In this document: positions 1 to 64,000 of the stretch, in pieces
How positions within the stretch are numbered: the stretch's first letter is position 1
How the letters are laid out: the number at the start of each line of letters is the position of its first letter
NCBI RefSeq assembly: GCF_014268755.2
Contig: NZ_CP077093.1
Coordinates: forward strand, 4,824,001-4,888,000
DNA from: Pseudomonas vanderleydeniana
GTDB taxonomy: Bacteria; Pseudomonadota; Gammaproteobacteria; Pseudomonadales; Pseudomonadaceae
Length of the DNA: 64,000 bases
Direction of reading: 5' to 3'
Translations under genes and position numbers: made by a program
The notes under the pieces: model-generated
Told to the model about the DNA's origin: nothing
The model's input: the letters and a program-made list of their open reading frames with translations, nothing else
Databases searched by the model: none

Positions 1-1
1 T

Positions 2-286
2 TCGCTGTGGTCGATCCTGGTCGCGATCGGTCTGGTCGGGACCATGGTCGCCCTGGCCGCGCCGTTGCAGATCCGCCTGATGGACATCGCCCATGAGGCG
101 CCGAGCCTGGCCGCCGCGTCGAACCACGCCGCCTTCAACCTGGCCAACGCGCTGGGCCCGTGGCTGGGCGGCATGGCGATCACCGCCGGCCTGGGCTGGA
201 CCAGCACCGGCTACATCGGTGCCGCCACGGCGCTGATCGGCCTGGGCGTCTATCTGGTGGCGCGCCGGATGAAAGGCGGGCACTGA
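2..286 (+). CDS. MFS transporter, C-terminal part (gene begins before the window)
   Basis: This is the last 94 or so residues of a major-facilitator carrier; the reading frame is open to the left edge of the window. Hydrophobic stretches at the start, around Ala-Phe-Asn-Leu-Ala-Asn-Ala-Leu-Gly and near the end correspond to transmembrane helices 10 to 12. The segment N-H-A-A-F-N-L-A-N-A-L-G is typical of DHA1-family drug or sugar efflux carriers such as AraJ/YdhP. The protein ends in a short basic tail (ARRMKGGH). Substrate cannot be judged. A hairpin (349-370) without a T-run lies between it and the converging oxidoreductase gene. Confidence 0.85.
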   Translation, partial: SLWSILVAIGLVGTMVALAAPLQIRLMDIAHEAPSLAAASNHAAFNLANALGPWLGGMAITAGLGWTSTGYIGAATALIGLGVYLVARRMKGGH

Positions 287-348
287 GGCCGAAATCCCTT
301 CCTTCCAGAGTCTGCCGACAACGCACTGCGCTGCCGGCAGAACGACGA

Positions 349-370
349 CGGGCCGCAACGCTACGGCCCG
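349..370. terminator. GC-rich hairpin between converging genes
   Basis: CGGGCCG (349-355) and CGGCCCG (364-370) form a perfect 7-bp stem with an 8-base loop. It sits between the end of the MFS gene and the end of the minus-strand oxidoreductase. There is no T-run on either side, so a role as a two-way terminator is only a guess from its position. Confidence 0.35.
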
Positions 371-384
371 CTCAAGCCTCACCT

Positions 385-1398
385 TCAGCCCGGATTCACC
401 TCCAGCACGATCTTGCCCTGGGCCCGCCCGCTCTCGATCAACGCATGGGCGCGGCGCAGGTTGTCGGCGTTCAAGGCACCGAAGTGTTCCCCCACCGTCG
501 TGCGCAGGATGCCGTCGTCCACCAGCAGCGCCACCCGCGTCAGCAGCGCCTGTTGCAGGGCCTGGTCTTCGGTGCGGTACATGGAGCGGGTGAACATGAA
601 CTCCCAGTGCAGCGAAATCGATTTGCGCTTGAGCGGCACCACGTCCAGCGAAGCCGGATCATCGATCAGCGCCAGCTTGCCCTGGGGCTTGAGCACTTCG
701 ACCAGCTGCGGGTAGTAGTGCTCGGTGTGGGTCAGGCTGATCACGTAGTCGACCTGGGGCACGCCCAGCTCGGCCAACTGCGCCTGCAACGGCTGGCCAT
801 GGTCGATCACATGATGCGCACCGAGTTCGCTGACCCAGTCGCGGGTCTGTGGGCGCGATGCCGTGCCGATGACGGTGAGCCGGGTCAGACGACGCGCCAA
901 CTGCACGAGAATCGAGCCGACACCACCGCCAGCACCGATGACGAGCAAGGATTGCCCCAACCCGCCCCCTTCGGCCACCCTAAGGCGGTCGAAGAGCAGT
1001 TCCCAGGCCGTGATCGCGGTCAATGGCAGAGCCGCCGCCTCGGTCGCGCTGATCGATTGCGGACGCCGCGCGGCGATACGCTCGTCGACCAGCCCATAGT
1101 CGGCGTAGCAACCTGGGCGGGTGATGTCCCCCGCATACCAGACCGCATCACCCGGCACGAACCCGGTGACTTCGGCCCCCACGCTTTCCACCACGCCCAC
1201 CGCGTCCCAACCGAGAATGCGTGGTGCGGCGGGCGGCACGCCGAGACGCAGCTTGCTGTCCACCGGGTTGACGGCAATCGCCTGGATCCTCACCAGCAGG
1301 TCCCGTGGCCCTGGCACCGGCTTCTCCAGTTCGATTTCATACAGTGCGCGCGGGTCGTCGAGCGGCAACCCGGCCTGATCGTAGACGATGGCTTTCAT
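385..1398 (-). CDS. Zinc-type alcohol dehydrogenase family oxidoreductase (quinone-oxidoreductase-like)
   Basis: 337 residues. A medium-chain dehydrogenase with the N-terminal GroES-like domain (about 1-130) and a Rossmann domain containing GAGGGVGSILVQLARR (about 152-167), the NAD(P)H-binding glycine motif. It lacks the cysteine cluster for structural zinc, so it belongs with the zinc-independent quinone-oxidoreductase-like branch annotated as zinc-binding alcohol dehydrogenase family. Its ATG overlaps the TGA of the upstream dehydrogenase (ATGA at 1398-1395), so the two are translationally coupled. Likely reduces a quinone or enone/aldehyde in the cytoplasm; the substrate is unknown. Regulation by the divergent GlxA-type regulator at 3427 is inferred from position. 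Confidence 0.93.
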   Translation of the reverse strand: MKAIVYDQAGLPLDDPRALYEIELEKPVPGPRDLLVRIQAIAVNPVDSKLRLGVPPAAPRILGWDAVGVVESVGAEVTGFVPGDAVWYAGDITRPGCYADYGLVDERIAARRPQSISATEAAALPLTAITAWELLFDRLRVAEGGGLGQSLLVIGAGGGVGSILVQLARRLTRLTVIGTASRPQTRDWVSELGAHHVIDHGQPLQAQLAELGVPQVDYVISLTHTEHYYPQLVEVLKPQGKLALIDDPASLDVVPLKRKSISLHWEFMFTRSMYRTEDQALQQALLTRVALLVDDGILRTTVGEHFGALNADNLRRAHALIESGRAQGKIVLEVNPG

Positions 1399-2444
1399 GG
1401 ATGTGCTCCTGCAGTCGGTTCGCTGTTCATGACCAGCACCGCGCGAAAACGCACGTCGGCGGCCATCATTCGGTCGTAGGCCTGGCGGGCCTCGGTCAGC
1501 GGGAAGGTTTCGATCATCGGTCGGATCTGTTGCTGCTGGGCAAAAGCCAGCGTCTGCTCGTTGTCCACCACCGTGCCGGTGAGCGCGCCGACGACCGAGC
1601 GGGAACCGAAGATCAGGTCCGTTGCACTGATAGTCAGCGCATCGCCCGGCACCGCGACGACGACCAGTTGGCCGCGTGCCGCCAGCCCCGGCACGGTCTG
1701 CGCCATGCCCTGTCCGCTCGGCGCGGTGCCCAGAACCACCTTGGCGCCTCCCAGTGCCTGCAAGGCCTGACCGACATCCTCGCCCCTGGCATCGATGTAG
1801 TGGTGAGCGCCCAGCTCCCTGGCCAGCGTTGCCTTTTCCGCGCCCCGGGCGATCACCACGGTCCTGAAGCCCATGTGCCGGGCGAACTGCACGCCCAGAT
1901 GACCCAGGCCACCCAACCCCTGGATCGCCACCAGGTCACCGGCGCGAGCGGTGGACTTGCGCAAGGCGTTGTAGGTGGTCAGCCCCGCACACAACAGCGG
2001 CGCCGCGTCCACGGCGGCGAGTTGGTCCGGAATACGCACCAGGCCGCGCGCCTCGGCCAGCATGACCTCGGCGTAACCGCCATCGACGGTGATGCCGGAG
2101 ATCACCGGGTTGTGGCAGTTGACCAGGTCGCCTCCACGGCAAGAGGGACAACTGCCATCCTCGCCCGCCAGGAAGCCTACCCCCACCCGCTGGCCAAGCT
2201 CGAACGAGGCAACGCCCTCGCCTAGCGCCTCGATCCGTCCCACCACTTCATGCCCCGGCACGCGTGGGTACGTCACACCTGGAGCGAAACCCTCGACGGT
2301 CGCACTGTCGGAATGACAGACCCCGCACGCCTCGACACGAATGCGGACCTGTCCGGGACCCGGCTGCGGCACAGGGCGGCGTACCAGTTCCAGTTGCCCA
2401 GGCGCGGTCGCCACCACGGCCTGATAGGTCGTCTGTTCAGTCAT
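1395..2444 (-). CDS. Zinc-dependent alcohol dehydrogenase
   Basis: 349 residues, the usual length for AdhP-type enzymes. The catalytic-zinc motif CGVCHSD lies near residue 40 followed by GHE near 65. The NAD-binding motif GLGGLGHLGVQFAR is near 175. Odd point: the structural-zinc lobe reads D-x2-C-x2-C-x7-C, that is, the first of the four usual cysteines is Asp (around GEDGSCPSCRGGDLVNC). The other metal residues are intact, so the enzyme should be active. It would oxidise an alcohol or reduce an aldehyde with NAD(P). It is followed by the overlapping oxidoreductase and preceded, 35 bases upstream, by the hydrolase gene, so the three form one minus-strand unit. Confidence 0.94.
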   Translation of the reverse strand: MTEQTTYQAVVATAPGQLELVRRPVPQPGPGQVRIRVEACGVCHSDSATVEGFAPGVTYPRVPGHEVVGRIEALGEGVASFELGQRVGVGFLAGEDGSCPSCRGGDLVNCHNPVISGITVDGGYAEVMLAEARGLVRIPDQLAAVDAAPLLCAGLTTYNALRKSTARAGDLVAIQGLGGLGHLGVQFARHMGFRTVVIARGAEKATLARELGAHHYIDARGEDVGQALQALGGAKVVLGTAPSGQGMAQTVPGLAARGQLVVVAVPGDALTISATDLIFGSRSVVGALTGTVVDNEQTLAFAQQQQIRPMIETFPLTEARQAYDRMMAADVRFRAVLVMNSEPTAGAHP

Positions 2445-2479
2445 GTATCACCTGTTTTTGGTTGAAGGTCGAAACGCAA

Positions 2480-3325
2480 TCAATCGCCGATAAAGGCCGC
2501 GATATGCCGGGCGGCAGCCAGAGGATGCTGCATGTGCGGGCCGTGGCCGGCGCTGGGGAAGGTCACCAGTTGCAGCGTGGGCAGTTGGGCGCTGAGCGCG
2601 TACCAGTTCTCCACCGGGAAGACGATGTCGTGATCGGCGCCCAGGTGCAGCAGCGGGATGTGGGTGGACTTGAGCACGTTCAGTACCGCCTCCACCGGGA
2701 ACACCGGATTCTTCGGCCCTTCGCCCAGTTGCTGCGCCGCCCACGCGACCGGCACCTGCGGGCTGCGCTCCTGGCTGCGTTCGGCCAGACGGCTCCACGC
2801 CAGCTCGGCGCTGCGGCGGCTCGGTTCCGAGGTGGGCTCGAAGAACAGGCTGACAAAATCCTCGAAGTCGTTTTCGCGGCGGGCCAGTTCATAGAACAAC
2901 GCCTCACCCGGCTTCACCAACTGCCCCGGTGGCGTTGTCGCCAGCAGTACGGCATGGCTGACCAGCTGTGGCGCCTGGGCCAGCACCACCTGCGTGGCAA
3001 TGCCGCCCAACGACCAGCCACCGAGTATCACCGGGCCCAGGCCCAGTGCCTGGATCAGGTCGATCGCATCCTTGGCCAGCGCCGCCGGGTTGTAGCTGGG
3101 CTCGCCGGTCGATTGCCCCAGGCCGCTGTAGTCGAACACGGTCACCTGGAAACCGAGGTTGACCAGGCTGTCGAGAAACAGCGGGTCCCAGTCATCCAGG
3201 GTGCCGCGATAGCGCACCATCAATACCAGGGGCCGGCCCTCGCCGAGGGTGCGATAGGCCAACCGGCGCCCGGCGCTTTCGATGAATTGCGTGTTCGCGT
3301 CGAGGCTGCACGACGAGTCCTTCAT
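2480..3325 (-). CDS. Alpha/beta-fold hydrolase
   Basis: 281 residues. The nucleophile elbow is GWSLGG (Ser near residue 109), an acidic residue lies in LGADHDIVF, and the final His is in SAGHGPHMQHP, giving the Ser-Asp-His triad of the alpha/beta-hydrolase fold. The region DYSGLGQSTGEPSY matches the oxyanion/cap area of haloperoxidase- or epoxide-hydrolase-like members. No signal peptide is seen, so it is cytoplasmic. It is the first gene of the minus-strand unit hydrolase, alcohol dehydrogenase, oxidoreductase, and is divergent from the GlxA-type regulator, with a 101-bp promoter region between. An esterase or C-C hydrolase role feeding an alcohol to the dehydrogenases is conceivable but unproven. 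Confidence 0.92.
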   Translation of the reverse strand: MKDSSCSLDANTQFIESAGRRLAYRTLGEGRPLVLMVRYRGTLDDWDPLFLDSLVNLGFQVTVFDYSGLGQSTGEPSYNPAALAKDAIDLIQALGLGPVILGGWSLGGIATQVVLAQAPQLVSHAVLLATTPPGQLVKPGEALFYELARRENDFEDFVSLFFEPTSEPSRRSAELAWSRLAERSQERSPQVPVAWAAQQLGEGPKNPVFPVEAVLNVLKSTHIPLLHLGADHDIVFPVENWYALSAQLPTLQLVTFPSAGHGPHMQHPLAAARHIAAFIGD

Positions 3326-3426
3326 GACGTCTGTCTCCTGATTCGTAGGCCCTCATCGTGCCGTTCGTTGACCCGAAAACAAATGACATATAGGGTCGTG
3401 ATTCCAGACATCAGGCGTTTTTAGAC

Positions 3427-4362
3427 ATGCACCGAATAGGCTATCTGCTGAGCGAAGGTTTCCAGGTCATGGCACTGGGCACCCAGACCGTTTTCGAGTT
3501 CGCCAACGTGGTGGCCAAGGAACAGGTCTACCAGCTGACCAACTACTCGATCGACGGTGGCCAGGTGCGTTCCTCGGTGGGTGCGGTGGTGGAGACCGAA
3601 CGCGCGGACCAGCAGGCGGCCGATACGTGGATGGTGTCCGGGGTGGTCAACCCCCTGACGCATGAGTCCAGCGAAGCGCAACTGCACTTTGTGCGCGAAG
3701 CCTCCAGCCGCTGCCGGCGGACCGTGGGGCTGTGCACGGGGTCGTTCGTGCTGGCCGAAGCCGGGCTTCTCGATGGCCGGCGGGTCACCACGCACTGGGC
3801 CTATGCCGATACGCTGCGCCAGCGTTACCCCGCCGCGCAGGTGGAAGTCGACAGGATCTTCATCGAGGACAAGGGCATCTGGACCTCCGCGGGGCTGACT
3901 GCGGCCATGGACCTGGCACTGGGTATCGTCGAAAACGACCTGGGTTCCGACCTGGCGACCCAGGTGGCGCGGGTGCTGGTCATGTACCACCGCCGCAGCG
4001 GTGGCCAATCGCAACACTCACGCATGCTGTCGCTGGCGCCCAAGTCCGACCGCGTGCAAGCCGCCTTGGAATTTGCCCGTGCCAACCTGGCCGCAGACCT
4101 GACCGTCGAGGCCCTGGCCACGACCGTCCACCTCAGCCCGCGGCAGTTCGCGCGTATCTTCCAGGCGGAAACCGGCCTGTCGCCAGCCAAGGCCGTGGAG
4201 CAACTGCGGGTGGAGTCGGCCCGCCACATGATCGAGCGAGGCCGACACCCGCTGGAGGTCATTGCCCGCGAAAACGGCTTCCGGGACCGCCGACATCTGC
4301 GCGAGGTGTTCGTGCGGACCCTGGGGGTGTCTCCGGCCTCGCTGCGACGCGAGGAGGCCTGA
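3427..4362 (+). CDS. GlxA-family transcriptional regulator (DJ-1/PfpI domain plus AraC helix-turn-helix)
   Basis: 311 residues. The N-terminal half is a DJ-1/PfpI-like domain with the nucleophile-elbow segment VGLCTGSFVLAEAGLL near residues 100-115, and the C-terminal 100 residues carry the two helix-turn-helix motifs of AraC proteins (ADLTVEALATTVHLSPRQFARIF and HPLEVIARENGFRDRRHLREVF). This family senses small metabolites through the DJ-1-like domain. It is transcribed away from the hydrolase/dehydrogenase unit, which is its most likely target. It ends 26 bases before the converging LysR gene. Confidence 0.93.
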   Translation: MHRIGYLLSEGFQVMALGTQTVFEFANVVAKEQVYQLTNYSIDGGQVRSSVGAVVETERADQQAADTWMVSGVVNPLTHESSEAQLHFVREASSRCRRTVGLCTGSFVLAEAGLLDGRRVTTHWAYADTLRQRYPAAQVEVDRIFIEDKGIWTSAGLTAAMDLALGIVENDLGSDLATQVARVLVMYHRRSGGQSQHSRMLSLAPKSDRVQAALEFARANLAADLTVEALATTVHLSPRQFARIFQAETGLSPAKAVEQLRVESARHMIERGRHPLEVIARENGFRDRRHLREVFVRTLGVSPASLRREEA

Positions 4363-4388
4363 ACGCATCCGGCGACCGCTCGTCCACA

Positions 4389-5306
4389 TCAGAAATCGAA
4401 CCCGTGCCCCAGCTCTTTCTCCATCCACACCAGGAACCGACGGACCCGGGAAAAGCTCGAGTGGGCTTTCGGGAACACCAGGTGATGTGCCGCCACCGGC
4501 GCGCTGAGGGATTCGGGCGACACCTTCACCAGCTCGCCGGAGTCCAGGTACTTGCGCGCCAACAAGGCGCTTTCCAGGGCGAACCCCAAACCGTGGCTGG
4601 CCGCCTCCAGGGTCATGTAGGAGCGGTCGAAACTCAACGCGTAGGGTTTCTCCGGGCGGGCGAGCCCGTGCTGCGCGAACCAGGCCGGCCATCGGAGCAA
4701 GGTGGCCTCGGAGAGGATCAATTCGCGGTCCAGCAGATCCATGGCACGGCTCACCGGGTGGCGCGCCAGCAGTTTCGGTGCCGCCAGCACTTCGAAGGTC
4801 TCGTTGCGCACGGTGCGCACTTCGTAGCTGGGCCAGTTGGGTTCGCCATGGCGAATGTCCACGTCGATCTTGTCGCGGCTGAAATGCAGGGACTCGTAGG
4901 AGCACGACAGGTTGATCTGGATGTCCGGGTGCTCATCGCGAAACGCCTCCAGCCGTGGCATCAGCCACAGCAGGCCGAAACTCGGCGAGGAATGCAGGCG
5001 CAGGCAATCCAGGCTGACGTCGCTGCTGGCGCGCTCGGTCGCCACGGCCAAGCTGTGCAGCAGCCCGGAGACTTCCTTCAGGTACTGCTCGCCGACCGGC
5101 GTCAGGCTCACGCCGCGCGCGCCGCGAACGAACAACTGGCGGCCGATCATGGCCTCCAGCTTGGCCAGTTGATGGCTGACCGCCGACGGCGTCAGGTCCA
5201 GCACCTCGGCCGCACGGGCGACGTTGCCGAAGCGCGCGGCTTGCTCGAAGGCCTGAATCGCCTTCAGGGGTGGCAGGGTGGGCGCGGTATCGTCCAGTGA
5301 GCGCAT
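4389..5306 (-). CDS. LysR-family transcriptional regulator (GcvA-like)
   Basis: About 305 residues from the ATG at 5306; the frame can be extended to a TTG at 5345 but with no ribosome site. The helix-turn-helix covers FGNVARAAEVLDLTPSAVSHQLAKLE, and the rest is the substrate-binding domain with the GcvA-type segments RLHSSPSFGLLWLMPRLEAF and DIRHGEPNWPSYEVR. It is divergent from the SDR/MFS/transketolase operon, with a 17-bp palindrome at 5371-5387 in the gap. It is therefore the probable activator of that operon and represses or regulates itself from the same site. Confidence 0.93.
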   Translation of the reverse strand: MRSLDDTAPTLPPLKAIQAFEQAARFGNVARAAEVLDLTPSAVSHQLAKLEAMIGRQLFVRGARGVSLTPVGEQYLKEVSGLLHSLAVATERASSDVSLDCLRLHSSPSFGLLWLMPRLEAFRDEHPDIQINLSCSYESLHFSRDKIDVDIRHGEPNWPSYEVRTVRNETFEVLAAPKLLARHPVSRAMDLLDRELILSEATLLRWPAWFAQHGLARPEKPYALSFDRSYMTLEAASHGLGFALESALLARKYLDSGELVKVSPESLSAPVAAHHLVFPKAHSSFSRVRRFLVWMEKELGHGFDF

Positions 5307-5370
5307 ACCAATCAGTCCGCTTGGTTCATGAGGTTTTTCATTCAACCACTAAGTCGCACACCTGACGAGG

Positions 5371-5387
5371 GCTGAATTTTTTTCAGC
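5371..5387. promoter_or_regulatory. LysR-type operator candidate
   Basis: GCTGAA-N5-TTCAGC is a perfect inverted repeat that contains T-N11-A (5373 and 5385), the LysR box signature. It lies between the LysR gene (start 5306, minus) and the SDR gene (start 5491, plus), where a shared regulatory site is expected. Binding itself is inferred. Confidence 0.6.
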
Positions 5388-5490
5388 ACTTAATGATTTT
5401 TGCGTTATTGCTCACGCCTCGACCGAAGACCAAGCTGCGCCCATCGATCCCCTACGATCGACGCCATAAAAACAATCAGGGGTCTTCCTC

Positions 5491-6240
5491 ATGCTGCTGC
5501 AAGACAAAGTCATCATCATCACCGGTGCCGCCTCTGCCCGCGGTATCGGCCGTGCCACCGCCAGCACCTTCGCCGCTCACGGCGCCCGTGTCGTCATCCT
5601 CGACCTGGACGAAGCCGCCGCCCGCCAAGCCGCTGCGGAGCTGGGCGAAGACCATCTCGGCCTGGCCGCCAACGTGGCCGACGAAGTCCAGGTGCACAAG
5701 GCCGTGGGCCGGGTCATCGAGCACTACGGCCGCATCGATGGCCTGGTCAACAACGCCGGCATCACCCAGCCGCTGAAAATCATGGACATCAAGCACGGCG
5801 ACTACGACAAGGTCCTCGATGTCAGCCTGCGCGGCACCTTGCTGATGTCCCAAGCGGTCATCCCGCTGATGCGCGAACAGGGTTTCGGCAGCATCGTCTG
5901 CATGTCCTCGGTCTCGGCGCAGCGTGGCGGCGGCATCTTCGGCGGCCCCCACTACAGCGCCGCGAAAGCCGGCGTACTGGGCCTGGCCAAGGCCATGGCG
6001 CGCGAGCTGGGGCCACACAACGTGCGGGTCAACTCGATCGCTCCGGGGCTGATCCACACCGACATCACCGGCGGCCTGATGCAGGACGAACGTCGCCACG
6101 CGATCATCGAAGGCATTCCGCTAGGCCGCCTCGGCGAAGCCGGGGACGTGGCCAATGCCGCCCTCTTCCTGGTCAGCGACCTGTCGTCCTATCTGACCGG
6201 TATTACGCTGGATGTGAACGGCGGCATGCTCATTCACTGA
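5491..6240 (+). CDS. SDR-family NAD(P)-dependent oxidoreductase
   Basis: 249 residues, a classical short-chain dehydrogenase. The cofactor motif is GAASARGIG near residue 11, NNAG is near 90, the catalytic Ser lies in MSSVSAQ, and YSAAK gives the catalytic Tyr and Lys. It probably interconverts a hydroxyl and a ketone on a sugar or sugar acid. It is the first gene of an operon with an MFS carrier and a split transketolase, which suggests it oxidises the imported compound to a ketose that the transketolase then cleaves. That pathway is inference; the family alone does not give the substrate. Confidence 0.94.
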   Translation: MLLQDKVIIITGAASARGIGRATASTFAAHGARVVILDLDEAAARQAAAELGEDHLGLAANVADEVQVHKAVGRVIEHYGRIDGLVNNAGITQPLKIMDIKHGDYDKVLDVSLRGTLLMSQAVIPLMREQGFGSIVCMSSVSAQRGGGIFGGPHYSAAKAGVLGLAKAMARELGPHNVRVNSIAPGLIHTDITGGLMQDERRHAIIEGIPLGRLGEAGDVANAALFLVSDLSSYLTGITLDVNGGMLIH

Positions 6241-6248
6241 TGAGCCTC

Positions 6249-6275
6249 ACGCCAGCCTGCGGGCTGGCGTTGTTC
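6249..6275 (+). terminator. Hairpin with weak T-run between the SDR and MFS genes
   Basis: ACGCCAGCC (6249-6257) pairs with GGCTGGCGT (6262-6270), followed by TTGTTCT. The T-run is interrupted, so it may trim or attenuate expression of the downstream genes rather than end transcription fully. Confidence 0.5.
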
Positions 6276-6326
6276 TGAATCGAGAGCAGCCCTGCGCTGC
6301 CCATAACAACAAGAGATCAGACCATC

Positions 6327-7625
6327 ATGAGTACCCTCTCCCTGGAAGTGGGCGTGTCCGTCCGCTCCAATGCCTATCGCAAGACCGCCTGGCGGCTCAT
6401 GCCGTTTCTCATGCTCTGCTACCTGTGCGCCTACCTCGACCGGGTCAACGTCGGTTTCGCCAAGCTGCAGATGATGAACGACTTGGCCCTGAGCGAAACG
6501 GTCTACGGCCTCGGTGCAGGCATCTTCTTCCTCGGCTATTTTCTCTGCGAAGTGCCCAGCAACCTGATCCTGCACCGTGTCGGCGCCCGCCGCTGGATCG
6601 CCCGGATCATGATCACCTGGGGCCTCATCTCTGCCTTGTTTGCCTTCGTCGAAACCGCCTGGCAGTTCTACACCCTGCGCTTTCTCCTGGGCGTCGCCGA
6701 AGCCGGCCTGGCGCCCGGCCTGCTGCTGTACCTGACCTACTGGTTTCCGTCCTACCGTCGCGCCCGGATGACCGTGCTGTGGTTCGTCGCCATTCCCCTC
6801 TCGGGCATGATCGGTGGCCCGCTGTCGGGCTGGATCATGAACCACTTCGCCGGCGTGCACGGCTGGGCCGGATGGCAATGGATGTTCGTCATCGAAGCGG
6901 TGCCCACCGTGATTGTCGGCCTGCTGGTGCTGATGTACCTCAAGGATGGCGTACACCAGGCGACCTGGCTTACCGACGAGGAAAAAGCCCTGGTCAACCG
7001 CGAGCTGGCTGAGGACAACAGCCGCAAGATCACCCACGCCTCGACCCGCGAGTTCCTTCGTGATCCTCGCCTGTGGCTGCTGGCGGGCATCTACTTCTGC
7101 GTGGTCATGGGCCAGTACGCGATTACCTTCTGGCTGCCGACGCTGGTGCGAAACGCTGGAGTATCCGACCCGCTGCACATCGGCCTGCTGACTAGCCTGC
7201 CGTACCTGTGCGCCATCGTCGCGATGCTGCTGGTGGGACGCAGCGGCGACAAGCATCAGGAGCGCCGCTGGCACCTGGTGCTGCCGATGATCGCCGGCGC
7301 CGCCGGGCTGACCCTGGCGGCCCTACTGGGCGGCAACCTGCTGCTCTCGGTGCTCAGCCTGTGCCTAGCCGCAGCCGGCGTGCTGTCGGCCTCCTCGCTG
7401 TTCTGGATGCTGCCCACCACGCTGCTGGGTGGTGTCTCGGCGGCCGCCGGTATCGCGGGCATCAACAGCTTCGCCAACCTCGCCGGCTTCTGCTCGCCCT
7501 ACCTGATTGGCTGGGTCACCACCTCGACCGGCTCCAGCGCCATTGGCATGTACCTGATCACCGCCGTGCTGCTGTTCGGCGCCACGCTGGTCCTGCGCAT
7601 CCCGGCCGCCCAGGTCAACCGTTAA
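6327..7625 (+). CDS. MFS transporter, anion:cation symporter type
   Basis: 432 residues with about 12 hydrophobic segments. The family signature LDRVNVGFAKLQM after helix 1 and the G-x-G-I-F-F-L-G-Y-F-L-C-E-V-P-S-N segment after helix 2 are typical of the anion:cation symporter (ACS) family, which carries sugar acids, tartrate, phthalate and similar organic anions. It lies in the inner membrane. It sits between the SDR gene and the split transketolase genes (18 bases to the next start), so it is the likely importer of the substrate of this operon. Confidence 0.93.
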   Translation: MSTLSLEVGVSVRSNAYRKTAWRLMPFLMLCYLCAYLDRVNVGFAKLQMMNDLALSETVYGLGAGIFFLGYFLCEVPSNLILHRVGARRWIARIMITWGLISALFAFVETAWQFYTLRFLLGVAEAGLAPGLLLYLTYWFPSYRRARMTVLWFVAIPLSGMIGGPLSGWIMNHFAGVHGWAGWQWMFVIEAVPTVIVGLLVLMYLKDGVHQATWLTDEEKALVNRELAEDNSRKITHASTREFLRDPRLWLLAGIYFCVVMGQYAITFWLPTLVRNAGVSDPLHIGLLTSLPYLCAIVAMLLVGRSGDKHQERRWHLVLPMIAGAAGLTLAALLGGNLLLSVLSLCLAAAGVLSASSLFWMLPTTLLGGVSAAAGIAGINSFANLAGFCSPYLIGWVTTSTGSSAIGMYLITAVLLFGATLVLRIPAAQVNR

Positions 7626-7643
7626 GTCCCCGGAGTCATCACC

Positions 7644-8492
7644 ATGAGTGTGTATTCATCCTCTAACGCGGCGTCCTCGCTTGCCGAACGCGCCTACAAC
7701 ATTCGGCGCCATGCCCTGCGCATGGGTCAGGTCCAGGGCCAGGGTTATGTCGGCCAGGCGCTCGGCGCCGCCGACCTGCTGGCCGTGTCCTACTTCCACG
7801 CCCTGCGCTACCGGCCGAACGATCCGGAGTGGGAACAGCGCGACCGTTTCTATCTGTCGATCGGTCATTACGCCATCGCCCTCTACGCGGCCCTGATCGA
7901 GGCCGAGGTAATTCCGCTGGACGAGCTGGAAACCTACGGCGCAGACGACAGTCGCCTGCCGATGTCGGGCATGGCGGCCTACACGCCAGGCATGGAAATC
8001 ACCGGCGGTTCCCTCGGCCACGGCCTGGGCATCGCGGTCGGCGCCTGCCTGGGGCTCAAGCGCAAGCCGTCCGAGGCATTCGTCTACAACCTGCTCTCCG
8101 ATGGCGAACTGAACGAAGGCTCGACCTGGGAAGCGGCGATGTCGGCCTCGCACTGGAAGCTCGACAACCTGATCGCGATCATCGACGTCAACAACCAGCA
8201 GGCCGACGGACACTCCAGCGAAGTGCTGGCGTTCGAACCGATCGTCGACCGCTGGCAGGCCTTCGGCTGGTTCACCCAGCGGGTCGACGGCAACGATATC
8301 GAGGCGCTGGTCGCCGCCTTCGACGCCGCGCGCAACCATGAGGGCGCGCAACCCCGGGTGATCATCTGCGACACCCGCATGGGCAAGGGCGTGGACTTCC
8401 TCGAATCCCGAGAGAAAACCCACTTCATCCGCGTCGACGAAAACGAATGGGATCTGGCCCTGCAAAACCTTCAGGTCGGGAGAACCGCATGA
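7644..8492 (+). CDS. Transketolase, N-terminal subunit
   Basis: 282 residues. It is the thiamine-diphosphate-binding half of transketolase: GSLGHGLGIAVGACLGLK, then S-D-G-E-L-N-E-G-S-T-W-E followed after about 25 residues by D-V-N-N, the diphosphate/magnesium motif (SDG in place of the usual GDG). The C-terminal half of the enzyme is the next gene, overlapping by ATGA, so the two subunits are made together. It should transfer two-carbon units between sugar phosphates or related ketoses. Together with the SDR and MFS it suggests use of an unusual sugar or sugar acid rather than housekeeping pentose phosphate work. Confidence 0.94.
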   Translation: MSVYSSSNAASSLAERAYNIRRHALRMGQVQGQGYVGQALGAADLLAVSYFHALRYRPNDPEWEQRDRFYLSIGHYAIALYAALIEAEVIPLDELETYGADDSRLPMSGMAAYTPGMEITGGSLGHGLGIAVGACLGLKRKPSEAFVYNLLSDGELNEGSTWEAAMSASHWKLDNLIAIIDVNNQQADGHSSEVLAFEPIVDRWQAFGWFTQRVDGNDIEALVAAFDAARNHEGAQPRVIICDTRMGKGVDFLESREKTHFIRVDENEWDLALQNLQVGRTA

Positions 8493-9496
8493 GCACCGCA
8501 AACACCCCTCAAACCGGCAAGAAACGCCTGACCACCTCGGCCATGATCGCCTCCATCGCCGCCGAAGGCCAGGCCACTCGCCCGGCGCCATTCGGTCACG
8601 CCCTGGCGGCCCTGGCCGAGCAGCGTCCGGAGATCGTCGGCCTGTCGGCGGACCTGTCCAAGTACACCGACCTGCACATTTTCGCCAAGGCCCACCCGGA
8701 GCGCTTCTACCAGATGGGCATGGCCGAACAGTTGCTGATGAGCGCCGCCGCCGGCATGGCTCGCGAGGGCTGCGTGCCATTCGCGACCACCTATGCGGTG
8801 TTCGCCTCGCGCCGGGCCTATGACTTCATCTGCATGGCGATCGCCGAGGAGAACCTCAACGTCAAGATCGTCTGTGGCTTGCCGGGCCTAACCACCGGCT
8901 ACGGGCCGAGCCACCAGGCGACCGACGACCTGGCGATTTTCCGGGCCATGCCGAACCTGATGATCATCGACCCCTGCGACGCGCTGGAGATCGAACAGGC
9001 GGTGCCGGCCATCGCCGCCCACCAGGGCCCGGTGTACATGCGCCTATTGCGCGGCAATGTGCCGCTAGTACTCGACGAATACGGCTACCGGTTCGAAATC
9101 GGCAAGGCCAAGACCCTGCGCACCGGCAACGACGTGCTGATCATTTCCACCGGGCTGATGACCATGCGCTCGCTGGAAGCGGCGCAACAGCTGCAAGCCG
9201 ATGGGGTCGATGTGGCCGTATTGCACGTGCCGACCATCAAACCACTCGACGAGCAAACCATTCTTGCCGAAGCCCGCAAGCCGGGGCGGCTGGTGGTAAC
9301 CGCAGAGAACCACTCGATCATAGGTGGCCTGGGCGAAGCCGTGGCCGGCCTGCTGCTGCGCAACGGCGTGACGCCGACCTTCCGGCAGATCGCCCTGCCG
9401 GATGCCTTCCTCGATGCTGGGGCCTTGCCGACGCTGCATGATCGCTACGGCATCTCCACCGACGCGGTCAGCGCCCGGATCAAGGCCTGGCTGTAG
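8489..9496 (+). CDS. Transketolase, C-terminal subunit
   Basis: 335 residues from the ATG at 8489, which overlaps the stop of the N-terminal subunit and has GGGAG just upstream; a start further upstream at 8447 is unlikely. It has the pyrimidine-binding domain with the catalytic Glu in MGMAEQLLMSAAAGMA, and the C-terminal domain. It completes the active site of transketolase as a two-protein enzyme, a form found in archaea, in some anaerobes and in special catabolic clusters. A strong terminator follows at 9515. Confidence 0.94.
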   Translation: MSTANTPQTGKKRLTTSAMIASIAAEGQATRPAPFGHALAALAEQRPEIVGLSADLSKYTDLHIFAKAHPERFYQMGMAEQLLMSAAAGMAREGCVPFATTYAVFASRRAYDFICMAIAEENLNVKIVCGLPGLTTGYGPSHQATDDLAIFRAMPNLMIIDPCDALEIEQAVPAIAAHQGPVYMRLLRGNVPLVLDEYGYRFEIGKAKTLRTGNDVLIISTGLMTMRSLEAAQQLQADGVDVAVLHVPTIKPLDEQTILAEARKPGRLVVTAENHSIIGGLGEAVAGLLLRNGVTPTFRQIALPDAFLDAGALPTLHDRYGISTDAVSARIKAWL

Positions 9497-9514
9497 TCGC
9501 GCCGGTTGGCAGGA

Positions 9515-9539
9515 AGCCGCCCCTCCGGGCGGCTTTTTT
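9515..9539 (+). terminator. Rho-independent terminator after the transketolase operon
   Basis: AGCCGCCC (9515-9522) and GGGCGGCT (9527-9534) form an 8-bp stem with a 4-base loop, followed by TTTTTT. It ends the plus-strand operon 18 bases after the last stop codon. Confidence 0.9.
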
Positions 9540-9590
9540 GTTGGATGATCCTTTTTCCATCCGTGTGTGAGGCGCTGATAGGCAGCCGCC

Positions 9591-10388
9591 TCAGGACGGG
9601 GCCCGTCCCGGCTTCGGGCTCATCTTCGCCAATGCGTCATCGGCGCGCTCACCGGCCTCGGCGTTCACGCGTTCAGCCAGAACCTCAATCAACTGACGCA
9701 ACTGCTCGACACTCAACCCGGTGTTCAGGCTGATGCGCATATGCGCCTGCAACTGCGGGGCAACGCCTTCCAGGGCCGAGAGCATGCCCACCGTCGCCAG
9801 TTCACGGCTCTGCCAGTCGAGGTTGTCACGCTCGAAGATGTCGCCGAACAGGTGGGTACGCAGGTACTGGTTGGCCACCGGCGCGAAGTCGAACAGCGGG
9901 CCCTGCACCGGCGCACCTGACAACCGTGTCTGGTTGGCGGTGCCCGCCGCCAGCAAGGCATCGCCCTGGGGAATGGGCCGCTGCGGCTCGCGACCGGGCA
10001 GGTCGTGGATGCCCTGCTGCCGGCGAGCCTCCTGCACCTTCATCAACTCGCCGAGGGCATTGAGGCTGCGCGGAAACCCGGCATAGGCATACAGCTGCAC
10101 CAGGATTTCCCGGACATCGCTCATGCTCAGGCCGGCATCCAGGCCCTGGTGCAACGCCGGGTTCAAGCGTGCGAGGTCGCCGACGGCGGCGAATGCGGCG
10201 ATCGGGATGATCGCCTGCTGCCGGGCATTGAGTGATGGGTAGGTTACGGAGGCTGTTTCAGCGCCACGCATCGAAGGTTTCTCCTCGGCCATTGCCGTCT
10301 GTGAAGGTTCGCCCAGGCCCAGCGCCAGGGTGATGGCGCCGAGGGCCAGGCCGGCCCTGTTTCGTCCACGGTCCGTTGCGTGCTTCAT
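9591..10388 (-). CDS. Exported carboxymuconolactone decarboxylase (CMD) family protein
   Basis: 265 residues. A signal peptide is likely (basic start, then GAITLALGLGEPSQTAMA). Two CMD-type repeats follow: about 50-120 (SLNARQQAIIPIAAFAAVGDLARL, then ILVQLYAYAGFPRSLNAL) and about 165-245 (LDWQSRELATVGMLSALEG, then LRQLIEVLAE). There is no CxxC pair of the AhpD peroxidase type. It is 35 bases downstream of a cupin gene on the same strand and both are divergent from a LysR gene, an arrangement often seen in Pseudomonas. The export of a CMD protein is notable. Its reaction is unknown. Confidence 0.88.
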   Translation of the reverse strand: MKHATDRGRNRAGLALGAITLALGLGEPSQTAMAEEKPSMRGAETASVTYPSLNARQQAIIPIAAFAAVGDLARLNPALHQGLDAGLSMSDVREILVQLYAYAGFPRSLNALGELMKVQEARRQQGIHDLPGREPQRPIPQGDALLAAGTANQTRLSGAPVQGPLFDFAPVANQYLRTHLFGDIFERDNLDWQSRELATVGMLSALEGVAPQLQAHMRISLNTGLSVEQLRQLIEVLAERVNAEAGERADDALAKMSPKPGRAPS

Positions 10389-10423
10389 CGGTCACGGTCT
10401 CCCTCCAGTCTCTGCCAAAGGCT

Positions 10424-10867
10424 TCAAGCCGTTTCTAGCGGCCCGCCCAGGTACACCTCGTCGCTGACCGGTTCCTGCCAGTCGACGGCCTTGCCATCGA
10501 GCAGTTCGTTGACCGCCACATGCTGCATCGCCGTGGTCGGGGCCGCGCCGTGCCAGTGACGACGGCCGCAGTTGCACCAGATCAGGTCGCCCGGACGGAT
10601 TTCGGTCCTGGCCCCGCCCTCGCACTGGGTCCAGCCCACGCCATCGGTGACCAGCAACGCCTGGCCCAGGGGATGGCTGTGCCAGTGAGTCCGGGCGCCG
10701 GGCTCGAAGTTGACCACCGCGATGCCGATGCGCGCCGGCGCCGGTGCGGTGAAGATCCGGTCGATGCGGACCCGTCCGGTGAACCAGTCCGCCGGTCCCG
10801 CGATGGCCGCGCTCGATCCGGCCCGTTGGACTTGCATGTCGGTCTTGGCCACATCGGTGTCAGTCAT
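10424..10867 (-). CDS. Cupin-domain protein
   Basis: 147 residues from the ATG at 10867, which has AGGAG upstream; the frame stays open further upstream but that part overlaps the divergent LysR gene. A single cupin barrel with the metal-binding motif [19 protein letters not shown] and a second His in RRHWHGAAP. The form resembles quercetin-dioxygenase-like or tetrahydromethanopterin-type small cupins that accompany CMD proteins. It is the first gene of the cupin-CMD unit. Confidence 0.9.
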
Positions 10868-10935
10868 TGCCGTGCTCCTGATCAGTAAGGGATAAACCAC
10901 TGTAAAGCTGGCTGATTGATTGCTGTAGAGGCAAA

Positions 10936-10951
10936 ATACTGAATTCGGTAT
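10936..10951. promoter_or_regulatory. Near-palindrome, LysR operator candidate
   Basis: ATACTGAATTCGGTAT is palindromic except for one pair. It lies between the divergent cupin and LysR genes and overlaps an ATG at 10950, which is one reason to place the LysR start at 10968. Confidence 0.45.
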
Positions 10952-10967
10952 GAAGCAGAGCTTAACA

Positions 10968-11855
10968 ATGTCGATCAATGGCCTGGATGACCTGAGCGTG
11001 TTCATTGCCGTGGCGCGCGAGGGCAACTTCACTCGCGCGGCGGCCCGGCTGGGCGTCTCGCCCTCGGCGGTCAGCCAGACCATTCGTGGCCTGGAAACAC
11101 GTCTGGGCGTGCGCCTGCTGACCCGCTCGACACGCAGCGTGACCCGCACCGAAGCCGGCGAGCAGTTGCTGCGCGATATCGCCCCGCTGCTCGACCAGAT
11201 CGAGACGCACCTGGGCCGCATTGCCGACTTGCGCCAACGGCCGTCCGGCACGGTGCGCATCACCGCCGATGAAATCGCCATCCAGCTGGTGCTGTGGCCC
11301 AGGCTGCTGCCGTTGCTGGAGGAATACCCGGAGCTGACAATCGAACTGGTCACCGACTACGGGCTGACCGACATCGTCGCCGAGCGCTTCGATGCCGGCG
11401 TACGGTTGGGCGACATCATCGACAGCGACAGGGTCGCCGTGCCCATCGGCCCGCCGATGCGCATGGTGACGGTCGCCGCACCCGCCTACCTCGCCCGGCA
11501 GGGCACCCCGCAGCGGCCCGAGGAGCTGACCGGGCATCGCTGCATCAACCTGCGCCTGCCGACCCACGGCGGTCTCTACCCGTGGGAGTTCTCCAGTGCG
11601 GGCAACGAGTTTCGCGTACGGGTCAAGGGGCCGCTGATCCTCAACAGCGCCGTGCAGATCCTCGACGCCTGCCGGACCGGTGTCGGCCTGGCCCAGGTGA
11701 CAGACCTACAGGCCCAGCCCTACCTGGACAACGGCAGCCTGGTCGAAGTGCTGGCGGACTGGTCGGAGCCGTTTCCCGGCTACCACCTGTACTACCCGAG
11801 CCGCCAGCAGACGGCGGCGTTCCGGGTGGTGCTGGAGCAGTTGCGCCTGCGCTGA
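10968..11855 (+). CDS. LysR-family transcriptional regulator
   Basis: About 295 residues from the ATG at 10968 (an ATG at 10950 in the same frame is possible). The helix-turn-helix is GNFTRAAARLGVSPSAVSQTIRGLE; the substrate-binding domain has the segments VRITADEIAIQLVLWPRLLP and DAGVRLGDIIDSDRVAVPI typical of the subgroup near cupin/CMD and oxidoreductase genes. It is divergent from the cupin-CMD pair and probably controls it. Confidence 0.92.
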   Translation: MSINGLDDLSVFIAVAREGNFTRAAARLGVSPSAVSQTIRGLETRLGVRLLTRSTRSVTRTEAGEQLLRDIAPLLDQIETHLGRIADLRQRPSGTVRITADEIAIQLVLWPRLLPLLEEYPELTIELVTDYGLTDIVAERFDAGVRLGDIIDSDRVAVPIGPPMRMVTVAAPAYLARQGTPQRPEELTGHRCINLRLPTHGGLYPWEFSSAGNEFRVRVKGPLILNSAVQILDACRTGVGLAQVTDLQAQPYLDNGSLVEVLADWSEPFPGYHLYYPSRQQTAAFRVVLEQLRLR

Positions 11856-11871
11856 CCGCTCCATCGAAAGC

Positions 11872-12903
11872 CTATGCGGAAGACTGCACGACCGACAATC
11901 GCTCAACCGCCTGCTTGGCCCGCGCAACAGTGACCGTGTCGGGCAGCTCGATGCCATTCTTGGCCGCAAGAATCTCCGCCATCACGCTCACCGCGATCTC
12001 CGCCGGTGTCTTGCTGCCGATGTACAGGCCAATCGGCCCGTGCAGGCGCGCCAGGGAGCTTTCGGTCTCGCCGAAATGCTCGATCAGGCGCTCGCGCCGC
12101 GCCTGGCTGTTGCGCCGCGAACCGATGGCACCGATGTAGAAAGCCGGGCTGTGCAGCGCTTCAAGCAACGCCAGGTCGTCGAGCTTGGGATCATGGCTGA
12201 GCGCGACGATGCAGGTGCGCAGGTCCACGGAAAAATCCCGCACGACGTCGTCCGGCATGCCGACGATGCGTTCCACCCCCGCCACCGCCCAGGTCTCGAT
12301 GTACTCCGGGCGCGGGTCGCAGACCGAGACCTTGAAGCCGTTGAACAGCGCCATGGTCGCCAGGTACTCGGCCAGCGCGCCGGCGCCGATCATCAGCAGT
12401 CGATAGCCGGGACCGAGGGTATTGAGCATCCGCTGGCCGTCGAAACTGAACGCTTCCGGTGTCGCGGTGGCGGCCAGCGTCACCGCGTTGGAGTCCAGCG
12501 TGAGGCAACGGCGCACCAGCCGACCGGCATCGAGCTGCACCAGCAGCTCGTCCAGCGCCTGTTGGCTCGGCCTGAACTCGAGGATCAGTTCGAGCGTGCC
12601 GCCACAGGGCAGGCCAAAACGATGGGCCTCATCCGCAGTGATGCCATAGCGCACCACCTCGACCAGTTCCTCGCCCAGGCCAGTGCCGCCGTGGGCCGTG
12701 GTGTAGCGGTGGATCAGGTCGTCCTCGATGCAGCCACCGGACACACTGCCCACCACGCGACCGTCGTTGCGCAGCGCCATCATCGAGCCTACCGGGCGTG
12801 GCGACGAACCCCAGGTTCGCGCCACGGTGGCGAGCAGCACGCGCTCGCCGGCGGCCAGCCAGTCACGCGCGGTGCGCAGGACCAGCAAGTCGATGCTTTC
12901 CAT
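11872..12903 (-). CDS. XdhC/CoxI-family protein for molybdenum hydroxylase maturation
   Basis: 343 residues. The N-terminal XdhC/CoxI domain (LATVARTWGSSPRPVGSMM, then GSVSGGCIEDDLI) is followed by a Rossmann-type domain (LLMIGAGALAEYLATMALF) and the C-terminal motif FYIGAIGSRRNSQARRERL. XdhC proteins bind and sulfurylate the molybdenum cofactor and load it into xanthine-dehydrogenase-type enzymes. It is the last gene of the minus-strand operon 2Fe-2S subunit, molybdopterin subunit, cytochrome c, XdhC, with 10 bases to the cytochrome gene, so its client is the neighbouring enzyme. Confidence 0.93.
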   Translation of the reverse strand: MESIDLLVLRTARDWLAAGERVLLATVARTWGSSPRPVGSMMALRNDGRVVGSVSGGCIEDDLIHRYTTAHGGTGLGEELVEVVRYGITADEAHRFGLPCGGTLELILEFRPSQQALDELLVQLDAGRLVRRCLTLDSNAVTLAATATPEAFSFDGQRMLNTLGPGYRLLMIGAGALAEYLATMALFNGFKVSVCDPRPEYIETWAVAGVERIVGMPDDVVRDFSVDLRTCIVALSHDPKLDDLALLEALHSPAFYIGAIGSRRNSQARRERLIEHFGETESSLARLHGPIGLYIGSKTPAEIAVSVMAEILAAKNGIELPDTVTVARAKQAVERLSVVQSSA

Positions 12904-12913
12904 GGGGCCTCCT

Positions 12914-14266
12914 TCAGCGCATCTGCAGGATGATCGGGCTGCTGCTGGCCGGGTCGGTGTGCCCGCGCAACTTGCCGACCGCCTCGGCCTGCACCGCGCT
13001 GGCCTGGTTGCCCCAGGTGCTGCGCACGAACGTCAGGACATCGGCGATCTGCTGGTCCGACAGTTGCTCGCGGAACGCCGGCATGCGGTAGGCGTCCGGC
13101 ACGCCGGCGGCCACCACCCGTTGCGAACCGTTGAGCGTGATGTTGATCGCCGAAGCGCTCTCGGCCGCCAGCGCGGACGTCGCCCCGGCCAATGGCGGCA
13201 TCGACTCGGGCTGGCCCTTGCCGTCCAGGCCGTGGCAGGACGCGCAGCGGGTCGCGTAGGTCTGGGCCCCCGGCTTCTGCGCGGACTGCGCCGCCGAAGT
13301 CGCCTGGTACTGCCAGGGCGCACCATCGCGCTGGCGGTCGCCGGGCAGCGACTTGAGGTAGCGGGCGATCGCCGCCAGGTCGTCATCGCTCATGAACTGC
13401 GTGGAATTGTTGAACGCCTCGGTCATCGAGCCGAAGACCACCGCGTGCTGGTTGCGACCGGTCTTGAGGAACTTGACGATCTCCTGCTCGTTCCAGCGCC
13501 CCAGGCCCGTGTTGTGATCGCCACGCAGGCTCGGCGCATACCAGCCATCGAGCAAGGCACCGGAAAGGAACGGCGCCCCGGATTCGTCCAGGGCCTTCTC
13601 GTTGAAGGCCAGCCCCCTTGGCGTGTGGCAGCTGCCGCAGTGACCCGGCCCCTGGACAATGTAGGCCCCCCGGTTCCACAGCGGGTCCTGCGTCGGCTTA
13701 TCGGCATAGGCATCAGCGTCGGTGAACACCGCGTTCCACAGGGCAATCGGCCAACGCAGGTTCAGCGGCCAGGGAATCGTGCTCTCGGCATTGGCCTGCT
13801 GGACCGGCGCCACGCCTTTCATGAAGAACGCGTACAGCGCGCGCACGTCGTCATCGGTGAGTTTGGCGTAGGACGGATACGGCATCGCCGGGTACAGGCG
13901 CCGGCCACCGGGGGCGACGCCATGGCGTACGGCGCGGTCGAAGTCCGCCAGGCTGTAGCGGCCGATACCGGTGGTGGGGTCCGGGGTAACGTTGGTGGCA
14001 TGGATCACCCCCAGTGGCGTGGCCATTTCCAGGCCACCGGCAAAGGGCGCACCGCCCGGCACACTGTGGCAGGCCACGCAATCGCTGAGCCGGGCGACAT
14101 ACTCGCCACGGCTGACCAGCGCCGGATCGATGTCGGCCACAGCCAGCGGCTGAAGCTCCAGGGACGAGACGGGCTCGCGGGTGACATACCAGGCCAGCAG
14201 GCCCGCCGCGACCAGGCACGGCACAGCCAGCCAGGCAGCGGTTCTTGCGAATCGACTGTTGTTCAT
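12914..14266 (-). CDS. Membrane-anchored triheme c-type cytochrome
   Basis: 450 residues. An N-terminal hydrophobic segment (TAAWLAVPCLVAAGLLAWYV) serves as signal or anchor. Three heme sites are visible: CVACH near residue 62, CGSCH near 208 and CASCH near 340. This matches the cytochrome subunit of membrane alcohol dehydrogenases and the C-terminal part of nicotinate dehydrogenase NicB. It should accept electrons in the periplasm from the molybdenum subunit encoded just upstream and pass them to the quinone pool or terminal oxidases. Confidence 0.94.
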   Translation of the reverse strand: MNNSRFARTAAWLAVPCLVAAGLLAWYVTREPVSSLELQPLAVADIDPALVSRGEYVARLSDCVACHSVPGGAPFAGGLEMATPLGVIHATNVTPDPTTGIGRYSLADFDRAVRHGVAPGGRRLYPAMPYPSYAKLTDDDVRALYAFFMKGVAPVQQANAESTIPWPLNLRWPIALWNAVFTDADAYADKPTQDPLWNRGAYIVQGPGHCGSCHTPRGLAFNEKALDESGAPFLSGALLDGWYAPSLRGDHNTGLGRWNEQEIVKFLKTGRNQHAVVFGSMTEAFNNSTQFMSDDDLAAIARYLKSLPGDRQRDGAPWQYQATSAAQSAQKPGAQTYATRCASCHGLDGKGQPESMPPLAGATSALAAESASAINITLNGSQRVVAAGVPDAYRMPAFREQLSDQQIADVLTFVRSTWGNQASAVQAEAVGKLRGHTDPASSSPIILQMR

Positions 14267-14282
14267 GAAGGCTCCGCGCGGG

Positions 14283-16529
14283 TCAGGTGAAGGTGTAGCG
14301 GCTCAACGGCAGGCTGCGGATACGCTGCCCCGTCAACCTCGCCACCGCGTTGGCCACCGCCGGCGCCACCGCGGGCAGTGGCGGTTCGCCAATGCCGCCC
14401 ATCTTTTCCCCGCTCTCGACCACCCGGACGTGCACCCTGGCCATGCGCGACGGCGGCAGGATCGGATACAGGTCGTAGTTGCGCGCCTTGGGCTTGCCCT
14501 CGAGCCATACCGCTTCCTCGACCAATGTCTGCGACAGGCCCAGCGCCACGGCGCCGTTGACCTGCGCTTCGACAATCGCCGGGTTGACGATGCTGCCCGG
14601 GTCGATCGCCTGCCAGATGTCGTGCACCCTGACCTGGCCGTTCTCGATCGAGACCTCGGCGATCACCGCCGTCTGGGTACCGAACGGCGAGGCCATGGCC
14701 ACGCCACGGGCGCGCTTGCTGCCATCCTCAGCGGTGAAAGGACCACGCTTCCAGCCGCCGGACAACTCGCCCACCGCGTTGAGCAAGGTGGTCAGCCGCC
14801 GGTTGTCACGCAGCAGATGCAGGCGCAGTTCGAAGGGGTCCTTGCCGCCCTTGTCCGCCAGCTCGTCGAGGAACGCCTCGTAGAAGAAATCGTTGAGCGA
14901 GTTGCCCACCGAGCGCCAGTAGCCAAGCATCGCCGGGCCCTTGACGTAGATCTGCGCAATGCGCTTGTTGGCAATCGCATAGGACTTGCCCGCCAACCCT
15001 TCGACGGCAGTGGGATCGATCTTGTCGCCCTGCTGGCCGGCCAGGGCCTCGGTCGGCCCTTCGGTCGCGCTGATCGCCTCGATGGCGACAGGGAAGCCGT
15101 TGTCGTCCAGCGCGCCACGGAACCTGACTGCCGCCACGGGCCGCAGCACATCGCGCAGGAACTCTTCCTCGCGGCTCCAGATCAGCTTGACCGGACGCCC
15201 GACCGCCTTGGCCAGGGCAATCGCCTGCGGATAGGGGTTGGCCGAACCATAGAGGAAATGCCGGCCGAAGAAACCGCCCAGCAGCGGCGAATGCAGGGTG
15301 ATGCGCGAGGCATCGAGCCCGGTCAGCTTGGCGATGTCGTTACGGAACATGTCCGGTGCCTGGTTGGGCAGCCAGACTTCGAGCGAACCATCGGCATTGA
15401 ACCGCGCCAGGGCCGAGGGCGGCTCCAGCTGGGCGTGGTTGAGGTACTGGTTGTGGTAGCGGGCCTCGACCGTATTCTTGGCACCGGCCAGCACCTTGGC
15501 GACGTCACCTTCGTTCTCGGCATCCCGGGCCGGCCCCGACTCGGCGGCCAGGCGCTGCAGGTAGGCCTCGCTGGAAAAGTCCGCCGGCATGACCCGCAGC
15601 GCAGAACCGGCCGCCGCTTCCTGCCAGTCGACCTGGAGCGCCTCCACCGCACGCTTGGCGTGCCACCAGCGCTCGGCGACCACCGCCACCGCGCCCGGCA
15701 ATTGATGCACAGAATGCACGCCCTTCATGGCCTTGACCTGCGCTTCGTTGCGCAGGCTGCCGACGGTCATGCCCAGGCGTGGCGCGTGCTGCACCGCCGC
15801 GTGGAGCATGTCGTCGACCTTCAGGTCGATGCTGTAGAGCGCACGCCCCGTGGACTTGTCGTAGGCATCGACGCGCTTGACCGGCTTGCCGATCCAGCGG
15901 AACTGGCTGGGGTCACGCAGCTTGACGCTGCTCGGATCCGGCACGGGCAGGTCCATGGCCTGCTCCGCCAGTTCGCCATAGGCGACCGAGCGACCGGAGG
16001 CGGCATGCACCACCTTGCCCGGTTCGGTCGACAGCTCGCTCAGCGGCACGCCGAGCTTCTGCGCACCGGCCTGCAACAGCATCGCCCGGGCCAGGGCGCC
16101 CAGGCGGCGCATGGTCGGGTAGCTCATGCGCACCGACATGCTGCCGCCGGTGATCCGCATACCGTTTTCCATGACCACATAGGCCTCGCCGGGCGGGGCG
16201 CTGTCGACCACGAAGGTGGCCGGGTCGGCGTCCAGTTCCTCACCAACGATCTGCGCCATGGCAGTGTAGGTGCCCTGCCCGCCTTCCATGAACGGGCACA
16301 GCAGGCGCACGGTGTTGTCCGGACGAATCTCCAGGAACGCCGGCACCTGGGTCCCGCGCTCGACCGTCGCCGCAGCGGCCTGCACCCGTGCCGAGCCCAT
16401 GGGCAGGCCGAAGCCGAGCACCAGGGAGCCGACCGCCGTGCCAATCAGGAAGCGCCGCCGGGACAGGTTGACCGGGTCGGCCGACAGTTGCGCCAGGATC
16501 TGTTCAGCACCCTCGATACGACTGTTCAT
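14283..16529 (-). CDS. Tat-exported molybdopterin-binding subunit of an aldehyde/N-heterocycle dehydrogenase (IorB type)
   Basis: 748 residues from the ATG at 16529, sharing one base with the stop of the small subunit (TGATG). An N-terminal twin-arginine signal (LSRRRFLIGTAVGSLVLGFGL) is clear, so the folded enzyme works in the periplasm. The rest is a xanthine-dehydrogenase-family molybdenum domain with segments GGGGQGTYTAMAQIVGEEL-like EGGQGTYTAMAQ, GGFFGRH and the C-terminal GIGEPPLPAVAPAVANAV holding the active-site Glu. Isoquinoline 1-oxidoreductase IorB, nicotinate dehydrogenase NicB and periplasmic aldehyde oxidases share this design. The substrate is open; an AraC_N-type regulator next door, a group including the aldehyde-responsive YqhC, favours aldehydes. 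Confidence 0.93.
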   Translation of the reverse strand: MNSRIEGAEQILAQLSADPVNLSRRRFLIGTAVGSLVLGFGLPMGSARVQAAAATVERGTQVPAFLEIRPDNTVRLLCPFMEGGQGTYTAMAQIVGEELDADPATFVVDSAPPGEAYVVMENGMRITGGSMSVRMSYPTMRRLGALARAMLLQAGAQKLGVPLSELSTEPGKVVHAASGRSVAYGELAEQAMDLPVPDPSSVKLRDPSQFRWIGKPVKRVDAYDKSTGRALYSIDLKVDDMLHAAVQHAPRLGMTVGSLRNEAQVKAMKGVHSVHQLPGAVAVVAERWWHAKRAVEALQVDWQEAAAGSALRVMPADFSSEAYLQRLAAESGPARDAENEGDVAKVLAGAKNTVEARYHNQYLNHAQLEPPSALARFNADGSLEVWLPNQAPDMFRNDIAKLTGLDASRITLHSPLLGGFFGRHFLYGSANPYPQAIALAKAVGRPVKLIWSREEEFLRDVLRPVAAVRFRGALDDNGFPVAIEAISATEGPTEALAGQQGDKIDPTAVEGLAGKSYAIANKRIAQIYVKGPAMLGYWRSVGNSLNDFFYEAFLDELADKGGKDPFELRLHLLRDNRRLTTLLNAVGELSGGWKRGPFTAEDGSKRARGVAMASPFGTQTAVIAEVSIENGQVRVHDIWQAIDPGSIVNPAIVEAQVNGAVALGLSQTLVEEAVWLEGKPKARNYDLYPILPPSRMARVHVRVVESGEKMGGIGEPPLPAVAPAVANAVARLTGQRIRSLPLSRYTFT

Positions 16530-16987
16530 CAGGCTTCTCCCTTCTGCGCGGCCAGCTCGTGCACGGCGGCGTGGATGGCGTTGTAGGTACCGCAGCGGCA
16601 CAGGTTGACCATCGCCGCCTCGATCTGCGCGTCACTGGGTTTGGGGGTGTGCTTGAGCAGCGCGGTGGCGGCCATGACCTGCCCCGACTGACAGTAGCCG
16701 CACTGGGCGACCTGGTGCTCGACCCAGGCGGCGACCACGCGCTTGCCCACGTCGTCGGCCTCGATCGCCTCGATGGTGGTCACCTCGCGGCCGACCACGC
16801 CGGCCACCGGCGTGACACAGGCGCGGACCACGTTGCCGTCCACCAGCACCGAACAGGCGCCGCACTGGGCCAGGCCACAGCCGTACTTGGTACCGGTCAT
16901 GCCCAGGTCATCGCGGATCACCCACAGCAGGGGCGTGTCGGCGTCGGCATCGACCTGATAGGTCTTCTGGTTGATTCGTAGTTCCAT
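16529..16987 (-). CDS. (2Fe-2S)-binding small subunit of the molybdenum dehydrogenase
   Basis: 152 residues, the usual size. Plant-ferredoxin-type cluster: YGCGLAQCGACSVLVDG (residues about 43-59, plus a later Cys). The second cluster is in GYCQSGQVMAATALL and NLCRCGTYNAIHAAV. There is no signal peptide, so it would be exported together with the Tat-signal-bearing large subunit. It passes electrons from the molybdenum centre to the cytochrome. It is the first gene of the operon. Confidence 0.95.
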   Translation of the reverse strand: MELRINQKTYQVDADADTPLLWVIRDDLGMTGTKYGCGLAQCGACSVLVDGNVVRACVTPVAGVVGREVTTIEAIEADDVGKRVVAAWVEHQVAQCGYCQSGQVMAATALLKHTPKPSDAQIEAAMVNLCRCGTYNAIHAAVHELAAQKGEA

Positions 16988-17087
16988 GGCTCACCCGCTC
17001 ATCATCGGTTGATGTTTCTTCGTTATAGGCGGTGACGCGCCGAAAAACGCGTCACCGGTCGGAACGCCCGGCCTGGAGCCGGGTCGT

Positions 17088-18026
17088 TCAGTAGGCCTGG
17101 GCCGCCTCGCCCGAAGGCATGGTTTCAGGCACCTGGCCACGCAATAGCGCAATGTCGTGCCGGGGTGCGGCACCGAACAGCCGGCCGTATTCACGGCTGA
17201 ACTGCGACGGACTCTCATAGCCGACCGCAAACGCCGCCCGCGACACATCCAGCCGCTCGTTGAGCATCAGCCGCCGAGCCTCGTTGAGGCGCAGCCACTT
17301 CTGGTACTGCAACGGGCTCATGGCCGTGAGCTGGCGAAAATGGTGATGAAAGGTCGGCGCGCTCATCTGCACCCGGGCCGCCAGTTCATCGATACGCAGC
17401 GGCGTGCTGAAGTTCAACTTGAGCCAGTCGATCGCCTTGGCGATCCGGTAGCCCTGGCCATCGACCGCAGTGATCTGGCGCAACCGCGCAGACTGGTCGC
17501 TGTGCAATAGACGATAGTGGATTTCGCGCAGGACCAGCGGCGCCAGCACCGGGATCGCCTCCGGCTCATCGAGCAGCGCCAGCAGGCGCCCGACGGCCGT
17601 TTCCAGCGGCTCGGTCATGCTACCGATACCGGCGCCCTTGCCCTGCATGCGGTCACGGGCCGGCGGCAGGCCGACCTTGGCAATCAGCTCGGCGAGGATC
17701 GAGACGTCGAGCTTGAGCACCAGTCCGATACAAGGCTGCTCGGCACTGGCTATCACCACTTCGGAGTTGGCCGGCAGGTCCAGCGAGGTGACCAGAAAGC
17801 GCGAGGGGTCATAGGGATAGCCCTCGCCGCCGATCCACAGGCTTTTCTCCCCGCGCGCGACCAGGATCAGGCTCGGCTCGACCATGCACACCGAGGGCGG
17901 CGTCACCTGGTCGCGACGAAACAGGGCGAGGCCGGGGATGGCGGTCGCACAATCGCCCGGCTCGCCAACATGTCGATCGATGACAGCGGCCAGGGGCGAG
18001 GGGGATTGGATCTGGGATGGATTCAT
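17088..18026 (-). CDS. AraC-family regulator with AraC_N domain (YqhC-like)
   Basis: 312 residues from the ATG at 18026 (AGGAG nine bases upstream). The N-terminal AraC_N domain (GLALFRRDQVTPPSVCMVEPSL and so on) is followed by two helix-turn-helix motifs (LRIDELAARVQMSAPTFHHHF and DVSRAAFAVGYESPSQFSREYGRLFG). E. coli YqhC of this group answers to reactive aldehydes. It lies 100 bases upstream of the molybdenum dehydrogenase operon on the same strand and is divergent from a NepI-like exporter, so either could be its target. Confidence 0.92.
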   Translation of the reverse strand: MNPSQIQSPSPLAAVIDRHVGEPGDCATAIPGLALFRRDQVTPPSVCMVEPSLILVARGEKSLWIGGEGYPYDPSRFLVTSLDLPANSEVVIASAEQPCIGLVLKLDVSILAELIAKVGLPPARDRMQGKGAGIGSMTEPLETAVGRLLALLDEPEAIPVLAPLVLREIHYRLLHSDQSARLRQITAVDGQGYRIAKAIDWLKLNFSTPLRIDELAARVQMSAPTFHHHFRQLTAMSPLQYQKWLRLNEARRLMLNERLDVSRAAFAVGYESPSQFSREYGRLFGAAPRHDIALLRGQVPETMPSGEAAQAY

Positions 18027-18279
18027 GGTCACGGGCTCCTTGTCCCAGACTCTAGCCCGCGCGCGAGGGCTTTCCTATCCATGGCCCTGCAACTCCAGAG
18101 GATTAGGCAAGTATTCCATTGGATTGAGCTACGACGGCGAGGTGTCGGCCCAGAAAATGGGCGGCCCTCAGACAGGAGAGCCCTATGCAAGCCGTTGCCC
18201 ATGGAGCCCGTTCGGGTGCCAGCCGCCCTACTCCCCCCTCTCTTCGCCCCTCCGCCAACCCCACGATGCAGGCAACACG

Positions 18280-19470
18280 ATGACCTCCGGATCGACAGAC
18301 AAGAGCCGTTGGAGCGCAGTGCTGGCGATGTCCCTGGCCGCCTTCGCCCTGGTCGCCTCCGAATTCATGCCGGTCAGCCTACTGACGCCCATCGCCAGCG
18401 ACCTGCACATCAGCGAAGGCCAGGCAGGCCAGGGGATTTCCGTGTCCGGCGCGTTCGCCCTGGTCACCAGCCTGGTGATCGCGGCGATTGCCGCACGGGT
18501 GGAACGCAAGCGCCTGTTGCTGGGCTTGACCGTGCTGATGATCCTTTCCGGCAGCGTCGTGGCCTTCGCCCCGGGCTACCCTTCGTTCATGCTCGGCCGC
18601 GCACTGATCGGCGTCGCGATCGGTGGCTTCTGGTCGCTGTCCGCCGCGACCGCGATGCGCCTGGTGGCACCCGCCCAGGTGCCGCGGGCGCTGGCGATCG
18701 TCAACGGCGGCAACGCCCTGGCGACGGTGATTGCAGCGCCACTGGGCAGTTTCCTCGGTTCGCTGATCGGTTGGCGCGGGGCGTTTTTCTGCGTGGTGCC
18801 GGTGGCCGCCCTCGCCGCGCTGTGGCTGCTGCTGAGCCTGCCCTCGTTGCCGGCCGAACGGCGTAGCCAGCGTGGCAGCGCACTGAGCCTGATGAAACAG
18901 GCGCCGATCGCGCTGGGCATGGTGGCGGTGAGCGTGTTCTTCATGGGCCAGTTCATGCTGTTCACCTACCTGCGGCCATTCCTGGAGGCGGTCACTCACG
19001 TTGATGCCACCCTGCTCTCGCTGATGCTGCTGGGCCTGGGCGCGGCCGGTTTCATCGGGACCTTCCTGATCGAGCGCTTCATCGGCCGGGACCTGTACCG
19101 TACGCTGGCCGTGATTCCCCTGCTGATGGCGCTGATCGCCGTGGCGCTGGTGCAGTTCGGCGCCTCGCCCAGCCTGACGGCCCTGCTGCTGGGGCTCTGG
19201 GGACTGGTCGCGACCGCCGCACCGGTGGGTTGGTGGACCTGGCTCGCGCGAACGTTGCCCCACGATGCCGAAGCCGGTGGCGGCTTGCTGGTGGCGATCG
19301 TGCAGCTGGCGATCAGCGCTGGCGCGATCATCGGCGGCCTGGCCTTCGACCTGAGCGGCTACCGGGCGACCTTCGAACTCAGCGCGCTGGTCCTGTTGCT
19401 CGCCGCCGTCCTCGCCTGGCTCGCCGGGCGCGCGGCACGCCCGGCCCTGGCGGCGAACGCCACGGCGTAA
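18280..19470 (+). CDS. MFS efflux transporter, NepI-like
   Basis: 396 residues, 12 hydrophobic segments. The opening (W-S-A-V, then EFMPVSLLTPIASDLHISEGQAGQ), then FMLGRALIGVAIGGFWSLSAATAMRLV, IAAPLGSFLGSLIGWR and PVGWWTWLARTLP follow the E. coli purine ribonucleoside exporter NepI very closely in order and content. The ATG at 18280 is chosen because the upstream extension is not hydrophobic and has a poor composition. It lies in the inner membrane. It is divergent from the AraC regulator with a 253-bp gap, and precedes the LacI gene by 113 bp. Confidence 0.9.
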   Translation: MTSGSTDKSRWSAVLAMSLAAFALVASEFMPVSLLTPIASDLHISEGQAGQGISVSGAFALVTSLVIAAIAARVERKRLLLGLTVLMILSGSVVAFAPGYPSFMLGRALIGVAIGGFWSLSAATAMRLVAPAQVPRALAIVNGGNALATVIAAPLGSFLGSLIGWRGAFFCVVPVAALAALWLLLSLPSLPAERRSQRGSALSLMKQAPIALGMVAVSVFFMGQFMLFTYLRPFLEAVTHVDATLLSLMLLGLGAAGFIGTFLIERFIGRDLYRTLAVIPLLMALIAVALVQFGASPSLTALLLGLWGLVATAAPVGWWTWLARTLPHDAEAGGGLLVAIVQLAISAGAIIGGLAFDLSGYRATFELSALVLLLAAVLAWLAGRAARPALAANATA

Positions 19471-19583
19471 GGCCCTGCCGAACCGGCCATGCCACGATTG
19501 CGCCGTGCGCTGGGCCCGGCGCTTTGGTAGATTCGCGCCAGCAGCGGCAACAGCCGCTGATCAAACCTGTACGCGGAACCGGC

Positions 19584-20636
19584 ATGGCGAAAAAATCTGG
19601 CGAGTCTTCCTCCACCCCACAGCCCGGCACGGCACCCAGGCCCCCCAGCCCGACCCTGATCGATGTCGCCAAGGTTGCTGGCGTCTCGCCGATCACGGTG
19701 TCGCGCGCCCTGCACCGCCCCGAGGTGGTCAGCAAGGCTGCGCGCGAGAAGGTGCTGGCGGCTGTCCGTGAGGTCGGCTACGTGTCGAACATGCTCGCCG
19801 GCAGTCTGGCGAGCAACCGCAGCCGGCTGGTGGCGATTCTGCTGCCGACCATCGCCAACTCGATCTTCGCCGACACCGTCCAGGCGCTGATGGACCGCCT
19901 GACCGCCGCTGGCTACCAGACCCTGCTGGGCCTGACCGGCTACTCGGCCGACCAGGAGGAAAAACTCATCGAGGCCCTGCTCGGACGGCGCCCCGACGGT
20001 ATCGTGCTGACCGGTACCCTGCACACCGAAGCCAGCCGCCAGCGCCTGGCGCAGTCGGGCATCCCGGTGGTCGAGTCGTGGGACCTCAGCGATGACCCGC
20101 TGGACATGCTGGTGGGCTTTTCCCATGAAGCGGTGGGTGAAGCGATTGCCCGCCACCTGCTGGGCAAGGGCTACCAGCACTTTGCCGTGGTCGGCATCGG
20201 CGACCCACGCGGTATTCGCCGCTGCGACAGCCTGCTGGCGGAACTGGCCCGGCACGGCCACCAGGACGTCCCGACCCGGCTGCTGACCCCGCCCGCCACC
20301 CTGGAAGTCGGCCGCACCGGCCTGTGCCAACTGCTCGACGAAGGGCACCAGCCGGACGTGGTGGTCTGCAGCTCCGACACCATCGCCCAGGGCGTGCTGG
20401 CCGAAGCCGCCAGCCGTGGCTTGCGCGTGCCCACCGATCTGGCGGTCATGGGCTTCGGCGACCTGAGCAGCGCCGCCCAGGTCCACCCACCCCTGTCGAC
20501 CGTGCGCGTGGACGGTACGCGCATCGGCGAGCAGATCGCCAAGGCCCTGCTCGAGCGCTTCAACTACCCCGCCGGCAGCGCCGATCCGGTGCGCATCGAC
20601 ACCGGTTTCAGCCTCATCGACCGCCAGAGCACCTGA
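19584..20636 (+). CDS. LacI-family transcriptional regulator of sugar-acid genes
   Basis: 350 residues. The helix-turn-helix is TLIDVAKVAGVSPITVSRALHRPEVVSKAAREKV, with a 20-residue Ser/Pro-rich extension before it. The periplasmic-binding-protein-like effector domain follows (AGYQTLLGLTGYSADQEEKLIEALLGRRPDGIVLTG, then the typical FGDLSSAAQVHPPLSTVRVDG). It is followed by two perfect palindromes, a terminator, a GudP-like carrier and a talarate/galactarate dehydratase, so it should be the local repressor, released by a hexarate or a breakdown product. Confidence 0.94.
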   Translation: MAKKSGESSSTPQPGTAPRPPSPTLIDVAKVAGVSPITVSRALHRPEVVSKAAREKVLAAVREVGYVSNMLAGSLASNRSRLVAILLPTIANSIFADTVQALMDRLTAAGYQTLLGLTGYSADQEEKLIEALLGRRPDGIVLTGTLHTEASRQRLAQSGIPVVESWDLSDDPLDMLVGFSHEAVGEAIARHLLGKGYQHFAVVGIGDPRGIRRCDSLLAELARHGHQDVPTRLLTPPATLEVGRTGLCQLLDEGHQPDVVVCSSDTIAQGVLAEAASRGLRVPTDLAVMGFGDLSSAAQVHPPLSTVRVDGTRIGEQIAKALLERFNYPAGSADPVRIDTGFSLIDRQST

Positions 20637-20669
20637 GGATTTTCCCGGCAGGCGACGAATGAGCGCTTG

Positions 20670-20687
20670 AATGATTGCGCAATCATT
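20670..20687. promoter_or_regulatory. LacI-type operator O1
   Basis: AATGATTGCGCAATCATT is a perfect 18-bp palindrome with the central CG typical of LacI-family sites. It begins 33 bases after the LacI stop. It lies in the spacer of a possible sigma-70 promoter (TTGAAT at 20667, TAAGAT at 20689, 16 bases apart). An identical copy lies at 20748. Confidence 0.85.
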
Positions 20688-20701
20688 GTAAGATCGGACG
20701 C

Positions 20702-20739
20702 ACAGCCAACCGCCCCGGTTGGCGGCTGGCTGTTTTTTT
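20702..20739 (+). terminator. Rho-independent terminator of the LacI gene, placed between the two operators
   Basis: Positions 20702-20714 pair with 20721-20733 (12 of 13 pairs) around a 6-base loop, followed by seven T. It ends LacI transcription and sits between two identical operators. Confidence 0.85.
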
Positions 20740-20747
20740 CGAGCCAA

Positions 20748-20765
20748 AATGATTGCGCAATCATT
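20748..20765. promoter_or_regulatory. LacI-type operator O2
   Basis: A second perfect copy of AATGATTGCGCAATCATT, 78 bp centre to centre from O1 and 46 bases upstream of the transporter start. Including flanks, the two copies match over 23 bases in opposite orientation. It should control the transporter-dehydratase operon. Confidence 0.85.
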
Positions 20766-20811
20766 CAAGCATCGAGGCTCGGTACCGAACATCACGACAA
20801 GGAAAACAACA

Positions 20812-22173
20812 GTGATCAGTCCAACCTCCGAGGTGGCCAGGACCCGCGTCCGCTACCTGATCCTGGCGATGATTTTCATCGTCACCGTGTTCAACTATGT
20901 CGACCGGGCCACCCTGTCGATCGCCGCCCCGATCCTGCGCACCGACCTGGGTTTCGATGCGGTGACCATGGGCATCGCCTTCTCCGCGTTCGGCTGGGCC
21001 TACACCGGCATGCAACTGCCGGGCGGGGTGATCCTCGACCGCTTCGGCTCGCGCCTGGTGCTGGGCCTGAGCCTGGTCATCTGGTCGACCTTCACCTTCC
21101 TGCAGGGCTTCGTCGACCTGTTCAGCTCGGCGTTCCTGGCACTGTTCGTGCTGCGCTTCCTGATGGGCGTGGCCGAATCGCCGGCGTTCCCGGCCAACAA
21201 CCGCCTGACCGTGATGTGGTTTCCGCGTCATGAACGGGGCCTGGCCACGGCGATCTTCCAGTCGGCGCAGTACTTCGCCCTGGCGGCGTTCACCCCGCTG
21301 ATGGTGCTGCTGCTCAACAGCTTCGGCTGGCAGCACGTGTTCTTCTGGACCGGTGGCGCCGGCATCCTGATCGGCCTGCTGTGGTTCCGCTGGGTGCATG
21401 AACCGCGGCGCGACAAGCGGGTCAACCAGGCCGAACTGGACTACATCGAGTCCGGCGGCGGCCTGCCCGACATGGGCGAGATCAAGACCCCGTTCAGCTG
21501 GGCCTCGCTGCGCAGCATCGGCGGCAACCGGATGATGAGCGGCATCTACCTGGGCCAGTTCTGCCTGACCTCGATCACCTGGTTCTTCCTCACCTGGTTC
21601 CCCACCTACCTGATCGAAGCCAAGGGCATGACCCTACTCAAGGTCGGCCTGGTCGCGGCGATTCCGCCGGTGGCCGGCTGCCTGGGCGGGATGATCGGCG
21701 GCGTGTGGTCGGACTGGATGCTCAAGAAGGGCTTCAGCCTCACCGCGGCCCGCAAGACCCCGATCATCTGCGGCCTGCTGGCGTCGAGCAGCATCGTCAT
21801 CGCCAACTACACCCAATCGACCGCGCTGGTGATCCTGGTCATGTCGATCGCCTTCTTCGCCAAGGGCGTCGGCAACCTCGGCTGGTGCATCGTCGGCGAC
21901 GTGTCGCCCAAGCACGCCATGGGCATCAGCGGCGCGATGTTCAACTTCTGCGGCAACATCGCCAGCATCGTCACGCCGATCGCCATCGGCCTGCTGGTCA
22001 AGCAGGCCTCGTTCGACGCAGCCATGGTCTATGTCGCGGCCATGGGCCTGCTCGGCGCCTTTGCCTACCTGGTCATCGTCGGGCCGCTCAAGCGCCTGGA
22101 CGTCGATGACCGGACACAACCGCCCGCCTCCCCCGAAACCGCCCCGTCCGCGACCTCCCATCCGGTTCGCTGA
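20812..22173 (+). CDS. MFS transporter for hexarate/hexonate (GudP-like)
   Basis: 453 residues from the GTG at 20812, which has AAGGA nine bases upstream; earlier ATG codons fall inside operator O2 and lack a ribosome site. About 12 hydrophobic segments, with the ACS-family signature FNYVDRATLSIAAPIL and DRFGSRLVLGLSLVIWS. GudP and GarP of E. coli, which bring in glucarate and galactarate, are close relatives. It is followed 31 bases later by talarate/galactarate dehydratase, which fixes the likely substrate class. Confidence 0.92.
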   Translation: MISPTSEVARTRVRYLILAMIFIVTVFNYVDRATLSIAAPILRTDLGFDAVTMGIAFSAFGWAYTGMQLPGGVILDRFGSRLVLGLSLVIWSTFTFLQGFVDLFSSAFLALFVLRFLMGVAESPAFPANNRLTVMWFPRHERGLATAIFQSAQYFALAAFTPLMVLLLNSFGWQHVFFWTGGAGILIGLLWFRWVHEPRRDKRVNQAELDYIESGGGLPDMGEIKTPFSWASLRSIGGNRMMSGIYLGQFCLTSITWFFLTWFPTYLIEAKGMTLLKVGLVAAIPPVAGCLGGMIGGVWSDWMLKKGFSLTAARKTPIICGLLASSSIVIANYTQSTALVILVMSIAFFAKGVGNLGWCIVGDVSPKHAMGISGAMFNFCGNIASIVTPIAIGLLVKQASFDAAMVYVAAMGLLGAFAYLVIVGPLKRLDVDDRTQPPASPETAPSATSHPVR

Positions 22174-22204
22174 TCCGTACCCTCTCTATCAGAAGGAAAG
22201 CCAC

Positions 22205-23365
22205 ATGCACGCTCCAGAACAACAACGCTCCAGCGCCGACAACGACCGCATTGCCTACGTCAAGGTGTCCTCGGTATTCCTGCCGCTGGCCAACCCGATC
22301 AGTGACGCCAAGGTGCTGACCGGCCGGCAGAAGCCGATGACCGAGATCGCCATCCTGTTCGCCGAGATCGAGACCGAGGACGGTCACAAGGGTCTGGGTT
22401 TCAGCTACTCCAAGCGCGCCGGCGGCCCCGGCCAGTTCGCCCACGCCAGGGAAATCGCCCCGGCGCTGCTCGGGGAAAACCCCAGCGACATCGCCAAGCT
22501 GTGGACCAAGCTGTGCTGGGCCGGGGCCTCGGTCGGCCGCAGCGGCCTGTCGACCCAGGCGATCGGCGCCTTTGACGTCGCCCTCTGGGACCTCAAGGCC
22601 AAGCGTGCCAACCTGTCCCTGGCCCGCCTGCTCGGCGCCCAGCGCGATTCGGTGCGCTGCTACAACACTTCGGGCGGTTTCCTGCACACACCGCTCGACC
22701 AGTTGCTGAAGAACACCGACCTGTCCCGCGAAAAAGGCATTGGCGGGATCAAGCTCAAGGTCGGCCAGCCCGATTGCGCGATCGACCTGCAGCGGGTCAG
22801 CACCGTGCGTAAACACCTTGGAGACAGCTTCCCGCTGATGGTCGACGCCAACCAGCAATGGGACCGTCCGACCGCCCAGCGCATGTGCCGGCGCTTCGAG
22901 GAGTTCAACCTGGTGTGGATCGAGGAGCCTCTGGACTGCTACGACGCCGAGGGCCACGCGGACCTGGCCCGGCAGTTCGACACGCCGATCGCCACTGGCG
23001 AGATGCTCACCAGCGTCGCCGAGCACGCCGAATTCATCCGCCTGCGCGGTGCCGACTACCTGATGCCGGATGCGCCACGGGTCGGCGGCATCACCCCGTA
23101 CCTGAAGGTGGCGGCCATGGCCGAGCAGGCCGGCGTGATGATCGCCCCGCACTTCGCCATGGAACTGCACGTGCACCTGGCGGCCACCTACCCGACCGAG
23201 CCGTGGGTCGAACACTTCGAATGGCTGGAACCGCTGTTCAACGAACGCCTGGAAACCCGCGACGGCCGCATGCTGGTGCCCACACGGCCGGGCCTGGGGC
23301 TGTCGTTGAGCGAACAGGTCCAGGCCTGGACCGCGCAGGTCGCCGACTTCGGCAAGCGGCCTTGA
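22205..23365 (+). CDS. L-talarate/galactarate dehydratase (enolase superfamily)
   Basis: 386 residues. It belongs to the mandelate-racemase subgroup: the KxK motif in GIKLKVGQPD (catalytic Lys near 197), metal ligands in MVDANQQW, WIEEPL and ATGEML, and the catalytic His in IAPHFAMELHVHL. The N-terminal capping domain with PLANPISDAKVLTGRQKPMTE matches talarate/galactarate dehydratases of Salmonella type. It dehydrates the hexarate to 5-keto-4-deoxyglucarate. No aldolase or KDG dehydratase is next to it, so later steps are encoded elsewhere. AAGGAAAG precedes the ATG. Confidence 0.93.
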   Translation: MHAPEQQRSSADNDRIAYVKVSSVFLPLANPISDAKVLTGRQKPMTEIAILFAEIETEDGHKGLGFSYSKRAGGPGQFAHAREIAPALLGENPSDIAKLWTKLCWAGASVGRSGLSTQAIGAFDVALWDLKAKRANLSLARLLGAQRDSVRCYNTSGGFLHTPLDQLLKNTDLSREKGIGGIKLKVGQPDCAIDLQRVSTVRKHLGDSFPLMVDANQQWDRPTAQRMCRRFEEFNLVWIEEPLDCYDAEGHADLARQFDTPIATGEMLTSVAEHAEFIRLRGADYLMPDAPRVGGITPYLKVAAMAEQAGVMIAPHFAMELHVHLAATYPTEPWVEHFEWLEPLFNERLETRDGRMLVPTRPGLGLSLSEQVQAWTAQVADFGKRP

Positions 23366-23517
23366 GCTGAGCCTGGCCGTCAAAGTTAAAACGCAGTGGG
23401 ATGCGCGCACCTGCGGCATCCCGCCTGCCATTGTTTGCCACCCGTGATCCGCTCTTGCGGGAATGCCCGGGATCTTTTGTGGTCTGTTCTGGCATCCCCG
23501 TTCAAGGACGACCCGAC

Positions 23518-24105
23518 ATGCGCCTATCTCGCACACCTTGGCTGTTCGCCGTGCCCCTGCTCGGAGGCTGCCAGTTCCTGCCCCATCACGAATTTTTCAA
23601 GGCACCGGAGAACGAGCCGAACCCGGCCTGGGTACGGATCGTCAACTACACCCAGCACTCGGAGCTCTTCCAGTTCGAGAACGGCGTGCGCACCGGTGGC
23701 CTGATCCGCCGCAACGAGTTCGTACTGGTCCACACCCAGGACAAGGGCATGCCCAAGGCCGGCCAGGACCTGACGTTCAATTACTACGAGACACAGGTAC
23801 GGCCGGACCTGGAAACTCACGTGGACATGTCCTACATCGGCGATCGCACCGACTCCTGCACCGTCTCGGCGCGGTTCACGCCCAAGGCCGGGCGTTACTA
23901 CCAGTTCCTGATGGAATCGGGCTACGGCGTCGGCAAATGCACCCTGTATCCCACCCTGATCGAGAGAGACGAGAACGGCCCGGGCTGGCACCTGAGCCCC
24001 AACCCCGACGTCACCTATGGCAAGGGCAGCAACGAGAGCCAGACCTCGTATTTCATGGAGCTCTACAGGGACCCCAACTACCAGGGCTTCAACCCTGGGC
24101 GCTGA
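23518..24105 (+). CDS. Putative lipoprotein of unknown function
   Basis: 195 residues from the ATG at 23518 (AAGGA upstream). The signal sequence ends in a lipobox, LLGGC, so Cys near residue 17 should be lipidated. Charged stretches and the segments AWVRIVNYTQHSELFQFENG and GRYYQFLMESGYGVGKCTLYPTLIE suggest a beta-rich fold; two further Cys (in DSCTVSARF and GKCTLYP) could form a disulfide. I do not recognise the family. It stands alone between the dehydratase and an orphan toxin-like gene. Confidence 0.85.
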   Translation: MRLSRTPWLFAVPLLGGCQFLPHHEFFKAPENEPNPAWVRIVNYTQHSELFQFENGVRTGGLIRRNEFVLVHTQDKGMPKAGQDLTFNYYETQVRPDLETHVDMSYIGDRTDSCTVSARFTPKAGRYYQFLMESGYGVGKCTLYPTLIERDENGPGWHLSPNPDVTYGKGSNESQTSYFMELYRDPNYQGFNPGR

Positions 24106-24276
24106 TCCCGGCGCCCTGCCTTTCCCCACAGCACAAGGCCCTACAGTCCTCCAGTCCGAGTCGGAGCTGTCCGATAGCTGGCACCACCCTGCATCACTAC
24201 TCTAGCGATCAACAGGCTGACACCTCCATGCAGGTGATCCGGCCTGTTCTTCAGATCAATTCATGCAGGCAATCAT

Positions 24277-25656
24277 GTGAATGTAGGAAGCATCATCGCG
24301 TCGGCCCCCTGGCTGATGCAGCGCAGTGAACAGGAGATCCGCCAGACACCCTCGGCACGCGATCCGGGGCCGGTGGAAACCGAACGGCAGCAGGCACCCG
24401 CCAGATCGGCAGAGCCTGGAGGATTTCGGGCACAACTTACGACACCGGCACTCGCCAGCCTGGCCTCGGCGCAGCTACGGGAGCAGAAGATCGAAGCCCT
24501 CATCGAGCCGCTGAAACAGGCCAACGCGGTATTCACCCGGTTGCCACGCCCCAGCCCGCTGCAGGACGCGCAGCAAGCCTTTGAAAAGCGCTTCCCGGGC
24601 GAACCCAGGCCAGTGGACCTGAACCGACTTCACCTGAGGGTTTGCCAGTTGGGCGAGCCGCCACAAGTCGTGGCCTCGCCCTGCGTGGCCGAGCTGATCG
24701 CGGCGCATTACGGCGGCCACGACATCCACGACCTGCACGCACGTTATCCGCTCGTGACCGGCCCGCTGTACTATGAACCAGGCAACACCTGCCAGCGTGC
24801 CGCCGATGCGGACAGCGATCACGACAGCCCATGGGTACCGGGGTTCATCAGCACGCAGGATGTGCTCCAGTTCATCAGCCAATTGCCCACGAACCAGCCC
24901 AGGAACCTTGCCGCGCGGCAGACTCGGGACTTTCTCAGCCGGGGTGAGGATGGCTGGCAGGCGCGCCAGAGGCTGGGAAACATCCGCAAGGATCAGATCG
25001 CACTCGAGGCTCGACTGCAGGATAACGACAGGATCCTCGGCAAGGCGGGCCAGGCATTGGTCGGCGCGGTCGTCAGCCATCCCTGCGCTACCGAGCTGGC
25101 ACGGGCCTACCCCAACGAGCAGGCACGCCCGAAGCTCTACAGCCTGGCAGTGCTTGTCGACGATGGCCCGAACCGCCACCCGCCCCTGACGCTGCAAGGC
25201 CCCTTCGTCATGGTGCAGCCCAACGGCGAAGACGGGGCGGAGCTGCTGGTGCTTTATCTACCGAAGTTGGGCCTGAAGCAGTTCAACTCCAGGGAGGCAC
25301 TGCGAGCTTCCATCGCCGCCTCGCCGGCGCTCGGGCACTACCTGCCCGAAGGGATCCAGGCTCGCCTGCCGGAGACGACCCGCCCTGTGCTCGACACCTT
25401 AGAACCGATACCGCCCGACATCAGTGTTTTCGAACACAGCATCCAGCAGCAGATCGACAAGCAGGAACGCGACACCCGCTACCGTCTGGAGCAGGCTGGC
25501 AAACGGGGAGTGGACCTGACCGAGTTCGACTGGATCGCCCACCATTCGGCGCGCGATTTCCGCCGCTCGTTCGAACCGCCGCGATTGCTGACCCACCCGC
25601 CTACCCTGCGCCCGCTCGCCGCCGGCACCGCGCTGGCGATACCGCTCAGGGCCTGA
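24277..25656 (+). CDS. Hypothetical protein, possibly related to DUF6543 (dermonecrotic-toxin-like) proteins
   Basis: 459 residues from a GTG at 24277; an ATG at 24316 is the alternative, and neither has a good ribosome site. No signal peptide or membrane segment. The stretch PFVMVQPNGEDGAELLVLYLP followed by GLKQFNSREALRASIAASPAL resembles the pattern of DUF6543 domains of large Pseudomonas toxins (lyspGQPL..F.S...L), and the region around EKRFPGEPRPVDLNRLHL also fits. Those proteins are usually over 1000 residues, so this would be a short member or a remnant. Function is not known; a secreted effector is one possibility. Confidence 0.7.
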   Translation: MNVGSIIASAPWLMQRSEQEIRQTPSARDPGPVETERQQAPARSAEPGGFRAQLTTPALASLASAQLREQKIEALIEPLKQANAVFTRLPRPSPLQDAQQAFEKRFPGEPRPVDLNRLHLRVCQLGEPPQVVASPCVAELIAAHYGGHDIHDLHARYPLVTGPLYYEPGNTCQRAADADSDHDSPWVPGFISTQDVLQFISQLPTNQPRNLAARQTRDFLSRGEDGWQARQRLGNIRKDQIALEARLQDNDRILGKAGQALVGAVVSHPCATELARAYPNEQARPKLYSLAVLVDDGPNRHPPLTLQGPFVMVQPNGEDGAELLVLYLPKLGLKQFNSREALRASIAASPALGHYLPEGIQARLPETTRPVLDTLEPIPPDISVFEHSIQQQIDKQERDTRYRLEQAGKRGVDLTEFDWIAHHSARDFRRSFEPPRLLTHPPTLRPLAAGTALAIPLRA

Positions 25657-25667
25657 ACAGGATCAAG

Positions 25668-26285
25668 CTAGCGCATCGCCGCCAGCTTGATGCCAAAGCC
25701 CAGCAGTGCCACCCCGGCCAGGCGCTCCAGCAGGTTGCTGACACGCGGATTGGCGCGCATGCGCTCGGCCAGCAGTTGTGTCAGCACCACGGCGATCAGG
25801 CCGTAGAGAAAGGTCACCACCGCCACGGTGGCGGCCAGGAAGCCGAAGGTCAGCAGCCCCTGGTGCCTGACCGGGTCGACGAACAGCGGGAAGAACGCCA
25901 TGTAGAACATGATCGCCTTGGGGTTGAACAAGGTGATCATCATGGTCTGGCGCAGGTAGTGGCCGTTATCCATCCGGCTCTGGCGCGGCGCCCCGCCCGG
26001 CTTGCTCATCACCATCCGCAACCCCAGGTAGGCCAGGTAGGCCGCCCCCACCCACTGCACCAGGTGAAAGGCCGCCGGGTAGGCGGTAAGCAGGGTCGCC
26101 ACGCCGGCCACCGCCAGCCACAACAGCACCTGGTCACCGAGGATCACCCCGCACGTGGCCGCCAGCCCGGCCCGGATCCCGCCCTTGCCGGTGGCGGTGA
26201 TCAGGGCGAAGTTACCGGGCCCGGGAATGGCCAGGACGATGATGAATGCGATCACGAATGCGCCATAGTCGGTTACGCCGAGCAT
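25668..26285 (-). CDS. LysE-family amino-acid exporter
   Basis: 205 residues from the ATG at 26285 (AGGAG upstream). Six hydrophobic segments and the family signature AIPGPGNFALITATGKGGIRAGLAATCGVILGD, then FFPLFVD in the middle. LysE/RhtB carriers export amino acids or their analogues across the inner membrane. It converges on the toxin-like gene, with 11 bases between. The substrate cannot be read from sequence. Confidence 0.92.
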   Translation of the reverse strand: MLGVTDYGAFVIAFIIVLAIPGPGNFALITATGKGGIRAGLAATCGVILGDQVLLWLAVAGVATLLTAYPAAFHLVQWVGAAYLAYLGLRMVMSKPGGAPRQSRMDNGHYLRQTMMITLFNPKAIMFYMAFFPLFVDPVRHQGLLTFGFLAATVAVVTFLYGLIAVVLTQLLAERMRANPRVSNLLERLAGVALLGFGIKLAAMR

Positions 26286-26423
26286 CGGGATAGGCTCCTG
26301 TGTGGGAATGAAGCAGCGACGGTTACTGAAATCACCGCCCTGGGCGGCCATTAACCCGGGAGCTGAAGCCCGTTGCACTTGGACGCAGGGGCATGATGCA
26401 CCGTAATCCGCGTATTTTCATAC

Positions 26424-27968
26424 TTATTGGTTCTCGGCCGGTCGGATCAGGTCGGGCCTTGCCAACAACGCCTGAACCGGCAACGCCTTGCTGAACAACC
26501 AGCCCTGGGCAAAGGCCTGGGGGCAGAAGCTCAGCACCGCCTGGCGTTGCTGCTCGGTTTCGACACCCTCGAAAATCACCTGGGCCTGCATGGCCCCGGC
26601 GATCTCGTTGACCTTGATCAGGGCGAACGCCGCTGGCGAGCAATCGCCCACTGCCTTGGTGAAGGAGCGGTCGATCTTGATCTTGTCGACCCGCAGGTTC
26701 GCCAGGTAGGACAGGCTCGAATAGCCGGCACCAAAGTCGTCGACGAAGACCTTGCCGCCCAGGGCGCGGAATTCGTCGATTCGCTGCGCGACCATCTTCA
26801 TGTTCGCCGTGGAGCTTTCCAGCAACTCGATCGCCAGTTGTTCGAGCCTGACATTCGCCCGCGCCGCCTCAAGCTTGATGAACTCGAAAGTCCTCGGGTC
26901 CAGGGCATCCTTGGCCGCCAGGTTGATGCTGGCATAGAGACCGGGATTGGCCCGCAACAGCGCCGAAAGCTCGGCAAGGGATTTGCGAAAAACGATCTTG
27001 TTGAGCTCGAAGGCCAGCCCCAGTTCCTCGGCCCGCTCGAAAAACACATCCGGCGCCACCCAGCCATGCTCACTGTCGTTCCAGCGCGACAGCACTTCCA
27101 CGCCGCAGATCCGCCCATCCTGCGCGCGAACGATCGGCTGGTAGACCAGTTCGATACGCGAGTGCCTGATTGCCGCCTTCAGGCGCACGGGCAAGGATCG
27201 CGCGTTGGCCACCAACTGGTTGATCACATAGCCGGCCAGCACGCCGAAGACCGCCCCCAGCGACATGACGAAGCCGAGCAGCCCGGCGTGCTCCCAGGAA
27301 AAGATATTGCTCTGTACCTGGGCGCTCACGCAGATGTTGAAGCGGTCCGAGCAGAACCTCGCCGCCCTGCCCTCCAGGTAGCTCAGGCGACCCGGCTTGC
27401 CGAAGGCATGCATCAGCAACTGGCCGTCGACCGAGGTCACGGTCGCACTCAGTTCTTCAGGTGGGGACTCGAAAGGAGAAAACGCCCCGGGCGAGGTCAC
27501 CACGAACGCCGTGTCGCGGGAAGTGATGTCGACCCTGTCGGGGGTACCCGAGCCCTCGACGACGGCACGCCACAGCAGCGACCGGGTTTTGCCCCGGGTA
27601 GGCTCGCCCTCGATCGAATACCTTTTCGCACGCCCCCACAGCGCGGAGCATTGGATGTCGCGCCCGACCAGACGGCCGGCGTCCTTGACGAAGCGAAACT
27701 CGAAGGCCACTTTCTTCAGGGCGGCCTCGTCGTCCGTGTCGCACAACACCCGCTGATCCTGGTCGATCGCCTCCAGCGCCGCGACGACATTGCCGGCGAC
27801 CATTTCCGAGTGATGCAGGATCACCCGGGCATAGGCACTCACGCGACTTTCGGAGGCCGCCAGCCACAGCACCTGCGACAGCCAGACCGAAAGGCCCACG
27901 CCCAACACCATGCAGGCTGCCAGGCGCAGCCGCATCCATACCCTACGCTGATCACTGCGTTCCAACAT
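26424..27968 (-). CDS. CSS-motif EAL phosphodiesterase (c-di-GMP)
   Basis: 514 residues. TM1 near residues 12-32, a periplasmic loop of about 200 residues with the CSS-type sensor (Cys in VLCDTDDEA and the motif DIQCSALWG), TM2 near 232-254, then an EAL domain to the end. Catalytic motifs are present: GVEVLSRW (EVL form of EAL), the Asn in SINLAAKD, ELLESS, DDFGAGYSSLSYL, KIDRSF and EGVET. It should hydrolyse c-di-GMP, controlled by thiol redox state in the periplasm as in related CSS-EAL proteins. No GGDEF domain is present. Confidence 0.93.
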   Translation of the reverse strand: MLERSDQRRVWMRLRLAACMVLGVGLSVWLSQVLWLAASESRVSAYARVILHHSEMVAGNVVAALEAIDQDQRVLCDTDDEAALKKVAFEFRFVKDAGRLVGRDIQCSALWGRAKRYSIEGEPTRGKTRSLLWRAVVEGSGTPDRVDITSRDTAFVVTSPGAFSPFESPPEELSATVTSVDGQLLMHAFGKPGRLSYLEGRAARFCSDRFNICVSAQVQSNIFSWEHAGLLGFVMSLGAVFGVLAGYVINQLVANARSLPVRLKAAIRHSRIELVYQPIVRAQDGRICGVEVLSRWNDSEHGWVAPDVFFERAEELGLAFELNKIVFRKSLAELSALLRANPGLYASINLAAKDALDPRTFEFIKLEAARANVRLEQLAIELLESSTANMKMVAQRIDEFRALGGKVFVDDFGAGYSSLSYLANLRVDKIKIDRSFTKAVGDCSPAAFALIKVNEIAGAMQAQVIFEGVETEQQRQAVLSFCPQAFAQGWLFSKALPVQALLARPDLIRPAENQ

Positions 27969-28359
27969 TCCCTACCCCGTGGCGAATCGCACTGATGCCG
28001 ACAGCCTTGATTCATGGCCGTCGCTTGAGGCAAAGCCTGTGCAGAACGTAATAGTTTCCTGAGCCGGGTCCCGCAACCCGGCGGGTTTCCAATGAAATCC
28101 AGCTTACTTCAGCCAACACTGCCGTGCCATCGAACCTGCCAATCCGGCCGATAGCGGCTGGGCCAGGCACTTTCCTCGCCCGCAAGCATCTCATGCACCC
28201 GGGAAAACAAACACGACTCAAATCAAGCATCCTGACAATCAAATATGCAGGATTCCTGCACAGGGCCCGTTCCTCTCCTCACTTTTGCCGACTTCATGCA
28301 GGCATCAGCCTTTAGGCTATGACCTGTCGAATCCCTCGTGCACAACAGGAGTCTTGCCG
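27969..28359. other. Divergent promoter region between CSS-EAL and aminotransferase V genes
   Basis: 391 bases with no gene that I support. It holds a 7-bp stem hairpin (GCCGGGT at 28063, ACCCGGC at 28076), a less GC-rich stretch near 28200-28260, and the AGGAG for the gene starting at 28360. No clear operator was found. Confidence 0.5.
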
Positions 28360-29586
28360 ATGCCCGCCCTGGATCTCTCGTTCATCCGCCGCCAGTTCCC
28401 GGCCTTTTCCGAACCCTCGCTGCAAGGCCAGGCGTTCTTCGACAACGCCGGCGGCTCCTACGCCTGCCAGGCCGTGATCGACCACCTCGCAGACTTCTAC
28501 CGCCGCCACAAGATGCAGCCCTACGGTGCCCATCCGGCCTCGCGCCAGGGCGGGGAACAGATGGACCGTTCGCTCGTCGAGCTGGCCGCCTACCTGGGGG
28601 TGTCGCCGGAAGAGGTGCACCTGGGCCCTTCCACCTCGCAGAATACCCATGTACTGGCCGAAGCCTTTGCCAACCGGCTCGAGGCGGGAGACGAAATCAT
28701 CGTCACCAACCAGGACCATGAGGCCAACAGCGGCGTCTGGCGCCGCCTGGCCAAGCGCGGCCTGGTCATCCGGGAATGGCAGGTCGACGTCACGACCGGT
28801 TCCCTCGATCCGCAGACGCTGCAAAAACTGCTGGGCCCACGCACCCGGGTGGTCGCCTTCACGCACTGCTCGAACATCCTGGGTGAGATCAACCCGGTTC
28901 GGGAAATCTGCGAGATCGTGCACGCAGCCGGCGCCAAGGCGGTGGTCGATGGGGTTTCCTATGCCGGCCATGGTTTTCCGGACGTCAACGCACTCGGCGC
29001 CGACATCTACCTCTTCTCGCTGTACAAGACCTTCGGCCCGCACCTGGGGGCCATGGTCATTCGCCGTCCGCTGATGGACTGGCTCGGCAACCAGGCGCAC
29101 TACTTCAACGAAGCCTACCGGGCGAAATGGTTCGTTCCCGCCGGCCCCGACCATGCCCAGGTCGCCGCCGCCAGCGGGGTCACCGCCTACTTCGACCAGG
29201 TGCATGCCCATCACTTCCCCACTGCCGATCGCCACGAGCGCGCGGCCAACGTGCGCCGGTTGTTCAGGGACGCCGAGGCGGCCCTGCTGGCCCCATTGCT
29301 GGACTTCTGTACCGGGGATTCGCGCGTGCGCCTGCTTGGCCCGGGCGATACGCGGAACAAGGCCGCCACCGTCTCGCTGCAAACCCTGAAAACCCACCCG
29401 CGCGAAATTGCCACGCGGCTGGCGCAGCAAGGCATCATCGCCGGTGCCGGGCACTTCTACGCGGTTCGCCTGCTGGAGGCGCTGGGACTCGATCCGGACG
29501 AAGGCGTCCTGCGCCTCTCCTTCGTGCACTACACCGCGCCTGAAGAGATACAGCAATTGATAAGGGCGCTGGACGCGTCGCTCTGA
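28360..29586 (+). CDS. Cysteine-desulfurase-like protein (class V aminotransferase)
   Basis: 408 residues from the ATG at 28360 with AGGAG upstream. A PLP-dependent fold: the Schiff-base Lys is in LFSLYKTFGPHLGAM, the cofactor Asp and His lie in VVDGVSYAGHGFPDV and THCSNILGEINPV. The opening (FIRRQFPAFSEPSLQGQAFFDNAGGSY) matches the cysteine desulfurase family protein group rather than IscS. No clear catalytic Cys loop is present, so it may act on another amino acid. It converges with an Lrp-type regulator 18 bases away. Confidence 0.9.
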   Translation: MPALDLSFIRRQFPAFSEPSLQGQAFFDNAGGSYACQAVIDHLADFYRRHKMQPYGAHPASRQGGEQMDRSLVELAAYLGVSPEEVHLGPSTSQNTHVLAEAFANRLEAGDEIIVTNQDHEANSGVWRRLAKRGLVIREWQVDVTTGSLDPQTLQKLLGPRTRVVAFTHCSNILGEINPVREICEIVHAAGAKAVVDGVSYAGHGFPDVNALGADIYLFSLYKTFGPHLGAMVIRRPLMDWLGNQAHYFNEAYRAKWFVPAGPDHAQVAAASGVTAYFDQVHAHHFPTADRHERAANVRRLFRDAEAALLAPLLDFCTGDSRVRLLGPGDTRNKAATVSLQTLKTHPREIATRLAQQGIIAGAGHFYAVRLLEALGLDPDEGVLRLSFVHYTAPEEIQQLIRALDASL

Positions 29587-29603
29587 CGACCCGCCCCGGT
29601 CTC

Positions 29604-30104
29604 TCAGGCCTGGGCGCTGTCCACCACGGCGGCCGGGCCGGCCATGCTGGTCAGCCCGCCCACCAGGTCGTCCAGGCAGAGGAAGGATTGCGTGCTGCTG
29701 ATGTCCGGGTGGTTGTTCAGCTCATCGATGAGGATCTTCGAGAAGTCCGCCATCCGTGGAGCCACCACGCGGATCATGAAATCCACGTCGCCGGTGACCC
29801 CGGTAGCCAGGCGCACCCACGGGCGGTTCTTCAGCAGCAGGGCCACCCGCTCCCTGGCGCCGGGGCTGTTGCGCTGCAATTTGACGATCACCCAGGCATT
29901 GATGTCATTGCCGAGCTTGTTTTCATCGATGACCGCCGAATAGCCGAGGATCACCCCCTCCGCTTCCAGCCTTTTCACCCGGCGCAGGCATTGGGACGGT
30001 GAAAGGCCCACTTTCAGGGACAACTCCTGGTGGGAGATCCGGCCGTTCTTGCGCAGGACGCCGAGAATCTTCGTGTCCATTCGATCCAGCTTCAGGTCAT
30101 TCAT
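29604..30104 (-). CDS. Lrp/AsnC-family transcriptional regulator
   Basis: 166 residues. The N-terminal helix-turn-helix (LDRMDTKILGVLRKNGRISHQELSLKVGLSPSQCLRRVKRLEAEGVI) and the C-terminal RAM ligand-binding domain (GVTGDVDFMIRVVAPRMADFSKIL) are clear. It would sense an amino acid. It converges with the aminotransferase V gene and lies downstream of the TetR gene on the same strand but 46 bases away, so it is probably separately transcribed. Confidence 0.92.
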   Translation of the reverse strand: MNDLKLDRMDTKILGVLRKNGRISHQELSLKVGLSPSQCLRRVKRLEAEGVILGYSAVIDENKLGNDINAWVIVKLQRNSPGARERVALLLKNRPWVRLATGVTGDVDFMIRVVAPRMADFSKILIDELNNHPDISSTQSFLCLDDLVGGLTSMAGPAAVVDSAQA

Positions 30105-30150
30105 GTTCGCGCCCGCCTCAAGGTCCCGGGCCTAGCCTGCCATGAAATGC

Positions 30151-30741
30151 CTACAACCGCCCGGCAAACACGCCATACAGGCCGCGAAAGGCCTCCAGGC
30201 GCCGGAAATAACCCTCGTCGTTGCCGTAGATCAACTCGACGTGGAGGCTGTCGATCACCGCCATGTAGGCCTCGACCAGCCAGTGGCGCATATCCGCCGG
30301 GACCCGTGGGTGGGCCTGCACGAAGACCTCTTCGAAGCGCCCGCGCAGGAACGCCAGGTAATCATTGAAGCCTCCCATCACGGCGTCCCTGAGCGAGTGC
30401 GGCGGATAGAACGCCGCCCGCAACAGGAATCGCAGGGAGTCATTCGCCGTGTACCGGTCCCGCAACTGGAACCAGTAGCCTTCGCCCAATGCTCCTGCCG
30501 TCCCCTCGCCCGCTGCGAACTGGGCCCGCACATGCTCGGCCTCGGCCGCCAGTGCCAGTTCCAGTGCGGCCCGGTACAGCTCATCCTTGCTGGTGAAGTG
30601 GGCATAGAGCGAAGCTTTCTTGAGCCCGGCCAGTACCGCGATGTCGTTCATGGACGCCGCGTCATAACCCTGCTCGGCAAAATGACTGAGAGCCAGTTGC
30701 GCGATGCGCCGCGCGGCCGGGCTCAGATCGTTAGAAGCCAT
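30151..30741 (-). CDS. TetR/AcrR-family regulator
   Basis: 196 residues from the ATG at 30741, with GGAGGAG just upstream; a start at 30753 is less likely. The N-terminal helix-turn-helix is GYDAASMNDIAVLAGLKKASLYAHFTSKDELY. It lies right after the Bcr-type carrier on the same strand (12 bases), so both share a promoter. A 14-bp palindrome in front of the carrier gene is the probable operator, giving autorepression and drug-inducible export. Confidence 0.92.
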   Translation of the reverse strand: MASNDLSPAARRIAQLALSHFAEQGYDAASMNDIAVLAGLKKASLYAHFTSKDELYRAALELALAAEAEHVRAQFAAGEGTAGALGEGYWFQLRDRYTANDSLRFLLRAAFYPPHSLRDAVMGGFNDYLAFLRGRFEEVFVQAHPRVPADMRHWLVEAYMAVIDSLHVELIYGNDEGYFRRLEAFRGLYGVFAGRL

Positions 30742-30753
30742 ACACTCCTCCAT

Positions 30754-31974
30754 TCAATGTCCGGCCAGATTGTAAGACGGTGCAGGGGTGCTGGACACGC
30801 TGATTCGAGTCAGCACGCACACCAGCAACGTGCTGGCCACCAGCAAGCCCGCCCACGCCGCGGCACCGAACGACACGATCAGGCCGGCCACCGGCGTGGC
30901 GGTGGAGGAAACCGACAGCTGGAAAGCCCCCAGCAGGGCCGCAGTCGAGCCCAGGGCCTTTTCCTGCGACGACATCACCAGCGACATCAACGTCGACTCG
31001 GCGATACCCAGGCCGAACAGCGCCACCGCCATCCCGGCAACGACGCCGGCCAACCCGGCGCCCAACAAGGTCGCAGCCAGGACAATCAGGGTACCGAGCG
31101 CCATGCAACAGACCCCGAGCATCGACAAGCGTCCCAGCCCCAGGCGGCTGACCCCTTTACCCGCCAGCATCGCCCCCAGCAGGATCGTCACACCGGTGGC
31201 GCCGAAGACCAGGCCGAAATCCTGCGCGCTCAGGCCATAGACCTCCTGGTAGACCAGCGGCGCCCCGCCGATGTAGGCGAAGAGGAAAAAGAACACGGCG
31301 GCAACTGCCAGGGTCGGCAGCAGGAACCGGCGATCACCGGCAATCGCCAGGTAGGTCGAGCAGGCCGCGCGCAGGCGCAGCGGTTCGCGCTTGTGGACCG
31401 GCAGCGTCTCCGGCAGCGCCAGCCAGCTGTTGCAGAACACCGCCAGGCCAAGCACCGCCAGCACCAGCATGACCGCCCGCCAGCCGAAGTGGGTATCGAT
31501 GAAACCGCCCGCCGCCGGGGCGAGGATCGGCGCCAGCCCCTCGATGGTCATCAGCATGGCGAACAGCTTGGTCGCCGTGACCCCGTGGCTGAGGTCACGC
31601 ACCATGCTCATGATCACCACCAGCGTCAGCCCGCTGCCGAGCCCCTGGACGAAGCGCAGGCCGATCAGGATTTCCAGCGTGGGAGCCCAGGCGGCCCCGA
31701 GCGAGCACACGGTAAACATCGCCAGGCCGACCAGCAGCGGCTTGCGCCGGCCATAGGCGTCCACCACCGGGCCGAACAGCAGTTGCCCGGCGCCCATCGC
31801 CAGCAGGAAGAACGTCAGGGTCAGTTGTACGCTGGCGAAGCTGGCCTGATACGCCCTGGCGATCTCCGGCAGGCTGGACAGGTACATGTCGACGGCTGAC
31901 GGCCCCAGTGCGCCGATCAACCCCAAGGCCATGGCGATGCGCACCGGCACCGCCGGGTCGTTGGAACCGCTCAT
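30754..31974 (-). CDS. Bcr/CflA-family MFS drug exporter
   Basis: 406 residues, 12 hydrophobic segments. The opening (ALGLIGALGPSAVDMYLSSLPEIARAY, then LTFFLLAMGAGQLLFGPVVDAYGRRKPLLVGL) is the Bcr/CflA/PmrA motif: D-M-Y-L after helix 1 and the G-x-L-x-x-G-P-x-x-D-x-x-G-R-R-x-x-L pattern. It exports a drug or a dipeptide-like or sulfonamide-like compound by proton exchange. It is in an operon with TetR. Confidence 0.93.
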   Translation of the reverse strand: MSGSNDPAVPVRIAMALGLIGALGPSAVDMYLSSLPEIARAYQASFASVQLTLTFFLLAMGAGQLLFGPVVDAYGRRKPLLVGLAMFTVCSLGAAWAPTLEILIGLRFVQGLGSGLTLVVIMSMVRDLSHGVTATKLFAMLMTIEGLAPILAPAAGGFIDTHFGWRAVMLVLAVLGLAVFCNSWLALPETLPVHKREPLRLRAACSTYLAIAGDRRFLLPTLAVAAVFFFLFAYIGGAPLVYQEVYGLSAQDFGLVFGATGVTILLGAMLAGKGVSRLGLGRLSMLGVCCMALGTLIVLAATLLGAGLAGVVAGMAVALFGLGIAESTLMSLVMSSQEKALGSTAALLGAFQLSVSSTATPVAGLIVSFGAAAWAGLLVASTLLVCVLTRISVSSTPAPSYNLAGH

Positions 31975-31994
31975 TTCAGATCTCCATTTTACCT

Positions 31995-32008
31995 ACCGAC
32001 CGGTCGGT
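31995..32008. promoter_or_regulatory. TetR-family operator candidate
   Basis: ACCGACCGGTCGGT is a perfect 14-bp palindrome, 21 bases upstream of the exporter start. The pattern with CGGTCG core fits TetR/AcrR sites. It is the only obvious palindrome before the exporter-TetR unit. Confidence 0.75.
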
Positions 32009-32091
32009 CGTAATGTTTGGCGATCCTAGGGAGACTCTTCCGACAAGTCAATACATTCGGACGGGATCGGTTTTATCGCTTGTAACGCCTC

Positions 32092-32475
32092 TCAGGCACT
32101 CAACGGTTCGGAGATTTCGATCAGGTTCAGGTCCGGGTCCCGGACATACACCGAACGGATCGGTCCGGTCGCCCCGGTGCGCTGCACCGGGCCCTCGAGG
32201 ATCGGCCAGCGTTGTGCCTGAAGGTGCGCAATGACAGCGTCCAATCCTTGACTGGCAATGAAGCACAAATCCAATGCGCCCGGTACTGGCAGGTGGGCCT
32301 TGGGTTCAAACTCCCGGCCACGCACATGCACGTTGATCTTCTGGTTGCCAAAGCGGAAGGCCAGGCGCCCCTGGCCAAAGGTTTCCAGGTTCATGCCCAG
32401 CACGCGCAGGTAGAAGTCCTTGCAGACCTCGACATCGAAGGTGGTCAGTACCAGATGGTCCAGGTGGTCGATCAT
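32092..32475 (-). CDS. VOC-family (glyoxalase/dioxygenase fold) protein
   Basis: 127 residues from the ATG at 32475. One vicinal-oxygen-chelate module pair: the N-terminal IDHLDHLVLTTFD (metal His), then KINVHVRG, and the C-terminal VYVRDPDLNLIEISEP with the metal Glu. This is the usual small VOC protein, similar to catechol-dioxygenase- or fosfomycin-resistance-like members. It is divergent from the LysR gene at 32617, which probably regulates it. Substrate unknown. Confidence 0.9.
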   Translation of the reverse strand: MIDHLDHLVLTTFDVEVCKDFYLRVLGMNLETFGQGRLAFRFGNQKINVHVRGREFEPKAHLPVPGALDLCFIASQGLDAVIAHLQAQRWPILEGPVQRTGATGPIRSVYVRDPDLNLIEISEPLSA

Positions 32476-32616
32476 CACGCACGCTCTTGTTCATCAGTGG
32501 GTCATCTGCCAGCTCACTGCCTGAGCCGCAAAGCGATCATCGCGCCAATCTCGGCCAGTGAACATTTCAATTTTTTCCACTATGGTTTCCATTCTGGAAA
32601 CCCTGGATATCGCTGC

Positions 32617-33522
32617 GTGCACAATCTCCTGCAACTCGACCTGCTTTCGTTGCGCCTGCTGGTGTTGGCGGCGGACAGCAAAAACCTCACCAAGGCGGCG
32701 GAACAGGCGCACCTGACGCTATCGGCGGCGAGCAAGCGGCTGGCCGAACTCGAGCGGGTGACCGGCTGTACCCTGTTCATCAGGTTGCCCCGAGGCCTGC
32801 AGATCACCCCGGCCGGCCAGGGCCTTGCGCAACACGCAAGGCTGATGCTGGACAACGCCCAACGCCTGGCCCATGACGCAACCGACTTCGCCAATGGGGT
32901 ACGCGGGCACCTGCGTCTGTTCGCCAACACCTCGGCAGTGATCCAGTTTCTGCCGCAGGACCTGGCCGACTTTCTTGGCACCCATCCGGATATTCGCATC
33001 AGCCTGGAGGAAGCGCTGAGCGACATGACGGTGCAAGCGCTGAAAGACGGCAAGGCCGACATTGGGATCTTTGCCGATAACGTGCCTACCAACGGCCTGG
33101 AGGTACGCCCCTATCGCCAGGACCAACTGGTGGTCCTCGTGCCGGCGGACCACCCCCTGGTCCGGCACGGCAGTGTTTCCCTGGTCGAAACGCTGGAGTA
33201 CGACTTCGTCGCCCTGAACCAGGGCAGTTCGCTGCTGGAGCGGATCCGCCAGGCGGCCGCCAGTGCCGGCGGGCTGCTCAAGGTGCGGATCCAGGTCAGC
33301 AGCTTCGACGGCATTTGCCGCATGATCGAGGCCGGTCTGGGGATTGGCATCCTGCCGCTGGGCTCGGTGCGGCCCGAAGTGCTGCAACGCAAACTGCGGG
33401 CGATTCACCTGCGCGACGCCTGGGCCAGCCGCACCCTGAACGTCGGTGTCGTGGAGGCCGCCAGGCTGTCACCGGAGGCGGCCAACCTCTTCCACTACCT
33501 CACCACGGTCCAGGCAGGCTAG
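32617..33522 (+). CDS. LysR-family transcriptional regulator
   Basis: 301 residues from a GTG at 32617, chosen because the conserved LysR start (LLQLDLLSLRLLVLAADSKNLTKAAEQAHLTLSAASKRLAELE) follows at once; the frame is open further upstream without sense. The substrate-binding domain is complete. It is divergent from the VOC-protein gene, 141 bases away. The last bases overlap by 4 with the stop side of the converging DUF1289 gene. Confidence 0.88.
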   Translation: MHNLLQLDLLSLRLLVLAADSKNLTKAAEQAHLTLSAASKRLAELERVTGCTLFIRLPRGLQITPAGQGLAQHARLMLDNAQRLAHDATDFANGVRGHLRLFANTSAVIQFLPQDLADFLGTHPDIRISLEEALSDMTVQALKDGKADIGIFADNVPTNGLEVRPYRQDQLVVLVPADHPLVRHGSVSLVETLEYDFVALNQGSSLLERIRQAAASAGGLLKVRIQVSSFDGICRMIEAGLGIGILPLGSVRPEVLQRKLRAIHLRDAWASRTLNVGVVEAARLSPEAANLFHYLTTVQAG

Positions 33523-33707
33523 CCCTTGTTTTTCTTCTTGGTGATGGCTTTCATGCGGGCGCTGGCCTTCTGCACCGTCGCCATCTTTTCCGGGCGCTTC
33601 ATGCCGCGCCACTTGCGGATTTCCTCCCGGGTGCGCCCACAACTCACGCACATCTCGCTGTTCAACTGACACAGCGAAACGCAGGGATTTTCAATGTCCT
33701 TTGCCAT
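33519..33707 (-). CDS. DUF1289 domain-containing small protein
   Basis: 62 residues. The family pattern is present: NPCVSLCQLNSEMCVSCGRTREEIRKWRGM, with four Cys that probably bind a metal or an iron-sulfur cluster, followed by a Lys-rich tail (ITKKKNKG). DUF1289 proteins are small, widespread in proteobacteria and of unknown function. It overlaps the end of the LysR gene by 4 bases on the opposite strand. A GTG at 33716 is an alternative start. Confidence 0.88.
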   Translation of the reverse strand: MAKDIENPCVSLCQLNSEMCVSCGRTREEIRKWRGMKRPEKMATVQKASARMKAITKKKNKG

Positions 33708-33767
33708 CTCTACCACTCGGCCCTTGCCGTCGATTCTATCGTTGCCAACCAGGCGCTGGCCTGGGGA

Positions 33768-34706
33768 TCAGGCCACCCGGTACTCGACCGTGAGGTGGGT
33801 CACTTCATGGACCGGCTGCAAGGCCGCGCGCACGTCGTCGGCAGACCACTGCGAGGAGCCCTGCACGCTGACAATCGCGGCTCGCGCCTCCGGGCCCACC
33901 CGCCAGACATGCAGGTCGGTGATTTGCAGCGGGCCGGACGGGTCGAGCAACTCGCGGATTTCCTCGGCCACGTGCTCGTCAGTCCTGTCCAGCAGCACCG
34001 AGGCGGTGTCCTGCATCAGTGTCCAGGCCCAGCGCGCGATGACCACGGCGCCGACGATCCCCATCAACGGATCCAGCCAGACCCAGCCGAGGTACTGGCC
34101 CGCCAGCAACGCCACAATCGCCAGGACGGAAGTGACCGCATCGGCCAGCACGTGGACGTAGGCCGAGCGCAGGTTGTTGTCCTCTCCGTGGGCGTGCCCA
34201 GGGTGATGATGATCGTGCCCCTGGCCGTGACTGTGGGCATGGCTGTGGGCATGGCCCGCGCCACCGGCCAGCAGCAGCGCGCTGGCGATGTTCACCACCA
34301 GGCCGATGACCGCGATCAGGGTCGCCGTGCCGAACTGGACCTGGGTCGGTTCGAACAGGCGCATGACCGATTCGATGCCGATGCCCAGCGAGATCAGCCC
34401 GAGAATCAGCGCCGAGGCGAAGCCGCCCAGGTCACCCACCTTGCCGGTACCGAAGCTGTAGGCGGCATTGCCGGAATGCTTGCGGGCGAAGGCATAGGCC
34501 GCCGCCGCGATGCCCAGCGCCCCGGCATGGGTCGCCATGTGAAAGCCGTCGGCCAGCAGGGCCATGGAGCCGGTGATGTACCCGGCGGCAATCTCGCCCA
34601 CCATCATCACGACGGTGAGGAGCACCACCCAGAGCGTGCGCCTGGCGTTGTCATCGTGGCTGGCGCCGAGGAAGTCATGGCTATGCATGGGGTTCGTGGT
34701 GCTCAT
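33768..34706 (-). CDS. dmeF: Cation-diffusion-facilitator metal exporter, DmeF-like
   Basis: 312 residues with six hydrophobic segments. The metal site in helix 2 (LLADGFHMATHAGALG) has the H-x3-H form of DmeF-type CDF proteins (ADGFHM-x-x-H), and helix 5 carries HVLADAVTSVLA. The loop between helices 4 and 5 is His-rich (about ten His within 30 residues around 165). DmeF exports Co(II) and Ni(II). It is 7 bases after the RcnR-type repressor gene, forming a repressor-exporter operon. GAGGTAGAG precedes the ATG. Confidence 0.93.
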   Translation of the reverse strand: MSTTNPMHSHDFLGASHDDNARRTLWVVLLTVVMMVGEIAAGYITGSMALLADGFHMATHAGALGIAAAAYAFARKHSGNAAYSFGTGKVGDLGGFASALILGLISLGIGIESVMRLFEPTQVQFGTATLIAVIGLVVNIASALLLAGGAGHAHSHAHSHGQGHDHHHPGHAHGEDNNLRSAYVHVLADAVTSVLAIVALLAGQYLGWVWLDPLMGIVGAVVIARWAWTLMQDTASVLLDRTDEHVAEEIRELLDPSGPLQITDLHVWRVGPEARAAIVSVQGSSQWSADDVRAALQPVHEVTHLTVEYRVA

Positions 34707-34713
34707 CTCTACC

Positions 34714-34989
34714 TCACTTCGAATAACGACGAATGGCTTCGAGCAGTTCTTCCACGCCCTGCGCGCGCGCTTCGTCAGAGAGCCCCGCCTTGGCGACGTG
34801 CTCGCGCGCGTGGTCCTCGACGATCTCGTCGAGCAGGCCGTTGATGGCGCCACGGGTGGCGGCCACCAGGTGCAGGGTCTTGGCGCAGTCCGCCTCCCCT
34901 TCCAATGCCCGCTCGATGGCCTGGACCTGGCCGGCGATGCGCTTGACCCGCTTGAGCAGATCGTCCTTGTTGGACCTGACGTGACCCAT
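34714..34989 (-). CDS. dmeR: Metal-sensing repressor of the RcnR/DmeR (CsoR) family
   Basis: 91 residues, all-helical. His3, Cys35, His60 and His64 are all present, the set of Ni/Co ligands in RcnR; formaldehyde sensors (FrmR) have Pro2 and lack His3, so this is a metal sensor. It would release the operator when Ni or Co is bound. It is the first gene of the operon with dmeF, and an RcnR-type C6 tract lies only a few bases upstream of its start. Confidence 0.93.
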   Translation of the reverse strand: MGHVRSNKDDLLKRVKRIAGQVQAIERALEGEADCAKTLHLVAATRGAINGLLDEIVEDHAREHVAKAGLSDEARAQGVEELLEAIRRYSK

Positions 34990-34992
34990 AGC

Positions 34993-35010
34993 ATACCCCC
35001 CTACCCTATA
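34993..35010. promoter_or_regulatory. RcnR-type operator candidate
   Basis: TA-CCCCCC-TA (34994-35003) is the A-form-like C6/G6 tract with TA flanks that RcnR/FrmR-type repressors recognise, followed by a partial repeat CTACCCTATA. It starts 4 bases before the repressor ATG (minus strand). Confidence 0.65.
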
Positions 35011-35088
35011 CAGGAGCGTATGATGCCGTTCAGTCGCCACGGTTGGCAAGAGCCGTTCGGACGCAAACCGGCGGCGATCGGCAGGCGC

Positions 35089-35364
35089 TCAAGGCAAGCC
35101 GCCCACCTCATGCCCCGGTGCCGGACTGGCCGCCAGGCGTCGCTGGTGCCCCACCATCCGGCGCGTCACGTGGGTCGACAAGGCGGCAATGTCGTCCAGC
35201 AGGCTGCGCGTTTCGCCACGCTCCAGCCTGGCGGTGCGCTCGGTCAGCCCCGAGAGCGTCTTCTCGAAGCGCTTCAGTTCCTCGGCCAGGGCCTGTGCAT
35301 CCGGCCATTGTGCAGCTTGATTCGCAAGGGATGCATGGGTGTGCGGGTATCCATACGGTTTCAA
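35089..35364 (-). CDS. Possible small helical protein of unknown function
   Basis: 91 residues if begun at a TTG at 35364, with no ribosome site seen. From residue 25 on it is rich in Leu, Glu and Arg with an amphipathic, coiled-coil-like pattern ([27 protein letters not shown]), and codon use there is normal for the window, which argues that it is coding. The first 24 residues look less so; a start further in is possible but no ATG is available. It has no recognised family. Confidence 0.35.
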
Positions 35365-35587
35365 GGGCAGGGACAGCGGGGTCCAAGGGTGTGATGAACG
35401 CAGCGCAGGTTCCGGTCACACCCTTGGGCCAAACAGATCCCGGTCCTCGATGAACGAGAACCGGCGCATTCCTTGTCCGCGCCTGCCAGACTCTTGCACC
35501 GGCCTGCCAACGAAGGCGCTTTCGTACAGTTTCCGTTCCCGGCCCGGTAGCCTGCGGCAGTCCAGAACATCGCCGTGGAAACTACCG

Positions 35588-37729
35588 ATGAACCCAGCGT
35601 TGAATATCAAGAACAAGATCACGCTCCTCGCCAGTGCCTGCCTGGTGACCGTCGTTGGCCTGCTCGCCGGGCTGTCCCTCGAACAACGTCGCGCCAGCGA
35701 GGCAGCCATCGCCACCACCGCCACCGGCATGCTGCTCGACACGGCCCGCGACAACCTGCGCGCCGAGGGCCGGGCCCAGGCGCTGAAAATCCAGCAGGGC
35801 TTCAGCCGCGAGTACGAGTTCGTCCAGGGCGTGGCCCGCCAGGTCATGCACCTGCGGGCCCAGGCCGGCGCGGGGCTGATGTCGCCCCAGGCCTTGCGCC
35901 AGGACCTGACCCGGCTGCTGGGCGATGCCACGGCCGGGCGTTCGCAGGTGCTGGGGCTGTTCGTGGTCTTCGAACCGAACGCACTGGATGGGCATGATCG
36001 CGACTTCGTCGGCCAGCAGACGCTGGGCAGCAACGACAGCGGCCGCTTCACGCTCAACTGGCTGCAGCCGGAACCGGGCCAGCTGCAGCTGGTTTCAGGG
36101 GAGGAAAAGATACTGGCCGACACCTCCCCCGGCCCCAGCGGCGCGCCGTTCAATGCCTTCCTGACCTGTGCCCGGGACAGCGCCAAGCCCTGCGTGCTCG
36201 ATCCCTACCTCGACGACTCCAGCGGCACGTCGCACCTGGTCACGACCATCGCCGTGCCGCTGATCGACAACGGCCGGGTGGTCGCGGTACTGGGCCTGGA
36301 CACCAGCCTCAACGCCCTGCAACACGACGCCGAAGCCGCCAGTTCGACGCTGTATCAGGGCCAGGGAACGCTTTCCATCATCAGTGCCGCCGGCGTGCTG
36401 TCCGCCGACAGCGGCCATCCCGATCGGCTGGGCAAGCCGTTGCAGGCCGGCTATCCGCAACAGGCCACCGCCCTGCTCGAAGCGCAACGCAGCGCTCGCA
36501 TCCAGACCCTCGAGGACGCCGGGCAGATCAACGTCCTGGTGCCCTTCCAACCCATCGACACGGCTCGCCCCTGGGGCGTGCTGGTGCGTGTCCCGCGGGA
36601 CGTGCTGGGCGCGCCGGTGCAGGTGATGCAGCAGCACATGCAGGTACAGCGCCTGAGGGGCCTGGTGATGGAGCTTTCACTGGGCCTGGTGGTCGCCGTG
36701 CTGGGGATCGTGATGATGTGGCTGACCGCCCGCAGCGTGGTCCGTCCGATCCTGCGGGTCGCTGGTCTGCTGGAGGACATCGCCCAGGGCGACGGCGACC
36801 TCACCCGCCGCCTGTCCTACCCCGGCCGGGATGAATTGGGCCGGCTGAGCCAGGCGTTCGACCGCTTCCTCGACAAGCTGCAACCGGTGATCGCCCAGGT
36901 CCAGCAGACCGTCGGCAACACCCGCCATACCGCCGACCAGTCGGCGCAGATCGCCAGCCAGACCAGCGCCGGCATGCAGCAGCAGCTCCGTGAAATCGAA
37001 CAGATGGCGACCGCGCTGCACGAGATGTCCGCCACCGCGCAGACCGCGGCGCAGAGCGCGGCCCAGGCGGCGGAGGCAGCGCGGCATGCCGACCAGTCGA
37101 CGGCCGAGGGATGGCGGGTGATCGAGCGCGCCAGCCAGGGTATCGAGGACCTGGCCGGCGGCATGAGCGACGGCATGCGCAGGCTGCAGGCACTGGCCAG
37201 CAGCAGCGACCAGATCGGCTCGGTGATGGACGTGATCCTGTCGATCGCCCGGCAGACCAACCTGCTCGCCCTGAACGCCGCCATCGAGGCCGCGCGGGCC
37301 GGTGATGCCGGGCGCGGTTTTGCCGTGGTCGCCGATGAAGTCAGGGGCCTGGCGCAACGTACCCAGGCCTCCGTCGAGGAAATCGGCGTGGTCATCGACA
37401 ACCTGCGCCAGGGTACCCTGGACGTGACCCAGGCCATGCAGCGCAGCCACGGGCAGGCGCAAGGCAACGCCGAGCAGGCCCGGCAGGCGTTGCAGGCACT
37501 GGAGCAGATCCGCCAGGCGGTCGGCGTCATCACCGACATGAACGTCCAGATCGCCTGCGCGGCCGAAGAGCAGAGCAGCGTCGCCGACGAGATCAATCGC
37601 AACGTCGAGGCCGTGCGCGATGTCACCGCCTCGCTGTCCGAACAGGCCGGGCACGCGGCCGGTATCAGCCAGCAACTCAACACCCTGGCCACGCAGCAAC
37701 AGGACCTGATCCAGACCTTCAAGGCCTGA
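35588..37729 (+). CDS. Methyl-accepting chemotaxis protein with dCache sensor
   Basis: 713 residues. TM1 near 10-32, a periplasmic sensor of about 315 residues of the double-Cache type ([13 protein letters not shown], then [35 protein letters not shown]), TM2 near 360-380, a HAMP domain, and the cytoplasmic signalling domain with its tip [34 protein letters not shown]. The length and order are standard for class-40H receptors of Pseudomonas. dCache domains often bind amino acids, amines or organic acids. The next genes handle (methyl)ammonium, but a link is only a guess. Confidence 0.94.
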
Positions 37730-37766
37730 GGTGTCCATGGCGGCAGGGTGTTCCTGCCGCCCGCCC

Positions 37767-39092
37767 TCAGTGGTTGTAGGCCCGCTCGTTGTGCTCGGCC
37801 AGGTCCAGGCCCATCTCCTCGACGTGCTCGTCGGCGCGCAAGCCGACCAGCAGCTTGACGCCCTTGAGAATCACCCAGCTGACGACGAAGCAGTACGCCG
37901 TGGTGAACAGCACGCCCTTGATCTGCGCGACCACCTGCCCGCCGAGGGTCACGCCCTCGACCAGGCCACCCAGCGACGGCACGCAGAACACCCCGGTGAG
38001 CACCGCGCCGATCATGCCGCCGATGCCGTGCAGGCCGAATACGTCCAGGCTGTCGTCGTAACCGAGGCGCTTCTTCAGCACGGTGACGCTCAGGTAGCAG
38101 AACACCCCGCACAGCAGGCCGATCGCCAACGCACCGCCGACACCGACATAGGCACAGGCCGGGGTGATGCCGACCAGGCCGGCCAAGGCACCACTGGCCA
38201 GGCCCAGGGCACTGGGTTTACCGACCTTGAACCACTCGGTGAACATCCAGCCGAGGATGCCGGCGCAGGCCCCCAGCTGGGTGTTGAGCATGACGATGCC
38301 GGACAGGCCGTTGAGGCCGCCGCCGGAACCGATGTTGAAACCGAACCAGCCGACCCAGAGCATCGCCGCACCGGCCATGGTCAGGCTGAGGTTGTGAGCG
38401 GGCATCGGCGCGTTCGCATAGCCCTTGCGCTTGCCCAGCATCAGGCAGGCCGCCAGCGCCGCCACGCCGGCATTGATGTGCACGGCGGTGCCGCCGGCGA
38501 AATCCAGCACGCCCCAGTTGTGCATCAACGCCCCCGCACCGCCCCAGACCATGTGCGCCACCGGTGCGTAGACCAGGGTGAACCAGACGGCCATGAACAG
38601 CAGCGCCGCCGAGAACTTCATGCGTTCGGCGAAGGCACCGGCGATCAGGGCCGGCGTGATGATGGCGAAGGTCATCTGGAAGGTCACGAAGACGCCTTCC
38701 GGGATATCGCCGACCAGGCTTTGCGGGGTCATGCCGGCAAGGAACATCCGGCTCAGCCCGCCGACGAAACTGTTGAAGCTGACCTGCCCCTCGACCATGT
38801 GGGTGGTGTCGACCACCAGGCTGTAGCCGAAGATCACCCACAGCACGCCGACCAGGCCGGCAATGCCGAAACACTGGGTGAACAGCGACAGCATGTTCTT
38901 GGCCCGTACCAGCCCGCCGTAGAACAGCGCCAGCCCGGGCAGGCACATGAACAGCACCAGGATCGCCGCCGTCACCATCCAGGCGGTGCTGCCGGTGTTG
39001 AGGGTCGGGGTCTCGGCCGCCTGGGCCAGGGGAGCGCACGCGCCAAGCGCGAGCACGGCGAGAAGGGATTTGCCGGGTAGACGATTCACCAT
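37767..39092 (-). CDS. amtB: Ammonium/methylammonium transporter
   Basis: 441 residues with a signal peptide (cleavage probable after APLAQA) and 11 hydrophobic segments. Key AmtB residues are present: Asp197 in LDFAGG, the first twin His (His205) in GTAVHIN, the second in LDVFGLHGIGG. There is no glnK beside it, unlike the usual glnK-amtB pair. It lies 265 bases downstream of mgsC on the same strand, the gap holding an intergenic repeat. As the last gene after gmaS-mgsABC it could import methylammonium for that pathway. Confidence 0.94.
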   Translation of the reverse strand: MVNRLPGKSLLAVLALGACAPLAQAAETPTLNTGSTAWMVTAAILVLFMCLPGLALFYGGLVRAKNMLSLFTQCFGIAGLVGVLWVIFGYSLVVDTTHMVEGQVSFNSFVGGLSRMFLAGMTPQSLVGDIPEGVFVTFQMTFAIITPALIAGAFAERMKFSAALLFMAVWFTLVYAPVAHMVWGGAGALMHNWGVLDFAGGTAVHINAGVAALAACLMLGKRKGYANAPMPAHNLSLTMAGAAMLWVGWFGFNIGSGGGLNGLSGIVMLNTQLGACAGILGWMFTEWFKVGKPSALGLASGALAGLVGITPACAYVGVGGALAIGLLCGVFCYLSVTVLKKRLGYDDSLDVFGLHGIGGMIGAVLTGVFCVPSLGGLVEGVTLGGQVVAQIKGVLFTTAYCFVVSWVILKGVKLLVGLRADEHVEEMGLDLAEHNERAYNH

Positions 39093-39220
39093 TTTCGAAG
39101 CTCCTGCAATGAATGGAAAAGTGTCTGGCAGAAAGCGATGTGAAGGTGCATCGGGCCCTGGGGGCCTCTTGTTCTGGTGCTACGCAAACTCTGTAGAGAC
39201 TCTGTTCCCGGTCAAGCTTC

Positions 39221-39327
39221 GATCGTTCCCACGCTCGGCGTGGGAATGCCTCCCAGGACGCTCAGCGTCCGCTCTTGCGACGCAGAGCGCCACGGGCTGC
39301 GTTTCCACGCGGAGCGTGGGAACGATC
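39221..39327. repeat. Palindromic intergenic repeat element
   Basis: A perfect 16-bp inverted repeat, GATCGTTCCCACGCTC (39221-39236) and its complement (39312-39327), encloses further small inverted repeats (GGACGCT/AGCGTCC at 39256-39270). This form is familiar from intergenic spaces of many Pseudomonas genomes. It lies between mgsC and amtB and could stop or stabilise the transcript. Confidence 0.8.
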
Positions 39328-39357
39328 ATCAAAAGAGCCGGTAGCCCCTGTCCGTAC

Positions 39358-40692
39358 CTAGTACTGCTGCCCGGGAATCCACGAGGTCCCGGCCAGCGGC
39401 ACCCGGGCCATGGCGGCGGACTCGACGGTCAAGGCCACCAGGTCCTCGGGATCGAGGTTGTGCAGGTGGGACTTGCCACAAGCCCGGGCCATGGTCTGCG
39501 CCTCCAGTACCAATACACGCAAATAGTTGGCCAACCGGCGCCCGCCCTCGACCGGGTCCAGGCGTTTCGACAGTTCCGGGTCCTGGGTGGTGATACCCGC
39601 CGGGTCGCGACCGTTCTGCCAGTCGTCGTAGAAACCGGCCGCCGAGCCGATCTTCTTCAACTCCTCGTCCAGCCGCGGGTGGTTGTCGCCCAGGGCGATC
39701 AGCGCCGCCGTGCCGATCGCCACCGCATCCGCGCCCAGGGCCATGGCCTTGGCCACGTCGGCACCGTTGCGGATGCCACCGGAGACGATCAGCTGCACCT
39801 TGCGGTGCATGCCCATTTCCTGCAGCGCCTGCACCGCCTGTGGAATCGCCGGCAGAATCGGGATGCCGACATGCTCGATGAACACTTCCTGGGTCGCGGC
39901 GGTGCCGCCCTGCATGCCGTCGAGCACGACCACGTCGGCCCCGGCCTTGACCGCCAGCTTGACGTCGTAATACGGGCGGCTGGCACCGATCTTCACGTAG
40001 ATCGGTTTCTCCCAGTCGGTGATCTCGCGGATCTCGGCGATCTTGATCGCCAGGTCGTCCGGGCCGGTCCAGTCCGGATGACGGCAGGCCGAGCGCTGGT
40101 CGACACCGATCGGCAAGGTGCGCATGCCGGCCACCCGCTCGGTGACCTTCATGCCCAGCAGCATGCCGCCACCGCCCGGCTTGGCGCCCTGCCCCAGGAC
40201 GATCTCGATGGCATCGGCCTTGCGCAGGTCGTCCGGGTTCATGCCGTAGCGCGAGGGCAGGTACTGATAGACCAGGTGCTGCGACTGGCCGCGCTCTTCG
40301 GGTGTCATGCCGCCGTCACCGGTGGTGGTGCTGGTACCGGCGATGGTCGCACCACGGCCCAGGGCTTCCTTGGCGTTGGCCGACAATGCGCCGAAGCTCA
40401 TGCCGGCGATAGTCACGGGGATCTTCAGGTGGATCGGCTTCTTGGCGAAGCGGTTGCCGAGGATCACGTCGGTGCCGCACTTCTCGCGATAGCCTTCCAG
40501 CGGGTAGCGCGAAACGCTGGCGCCGAGCAGCAGCAGGTCATCGAAGTGCGGCAGCTTGCGCTTGGTGCCGCCACCACGGATGTCATAGATGCCGGTTTCG
40601 GCGGCCCGCTGGATTTCCTGGATGGTCAGGCGATCGAAGGTGGCCGACTCACGCAGGACCGGAGCGGTTTTCGGGGTAGTGGATTCACTCAT
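39358..40692 (-). CDS. mgsC: FMN-binding glutamate-synthase-like subunit (N-methylglutamate synthase, MgsC/GlxD)
   Basis: 444 residues. It corresponds to the FMN/iron-sulfur domain of glutamate synthase: the flavin-barrel segments ITIAGMSFGALS, GQGAKPGGGGMLLG, DVVVLDGMQGGTAATQEVFIEHVGIP and LIVSGGIRNGADVAKAMALGADAVAIGTAAL. Known family work shows the three-subunit MgsABC makes N-methylglutamate from gamma-glutamylmethylamide and 2-oxoglutarate. Commonly annotated glxD or FMN-binding glutamate synthase. It is preceded by MgsB (15 bases) and MgsA. Confidence 0.92.
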   Translation of the reverse strand: MSESTTPKTAPVLRESATFDRLTIQEIQRAAETGIYDIRGGGTKRKLPHFDDLLLLGASVSRYPLEGYREKCGTDVILGNRFAKKPIHLKIPVTIAGMSFGALSANAKEALGRGATIAGTSTTTGDGGMTPEERGQSQHLVYQYLPSRYGMNPDDLRKADAIEIVLGQGAKPGGGGMLLGMKVTERVAGMRTLPIGVDQRSACRHPDWTGPDDLAIKIAEIREITDWEKPIYVKIGASRPYYDVKLAVKAGADVVVLDGMQGGTAATQEVFIEHVGIPILPAIPQAVQALQEMGMHRKVQLIVSGGIRNGADVAKAMALGADAVAIGTAALIALGDNHPRLDEELKKIGSAAGFYDDWQNGRDPAGITTQDPELSKRLDPVEGGRRLANYLRVLVLEAQTMARACGKSHLHNLDPEDLVALTVESAAMARVPLAGTSWIPGQQY

Positions 40693-40707
40693 GTTCGGGC
40701 TCCTGGA

Positions 40708-41391
40708 TCAGTACGCGCTGGCGTTGTCGACTTTGAAGTTGTAGAGCTGGCGGGCCGAGCCGTAGCGCTTGAAGTCGCTGGCCTTTTCGTTGAAGCCGGC
40801 CTGGTTCAGCAGGGCCTGCAGTTCCTCGAGGTGTTCGGGGCGCATTTCCTTCTCGATGCAGTCCGAGCCCAGCGACTCGACCTTGCCCTTGACGAAGATC
40901 CTGGTCTCGTAGAGCGAGTCGCCCAGCGCGTCGCCGGCGTCGCCGCACACCACCAGGCGTCCGGCCTGGCCCATGAAGCAGCTCATGTGGCCGATGCTGC
41001 CGCCGACCACGATGTCGATGCCCTTCATCGAGATGCCACAGCGGGCCCCGGCATCGCCCTCGATCACCAGCAGACCGCCGTGGGCCGTGGCGCCTGCGGC
41101 CTGCGAGGCACTGCCCTTGACCCGCACAGAGCCGGACATCATGTTTTCGGCGCAGCCGACACCGACGTTGCCGTGCACGGTGATCGAGGCCTTCTGGTTC
41201 ATGCCCGCGCAGTAGTAGCCGGCGTGTCCCTGGATATCCACGGACACCGCTTCGTTGACGCCCACGGCCAGGTTGTGCGCGCCGTTGGGATGGGTCACCC
41301 GCCATTCGCGCTCGTCGAGTTGCCGGGCCTGGTCGTGCAGGGCCTGGTTCAGCTCACGCACACTGCTGGTGGAAAGATCGATGGTTTTCAT
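40708..41391 (-). CDS. mgsB: GXGXG-domain subunit (N-methylglutamate synthase, MgsB/GlxC)
   Basis: 227 residues forming one right-handed beta helix, with repeats such as GHAGYYCAGMNQKASITVHGNVGVGCAENMMSG broken at regular G-x-x-G-x-G positions. This is the C-terminal domain of glutamate synthase as a free protein. It bridges the amidotransferase (MgsA) and flavin (MgsC) subunits. Spacings to its neighbours are 11 and 15 bases, so the three are co-translated. Confidence 0.93.
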   Translation of the reverse strand: MKTIDLSTSSVRELNQALHDQARQLDEREWRVTHPNGAHNLAVGVNEAVSVDIQGHAGYYCAGMNQKASITVHGNVGVGCAENMMSGSVRVKGSASQAAGATAHGGLLVIEGDAGARCGISMKGIDIVVGGSIGHMSCFMGQAGRLVVCGDAGDALGDSLYETRIFVKGKVESLGSDCIEKEMRPEHLEELQALLNQAGFNEKASDFKRYGSARQLYNFKVDNASAY

Positions 41392-41402
41392 GTGTGTGCT
41401 CC

Positions 41403-42308
41403 TTAAGCCGACTGGCGTTCCCAGATGTACAGGGTGGCGGGGACAGGCTCCCAGACCTTGGCCTTGTCGATGCCCGGCAGGCTCGACAGCGCCTGGTATT
41501 CCGAGGCCATGGCGACGTAGTCGTCGGTTTCGGCGAGGATCGCCGGCTTGCAGGCGATCGGGTCGCGGATCACGGCAAAGCCGTTGCGGGTACCGATGGC
41601 AAAGGTGAAGAAGCCGTCGAGGTCTTCCAGGGACTTGTCCAGCGCGGCCTTGAGCGAGTCGCCCTGTTGCAGGCGCCAGGCCAGGTAGCCGGCCGCCACC
41701 TCGGTGTCGTTCTCGGTCTCGAAGTGGATACCTTCGCGGCGCAGGTTCTGACGCAGGCGCGAATGGTTGGACAGCGAGCCGTTATGCACCAGGCACAGGT
41801 CGGCGCCGGTGGAAAACGGGTGGCTGCCTTCCATGGTCACCGCGCTTTCGGTGGCCATGCGGGTATGGCCGATGATGTGGCTGCCCTTCATCGACGCCAG
41901 GCCGAAACGCTCGGCAATCTCCCTGGGCAGGCCCATGCCCTTGAGGATCTCGATGCTCTGGCCGGCGCTCATGATGCGCACGCCCGGCGCCAGCTCCGCC
42001 AACGCGGCACGGACCACGGCCTCTTCGGCCTGGACCTTGAGGACCATCGCGCTGGCGTTCTGGAACCAGTCCAGGGACGCCGCCAGCCGGCCTTCCAGGG
42101 CCCCGGCCAGGGCCTTGAAGTCGTAGCCTTCGGTGGTTGCCTGCAAGGTCAGCTTGACCCAGCCCTCGCCCACTTCATCGCCATAGATGGCAAAGCCGGC
42201 ACTGTCCGGCCCCCGGTCGGTCATGGCTTCGAGCATCGGCTCGAAGAGTTTGCCGAGCTGGGACTCCAGCGCCGGATTCTTCAGGTAAAGCCCTACAATT
42301 CCACACAT
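41403..42308 (-). CDS. mgsA: Class II glutamine-amidotransferase-like subunit (N-methylglutamate synthase, MgsA/GlxB)
   Basis: 301 residues. After Met1 is Cys2 (MCGIVGLYL), the N-terminal nucleophile of class II amidotransferases, with the supporting motifs RGPDSAGFAIYG, GHTRMATES and VHNGSLSNHSRLR. In this pathway it releases methylamine-derived nitrogen from gamma-glutamylmethylamide and passes it on to the synthase subunits. It is 73 bases downstream of gmaS, with a hairpin between. Confidence 0.93.
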   Translation of the reverse strand: MCGIVGLYLKNPALESQLGKLFEPMLEAMTDRGPDSAGFAIYGDEVGEGWVKLTLQATTEGYDFKALAGALEGRLAASLDWFQNASAMVLKVQAEEAVVRAALAELAPGVRIMSAGQSIEILKGMGLPREIAERFGLASMKGSHIIGHTRMATESAVTMEGSHPFSTGADLCLVHNGSLSNHSRLRQNLRREGIHFETENDTEVAAGYLAWRLQQGDSLKAALDKSLEDLDGFFTFAIGTRNGFAVIRDPIACKPAILAETDDYVAMASEYQALSSLPGIDKAKVWEPVPATLYIWERQSA

Positions 42309-42329
42309 ATCGCAAACTCCTGGGCAGAA

Positions 42330-42355
42330 GACGCCCTACCCCTGGGCAGGGCGTC
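42330..42355 (-). terminator. Hairpin between gmaS and mgsA
   Basis: GACGCCCT (42330-42337) and AGGGCGTC (42348-42355) form an 8-bp stem with inner CCC/GGG pairing. Only a weak T-run follows on the minus strand, so partial termination or transcript-end protection is more likely than a full stop. Confidence 0.45.
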
Positions 42356-42381
42356 GGAAACGGTTGGTCAAGACGGGTGGA

Positions 42382-43716
42382 TCAGAAAAACTCGGTGTAG
42401 CGCTGCACTTCCCAATCGCTCACATGGCGGCTGTACTCCACCCACTCCATGCGCTTGAGCTTGATGAACTCGCCGACGATCTCCGGGCCCAGCACTTCGG
42501 CGAACAGCGGATCGACCTCCAGCGCATCGCAGGCTTCCTTGAGCGACTGCGGCAGGGTCCTGATGCCGCGGGCGGCGATCTCCTCCAGGCTCAGCTTGTA
42601 GAGGTTCTCGTTGCAGACGTTGTCGATTTCCAGCTTGCGGTCGATGCCATCCAGGCCTGCGGCGATGATCGCGGCGCTGACCAGGTACGGGTTGCAACCG
42701 GCATCCGGCAGGCGGAATTCCAGGCGGCCATAGGGCACGCGGACCATGGCCGAACGGTTGTTGGCACCGAAGGCGATGAACGCCGGAGCCCAGGTGGCGC
42801 CGGACAGCGAGTTGCCGACCACCAGGCGCTTGTAGGAGTTGACCGTGGGCGCGGCGAACGCACACAGCGCCGGGCCGTGGGCCAGCAACCCCGCGGCGAA
42901 GTGATAGGCCAGCTTCGACAGGCCCATGCCGCTCGGGTCGCCAGCATCGTGAAACAGGTTCTTGTTGGTCGCGCTGCTGATCGACAGGTGGAAATGCATG
43001 CCGTTGCCCGCACGCTTGGGATCGGGCTTGGGCATGAACGAACAGATCATGCCCATGTCGTTGGCGATCTCGCCGGCAGCCATGCGGAAGAAGGTGAAGC
43101 GGTCCGCCGATTCCATGGCATCGCTGTAGGTGTAGTTGATCTCGAACTGGCCGTTGGCGTCCTCATGGTCGATCTGGTAGATATCGAAGCCCACCGGCTG
43201 CAGGGCTTCGGTCAGGCGCTCGAGGAACTCGCGCGAACGCGACAGGCCCTTGTAGTCGTAGCAGGGCTTGTCCAGGGCATCGCTGGCGTCGACCAGTTGC
43301 AGCGCCCCGCTGGCGTCACGGCGGAACAGGCTGAACTCGGGTTCGAGCCCGGTGTTGAGCGTCCAGCCACGATCGCTCAGGCGCTCGACCTGGCGTTGCA
43401 GCACGTAGCGGCTGTCGTAGGGCCAGGGCTTGCCGTCGACGTGACCGATGCACACAACCCGGCCGTAGCCTTTCTGCCAGGGTACCGGCGTCAGCGAAGA
43501 CAAATCGCCCCGGGCCATGAAATCCGGGCCGTGGGGCTCCATGCCCATGCCACAGATGGCAAACCCGGCGAAACCCGCACCCTCTTGCGCAACCATCTCC
43601 AGGCCCGAGACCGGCACCGATTTGGTCTTGGACGAACCGTGGATATCGACGAACTGAGCCAGCACGTATTTGATCCCGTGCTCCTCGATCAGCCGCTGTG
43701 TTTCGGGTGGCAACAT
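42382..43716 (-). CDS. gmaS: Gamma-glutamylmethylamide synthetase / type III glutamine synthetase
   Basis: 444 residues, matching GmaS (444) rather than GlnA (about 469). Glutamine-synthetase fold: the N-terminal beta-grasp, then [15 protein letters not shown] (metal Glu), [22 protein letters not shown] (His), NSYKRLVVG and [21 protein letters not shown]. In the N-methylglutamate pathway it joins methylamine to glutamate with ATP. It is often annotated type III glutamate-ammonia ligase (GlnT). It is the first gene of the minus-strand operon; a sigma-54 promoter and two copies of a palindromic motif lie upstream. Confidence 0.9.
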
Positions 43717-43770
43717 GAGCGTTCACTCCTGGCGAAAGGCAAGACGTTGTGGTTGAAAGCGTCGTTTCGC

Positions 43771-43820
43771 TTCCTGACCAGAACTTATTCCAATCAGGAA
43801 ACTTACTTTCCCAATAGGAA
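43771..43820. promoter_or_regulatory. Tandem TTCC-N5-GGAA sites before gmaS
   Basis: TTCCAATCAGGAA (43788-43800) and TTCCCAATAGGAA (43808-43820) are 20 bp apart, two helical turns. A weaker third copy, TTCCTGACCAGAA, starts at 43771. They lie at and just downstream of the predicted transcription start of gmaS, a repressor position. The same motif occurs before purU (44790). The bound protein is probably the XRE-cupin or IclR regulator, which I cannot decide. Confidence 0.65.
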
Positions 43821-43821
43821 T

Positions 43822-43837
43822 GCAATGGCCTTGCCAA
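43822..43837 (-). promoter_or_regulatory. Sigma-54 promoter of gmaS
   Basis: On the minus strand the sequence reads TTGGCAAGGCCATTGCA. GG and GC are exactly 10 bases apart as in the -24/-12 consensus TGGCAC-N5-TTGC. It lies about 106 bases upstream of the gmaS start. This implies control by an enhancer-binding protein, most simply NtrC. Confidence 0.7.
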
Positions 43838-43949
43838 GTTTGTCGATCAGGGTCACCAGGACCGCGATTGCGGCATTTCCTCTGTATATATGGGAAACTC
43901 GTTTTCACCGAGGGAATAATCCAGCGCCGATCGAACAGCCGGAGCCTCT

Positions 43950-43970
43950 TTCGCACATTCCTGGTGCGAA
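43950..43970. promoter_or_regulatory. Inverted repeat before the XRE-cupin gene
   Basis: TTCGCAC (43950-43956) and GTGCGAA (43964-43970) are a perfect 7-bp repeat with a 7-base spacer, 35 bases upstream of the XRE-cupin start. It may be the regulator's own operator or a hairpin in the 5' leader. Confidence 0.5.
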
Positions 43971-44004
43971 TTTAAAATTATTGAACGGAAACCGTGCAAA
44001 GCCG

Positions 44005-44610
44005 ATGAACACGCCTGACGAAGTACAACCCAAGCTCAAGCTCGAGCAGTACCTGGGCATCCAGATCAAGCGCCAGCGCCAGGCCCAGGAATTGAAACTG
44101 GCCGACGTGGCGCGCATCGCCGGCATCAGCCAGGGCATGTTGAGCAAGATCGAGAACGCCCAGGTGTCCACCAGCCTGGATATCCTCAGCCGCCTGTGCG
44201 ACGTGCTCGGCATGCCGATGTCCAAGCTGTTCAGCCAGTACGACCAGCAAGGCGGCAGCGCGCTGCTGGTCAAGCGCGACGAAGGGCTGGAGGTGGTGCG
44301 CCGCGGTACCGAGAAGGGCCATACCTACCACCTGCTCAACCACACCCGCGGGCCGAAGAAGAGCTTCGAGGCGTACATGGTGACCATGGACGACGCCAGC
44401 GAGGAGTTCCCGACCTTCTCCCACCCCGGCACCGAGTTCCTGCACCTGCTCGAAGGCGAACTGGTCTACCGCCACGGCAACCAGCTGTACCCGATGGAGG
44501 CCGGCGACAGCCTGACCTTCGATGGCGAGATTCCCCATGGTCCGGAGAAGCTGGTACAGGTGCCGATCCGCCTGCTGTCGATCATGAACTACGGGACCTC
44601 GGGAGAGTAG
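44005..44610 (+). CDS. XRE-family regulator with C-terminal cupin domain
   Basis: 201 residues from the ATG at 44005; the long upstream open frame is the back of gmaS. Helix-turn-helix in about residues 17-72 (GIQIKRQRQAQELKLADVARIAGISQGMLSKIENAQVSTSLDILSRLCDVLG) and a cupin barrel in about 115-190 (FSHPGTEFLHLLEGELVYRHGNQLYPMEAGDSLTFDGEIPHGPE). Such proteins repress amine, polyamine or amino-acid catabolic genes and are released by a ligand bound to the cupin. It is divergent from gmaS and stands before purU, so it is well placed to control both arms of the pathway. Confidence 0.92.
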   Translation: MNTPDEVQPKLKLEQYLGIQIKRQRQAQELKLADVARIAGISQGMLSKIENAQVSTSLDILSRLCDVLGMPMSKLFSQYDQQGGSALLVKRDEGLEVVRRGTEKGHTYHLLNHTRGPKKSFEAYMVTMDDASEEFPTFSHPGTEFLHLLEGELVYRHGNQLYPMEAGDSLTFDGEIPHGPEKLVQVPIRLLSIMNYGTSGE

Positions 44611-44629
44611 AACCGGCCCCGCCCCCACC

Positions 44630-44689
44630 TGCCCGCGATGCCCTGGGCGTCACACCACGACGACGCCTGACACGCCGCCATCGCGGGCA
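44630..44689. repeat. Long imperfect palindrome (REP-like) after the XRE-cupin gene
   Basis: TGCCCGCGATG (44630-44640) and CATCGCGGGCA (44679-44689) are perfect 11-bp arms. Inside, GGCGTC (44646) and GACGCC (44661) pair as well. It could be a REP-type element or serve as a terminator without a T-run between the regulator and purU. Confidence 0.55.
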
Positions 44690-44789
44690 CGCCCTTCCCC
44701 GCAAAAAATTCCCACCAGTTAAAAAAGTTTCCAGAAACGCTGGACGCGCGATTTCCTTTCGCCTATAAAACCGCAAAAAGAATATTTAA

Positions 44790-44802
44790 TTCCCCACAGG
44801 AA
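44790..44802. promoter_or_regulatory. TTCC-N5-GGAA site before purU
   Basis: TTCCCCACAGGAA repeats the motif found twice before gmaS. It lies 82 bases before the purU start in an AT-rich stretch. A weaker copy begins at 44709 and a short palindrome GTTTC-CA-GAAAC is at 44727. Confidence 0.55.
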
Positions 44803-44883
44803 TTTTTATTCACCAACAAAATCGCCATTCGCCCCTGAATTTCGCCTTGCGCCGAGCTGCCGCCACTCTCCAGAGGACATGCC

Positions 44884-45750
44884 ATGCAACACGAAAAGAA
44901 CCATTTCATTCTCAAGATCAGCTGTCCGGCGACCTCCGGCATCGTCGCGGCGGTGACCTCGTACCTGGCCGGAAACGGCTGCTACATCGGGGAAATGGCG
45001 CAGTTCGACGACGACTTCAGCGGCAAGTTCTTCATGCGCGCGGTGTTCCGTTTCAACGACGGCCACCCGGGCGATATCGACACGCTCAAGGCTGGCTTCA
45101 ACGACGTCGCCCGGGCCTTCGACATGCACTGGGAACTGCACGACACCCGTCAGCCGATGCGCGTGCTGCTGATGGTCAGCAAGTTCGACCACTGCCTCAC
45201 CGACCTGCTGTACCGCTACCACAAGGGCGAGATGGACATGATCATCACCGCCATCGTTTCCAACCACCTGGACCTGCGGCCCATGGCCGAACGCGAGGGC
45301 ATCCGCTTCATCTACCTGCCGGTGACCCGCGAAACCAAGGCCCAGCAGGAAGCCGCGCTGATGAAGGTGGTCGATGAAACCGGCACCGAACTGGTGGTGC
45401 TCGCCCGCTACATGCAGATCCTCTCGGACGACCTGTGCAAGCAACTCTCGGGCCGGGCAATCAACATCCACCATTCGTTCCTGCCCGGCTTCAAGGGCGC
45501 CAAGCCCTATCACCAGGCCTACGAGCGCGGCGTGAAGCTGATCGGGGCCACCGCGCACTACGTGACGAGCGACCTCGACGAGGGGCCGATCATCGAGCAG
45601 GAAGTGCAACGGGTCGACCATGTGTACCTGCCGGATGACCTGGTCGCCACCGGGCGCGACACCGAGACCGTGGCCCTGTCCAAGGCGGTGAAGTACCACC
45701 TGGAACACCGCGTCTTCCTCAACAACGACAGAACGGTGATCTTCCGGTGA
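44884..45750 (+). CDS. purU: Formyltetrahydrofolate deformylase
   Basis: 288 residues. An N-terminal ACT domain (about 7-85, [26 protein letters not shown]) and a formyltransferase-fold domain with [21 protein letters not shown] and [13 protein letters not shown], holding the catalytic Asn, His and Asp. It splits 10-formyl-tetrahydrofolate into formate and tetrahydrofolate. Here it should drain the one-carbon unit set free from the methyl group. It is the first gene of the plus-strand operon, overlapping folD by GTGA. AGAGGA precedes the ATG. Confidence 0.95.
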
Positions 45751-46652
45751 ATACCTCCAAACTGATCGATGGCAAGGCCGCGGCGGCGCGGGTGCTGGCC
45801 CAGGTCAAGGCCGACGTCCAGGCGCTGAAACAGGCCGGCGTCGAACCGGCGCTCGCCGTGATCCTGGTCGGCCAGGACCCGGCCAGCCAGGTCTATGTGC
45901 GCAACAAGATCCTGCGCGCCGAGGAAGCCGGGATCCGTTCGCTGGAATACCGCCTCAGCGCCGACACCAGCCAGGCGCTGCTGCTCAACCTGATTGGCGA
46001 ATTGAACGAGGACGCCAGCGTCAACGGCATCCTGCTGCAACTGCCGCTCCCGGCCCATATCGAGGAGACCCGCGCCCTGCAGGCGATTGCACCGGGCAAG
46101 GATGTCGACGGCTTCCACAGTGAGAACGTCGGAGGCCTGAGCCAGGGTCGCGACGTGCTGACGCCCTGCACCCCCAGCGGCTGCATGCAGTTGCTCCAGG
46201 ACGCCTGCGGTGACCTGAGCGGCAAGCACGCGGTGGTGATCGGCCGCTCGAACATCGTCGGCAAGCCCATGGCCGCCCTGCTGCTCAAGGCCCATTGCTC
46301 GGTCACCGTGGTCCACTCGCGCAGCGTCGATGCGAAAGCCCTGTGCCGCCAGGCCGACATCGTGGTCGCGGCCGTCGGCCGCCCGCGCCTGATCGATGCC
46401 GGCTGGCTCAAGCCCGGCGCAGTGGTGATCGATGTCGGCATCAACCGCATCGATGACGACGGCCGCAGCCGCCTGGTCGGCGACGTCGACTTCGACAGCG
46501 CCCTGCCCCAGGTCTCGGCCATCACCCCCGTACCCGGTGGCGTCGGCCCGATGACCATCGCCTTCCTGATGAAGAACACGGTGACCGCTGCCGTTCAGCA
46601 GGCCCACGCACAACGCAGTCACCTGGAGGCCCTATGCCATTCCATCTATTGA
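45747..46652 (+). CDS. folD: Methylenetetrahydrofolate dehydrogenase/cyclohydrolase
   Basis: 301 residues from a GTG that overlaps the purU stop. Motifs: [14 protein letters not shown] (catalytic Tyr and Lys), [33 protein letters not shown] and [16 protein letters not shown]. It turns 5,10-methylene-THF into 10-formyl-THF, making NADPH. Being in this operon instead of alone, it is likely a second, pathway-specific copy of FolD. It overlaps the start of the next gene by 19 bases. Confidence 0.95.
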
Positions 46653-47875
46653 AATACGGACTCGGTTCGCAATACCCGGTAGAGGTCGACCTGCCCGCGC
46701 CGAAGGAACTCAAGCCGTCCTACGACGTGGTGATCATCGGCGGTGGCGGCCATGGCCTGGCCACCGCCTACTACCTCTCGAAGTACCACGGCATCACCAA
46801 CATCGCGGTGCTGGAAAAGGGCTACCTGGGTGGCGGCAACACCGCGCGCAACACGGCGGTGATCCGCTCCAACTACCTGACCAGCGAAGGCGTGCGCTTC
46901 TATGCCGAGTCGGTACGGATGTTCGAGGGTCTGTCCAACGAGTTCGACTTCAACATCATGTACTCCCATCGCGGCCAGCTGACCCTGGCCCACACCGATG
47001 CAACCGTGCGTTCGTTCCGCCAGCGCGCCGAGGTCAACAAGCATTTCGGCGGGCGTACCGAAATGATCGACCGCCAGCAGATCCGCGAGTTGGTGCCGAC
47101 GCTCAACCTCGATCCCGGCCACCTGCCGGTGCTCGCCGGCCTGTGGCACATCGACGGTGCCACCGCCCGCCACGACGCGGTGGCCTGGGGTTATGCCAAG
47201 CAGGCCGCCAAGCGGGGCGTGGAGATCCACCCGCTCACCGAGGTCCAGGAACTGGTCATCGAGCACGGCACGATCACCGCAGTGAAGACCAACCGCGGCA
47301 CCATCCGTTGCGGCTGCGCGGTACAGGCCGTGGCCGGCATGAGTTCGCAACTGATGAAAAAGGCCGGCATCCGCTCGCCGATCCAGACCTTCCCGCTGCA
47401 GGCCATGGTCACCCAACCGTTCAAGCCATTCCTCGACCCGCTGGTGAGCTCCTCGGCCCTGCACTGCTACGTGCAGCAGACCAGCCGTGGCGAGGTGGTG
47501 TTCGGGGGGGGCTCCGACCCGTATCCGCTGTTCAACACCCGCTCGACCCTGGACCTGAAGGAAAGCCTGCTGGCCCACGCCATCGAGATGTTCCCCTTCC
47601 TGGCCAACGCCAAGCTGATGCGCCAGTGGGCCGGGATCACCGACATGACCCCGGACTACAGCCCGATCATGGGCCTGTCGCCGGTGAAGAACTACTACCT
47701 GGACGCCGGCTGGGGCACCTGGGGCTTCAAGGCCACGCCGATCTGCGGCAAGACCATGGCCGAGCTGGTCGCCAGCGGCGGAAAGGTACCGGAACTGATC
47801 AGGCCGTTCGGTCTCGAGCGCTTCTCCACCTTCCAGCAAGTCAACGAAATGGGCGCGACAGCGGCCAGCCACTGA
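46634..47875 (+). CDS. mgdA: N-methylglutamate dehydrogenase / sarcosine oxidase beta-type subunit
   Basis: 413 residues, homologous to SoxB. The FAD motif [20 protein letters not shown] is at 31-50; [16 protein letters not shown] is near 175-190, and His172 stands about where the beta subunit binds FMN covalently (inferred from position). The C-terminus has [33 protein letters not shown]. It would oxidise the N-methyl group of N-methylglutamate or sarcosine. Which one is not fixed by the sequence; the gmaS-mgsABC operon next door favours N-methylglutamate. Confidence 0.9.
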
Positions 47876-47885
47876 GGAGCGGAAC

Positions 47886-48191
47886 ATGAAAGTGATGAAT
47901 TGCCCGCTCAACGGGCCGCGCAACATCAGCGAATTCACCTACGGCGGCGAGTTCAAGCGGATGCCCGACCCACAGGCCTGCAGCGATGCGCAATGGGCCG
48001 ACTACGTGTTCAACAGCGAAGACACCCTCGGCGTGGTCCGCGAATGGTGGATGCACAACCCGTCCAGCTACTGGTTCCTGGCCGAACGTCATACCGGCAG
48101 CGACGAGATCCTGCGCACGTTCGACCCCCGGGAACTGTTCGACACCCGCATTGAATTCACTGCCGCGACCACCCAGGAGACCGTGCGATGA
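47886..48191 (+). CDS. mgdB: N-methylglutamate dehydrogenase / sarcosine oxidase delta-type subunit
   Basis: 101 residues, homologous to SoxD: opening MNCPLNGPRNISEFTYGGE, later EWWMHNPSSYWFLAERH and EILRTFDPREL. In sarcosine oxidase the delta subunit holds zinc through Cys6, Cys9, His59 and Cys63. Here Cys6 and His57 are kept, but Cys9 is Asn and the last Cys is Ser61, so the zinc site appears lost. It lies between the beta and alpha genes and overlaps the alpha gene by ATGA. Confidence 0.9.
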   Translation: MKVMNCPLNGPRNISEFTYGGEFKRMPDPQACSDAQWADYVFNSEDTLGVVREWWMHNPSSYWFLAERHTGSDEILRTFDPRELFDTRIEFTAATTQETVR

Positions 48192-51085
48192 ACCGCCTCC
48201 CCGTACCCATGGGCCTGCTGATCGACCGCAGCCAACCGCTCGACTTCAGCTTCGATGGCCAGTCCTACCAGGGGTTCGCCGGCGACAGCATCGCCAGCGC
48301 GCTGCTCGCCAATGGCCGCTTCCTGTTGTCGCGCTCGTTCAAGTACCACCGTCCGCGTGGCCCGCTGACCATGGCGGGACAGGACGCCAACACCCTGGTG
48401 CAACTGCCGCGCGAACCGAATGTGCTGGCCGATACTCACCTGCTGGAACACGGTGTGCAGGTGACCGGACAGAATTTCAACGGCTCGCTGGACAATGACC
48501 GCGACGCCTACCTCGGCAAGTTCTCCAGGTTCATGCCGGTGGGCTTCTACTACCGCTCCTTCTACAAGCCCCGGGGCGCCTGGAAGCTGTGGGAGCCGAT
48601 CATCCGCAGGAAGGCCGGCCTGGGTGTGCTCGACCTGACGTTCCAGCCGGAGTACTACGACAAGGCCTACCTGTTCACCGACCTTGCCGTGATCGGGGCC
48701 GGCCCGGCCGGCCTGCAGGCGGCCCTGACCGCCGCCAATGCCGGGGCCAGGGTCCTGCTGATCGAGCAACAGCCGATCCTCGGTGGCTCGCTGACCTACG
48801 CCCGCTTCGACCTCGAGGGCCAGCGGGCCGAGCAGTTGCGCCGGGAGCTGGTCGATGCGGTGGAAAATCACGCCAACATCCGCGTGCTGAAAAAGGCCAC
48901 CTGCAACGCCTGGTTCACCGACAACTACCTGCCGGTGATCCAGGGCAAGCGCCTGTACAAGGTCCGCGCCACCCAGTGCCTGATCGCCAGCGGCTCGTTC
49001 GACCAGCCGGTGATCTTCCGCAACAACGACCTGCCCGGGGTGATGCTCAGCAGCGCCGCGCAACGCCTGATGAAACTGTATGCGGTCAAGCCGGGCCAAC
49101 GCGCCGTGGTCCTGACCGGCAACGACGACGGCTACCTCGCCGCGCTGGACCTGAGCGAGCAGGGTGTCGAGGTTGCCGCGCTGGTCGACATGCGCCCCCA
49201 CCCGGCCCGTCGCGAGTGGCTGCTGGCCCTGGAAAAGCGCGGCATTGCCTGCCACGCCGGCAGCACCGTGTACGAGGCCCTGCACGAGAAAGGCCTGCGC
49301 CATGTCAGCGGCGTCGACATCCGCGCCATCACCGGCCAAGGCCAGGTCGCGGCACAGGGGCAGATCCTGGCCTGCGACCTGTTGTGCATGTCCGGCGGCT
49401 ACATGCCGGTCTACCAACTGCTGTGCCAGGCCGGCGGCAAGCTGGCCTACGACGACCAACTGGCGGAGTTCACCCTCAGCGGCCTGCCGCAGAACCTGCG
49501 CGTCGCCGGTTCCGCCCATGGCTACCACGCGCTGGACAACGTGCTGGCCGATGCCATCGACGCGGCGGCGCAGATCGTCACCGCGCTGAACCTGGACCCC
49601 GTCGCCAAACCGCTGCCGCTGCGCAGTGAGGCCCCGGTCAACTTCCCCTGGCCGATCTTCCCGCACCCCAAGGGCAAGGACTTCGTCGACTTCGATGAGG
49701 ACCTACAGGTGCGCGACATCATCAACGCCACCCGCATCGGCTACCGCGACGTGCAACTGGTCAAGCGCTTCTCCACGGTCGGCATGGGCCCCTCCCAGGG
49801 CCGTCACTCGGCCCTGCCGACGGCACGCCTGGTGGCCGCCTCCACCCAGCGCAGCGTCAGCGAGACCGGCGTGACCACCGCCCGGCCTCCGTTCGAGGCG
49901 GAAAAACTGGCCCATGTCGCCGGCCGCGCCTTCGACCCGTACCGGCAGACACCGATGCACCAGCGCCACCTGGACGCCGGGGCGAAGATGATGCCGGCCG
50001 GGATCTGGCAGCGTCCGGCCTATTACGGCAAGCCCAGCCAGCGTGACGCCTGCATGCAGGCCGAGGCGCTGCATGTGCGCAACAAGGTCGGCATCATCGA
50101 CGTCTCGACCCTCGGCGGCCTGGACGTCCGTGGCCCGGACGCCGCCGAACTGCTCAACCGGATGTACACCTTCGCCTTCCTCAAGCAGCCGGTGGGCCGC
50201 TCGCGTTATGCGCTGATGACCAACGAACACGGCGTGGTAATCGACGACGGCGTCTGCGCGCGCTTCGCCGACAACCACTTCTACGTGACCGCCACCACCA
50301 GCGGCGTGGACCGTATCTACCAGCAGATGCTCAAGTGGAATGCCCAATGGCGGCTGGACGTCGACATTGCCAACGTCACCGCAGCAATTTCTGCGGTCAA
50401 CGTGGCCGGGCCGGACTCACGCAAGGTGCTGGAAAAAGTCTGCAGCGACCTCGACCTGTCGGCCGAAGGTTTCCCCTACCTGGCCGTGCGCCAGGGGACC
50501 GTGGCCGGGATCAAGGCCCGCCTGCTGCGGGTCGGCTTCGTCGGCGAGTTGGGCTATGAGATCCACGTCCCGGCCCGCCATGCGCTGCAACTGTGGGATG
50601 CGCTGATGGCAGCCGGCAAGGCCCACGACATTCGCCCGTTCGGCGTCGAGACCCAACGCCTGCTGCGCCTGGAAAAAGGCCACGTGATCATCAGCCAGGA
50701 CACCGACGGCATGACCCACCCGGCCGAGATCGACATGGGTTGGGCGGTCAGCCGCAACAAGCCGTTCTTTGTCGGCCGCCGCTCGGTGGACATCCTCGAA
50801 GCCCAGCCGCAGAAACGCAAGCTGGTCGGTTTCACCCTGCCCAAGGGCAGCCCGCAGCCGCTGGAAGGCCATCTGGTGCTCAAGGGCCCGGACATCAGCG
50901 GCAACGTGACCTCTTGCGAATACTCGCAGACCCTCGACCGGATCATCGGCCTGGCCTATGCCGCCTTCGACCAGTCCACGCCGGGGCAACGGCTACCGAT
51001 CCGGGTCGAGGGCGGCGTGATCGTCCAGGCCACGGTGGTGAAGCTGCCGTTCTTCGACCCTGAAAACCAGCGCCAGGAGCTCTGA
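48188..51085 (+). CDS. mgdC: N-methylglutamate dehydrogenase / sarcosine oxidase alpha-type subunit
   Basis: 965 residues, the usual size (about 965). Order: N-terminal Fer2_4-like domain (15-100, GDSIASALLANGRFLLSRSFKYHRP, without iron-sulfur Cys), NAD/FAD Rossmann domain (GAGPAG at 170-175), the connecting domain with DLQVRDIINATRIGYRDVQLVKRFSTVGMGPSQG, and a C-terminal aminomethyltransferase (GcvT-like) domain that binds tetrahydrofolate (QKRKLVGFTLPKGSPQPLEG). It should catch the methylene group on folate. The next operon genes, folD and purU, then process it. Confidence 0.92.
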   Translation: MNRLPVPMGLLIDRSQPLDFSFDGQSYQGFAGDSIASALLANGRFLLSRSFKYHRPRGPLTMAGQDANTLVQLPREPNVLADTHLLEHGVQVTGQNFNGSLDNDRDAYLGKFSRFMPVGFYYRSFYKPRGAWKLWEPIIRRKAGLGVLDLTFQPEYYDKAYLFTDLAVIGAGPAGLQAALTAANAGARVLLIEQQPILGGSLTYARFDLEGQRAEQLRRELVDAVENHANIRVLKKATCNAWFTDNYLPVIQGKRLYKVRATQCLIASGSFDQPVIFRNNDLPGVMLSSAAQRLMKLYAVKPGQRAVVLTGNDDGYLAALDLSEQGVEVAALVDMRPHPARREWLLALEKRGIACHAGSTVYEALHEKGLRHVSGVDIRAITGQGQVAAQGQILACDLLCMSGGYMPVYQLLCQAGGKLAYDDQLAEFTLSGLPQNLRVAGSAHGYHALDNVLADAIDAAAQIVTALNLDPVAKPLPLRSEAPVNFPWPIFPHPKGKDFVDFDEDLQVRDIINATRIGYRDVQLVKRFSTVGMGPSQGRHSALPTARLVAASTQRSVSETGVTTARPPFEAEKLAHVAGRAFDPYRQTPMHQRHLDAGAKMMPAGIWQRPAYYGKPSQRDACMQAEALHVRNKVGIIDVSTLGGLDVRGPDAAELLNRMYTFAFLKQPVGRSRYALMTNEHGVVIDDGVCARFADNHFYVTATTSGVDRIYQQMLKWNAQWRLDVDIANVTAAISAVNVAGPDSRKVLEKVCSDLDLSAEGFPYLAVRQGTVAGIKARLLRVGFVGELGYEIHVPARHALQLWDALMAAGKAHDIRPFGVETQRLLRLEKGHVIISQDTDGMTHPAEIDMGWAVSRNKPFFVGRRSVDILEAQPQKRKLVGFTLPKGSPQPLEGHLVLKGPDISGNVTSCEYSQTLDRIIGLAYAAFDQSTPGQRLPIRVEGGVIVQATVVKLPFFDPENQRQEL

Positions 51086-51086
51086 C

Positions 51087-51689
51087 ATGTCCAGCCTCAT
51101 TACCGAACGTCCCATCGCGGCTGCCCGGCACCCGGACGGCGTACCCGCGCAATGCACCCTGGTCGACCTGACCGACCTGCCGCGGGTCGGCTTTCGTGGC
51201 CCCCACAGCGCGGCCTACCTGCAGGCCCGCGGTTTCAGGCTGCCCGAGGCGCCCAACCGCGCCATCACCCAGGACGACGGCAGCCACGTGGCGCGCCTGT
51301 CGCAGACCGAGTACCTGCTGCTGGGCAGCCTCGCTGACCGTGGCGAGCGCATTGCCCACGAAGAGGCCCGCTGGGCGCTGGACCACAGCGCCAACTACCT
51401 GCTGCCGCGCCAGGACAGTCACGCCTGGCTGCAGTTGAGCGGCGTGTGCATCGCCGAGGTCATGGCCAAGCTCTGTGGCGTCGACCTGCGTGCCCAGGCC
51501 TTCGCGCCGGGGGCCGTGGCCCAGACCTCGGCGGCGCGGATCAACGTGATCGTGGTCAACCTCGGCGGCGACGCCCAGCCGACCTTCCAGATCCTCTGCG
51601 ACCGCGCTTCGCTGGCGTACTTCAGGGACGCCGTCCTCGACGCCATGGCCGAGTTCGATGGGCAACTGTCGAGCCTGGACGCCTTGTAG
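51087..51689 (+). CDS. mgdD: N-methylglutamate dehydrogenase / sarcosine oxidase gamma-type subunit
   Basis: 200 residues, SoxG family: VDLTDLPRVGFRGPHSAAYLQARGF, GSHVARLSQTEYLLLG, QLSGVCIAEVMAKLCGVDL and ARINVIVVNLGGD. It completes the four-subunit enzyme. It begins one base after the alpha stop, so it is translationally coupled. A strong hairpin follows before the IclR gene. Confidence 0.92.
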   Translation: MSSLITERPIAAARHPDGVPAQCTLVDLTDLPRVGFRGPHSAAYLQARGFRLPEAPNRAITQDDGSHVARLSQTEYLLLGSLADRGERIAHEEARWALDHSANYLLPRQDSHAWLQLSGVCIAEVMAKLCGVDLRAQAFAPGAVAQTSAARINVIVVNLGGDAQPTFQILCDRASLAYFRDAVLDAMAEFDGQLSSLDAL

Positions 51690-51696
51690 CCATCGT

Positions 51697-51724
51697 CCCC
51701 TGTGGGTGCCCGAACCCACAGGGG
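51697..51724 (+). terminator. Hairpin between mgdD and iclR-type gene
   Basis: CCCCTGTGGGT (51697-51707) pairs perfectly with ACCCACAGGGG (51714-51724) across a 6-base loop. There is no T-run. It may reduce read-through into the regulator gene or protect the end of the long operon transcript. Confidence 0.55.
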
Positions 51725-51743
51725 CAAGCAGGAGGAATGCCCC

Positions 51744-52523
51744 ATGAACCTGCCTGAAACGCTCGATCGGGACACCGACTACCGCGTCCCCGCCCTCGCC
51801 CGCGGCCTGGGCGTGCTGGGCATGTTCAGCGCCCGCACCCGCAGCCTGAGCATGCAGGAGATCGCGGCACAGTTGGGGGTCACCCCCTCGGCGGTGTATC
51901 GCATCCTGTTCACGCTGACCGACATGGGTTACCTGAACAAGCGCAACAACCAATACGAACTGGGTGCCCGGGTAATCAGCGACGGCTTCAGCTACCTGGC
52001 CAGCCGCGACATCGTCGAAGTGGCGATGCCCCATCTGAACGAGCTGCGCGACCGCACCTCGCTGTCCTGTCACCTGAGCATCCGCGAGCAGACCGACAGC
52101 CTGTACCTCTACCGGGCGTTCGCCGCGCAGCGCCTGTCCGTGAACATCCCGATAGGCACCCGAATCCCCTGCCATTGCACGGCGATGGGCCGGGTCCTGC
52201 TGACGGGTCTGGGGACTGCGCAGATCGCCGCGCTGTACCAGCAGGTACGCCTGGACGACTACCCCAGCCCGGCGCCACGCACCTTGCCGGCGCTGCTGCA
52301 GATGGTCGAGCAGGACCGCCAGCAGGCCGTGCTGCTGCATCGCTCCGACTACTCCACCGCCATCGCCACCGGCCTGCGCGATCATCAGGGCCAGGTGACG
52401 GCAGCCATCAACCTGTCCGGCCCGGATGCGGTGATGGATTCGGCGGACGCTCGCCTGGACTTCGAACGACTGCTGCGGGCCTGCGCGCAGGCGATCAGCC
52501 TGGAACTCGGCTACCAGCCGTAG
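51744..52523 (+). CDS. IclR-family transcriptional regulator
   Basis: 259 residues from the ATG at 51744 with AGGAGGA upstream. The winged helix-turn-helix (RVPALARGLGVLGMFSARTRSLSMQEIAAQLGVTPSAVYRILFTL) and the GAF-like effector domain (GTRIPCHCTAMGRVLLTGL) are complete. It is the last gene of the plus-strand methylamine cluster, so it is a second candidate controller of it. Confidence 0.92.
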   Translation: MNLPETLDRDTDYRVPALARGLGVLGMFSARTRSLSMQEIAAQLGVTPSAVYRILFTLTDMGYLNKRNNQYELGARVISDGFSYLASRDIVEVAMPHLNELRDRTSLSCHLSIREQTDSLYLYRAFAAQRLSVNIPIGTRIPCHCTAMGRVLLTGLGTAQIAALYQQVRLDDYPSPAPRTLPALLQMVEQDRQQAVLLHRSDYSTAIATGLRDHQGQVTAAINLSGPDAVMDSADARLDFERLLRACAQAISLELGYQP

Positions 52524-52664
52524 GCTGTGTATGAAATTGTTTGAAACGCAGGTTAGGCAAGGCAAAAACCGGCGAGGAAGCGCAGTTTACTGGCGTAAAT
52601 GAGCATTCCGAGCCGTTTTTTAACGCCGCATAACCAAGTTTCAAGCGATTTCATACATAGCCTA
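52521..52664. repeat. MITE-like palindromic element
   Basis: Ends of about 27 bases (52521-52547 and 52638-52664) are inverted repeats with only a few mismatches (TAGGCTGTGTATGAAAT against TAGGCTATGTATGAAAT). The 144-bp element has an internal small palindrome (AGTTTAC, GTAAA) and no reading frame. I have the impression it recurs widely in Pseudomonas genomes. It touches the stop of the IclR gene. Confidence 0.75.
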
Positions 52665-52890
52665 GGCTGAAGTGATAAGGCGAAGGATTCGCCCGTTCAA
52701 TATCCCACTTGGCGAAAGTTATCCAAATCGCTCTTTCGATCGCTAACGTATTCATTTCAGATTTGTAATGCCCGAGTCACTCCGCCGTTATCCGGGACTC
52801 GTCAGTATTGGGCGTACTGGCAACTTTCGGTACTACAAAAAGGCCAGGTCGAACGTCTACAAGAAATCTGCCGATTCGAACGGAGCGCAC
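52665..52890. other. Upstream region of the OprD-type gene
   Basis: 226 bases without a gene. It holds an inverted repeat CAGTA-N7-TACTG at 52803-52819 and GAGTC/GACTC near 52775-52800. These could be regulator sites; nothing firm can be said. Confidence 0.35.
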
Positions 52891-54216
52891 ATGACTCAAT
52901 TGAAAACAATATCTCTCGCCCTGCTTTCCACTCTCGCCACAACCACTCCGCTCGCCAGCTCTGCCGGCGAACAGAAAGAGGGTTTCATCGAGGGCAGCAC
53001 GTTGAATGTCCTCAGCCGCACCTTCTACATGAACCGCGACTACCGCAAGGGGCAATCCGCCCCTTCGGGCAACGGTTACTCCGAAGCCACGGCACAGGGT
53101 TTCATCGGCAAATTCGAATCCGGCTTCACCCAGGGCACGGTCGGCGTCGGCCTCGATGCCTTTGCCATGGTGGGCCTGAAACTGGACACCGGTGATGGAC
53201 GCAACGGCGGGCAGAGCTCGTTCAACGTCCTGCCGGTCGACCATGAGGGGCAAGCCAGGGACCAGTACAGCAAGGCGGGTGGCTCGTTGAAAGTCCGGGC
53301 CTTCGACACCGTGGTGAACGTCGGCGATGTGTTTCCTTCGACACCGGTCGTGGCCTTCGGCGACTCGCGCCTGCTGCCGGAAAGCTTTCGCGGCGTCACG
53401 GCGATCAACCGCAGCATCAGCGGCCTGACGGTACAGGGTGGGCGACTGCATTCGATGAGCCAGCCGCAATCGACCTCGACGCGAGACAACTTCGTGACGT
53501 TCTATGCCGGCCCCGTCGACTCGCCCTGGATCGCCTATTTCGGCGGCGACTACGAGGCCACCGACCGGCTGACCCTGGGCGCCTACGCCAGCCGCCTGAA
53601 AGATGCCTGGGACCAGAAATACGCCTCGGCATCCTACGTGCTGCCGCTGGGCGATCAAGTGGCACTGACCACCAGCCTGAACTACTACAACGCCACTGAC
53701 GAGGGCAAAAAGCGGCTCGGCCAGTTCGACAACGACATCTGGAGCGCCAAGGTCGCCCTGAAGTACCGCGCCCACACGCTGTCGCTGTCGCACCAGCGCA
53801 ACCAGGGCGACGACGACTTCGACTACCTGCGCCAGTCCGACTCCATCTACCTGGCCAACTCCATCCAGTACAGCGACTTCAACGCCCCCCGGGAACGCTC
53901 GTGGATGGTGAGCTACAACCTGGACATGAGCGATTTCGGCGTCCCGGGCCTGACGTTCATGACCCGTTACGGCAAAGGCACGGATGCCGACTATTCCCAC
54001 GCCAACAGCACCTACATGCGCCGGGACGCCGAGGGCAACCCGCTGGTCGACCAGAAACGCTGGGAACGCGATATCGAAGCCCGCTACGTGGTCCAGACCG
54101 GCAGCCTGAAGGACCTGTCGTTGCGCCTGCGCCAGGCGACCACCCGGGCCACCGCGTTCGAATCGGACCTGGATGAAGTCCGGCTGATCGTCGAATACCC
54201 GTTGAGCGTGCTCTGA
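52891..54216 (+). CDS. OprD-family outer-membrane porin
   Basis: 441 residues from the ATG at 52891; signal peptide ISLALLSTLATTTPLASSA. The typical OprD opening GFIEGSTLNVLSRTFYMNRDYR is followed by GYSEATAQGFIGKFESGFTQGTVGVGLDAFAMVGLKLD; the protein ends in a beta-strand pattern suited to outer-membrane insertion (EVRLIVEYPLSVL). OprD/Occ channels take up amino acids or carboxylates. The substrate is not readable. It stands alone with its own terminator, after the methylamine cluster, to which it may or may not belong. Confidence 0.92.
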   Translation: MTQLKTISLALLSTLATTTPLASSAGEQKEGFIEGSTLNVLSRTFYMNRDYRKGQSAPSGNGYSEATAQGFIGKFESGFTQGTVGVGLDAFAMVGLKLDTGDGRNGGQSSFNVLPVDHEGQARDQYSKAGGSLKVRAFDTVVNVGDVFPSTPVVAFGDSRLLPESFRGVTAINRSISGLTVQGGRLHSMSQPQSTSTRDNFVTFYAGPVDSPWIAYFGGDYEATDRLTLGAYASRLKDAWDQKYASASYVLPLGDQVALTTSLNYYNATDEGKKRLGQFDNDIWSAKVALKYRAHTLSLSHQRNQGDDDFDYLRQSDSIYLANSIQYSDFNAPRERSWMVSYNLDMSDFGVPGLTFMTRYGKGTDADYSHANSTYMRRDAEGNPLVDQKRWERDIEARYVVQTGSLKDLSLRLRQATTRATAFESDLDEVRLIVEYPLSVL

Positions 54217-54276
54217 CCGACGTCGTACAAACCCTCCGGCGCCGGGGCTCCTCCAGGCGCAGGCCATCGACACCAC

Positions 54277-54300
54277 AGGTGCCCCGCGGGGCACCTTTTT
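54277..54300 (+). terminator. Rho-independent terminator of the porin gene
   Basis: AGGTGCCCC (54277-54285) and GGGGCACCT (54288-54296) form a 9-bp stem, followed by TTTTT. Confidence 0.9.
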
Positions 54301-54324
54301 CATGCCCGCCACGGCGATCCGGGC

Positions 54325-54351
54325 ACAAAAAAGCGGCCCTTGAAGGCCGCC
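54325..54351 (-). terminator. Rho-independent terminator of the DUF2790 gene
   Basis: On the minus strand GCGGCC-TTCAAG-GGCCGC is followed by TTTTTTG. It lies 50 bases after the stop of the small minus-strand gene. Confidence 0.85.
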
Positions 54352-54400
54352 CTGGGAGGAGCTTGCGGTCAGGGGCTGCGACATGGCCCCGCAGAAGAGG

Positions 54401-54730
54401 TCAGTTCTTGCCCATGCAATCGCTCATGACCTTGTACTGCAGGGTATTGAGCTCGCCCTTCGAGTTCTCGTAGGTCATCAGCTGGGGGATGACCTTGCAC
54501 AAGCGCATTTCGGGCGATACCCGGATGACCTTGGCAATGTCGAGCTTCATCCCGTAGGTGTAGTTGACGATCGCCGGCAGCGGCTTGTTGTTGTCCTGCG
54601 CGTATTGACTGATCGCTTCCTGATGATCCTGGATGATGCGCCTGGTCAGCGACTCATCGTTGGCAAAGGCGTGTGAAACAACCGGCGAGATAATGGCCAG
54701 GGTAAAAACCAGCGACTGGATGATACGCAT
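54401..54730 (-). CDS. DUF2790 family small exported protein
   Basis: 109 residues. A signal peptide (IIQSLVFTLAIISPVVSHAFA) is followed by a region with YTYGMKLDIAKVIRVSPEMRLCKVIPQLMTYENSKGELNTLQYKVMSDC, the DUF2790 pattern: LDIA, one Cys before I-P-x-x-M-T-Y, and a final Cys. Some Pseudomonas members of this family respond to copper or other metals, and a heavy-metal efflux operon lies next door; that connection is suggestive only. It has its own terminator. Confidence 0.88.
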   Translation of the reverse strand: MRIIQSLVFTLAIISPVVSHAFANDESLTRRIIQDHQEAISQYAQDNNKPLPAIVNYTYGMKLDIAKVIRVSPEMRLCKVIPQLMTYENSKGELNTLQYKVMSDCMGKN

Positions 54731-54869
54731 CTTGTGTCTCCATTTAAGTGATGACTCAAGTTACCAAGCCACCACTAACTGGAAGGTTGCGCAAAAATTA
54801 CCATTCTGAAAACTTGCAAGACTCATATCGACGCAGGCTCATGACAGTATTGTAATTATTCCCTCACCT

Positions 54870-55015
54870 TGCCGTTATCCTCCCTGGCGTACTCTTTCCA
54901 TCAACTCCTGAAGTTCAGGAAGAAGTTGCAAGACGACCGAATTCACCTTTAGAAGCTCCAATGCTCCTTTGGTTAAGGTGAAACTTTAAGCGCCCGAATG
55001 GGCGCTTTTTTTTGC
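54870..55015 (+). ncRNA. Candidate small RNA with Rho-independent terminator
   Basis: No plus-strand gene lies upstream to explain the strong terminator at 54988-55013. The stretch before it folds: TCCTGAA-G-TTCAGGA (54906-54920), and TTCACCTT (54942) with AAGGTGAA (54975). The 5' end is not defined. A leader of czcCBA is excluded, as that operon is on the other strand and ends here. Confidence 0.45.
54988..55013 (+). terminator. Rho-independent terminator, likely of a small RNA
   Basis: AAGCGCCC (54988-54995) and GGGCGCTT (55000-55007) around GAAT, followed by eight T. The T-run is on the plus strand only, while the nearest gene ending here (czcA) is on the minus strand. Confidence 0.85.
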
Positions 55016-55082
55016 CTGCGGTTCAGGGGCCGCTGGCCCCCGCAAAGACTGGTGGCAGTCACCCGCCGCCAGTCGCCGGCCG

Positions 55083-58226
<3,144 letters not shown>

Positions 58227-58244
58227 CTACTCTGGCGAGGCGGA

Positions 58245-59471
58245 TCAATGGGCATGCTCGGCGGAGCTCTTGCCCAGCTCGGACTTGAGAATGAAGCTGC
58301 CCGCGGCGGCCACCGGCGTACCGGCATCCAGCCCCTGGAGAATCTCCACGTAACCGCCCTCCCGGCGCCCGAGCGTCACGGTCTGCACCTGGAAGCCTTC
58401 GTCGTTGCGAACGAACACCGACGGCTTGTCCTCGACGGTTTGCACCGCCGCCTCGGGCAAGGCCACCTGGGCCGTACCCTGCTGCGCCGTCACGTCGATG
58501 GACACGAACAGCCCGGGTCGCCATGCGCCGTCCGGGTTGGCCAACACCACCCGGACGGAGGCCGCGCGGGTCTGCTCGCCCAGCAGGCTGCCGACGTAAC
58601 TGACCCGGCCATCGACCTGGGCGCCGAGGTCCGGCGCACTGACCTTGACTGCCCGGCCCACCACCACCTGTTTCAGGTCCTTGGGCGTGACGCCGAAGGT
58701 GGCCCAGACACGGGTCAGGTCCGATAGCGTGAAGGCGGCAGTCGACTCGCTGACGACTTCGCCAATCCCAAGGTGTTTTTCCACCACGACGGAATCGAAC
58801 GGCGCAATCAGCTCATAGCGATTACCGGCAGCGGCCTTGAGGTTGGCGCCGATGGCGTTGAGCTTCTGGCGGGCGTTGGCCAGGCTGATATCAGCCTCCT
58901 GGTAGGCCTGCCGGGCCAGCAGGTAGTCCTGCTCGGCGGAAATCCGGTCTTCCCACAGTTTCTTCTCGCGTTGCAGGGTCAGGCGCGCCAGCTCGGTCCT
59001 GCGCTGCGCGGCCTCCAGTTCGCTGCGCAGGTCGGTGATCTGCTGGCTGGCGATCACGGCCAGGACCTGGCCCTTCTTCACCGAATCGCCCAGTTCGACC
59101 TTCACCTGCTCGACGATCCCGGCGACACGTGGAACGACATGGCTCGTACGGTCTTCGTCGAAGCGGATCTCGCCCGCAAAGGAGATCGACGTGCTCATCA
59201 GCCTCGGCGCCGCCGTCGCCAGTTCGATGCCGGCCGCGTCGATCTGCTGCGTCGTCAGCGCCAACTGGCCCTCCTCCTCGTGGCTGCCCTCTTCGGCGTC
59301 GCCGCCCTGCCCTTTTCCTTCGGCGTGCCCGTGATCGGCCTCGCCGGCCGGTTTTCCCGCCGGCTGCGCCTCTGCCGCGAACGGCAACTCCCGACCGTTC
59401 AGCGCCAAACTGCCCAGGCCGATCAGGGCCACCACGGCCAAGGCCGTCGCCATGCTGCGTTTGTTGTTCAT
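58245..59471 (-). CDS. czcB: Periplasmic adaptor of the heavy-metal efflux system, CzcB type
   Basis: 408 residues. An N-terminal hydrophobic anchor, then a His/Glu-rich segment (about 40-70, DHGHAEGKGQGGDAEEGSHEEE) that can bind metal, a helical hairpin (ITDLRSELEAAQRRTELARLTLQ), the lipoyl/barrel parts (VVPRVAGIVEQVKVELGDSVKKGQ) and a C-terminal His (EHAH). It links CzcA with the outer-membrane CzcC. It lies 63 bases after czcC. Confidence 0.93.
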   Translation of the reverse strand: MNNKRSMATALAVVALIGLGSLALNGRELPFAAEAQPAGKPAGEADHGHAEGKGQGGDAEEGSHEEEGQLALTTQQIDAAGIELATAAPRLMSTSISFAGEIRFDEDRTSHVVPRVAGIVEQVKVELGDSVKKGQVLAVIASQQITDLRSELEAAQRRTELARLTLQREKKLWEDRISAEQDYLLARQAYQEADISLANARQKLNAIGANLKAAAGNRYELIAPFDSVVVEKHLGIGEVVSESTAAFTLSDLTRVWATFGVTPKDLKQVVVGRAVKVSAPDLGAQVDGRVSYVGSLLGEQTRAASVRVVLANPDGAWRPGLFVSIDVTAQQGTAQVALPEAAVQTVEDKPSVFVRNDEGFQVQTVTLGRREGGYVEILQGLDAGTPVAAAGSFILKSELGKSSAEHAH

Positions 59472-59534
59472 GAATGCTCCCGGCGCCCGCGCGATTCCAC
59501 CTCGCGCGATGCGCTCAATCAGTGCGAAGTGAAA

Positions 59535-60794
59535 TCAGGGCCGGCCGGAAAACCGGCCGAGGTCGCCGTAGACGCGTTCGAGGGTCACCCGCGCGTCAGT
59601 GGCGCTGGCCAGCGATTCCAGGAACTGGCTGCGCGCGGCAATAAGCGTGCGCTGGGCATCAAGGACTTCGAGGAAGCCGAACTTGCCCATCTCGAAGCCC
59701 CGCGTGGCGGCGTCCACCGCACTGCGGGCCGCCGGCAGAATGACCTGGTCGAACGACTCGACTTCCCGGGCCGCGCTCGCCCACTGGTCGAGGGCCGATC
59801 GAGTCTGCGTCTGCAGGCTCAGTTGCGTGGCATTGCGCAGGTCACGCGCCTGGTCGGCCCGTCGGGCGGCCGACAGCACATTGCCCTGGTTACGGTTGAA
59901 CAGCGGCAGTGGCATGGACAGTCCGACCACGTTGACCCGCTCACGGTCTTCACGGCTGTACTGGCTGCCCACGCTGACCGTGAGGTCGGGGATGCGTTGC
60001 GCACGCTCCGACGCCAGCGCCGCCTCGCGTTGCTCGATCTGCGCCTGCGCCAGGCGCAGTGGCGCAGATTCGTCGAGCGCGACCAGTACCGGCGCGACCG
60101 AAGGCGGCTTGCCGGGGGACAGGTCGCGGTCATCGAGGCTGTCGAAAGCCGTCTGCGCGACCCCGATCGCACGGGCCAGCTCCCGATAGGCGCTGGCCTC
60201 CAGCGTCTGCGCCCGGCGTACCAGCAGATCGGTTTCCGACAGTTGTACCCTGGCCCGCGTCTCCTCCACGGGAGATGATTTCCCGGCCCGCACGCGCCCT
60301 TGTGCCACCTCCAGCCCCCGCTCGGCCAGCGCGCGGGACTGGCGGGCAAGTTCCAGGCCGGTCTGCGCACGCAGCGCGGCGTAGAAAGCCTGCGTCACCT
60401 CGGCGCGCAGTTCGTTGCCACGCCGCTCGAGCTCGAGACGGGCAACCTCCTGCCCGCGGCTCGCGACATCGATCCGGGCGCCTCGTTTACCGCCCAGCTC
60501 CAACGCCTGGCTCAACATCACCGTCGTCGTGCTGGTGTTGCGCCGCGTATCCTCGGCCTCCCAGGAGAGCACCGGGTTCGGTACCAGGCCGGCCTGCAAC
60601 CGGTCGCCTTCGGCCATCCCGATTTCCTGCCGGGCGGCGGCAAGCTCCGGGTTCGTCGTCCATGCCGCCTCCACGGCCTGGGCCAGGCTCAGGCGCTGCG
60701 CCGCCATGGCAGCCGGTGCAGCCAGCGCCCCGAGCGCCATACAGAGGACACCCACACGCAGTGACGCCCGCAAAACCTTGCCAGGCCCGGGCAT
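59535..60794 (-). CDS. czcC: Outer-membrane factor of the heavy-metal efflux system, CzcC type
   Basis: 419 residues from the ATG at 60794, where a signal peptide begins (VLRASLRVGVLCMALGALAAPAAMA); the frame can be extended to 60890 without a signal. Two TolC-type repeats with long helices (RLSLAQAVEAAWTTNPELAAARQEI and ERAQRIPDLTVSVGSQYSREDRERV, then VDAATRGFEMGKFGFLEVLDAQRTL). It forms the outer-membrane exit tunnel. It is the first gene of the operon, divergent from the response regulator with a 481-bp region between. Confidence 0.9.
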   Translation of the reverse strand: MPGPGKVLRASLRVGVLCMALGALAAPAAMAAQRLSLAQAVEAAWTTNPELAAARQEIGMAEGDRLQAGLVPNPVLSWEAEDTRRNTSTTTVMLSQALELGGKRGARIDVASRGQEVARLELERRGNELRAEVTQAFYAALRAQTGLELARQSRALAERGLEVAQGRVRAGKSSPVEETRARVQLSETDLLVRRAQTLEASAYRELARAIGVAQTAFDSLDDRDLSPGKPPSVAPVLVALDESAPLRLAQAQIEQREAALASERAQRIPDLTVSVGSQYSREDRERVNVVGLSMPLPLFNRNQGNVLSAARRADQARDLRNATQLSLQTQTRSALDQWASAAREVESFDQVILPAARSAVDAATRGFEMGKFGFLEVLDAQRTLIAARSQFLESLASATDARVTLERVYGDLGRFSGRP

Positions 60795-61275
60795 GCGAGT
60801 ACTCGTCCCGTCACGTGACTCGCCGTACAAGAAATGAATAGACACAGTCCCACCAATATAACCAGAGTTGGATCGACGGACTTTAGGCAACCGTGGTTAT
60901 CGAGGGGATTGCTGGAACATTACAATTACGTCATCTAACAAACAGCGAATGGCCATTGAATTACAATCGTCGGATAAACCTTTATCTGCTTATCTTCAGA
61001 AATGAATTGCAATAACTAAAGTGTTGCACCTGGAGATAAATATTGCATTTGCAGAAACATCGTCACCCTCACCGGGCTGAATGCGACATGAGGTCGCACA
61101 GCCGGAAAAATCGACGCTTTTCAGCGCTCGGCGCTTGACCCTATAGCTGCTACAGGGATGAAAATCTGTCGTATATCCAAGGAGTTGCGCGAGTCGTTCG
61201 GCCCAAGATGGCAGAAAACGGTCGCGCCTTGCCTTCTTGCAACCAGCCATGCCCCATTGAACAGGAAATTCCGCC
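60795..61275. promoter_or_regulatory. Divergent control region between czcCBA and czcRS
   Basis: 481 bases without a gene I support. Two direct copies of ATTACAAT (60919 and 60960, 41 apart) each followed by a CGTC (with two extra bases in the first copy) lie in an AT-rich stretch near the czcC promoter and are candidate response-regulator boxes. The rest up to 61275 looks like ordinary leader DNA. Confidence 0.45.
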
Positions 61276-61950
61276 ATGCGAATCCTTGTCGTCGAGGACG
61301 AGCCCAAAACTGCCGAGTACATGCACAAGGGGTTGACCGAAAGTGGTTATATCGTGGATATCGCCAATACCGGTCTGGATGGACTCTATCTGGCCAGGCA
61401 TCAGAACTATGACATTGTCATACTGGACGTGAACTTGCCGGAGATGGAAGGCTGGGAAGTTCTTTCCAAGTTGCGCCAGTCCAGCCAGACGCGGGTCATG
61501 ATGGTGACCGCTCGCGGGCGGCTCGACGAGAAAGTCCGGGGCCTTGAACTGGGCGCGGACGATTATCTGGTCAAGCCCTTCGAATTCCCTGAACTCCTGG
61601 CCCGGGTGCGCAGCCTGCTGCGCCGCACCGAACAGGCCGGCGTCCCCGAGGTCCTGCGGGTGGGCGACCTGGAGCTGGACCAGGGCCGCCACCGGGCGTT
61701 TCGAGGCAACCAGCGGATCAACCTGACGACCAAGGAGTTCGCCCTGCTGCACCTGTTGATGCGGCACAGCGGCGAGGTCCTGTCGCGCACCCGGATCATC
61801 TCGCTGGTGTGGGACATGAATTTCGACTGCGACACCAACGTCGTCGAAGTCTCGATCAGGCGCCTGCGGGCCAAGATCGACGACCCTTTCGAGCAGAAGC
61901 TGATCCACACCCTGCGGGGAGTGGGCTACGTGCTGGAAGCGCGCGAATGA
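61276..61950 (+). CDS. czcR: Heavy-metal response regulator, CzcR/CopR type
   Basis: 224 residues of the OmpR family. The receiver domain has Glu/Asp at 7-9, the phosphorylated Asp51 in [15 protein letters not shown] and Lys in [10 protein letters not shown]. The C-terminal winged helix follows ([53 protein letters not shown]). The pattern [14 protein letters not shown] is specific for metal-responsive CzcR/CopR/CusR. It should activate czcCBA. It overlaps the sensor gene by ATGA. Confidence 0.94.
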
Positions 61951-63338
61951 AACCGGCACGCCTATCGGTGAAGCTCGGCGTCACCATCACGGCGATGAGT
62001 GCCGTGCTGGTGCTGCTGATGGCTGCATTCGCCCTGGCCGCCATCTGGCGCCAGCTGGATATTCAGGCCAGGGACGGACTGACCGATAAAATGGCGCAGG
62101 TGCAACACAGCCTCGCCGAAGGCTCGGCCTCGATTGCCGATATCGTGCTCCACCCGCACAACCTGCGCGACCAGATCATCGGACACGACAACCTGACCCT
62201 GGTGATCATGGACTCGGCCAATCCGCGCAAGCGTCTGCTGACCCTGGGTGACCAGGAAAGCACCGAATTGCCCATCCCCGATCCCGGCAGCCCGGTCCTG
62301 GAATTCCAGGAGGTCCGTTCGGCCGAGGGCCATGAAACGCTGATGGCCTACCAGTTGATGCGCCTCAAGAGTGGCCAGCCGATCCTGGTCATGCTCACGC
62401 TCGACCGCAAGAGCGACTACACACTGCTGAGCGCCTACGTGAAGTCGACCCTCATTGCCCTGCCCCTGATCCTGCTGCTGGTCGGCGGCTGCGCCTGGTG
62501 GCTGGTGCATCGTGGCCTGAAACCGCTGCGGGCGCTGAGCCAGGTCGCCGAAAGCGTCTCCGCCCGCGACCTCTCGCAACGGATGAAGGTCCAGGGCCTG
62601 CCGGAAGAACTGAGTGACCTGGCGCACGCCGTGAACTTCATGCTCCACCGCCTGGACAGTGATGTGCAGCAACTGGCGCAGTTCTCCGATGACCTGGCGC
62701 ACGAACTGCGCACCCCCATGAACAACCTGATGGGGACCGCGCAGGTCACCCTGTCCCGGGAACGAGCGCCGCAGGAGTACCGCCAGGTCCTGGAGTCATG
62801 CACCGAAGAGCTGGAGCGCCTGTCGCGCATGGTGTCGCAGATGCTGTTTCTCGCCAGCGTCAGCCAGCCATCGGCGCCGCTGACCTTCAGCGATGTCGCG
62901 CTGCATGAGGAAGCCGCCCGGGTCGCCGAGCTGTTCGCGGTCACCGCGGATGAAAAGGCCCTGTCGATAGCCCTGCGTGGCGAGGCCACGGTGTCCGGTG
63001 ACAAGCTGATGATCCAGCGGGCCATTTCCAACCTGCTGTCCAACGCGATCAGGCATGGCACGTCGGGCAGCACGGTCACCCTCGAGCTGTCGGCCACGGC
63101 GGACGAGGTGACGCTGGCCGTGGCCAATACCGGGGAAGACATCGAATCACGGCACCTGCCGCACCTGTTCGAGCGCTTCTACCGGGTCAATCCCGGCCAT
63201 GCCCGGCAACAGGGCGGCACGGGCCTGGGGCTGGCGATCGTGCGCTCGATCATGAGCCTGCATGAGGGCCGGGTGACGGTCGAGAGCGAACCGGGTCGCC
63301 TCACCACATTCGGGCTGGTGTTCCCTCGCCTCGCCTGA
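61947..63338 (+). CDS. czcS: Heavy-metal sensor histidine kinase, CzcS/CusS type
   Basis: 463 residues from the ATG overlapping the regulator stop. TM1 near 10-33, a periplasmic loop of about 130 residues, TM2 near 168-190, HAMP, the phosphorylated His in [17 protein letters not shown], then the ATPase boxes (N in [12 protein letters not shown]1 in [10 protein letters not shown]2 in [13 protein letters not shown]). Such kinases respond to periplasmic metal ions. The loop has few His, so the metal site is not evident. Confidence 0.94.
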
Positions 63339-63366
63339 TGCCGTTCAAACGGAGCCGCGAGCCCTG

Positions 63367-64000
63367 TCAGGCCGCGTCTTCCGGGAACGGCAGGCTCAGC
63401 AGCCACTCGCTGAACGCGACCAGCGACGGCAGGTTCTGGTAGCGATTGGCATACGCCAGGTAGTAGCTCTTGCCGCTTTTCATGGGCTCGAACAACACCA
63501 CCAGCGAGCCCGCCCGGATCTCGTCCTGCACCAGCACCAGCGGCACCAGGCCGATGCCGATACCGGCGACCGCCGCCTGGATCAGGTGGCTGGTGAGTTC
63601 GAAGCCGGGCCCCGGACGCATCAGGCGATGATCCAGGCCGTTGTGCTCGAACCAGTCCGACCAGGCATTGGGCCGGGACACGACGTTGAGCAGCGAATGG
63701 CTGGTGGCGATCTCGACTGGCGTCGTCGTGCGGTATTCGGGCAGGGCCGAAGGACTGGCCACCACCACCAGTTCCTCGGTCAGCAGCTTGTGCGACATGA
63801 AGCCCGGCCAGGAACCGGAACCGGCGTAGATGATCGCATTCATCTCGCCGGCGGCACTGGCCAGGTCGGCCTGGATGATCCGCGAATGAATGTGCACCAC
63901 GACATCCGGGTGCCTGGCGTAGAAATCGTTCATGCGCGGCAGCAGCCACTTCGAGCCGAACGTCGGCAGCACCCCCAGGTGCAACACGCCCTCCTGGGAA
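63367..64000 (-). CDS. LysR-family regulator, C-terminal part (gene begins beyond the window)
   Basis: About 211 residues of the substrate-binding domain remain; the frame runs off the right edge and the DNA-binding part is outside. Segments LHLGVLPTFGSKWLLPRMNDFYARHPDVVVHIHSR and SHLIQAAVAGIGIGLVPLVLVQDEI fit GcvA-like LysR proteins. It converges on the sensor kinase gene, 28 bases away. Confidence 0.88.
   Translation of the reverse strand, partial: SQEGVLHLGVLPTFGSKWLLPRMNDFYARHPDVVVHIHSRIIQADLASAAGEMNAIIYAGSGSWPGFMSHKLLTEELVVVASPSALPEYRTTTPVEIATSHSLLNVVSRPNAWSDWFEHNGLDHRLMRPGPGFELTSHLIQAAVAGIGIGLVPLVLVQDEIRAGSLVVLFEPMKSGKSYYLAYANRYQNLPSLVAFSEWLLSLPFPEDAA

Follow-up and report, generated by a model that had tools for sequence, protein, structure and literature searches.

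A complete N-methylglutamate pathway gene set in Pseudomonas vanderleydeniana, with a candidate two-input control region

The N-methylglutamate pathway is already known in Pseudomonas and is not new here. In the available portion of PMC8292978, Pseudomonas sp. C5pp is reported to use methylamine as sole nitrogen source and to carry the same two operons, gmas-mgsABC-amt and purU-folD-mgdABCD, with genes and order identical to those described below (Kamini et al. 2018 via PMC8292978), although its operons lie 37.7 kb apart. Methyloversatilis universalis FAM5 (PMC5023235) and Methylobacterium extorquens DM4 (PMC6237917) share gmaS, mgsABC and mgdABCD, and in DM4 the genes also form two adjacent divergent operons; both organisms differ in their methylotrophic use of the carbon, and the available parts of these accounts do not name folD or purU with the operons. 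Ruegeria pomeroyi DSS-3 is described, in part of PMC13390433, as having the same enzymes and a single regulator, TmaR, over gmaS-mgsABC and mgdABCD. Homologues of GMAS and NMGS are reported to be missing from P. putida KT2440 (PMC6237917).

The locus studied here occupies positions 37767-52523 of the window, a stretch of 64,000 nt from Pseudomonas vanderleydeniana (NZ_CP077093.1). Unlike the separated operons of C5pp, its two operons are divergent neighbors that flank an XRE-cupin regulator gene, with gmaS-mgsABC and amtB on one side and purU-folD-mgdABCD-iclR on the other (Table 1). An earlier note on this DNA had read a full N-methylglutamate gene set within 15 kb on divergent strands, and this is borne out: every gene it named has an intact frame in place, the families were assigned by hmmscan, and the complement of gmaS, mgsABC and mgdABCD is complete. 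Within the operons, genes overlap or are separated by 1-73 bp, except for 265 bp before amtB. The data support that interpretation, and we read the locus as a complete N-methylglutamate pathway that serves mainly to take nitrogen from methylamine (probability about 0.9).

Table 1. Genes and predicted control sites of the locus, in window coordinates
Feature	Position	Strand	Evidence
amtB-type ammonium/methylammonium channel	37767..39092	-	TIGR00836, 430 bits vs cut-off 343; PF00909
mgsC, FMN subunit of N-methylglutamate synthase, glutamate-synthase fold	39358..40692	-	PF01645, 303 bits
mgsB, GXGXG subunit	40708..41391	-	PF01493
mgsA, class II amidotransferase subunit, Met-Cys start	41403..42308	-	PF13522/PF13537; sequence
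gmaS, gamma-glutamylmethylamide synthetase	42382..43716	-	nearest solved structure PDB 9qur; RhGmaS residues; TIGR03105
predicted operator, distal copy, TTCC-N5-GGAA	43788..43800	.	conserved spacer alignment
predicted operator, promoter-proximal copy, TTCC-N5-GGAA	43808..43820	.	20 bp from distal copy
sigma-54-type -24/-12 promoter of gmaS, TGGCA-N6-TTGC	43822..43836	-	75/75 aligned spacers
NtrC-like site, GCAC-N7-GTGC	43953..43967	.	58/75 spacers
XRE-cupin regulator, predicted repressor of both operons	44005..44610	+	PF01381 + PF07883
predicted operator upstream of purU	44790..44802	.	TTCC-N5-GGAA type
purU, formyl-THF deformylase	44884..45750	+	TIGR00655, 324 bits vs cut-off 286
folD, methylene-THF dehydrogenase/cyclohydrolase	45747..46652	+	NF010790, 594 bits vs cut-off 508
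mgdA, beta-type subunit of N-methylglutamate dehydrogenase	46634..47875	+	soxB model, 456 bits, below cut-off 529; tree
mgdB, delta-type subunit	47886..48191	+	PF04267; alignment: 2/4 presumed Zn-ligand positions missing
mgdC, alpha-type subunit, folate-binding GCV_T domain	48188..51085	+	PF01571, 256 bits; soxA model, 873, below cut-off 1164; tree
mgdD, gamma-type subunit	51087..51689	+	soxG model, 37 bits, below cut-off 144
IclR-family regulator	51702..52523	+	PF01614/PF09339

We infer each pathway reaction from the established biochemistry of the families. GmaS would join methylamine to glutamate at the expense of ATP, and MgsABC would act much as GOGAT does, transferring the methylamine group onto 2-oxoglutarate to give N-methylglutamate and glutamate. 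MgdABCD would then oxidize the N-methyl group onto tetrahydrofolate and free glutamate, and FolD and PurU would carry the carbon to formate, a possible substrate for oxidation by the formate dehydrogenase of the genome. A formate dehydrogenase scoring over its cut-off was found in the genome; a search for the methylamine dehydrogenase light chain gave no match there, and 14 control genomes were likewise without a match, so the result is not evidence that the gene is absent.

The identification of GmaS as a gamma-glutamylmethylamide synthetase, also proposed earlier, agrees with comparisons to solved structures, in which PDB 9qur, a glutamate-methylamine ligase, scored 652 bits and the best entry named glutamine synthetase scored 251. 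All RhGmaS residues checked are present (K30, A48, Y174, D177, E186, W300, R312 and R317; numbering after PMC7948447). Asp177, Glu186 and Arg312 are of the methylamine type, and Trp300 and Ala48 replace the Glu and Asp of glutamine synthetase. The gmaS product alone in the genome passes the TIGR03105 cut-off. On the structure scores and the missing ammonia residues we reject an ordinary glutamine synthetase.

Orthologues of GmaS and MgdA were both present in 47 of 199 genomes of the genus and both lacking in the other 152, with zero exceptions; this count was made after exclusion of GmaS matches at 40-45% (G147, G133, G023 and the second match of G085) and of SoxB-like MgdA matches, and it includes one partial GmaS match (G080). 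In about 15 of the 47, gmaS and mgdA are far apart or on different contigs. The script scored 16, but the pair in G051 lies at opposite contig ends and is probably adjacent across the start of the circular chromosome, so 15 is the safer figure; eight genomes have the two genes on different contigs, some of which may be assembly breaks. A scan of named genomes gave at least 80 loci, mostly from Pseudomonas, and the gene order is repeated in dozens of those listed. In the named loci listed whose sequence reaches it, mgsC adjoins gmaS at 89-100% identity. No mgdA match was seen in 29 of the 80 named loci listed, which is not evidence of absence since some loci end early. The recurring gene order and the exception-free co-occurrence of GmaS and MgdA indicate that the arrangement is not due to chance. 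As the earlier note had anticipated, annotation hides the pathway: records read glnT or type III glutamate-ammonia ligase, and FAD-dependent oxidoreductase. Roughly one in four of the genomes sampled from the genus (47/199) carries the route under such generic names, and methylamine nitrogen supply in pseudomonads is easily overlooked as a result; the exact co-occurrence of gmaS and mgdA provides a clean marker for it. Relatives of MgdC that have no gmaS in the surrounding 6 kb were also observed, on a plasmid of Mesorhizobium and one of Ruegeria, where the catabolic setting is different.

The four-subunit enzyme resembles SoxBDAG in its architecture and in its folate-binding domain but belongs to a separate clade and scores below the sox cut-offs. 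Three of its four chains were scored, and MgdA, MgdC and MgdD all fell short of the NCBIfam soxB, soxA and soxG cut-offs, whereas these are exceeded by a separate glyA-soxBDAG-purU-fdhA locus elsewhere in the genome, the second sox locus that the earlier note had suggested looking for. In alpha and beta trees the window chains split from the SoxA and SoxB rows and joined gmaS-linked relatives with 100/100 support, in keeping with the reading of the earlier note; the Mgd label in these trees rests on gmaS linkage, as the rows include no biochemically characterized NMGDH, SoxA of Phaeobacter sits on a long branch, and MgdC is incomplete in the rows for Azoarcus and P. oryzihabitans. In the beta tree the window chain also split from a solved TSOX chain. 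Where the sox delta subunit carries C-x2-C ... H ... C, positions that we take to be Zn ligands, the window chain has CPLNG and H..SS and so lacks two of these presumed positions. The motif is intact in three of four sox-side delta rows, the exception being Phaeobacter. The window operon also has no glyA neighbor. On the sub-cut-off scores, the separate sox locus and the trees we reject an ordinary sarcosine oxidase. A reading in which the plus-strand operon nevertheless encodes such a heterotetrameric enzyme, and the minus strand a separate glutamine synthetase/glutamate synthase set, could appeal to the top HMM names of the window chains (soxB/soxA/soxG) and to the distant kinship of the alpha, beta and delta chains to solved TSOX chains. 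In addition to the scores and trees, the absence of the ammonia residues from GmaS argues against it, as does the co-occurrence of the window copy with gmaS, while 143 of the 152 gmaS-less genomes hold just a weaker match (best E about 1e-104 to 1e-110; 43-44% identity among the rows listed), and we give this reading almost no weight.

The same chemistry might instead have another small amine as its natural substrate, or an N-methylated amino acid that enters at another point. Such a role would fit the settings of the gmaS-free MgdC relatives and the mention of Mgd in homarine breakdown in the available part of PMC13390433, but gmaS and mgdA were never apart in 199 genomes and the nearest solved GmaS is a glutamate-methylamine ligase, which makes another substrate unlikely. 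Use of methylamine as carbon and energy source, as described for Methyloversatilis and Methylobacterium with the same enzymes (PMC5023235 and PMC6237917, in part), is less probable still: FolD and PurU of the operon would route the carbon to formate, an NtrC-like site and a sigma-54-type promoter lie at gmaS, and the partial C5pp account concerns nitrogen. In DM4, gmaS is reported as required for methylamine as carbon and dispensable for methylamine as nitrogen source (PMC6237917, in part), so the loss of gmaS may say little about whether methylamine nitrogen is used.

We found no published account of the regulation of the Pseudomonas pathway. With the sigma-54 consensus and NtrC site spacing taken from the available parts of PMC5491218 and PMC8443478, the gmaS spacer contains, as sequence patterns, a GG-N10-GC promoter and an upstream GC-N11-GC site. 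Among the loci listed, the sigma-54-type promoter occurs in 75/75 aligned gmaS/xre spacers, the NtrC-like site in 58/75 (shuffled mean 0.2, a control that overstates independence because the loci share descent), and at least one TTCC-N5-GGAA palindrome in 67/75. The exact NtrC-like site is thus absent from 17 and the exact operator from 8 of these 75 spacers, and all three Acinetobacter loci among them have neither. One of the operator comparisons used a fixed offset, which leaves the offset-37 loci out of register by one base and the exact counts of that comparison low. Upstream of purU, a sigma-54 or NtrC pattern was found in 0 of 67 regions from the loci listed. The operator was missing there, even at one mismatch, from 8 of 38 adjacent-type regions and from 1 of 13 detached ones (L146), and its exact form was found in none of the 13 (a set that leaves out G048, G051, G080 and G179). 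In three further loci (L149-L151) purU follows xre at a distance of some kilobases, and all three carry a site with one mismatch.

From these patterns we lean, by a narrow degree, toward a previously unreported two-input switch. Nitrogen shortage would turn on gmaS through NtrC and sigma-54, and a dedicated XRE-cupin protein, bound to the tandem GGAA-type operator over the gmaS start site and to the purU site, would repress both operons until binding of methylamine or one of its adducts releases it. The XRE-cupin product has an HTH and a cupin domain with a predicted palindromic operator at the neighboring operon, and palindromic motifs are described for Pseudomonas XRE-cupin regulators in part of PMC7901475. 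This arrangement would differ from that of R. pomeroyi DSS-3, where TmaR is an AraC-type activator. The spacers and purU regions that lack these sites count against the model, as do several reports, each available in part: ntrC mutants of P. stutzeri A1501 (PMC8443478) and B. cenocepacia H111 (PMC5491218) showed higher, not lower, metabolic activity and better, not worse, growth on methylamine, respectively, which would weigh against NtrC activation if these strains share the promoter, and TmaR is also reported from Pseudomonas, for the strain given as Pseudomonas sp. GX19020 (PMC13390433). The TTCC-N5-GGAA sites could also serve the IclR protein or another factor, given that the mgd operon ends in an iclR gene and XRE-cupin binding is a prediction. 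We regard this as doubtful, because among the loci listed the XRE-cupin gene adjoins gmaS in 74 of 80, whereas mgdD has an IclR match next to it in 30 of 41 (some of the 11 without one perhaps end too early), and because a near relative (L060) keeps the operator sites and XRE at 99.5% with no IclR match in the 2 kb read beyond mgdD. The IclR-family regulator is probably accessory to the pathway. As an operator of the XRE-cupin protein, the predicted site would point to the genes under the pathway regulator's control; the tandem palindrome with 20-bp spacing occurs in 15 of 199 genomes, every time within 150 bp of gmaS.

The four-subunit enzyme beside gmaS is related to, and separable from, sarcosine oxidase. 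Its beta, alpha and gamma chains scored below the curated NCBIfam cut-offs for soxB (456 bits against 529), soxA (873 against 1164) and soxG (37 against 144), the delta chain being compared with Pfam only. A separate sox locus is present in the same 7.03 Mb single-contig genome, with each of its seven proteins over a cut-off, and the gmaS-linked and sox rows fell on opposite sides of a branch with 100/100 support in both trees (22 beta chains, 21 alpha chains); the solved TSOX chain 2gag lay among the beta sox rows. Both results bear out the earlier note, which had read the enzyme as MgdABCD of the N-methylglutamate pathway. The Mgd-like side also takes in plasmid rows of Mesorhizobium, Paracoccus, Ruegeria and Kovacikia with gmaS absent from the stretch examined, and so this larger side is not necessarily methylamine-only. 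Two loci, L153 and L155, encode MgdC-like enzymes with no gmaS close by and have amidase/threonine dehydratase or trimethylamine-methyltransferase-like neighbours; these enzymes likely act on other N-methyl substrates.

Alignment of the delta chains showed that two of four positions, which we presume to be Zn ligands, are gone in 16 of 17 Mgd-like rows (Acidithiobacillus caldus is the exception) and retained in three of four sox rows (Phaeobacter is the exception). Loss of these presumed ligands may serve as a quick marker of MgdB versus SoxD, with one exception per tree side. The window's MgdB lacks both, and the genome's own SoxD (L015:10684-11019) retains them.

The best solved relative of the window's GmaS was a glutamate-methylamine ligase (9qur; 652 bits, residues 5-444), followed by Rhodovulum GmaS (7cql; 318 bits); the top entry named glutamine synthetase reached 251 bits. 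Eight residues of Rhodovulum GmaS were mapped by alignment, and the window protein has all of them. Among these are Asp177, Glu186 and Arg312, for which strict conservation in GmaS proteins is described; Trp300 and Ala48 are also among them and stand where glutamine synthetase has Glu and Asp (PMC7948447). TIGR03105 gave nine matches in the genome, and only the window's GmaS exceeded the cut-off. The enzyme is common, with at least 7981 relatives at E 1e-60 or better among 8000 candidates scored.

Features in and around the locus (window coordinates unless marked as genome)
Feature	Position	Strand	Content
gmaS operon		-	gmaS-mgsA-mgsB-mgsC, then amtB after a 265 bp gap
purU operon		+	purU-folD-mgdA-mgdB-mgdC-mgdD-iclR; genes overlapping or 1-12 bp apart
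mgdB	47886-48191	+	delta-type chain
Chemotaxis gene	35339-37729	+	methyl-accepting chemotaxis protein; 3' end adjoins amtB
Porin gene	52768-54216	+	OprD family; immediately downstream of the IclR gene
sox locus	~6.68 Mb (genome)		glyA-soxB-soxD-soxA-soxG-purU-fdhA
Formate dehydrogenase	1.40 Mb (genome)		over cut-off

The two operons run divergently from the XRE-cupin gene. Counts from the named-genome scan rest on the best 80 loci, the majority from Pseudomonas and the closest from P. fuscovaginae (L060; GmaS 97.7%, XRE 99.5% identity). XRE is divergent from and adjoins gmaS in 74 of these; the six XRE-less loci (L017-L022, Zoogloeaceae and Azoarcus MAG loci) include several short ones. Of the same 80, 51 have mgdA, and an IclR match lies downstream in 30 of the 41 that bear mgdD, with none in the 2 kb beyond mgdD in L060.

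Of 199 genomes sampled from the genus, 47 contain a GmaS orthologue (≥85% identity), and exactly the same 47 contain an MgdA orthologue (≥88%), neither being found in the other 152. The two genes lie within 10 kb in 31 of the 47 (32 with G051 taken as circular), farther apart on one contig in seven or eight, and on separate contigs in eight. This shared distribution indicates that both modules belong together even where they are not neighbours. Some MgdA match was obtained in 190 genomes; in the 143 of these with no orthologue the best E was ~1e-104 to 1e-110, and the weaker matches were, among those listed, 43-44% identical, like the genome's own SoxB. One genome (G065:C1) carries two gmaS and two mgdA copies.

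The spacers between gmaS and xre (the window and 74 loci) were compared with shuffled sequences. The sigma-54 promoter pattern TGGCA-N6/7-TTGC was found in 75 of 75 (shuffled mean 0.3, max 3), the NtrC-site pattern GCAC-N7-GTGC in 58 (0.2, max 3), and at least one TTCC-N5-GGAA in 67 (0.2, max 2), with two copies 20 bp apart in 31 (shuffled 0). An exact TTCC-N5-GGAA lies downstream of the promoter in 65 spacers; its first copy begins 16, 36 or 37 bases from the first promoter base in 36, 13 and 16 spacers, which would place the predicted operator over or just past the expected transcription start. The exact tandem occurs in 15 of the 199 genomes, all among the 47 (32 of which lack it), at one place each and ≤150 bp from the gmaS start; being palindromic, it was reported on both strands and counted once. 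The reversed tandem, used as a control, had no match in the 199 genomes. Upstream of purU near xre, the site is exact in 14 of 38 regions, the window included, and present with at most one mismatch in 30; detached purU operons have a one-mismatch site in 12 of 13 and an exact one in none. Neither a sigma-54 nor an NtrC pattern was found in 67 purU upstream regions.

PMC5491218 and PMC8443478 describe a sigma-54 consensus and an NtrC-site spacing (GC-N11-GC) that match the patterns here. Speaking against a simple requirement for NtrC, ntrC mutants in those two studies fared better on methylamine, in strains that may or may not carry this promoter.

For P. vanderleydeniana we infer the following steps. 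GmaS would convert methylamine, glutamate and ATP to gamma-glutamylmethylamide, from which MgsABC, with 2-oxoglutarate and reductant, would form N-methylglutamate and glutamate (after PMC6237917 and PMC8292978). MgdABCD would then release glutamate and pass the methyl carbon to tetrahydrofolate; MgdC has the folate domain PF01571. Methylene-THF is the predicted Mgd product in PMC5023235, and formaldehyde is given in PMC6237917. FolD and PurU would carry the one-carbon unit to formate, and a formate dehydrogenase is encoded elsewhere in the genome. Nitrogen would thus enter as glutamate.

The pathway in Pseudomonas is already known, since Pseudomonas sp. C5pp, which uses methylamine as sole nitrogen source, has described gmas-mgsABC-amt and purU-folD-mgdABCD operons 37.7 kb apart (PMC8292978). 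As far as our searches show, the predicted promoter/operator regulation of the gmaS locus is new: among the titles and abstract beginnings listed, none concerned control of Pseudomonas gmaS by NtrC or an XRE-cupin protein, and the original C5pp study could contain such an account. PMC7901475, which deals with XRE-cupin regulators, mentions none of methylamine, glnT or glxB in its main text. An AraC-type regulator, TmaR, is described in marine bacteria and also found in Pseudomonas sp. GX19020 (PMC13390433).

Outside Pseudomonas, the A. caldus megaplasmid mpAca1.1 (L152) carries the pathway, and its XRE gene, which shares 58% identity with that of the window, adjoins purU. One stretch of this plasmid holds XRE, purU, mgdABC-like genes, glnT, an amidotransferase, glxC, an FMN glutamate-synthase-like gene and folD. 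Acinetobacter plasmids likewise bear the pathway, with GmaS and MgdC matches found on 20 of them (hits H2-H21). At the Acinetobacter locus L160, mgdABCD stands beside genes annotated as PDR/VanB oxidoreductase, DUF3445, aminomethyltransferase and PII protein, which we take to resemble a dimethylamine monooxygenase set.

Two genes flank the locus. The OprD porin is a possible uptake partner; a match to it was present in one locus, L057 (32%), of the best 80, and many of the 80 stop short of the position. The chemotaxis protein might sense amine; its relatives (64-71%) lie close to the gmaS operon in L033, L047, L073, L089, L093 and L096.
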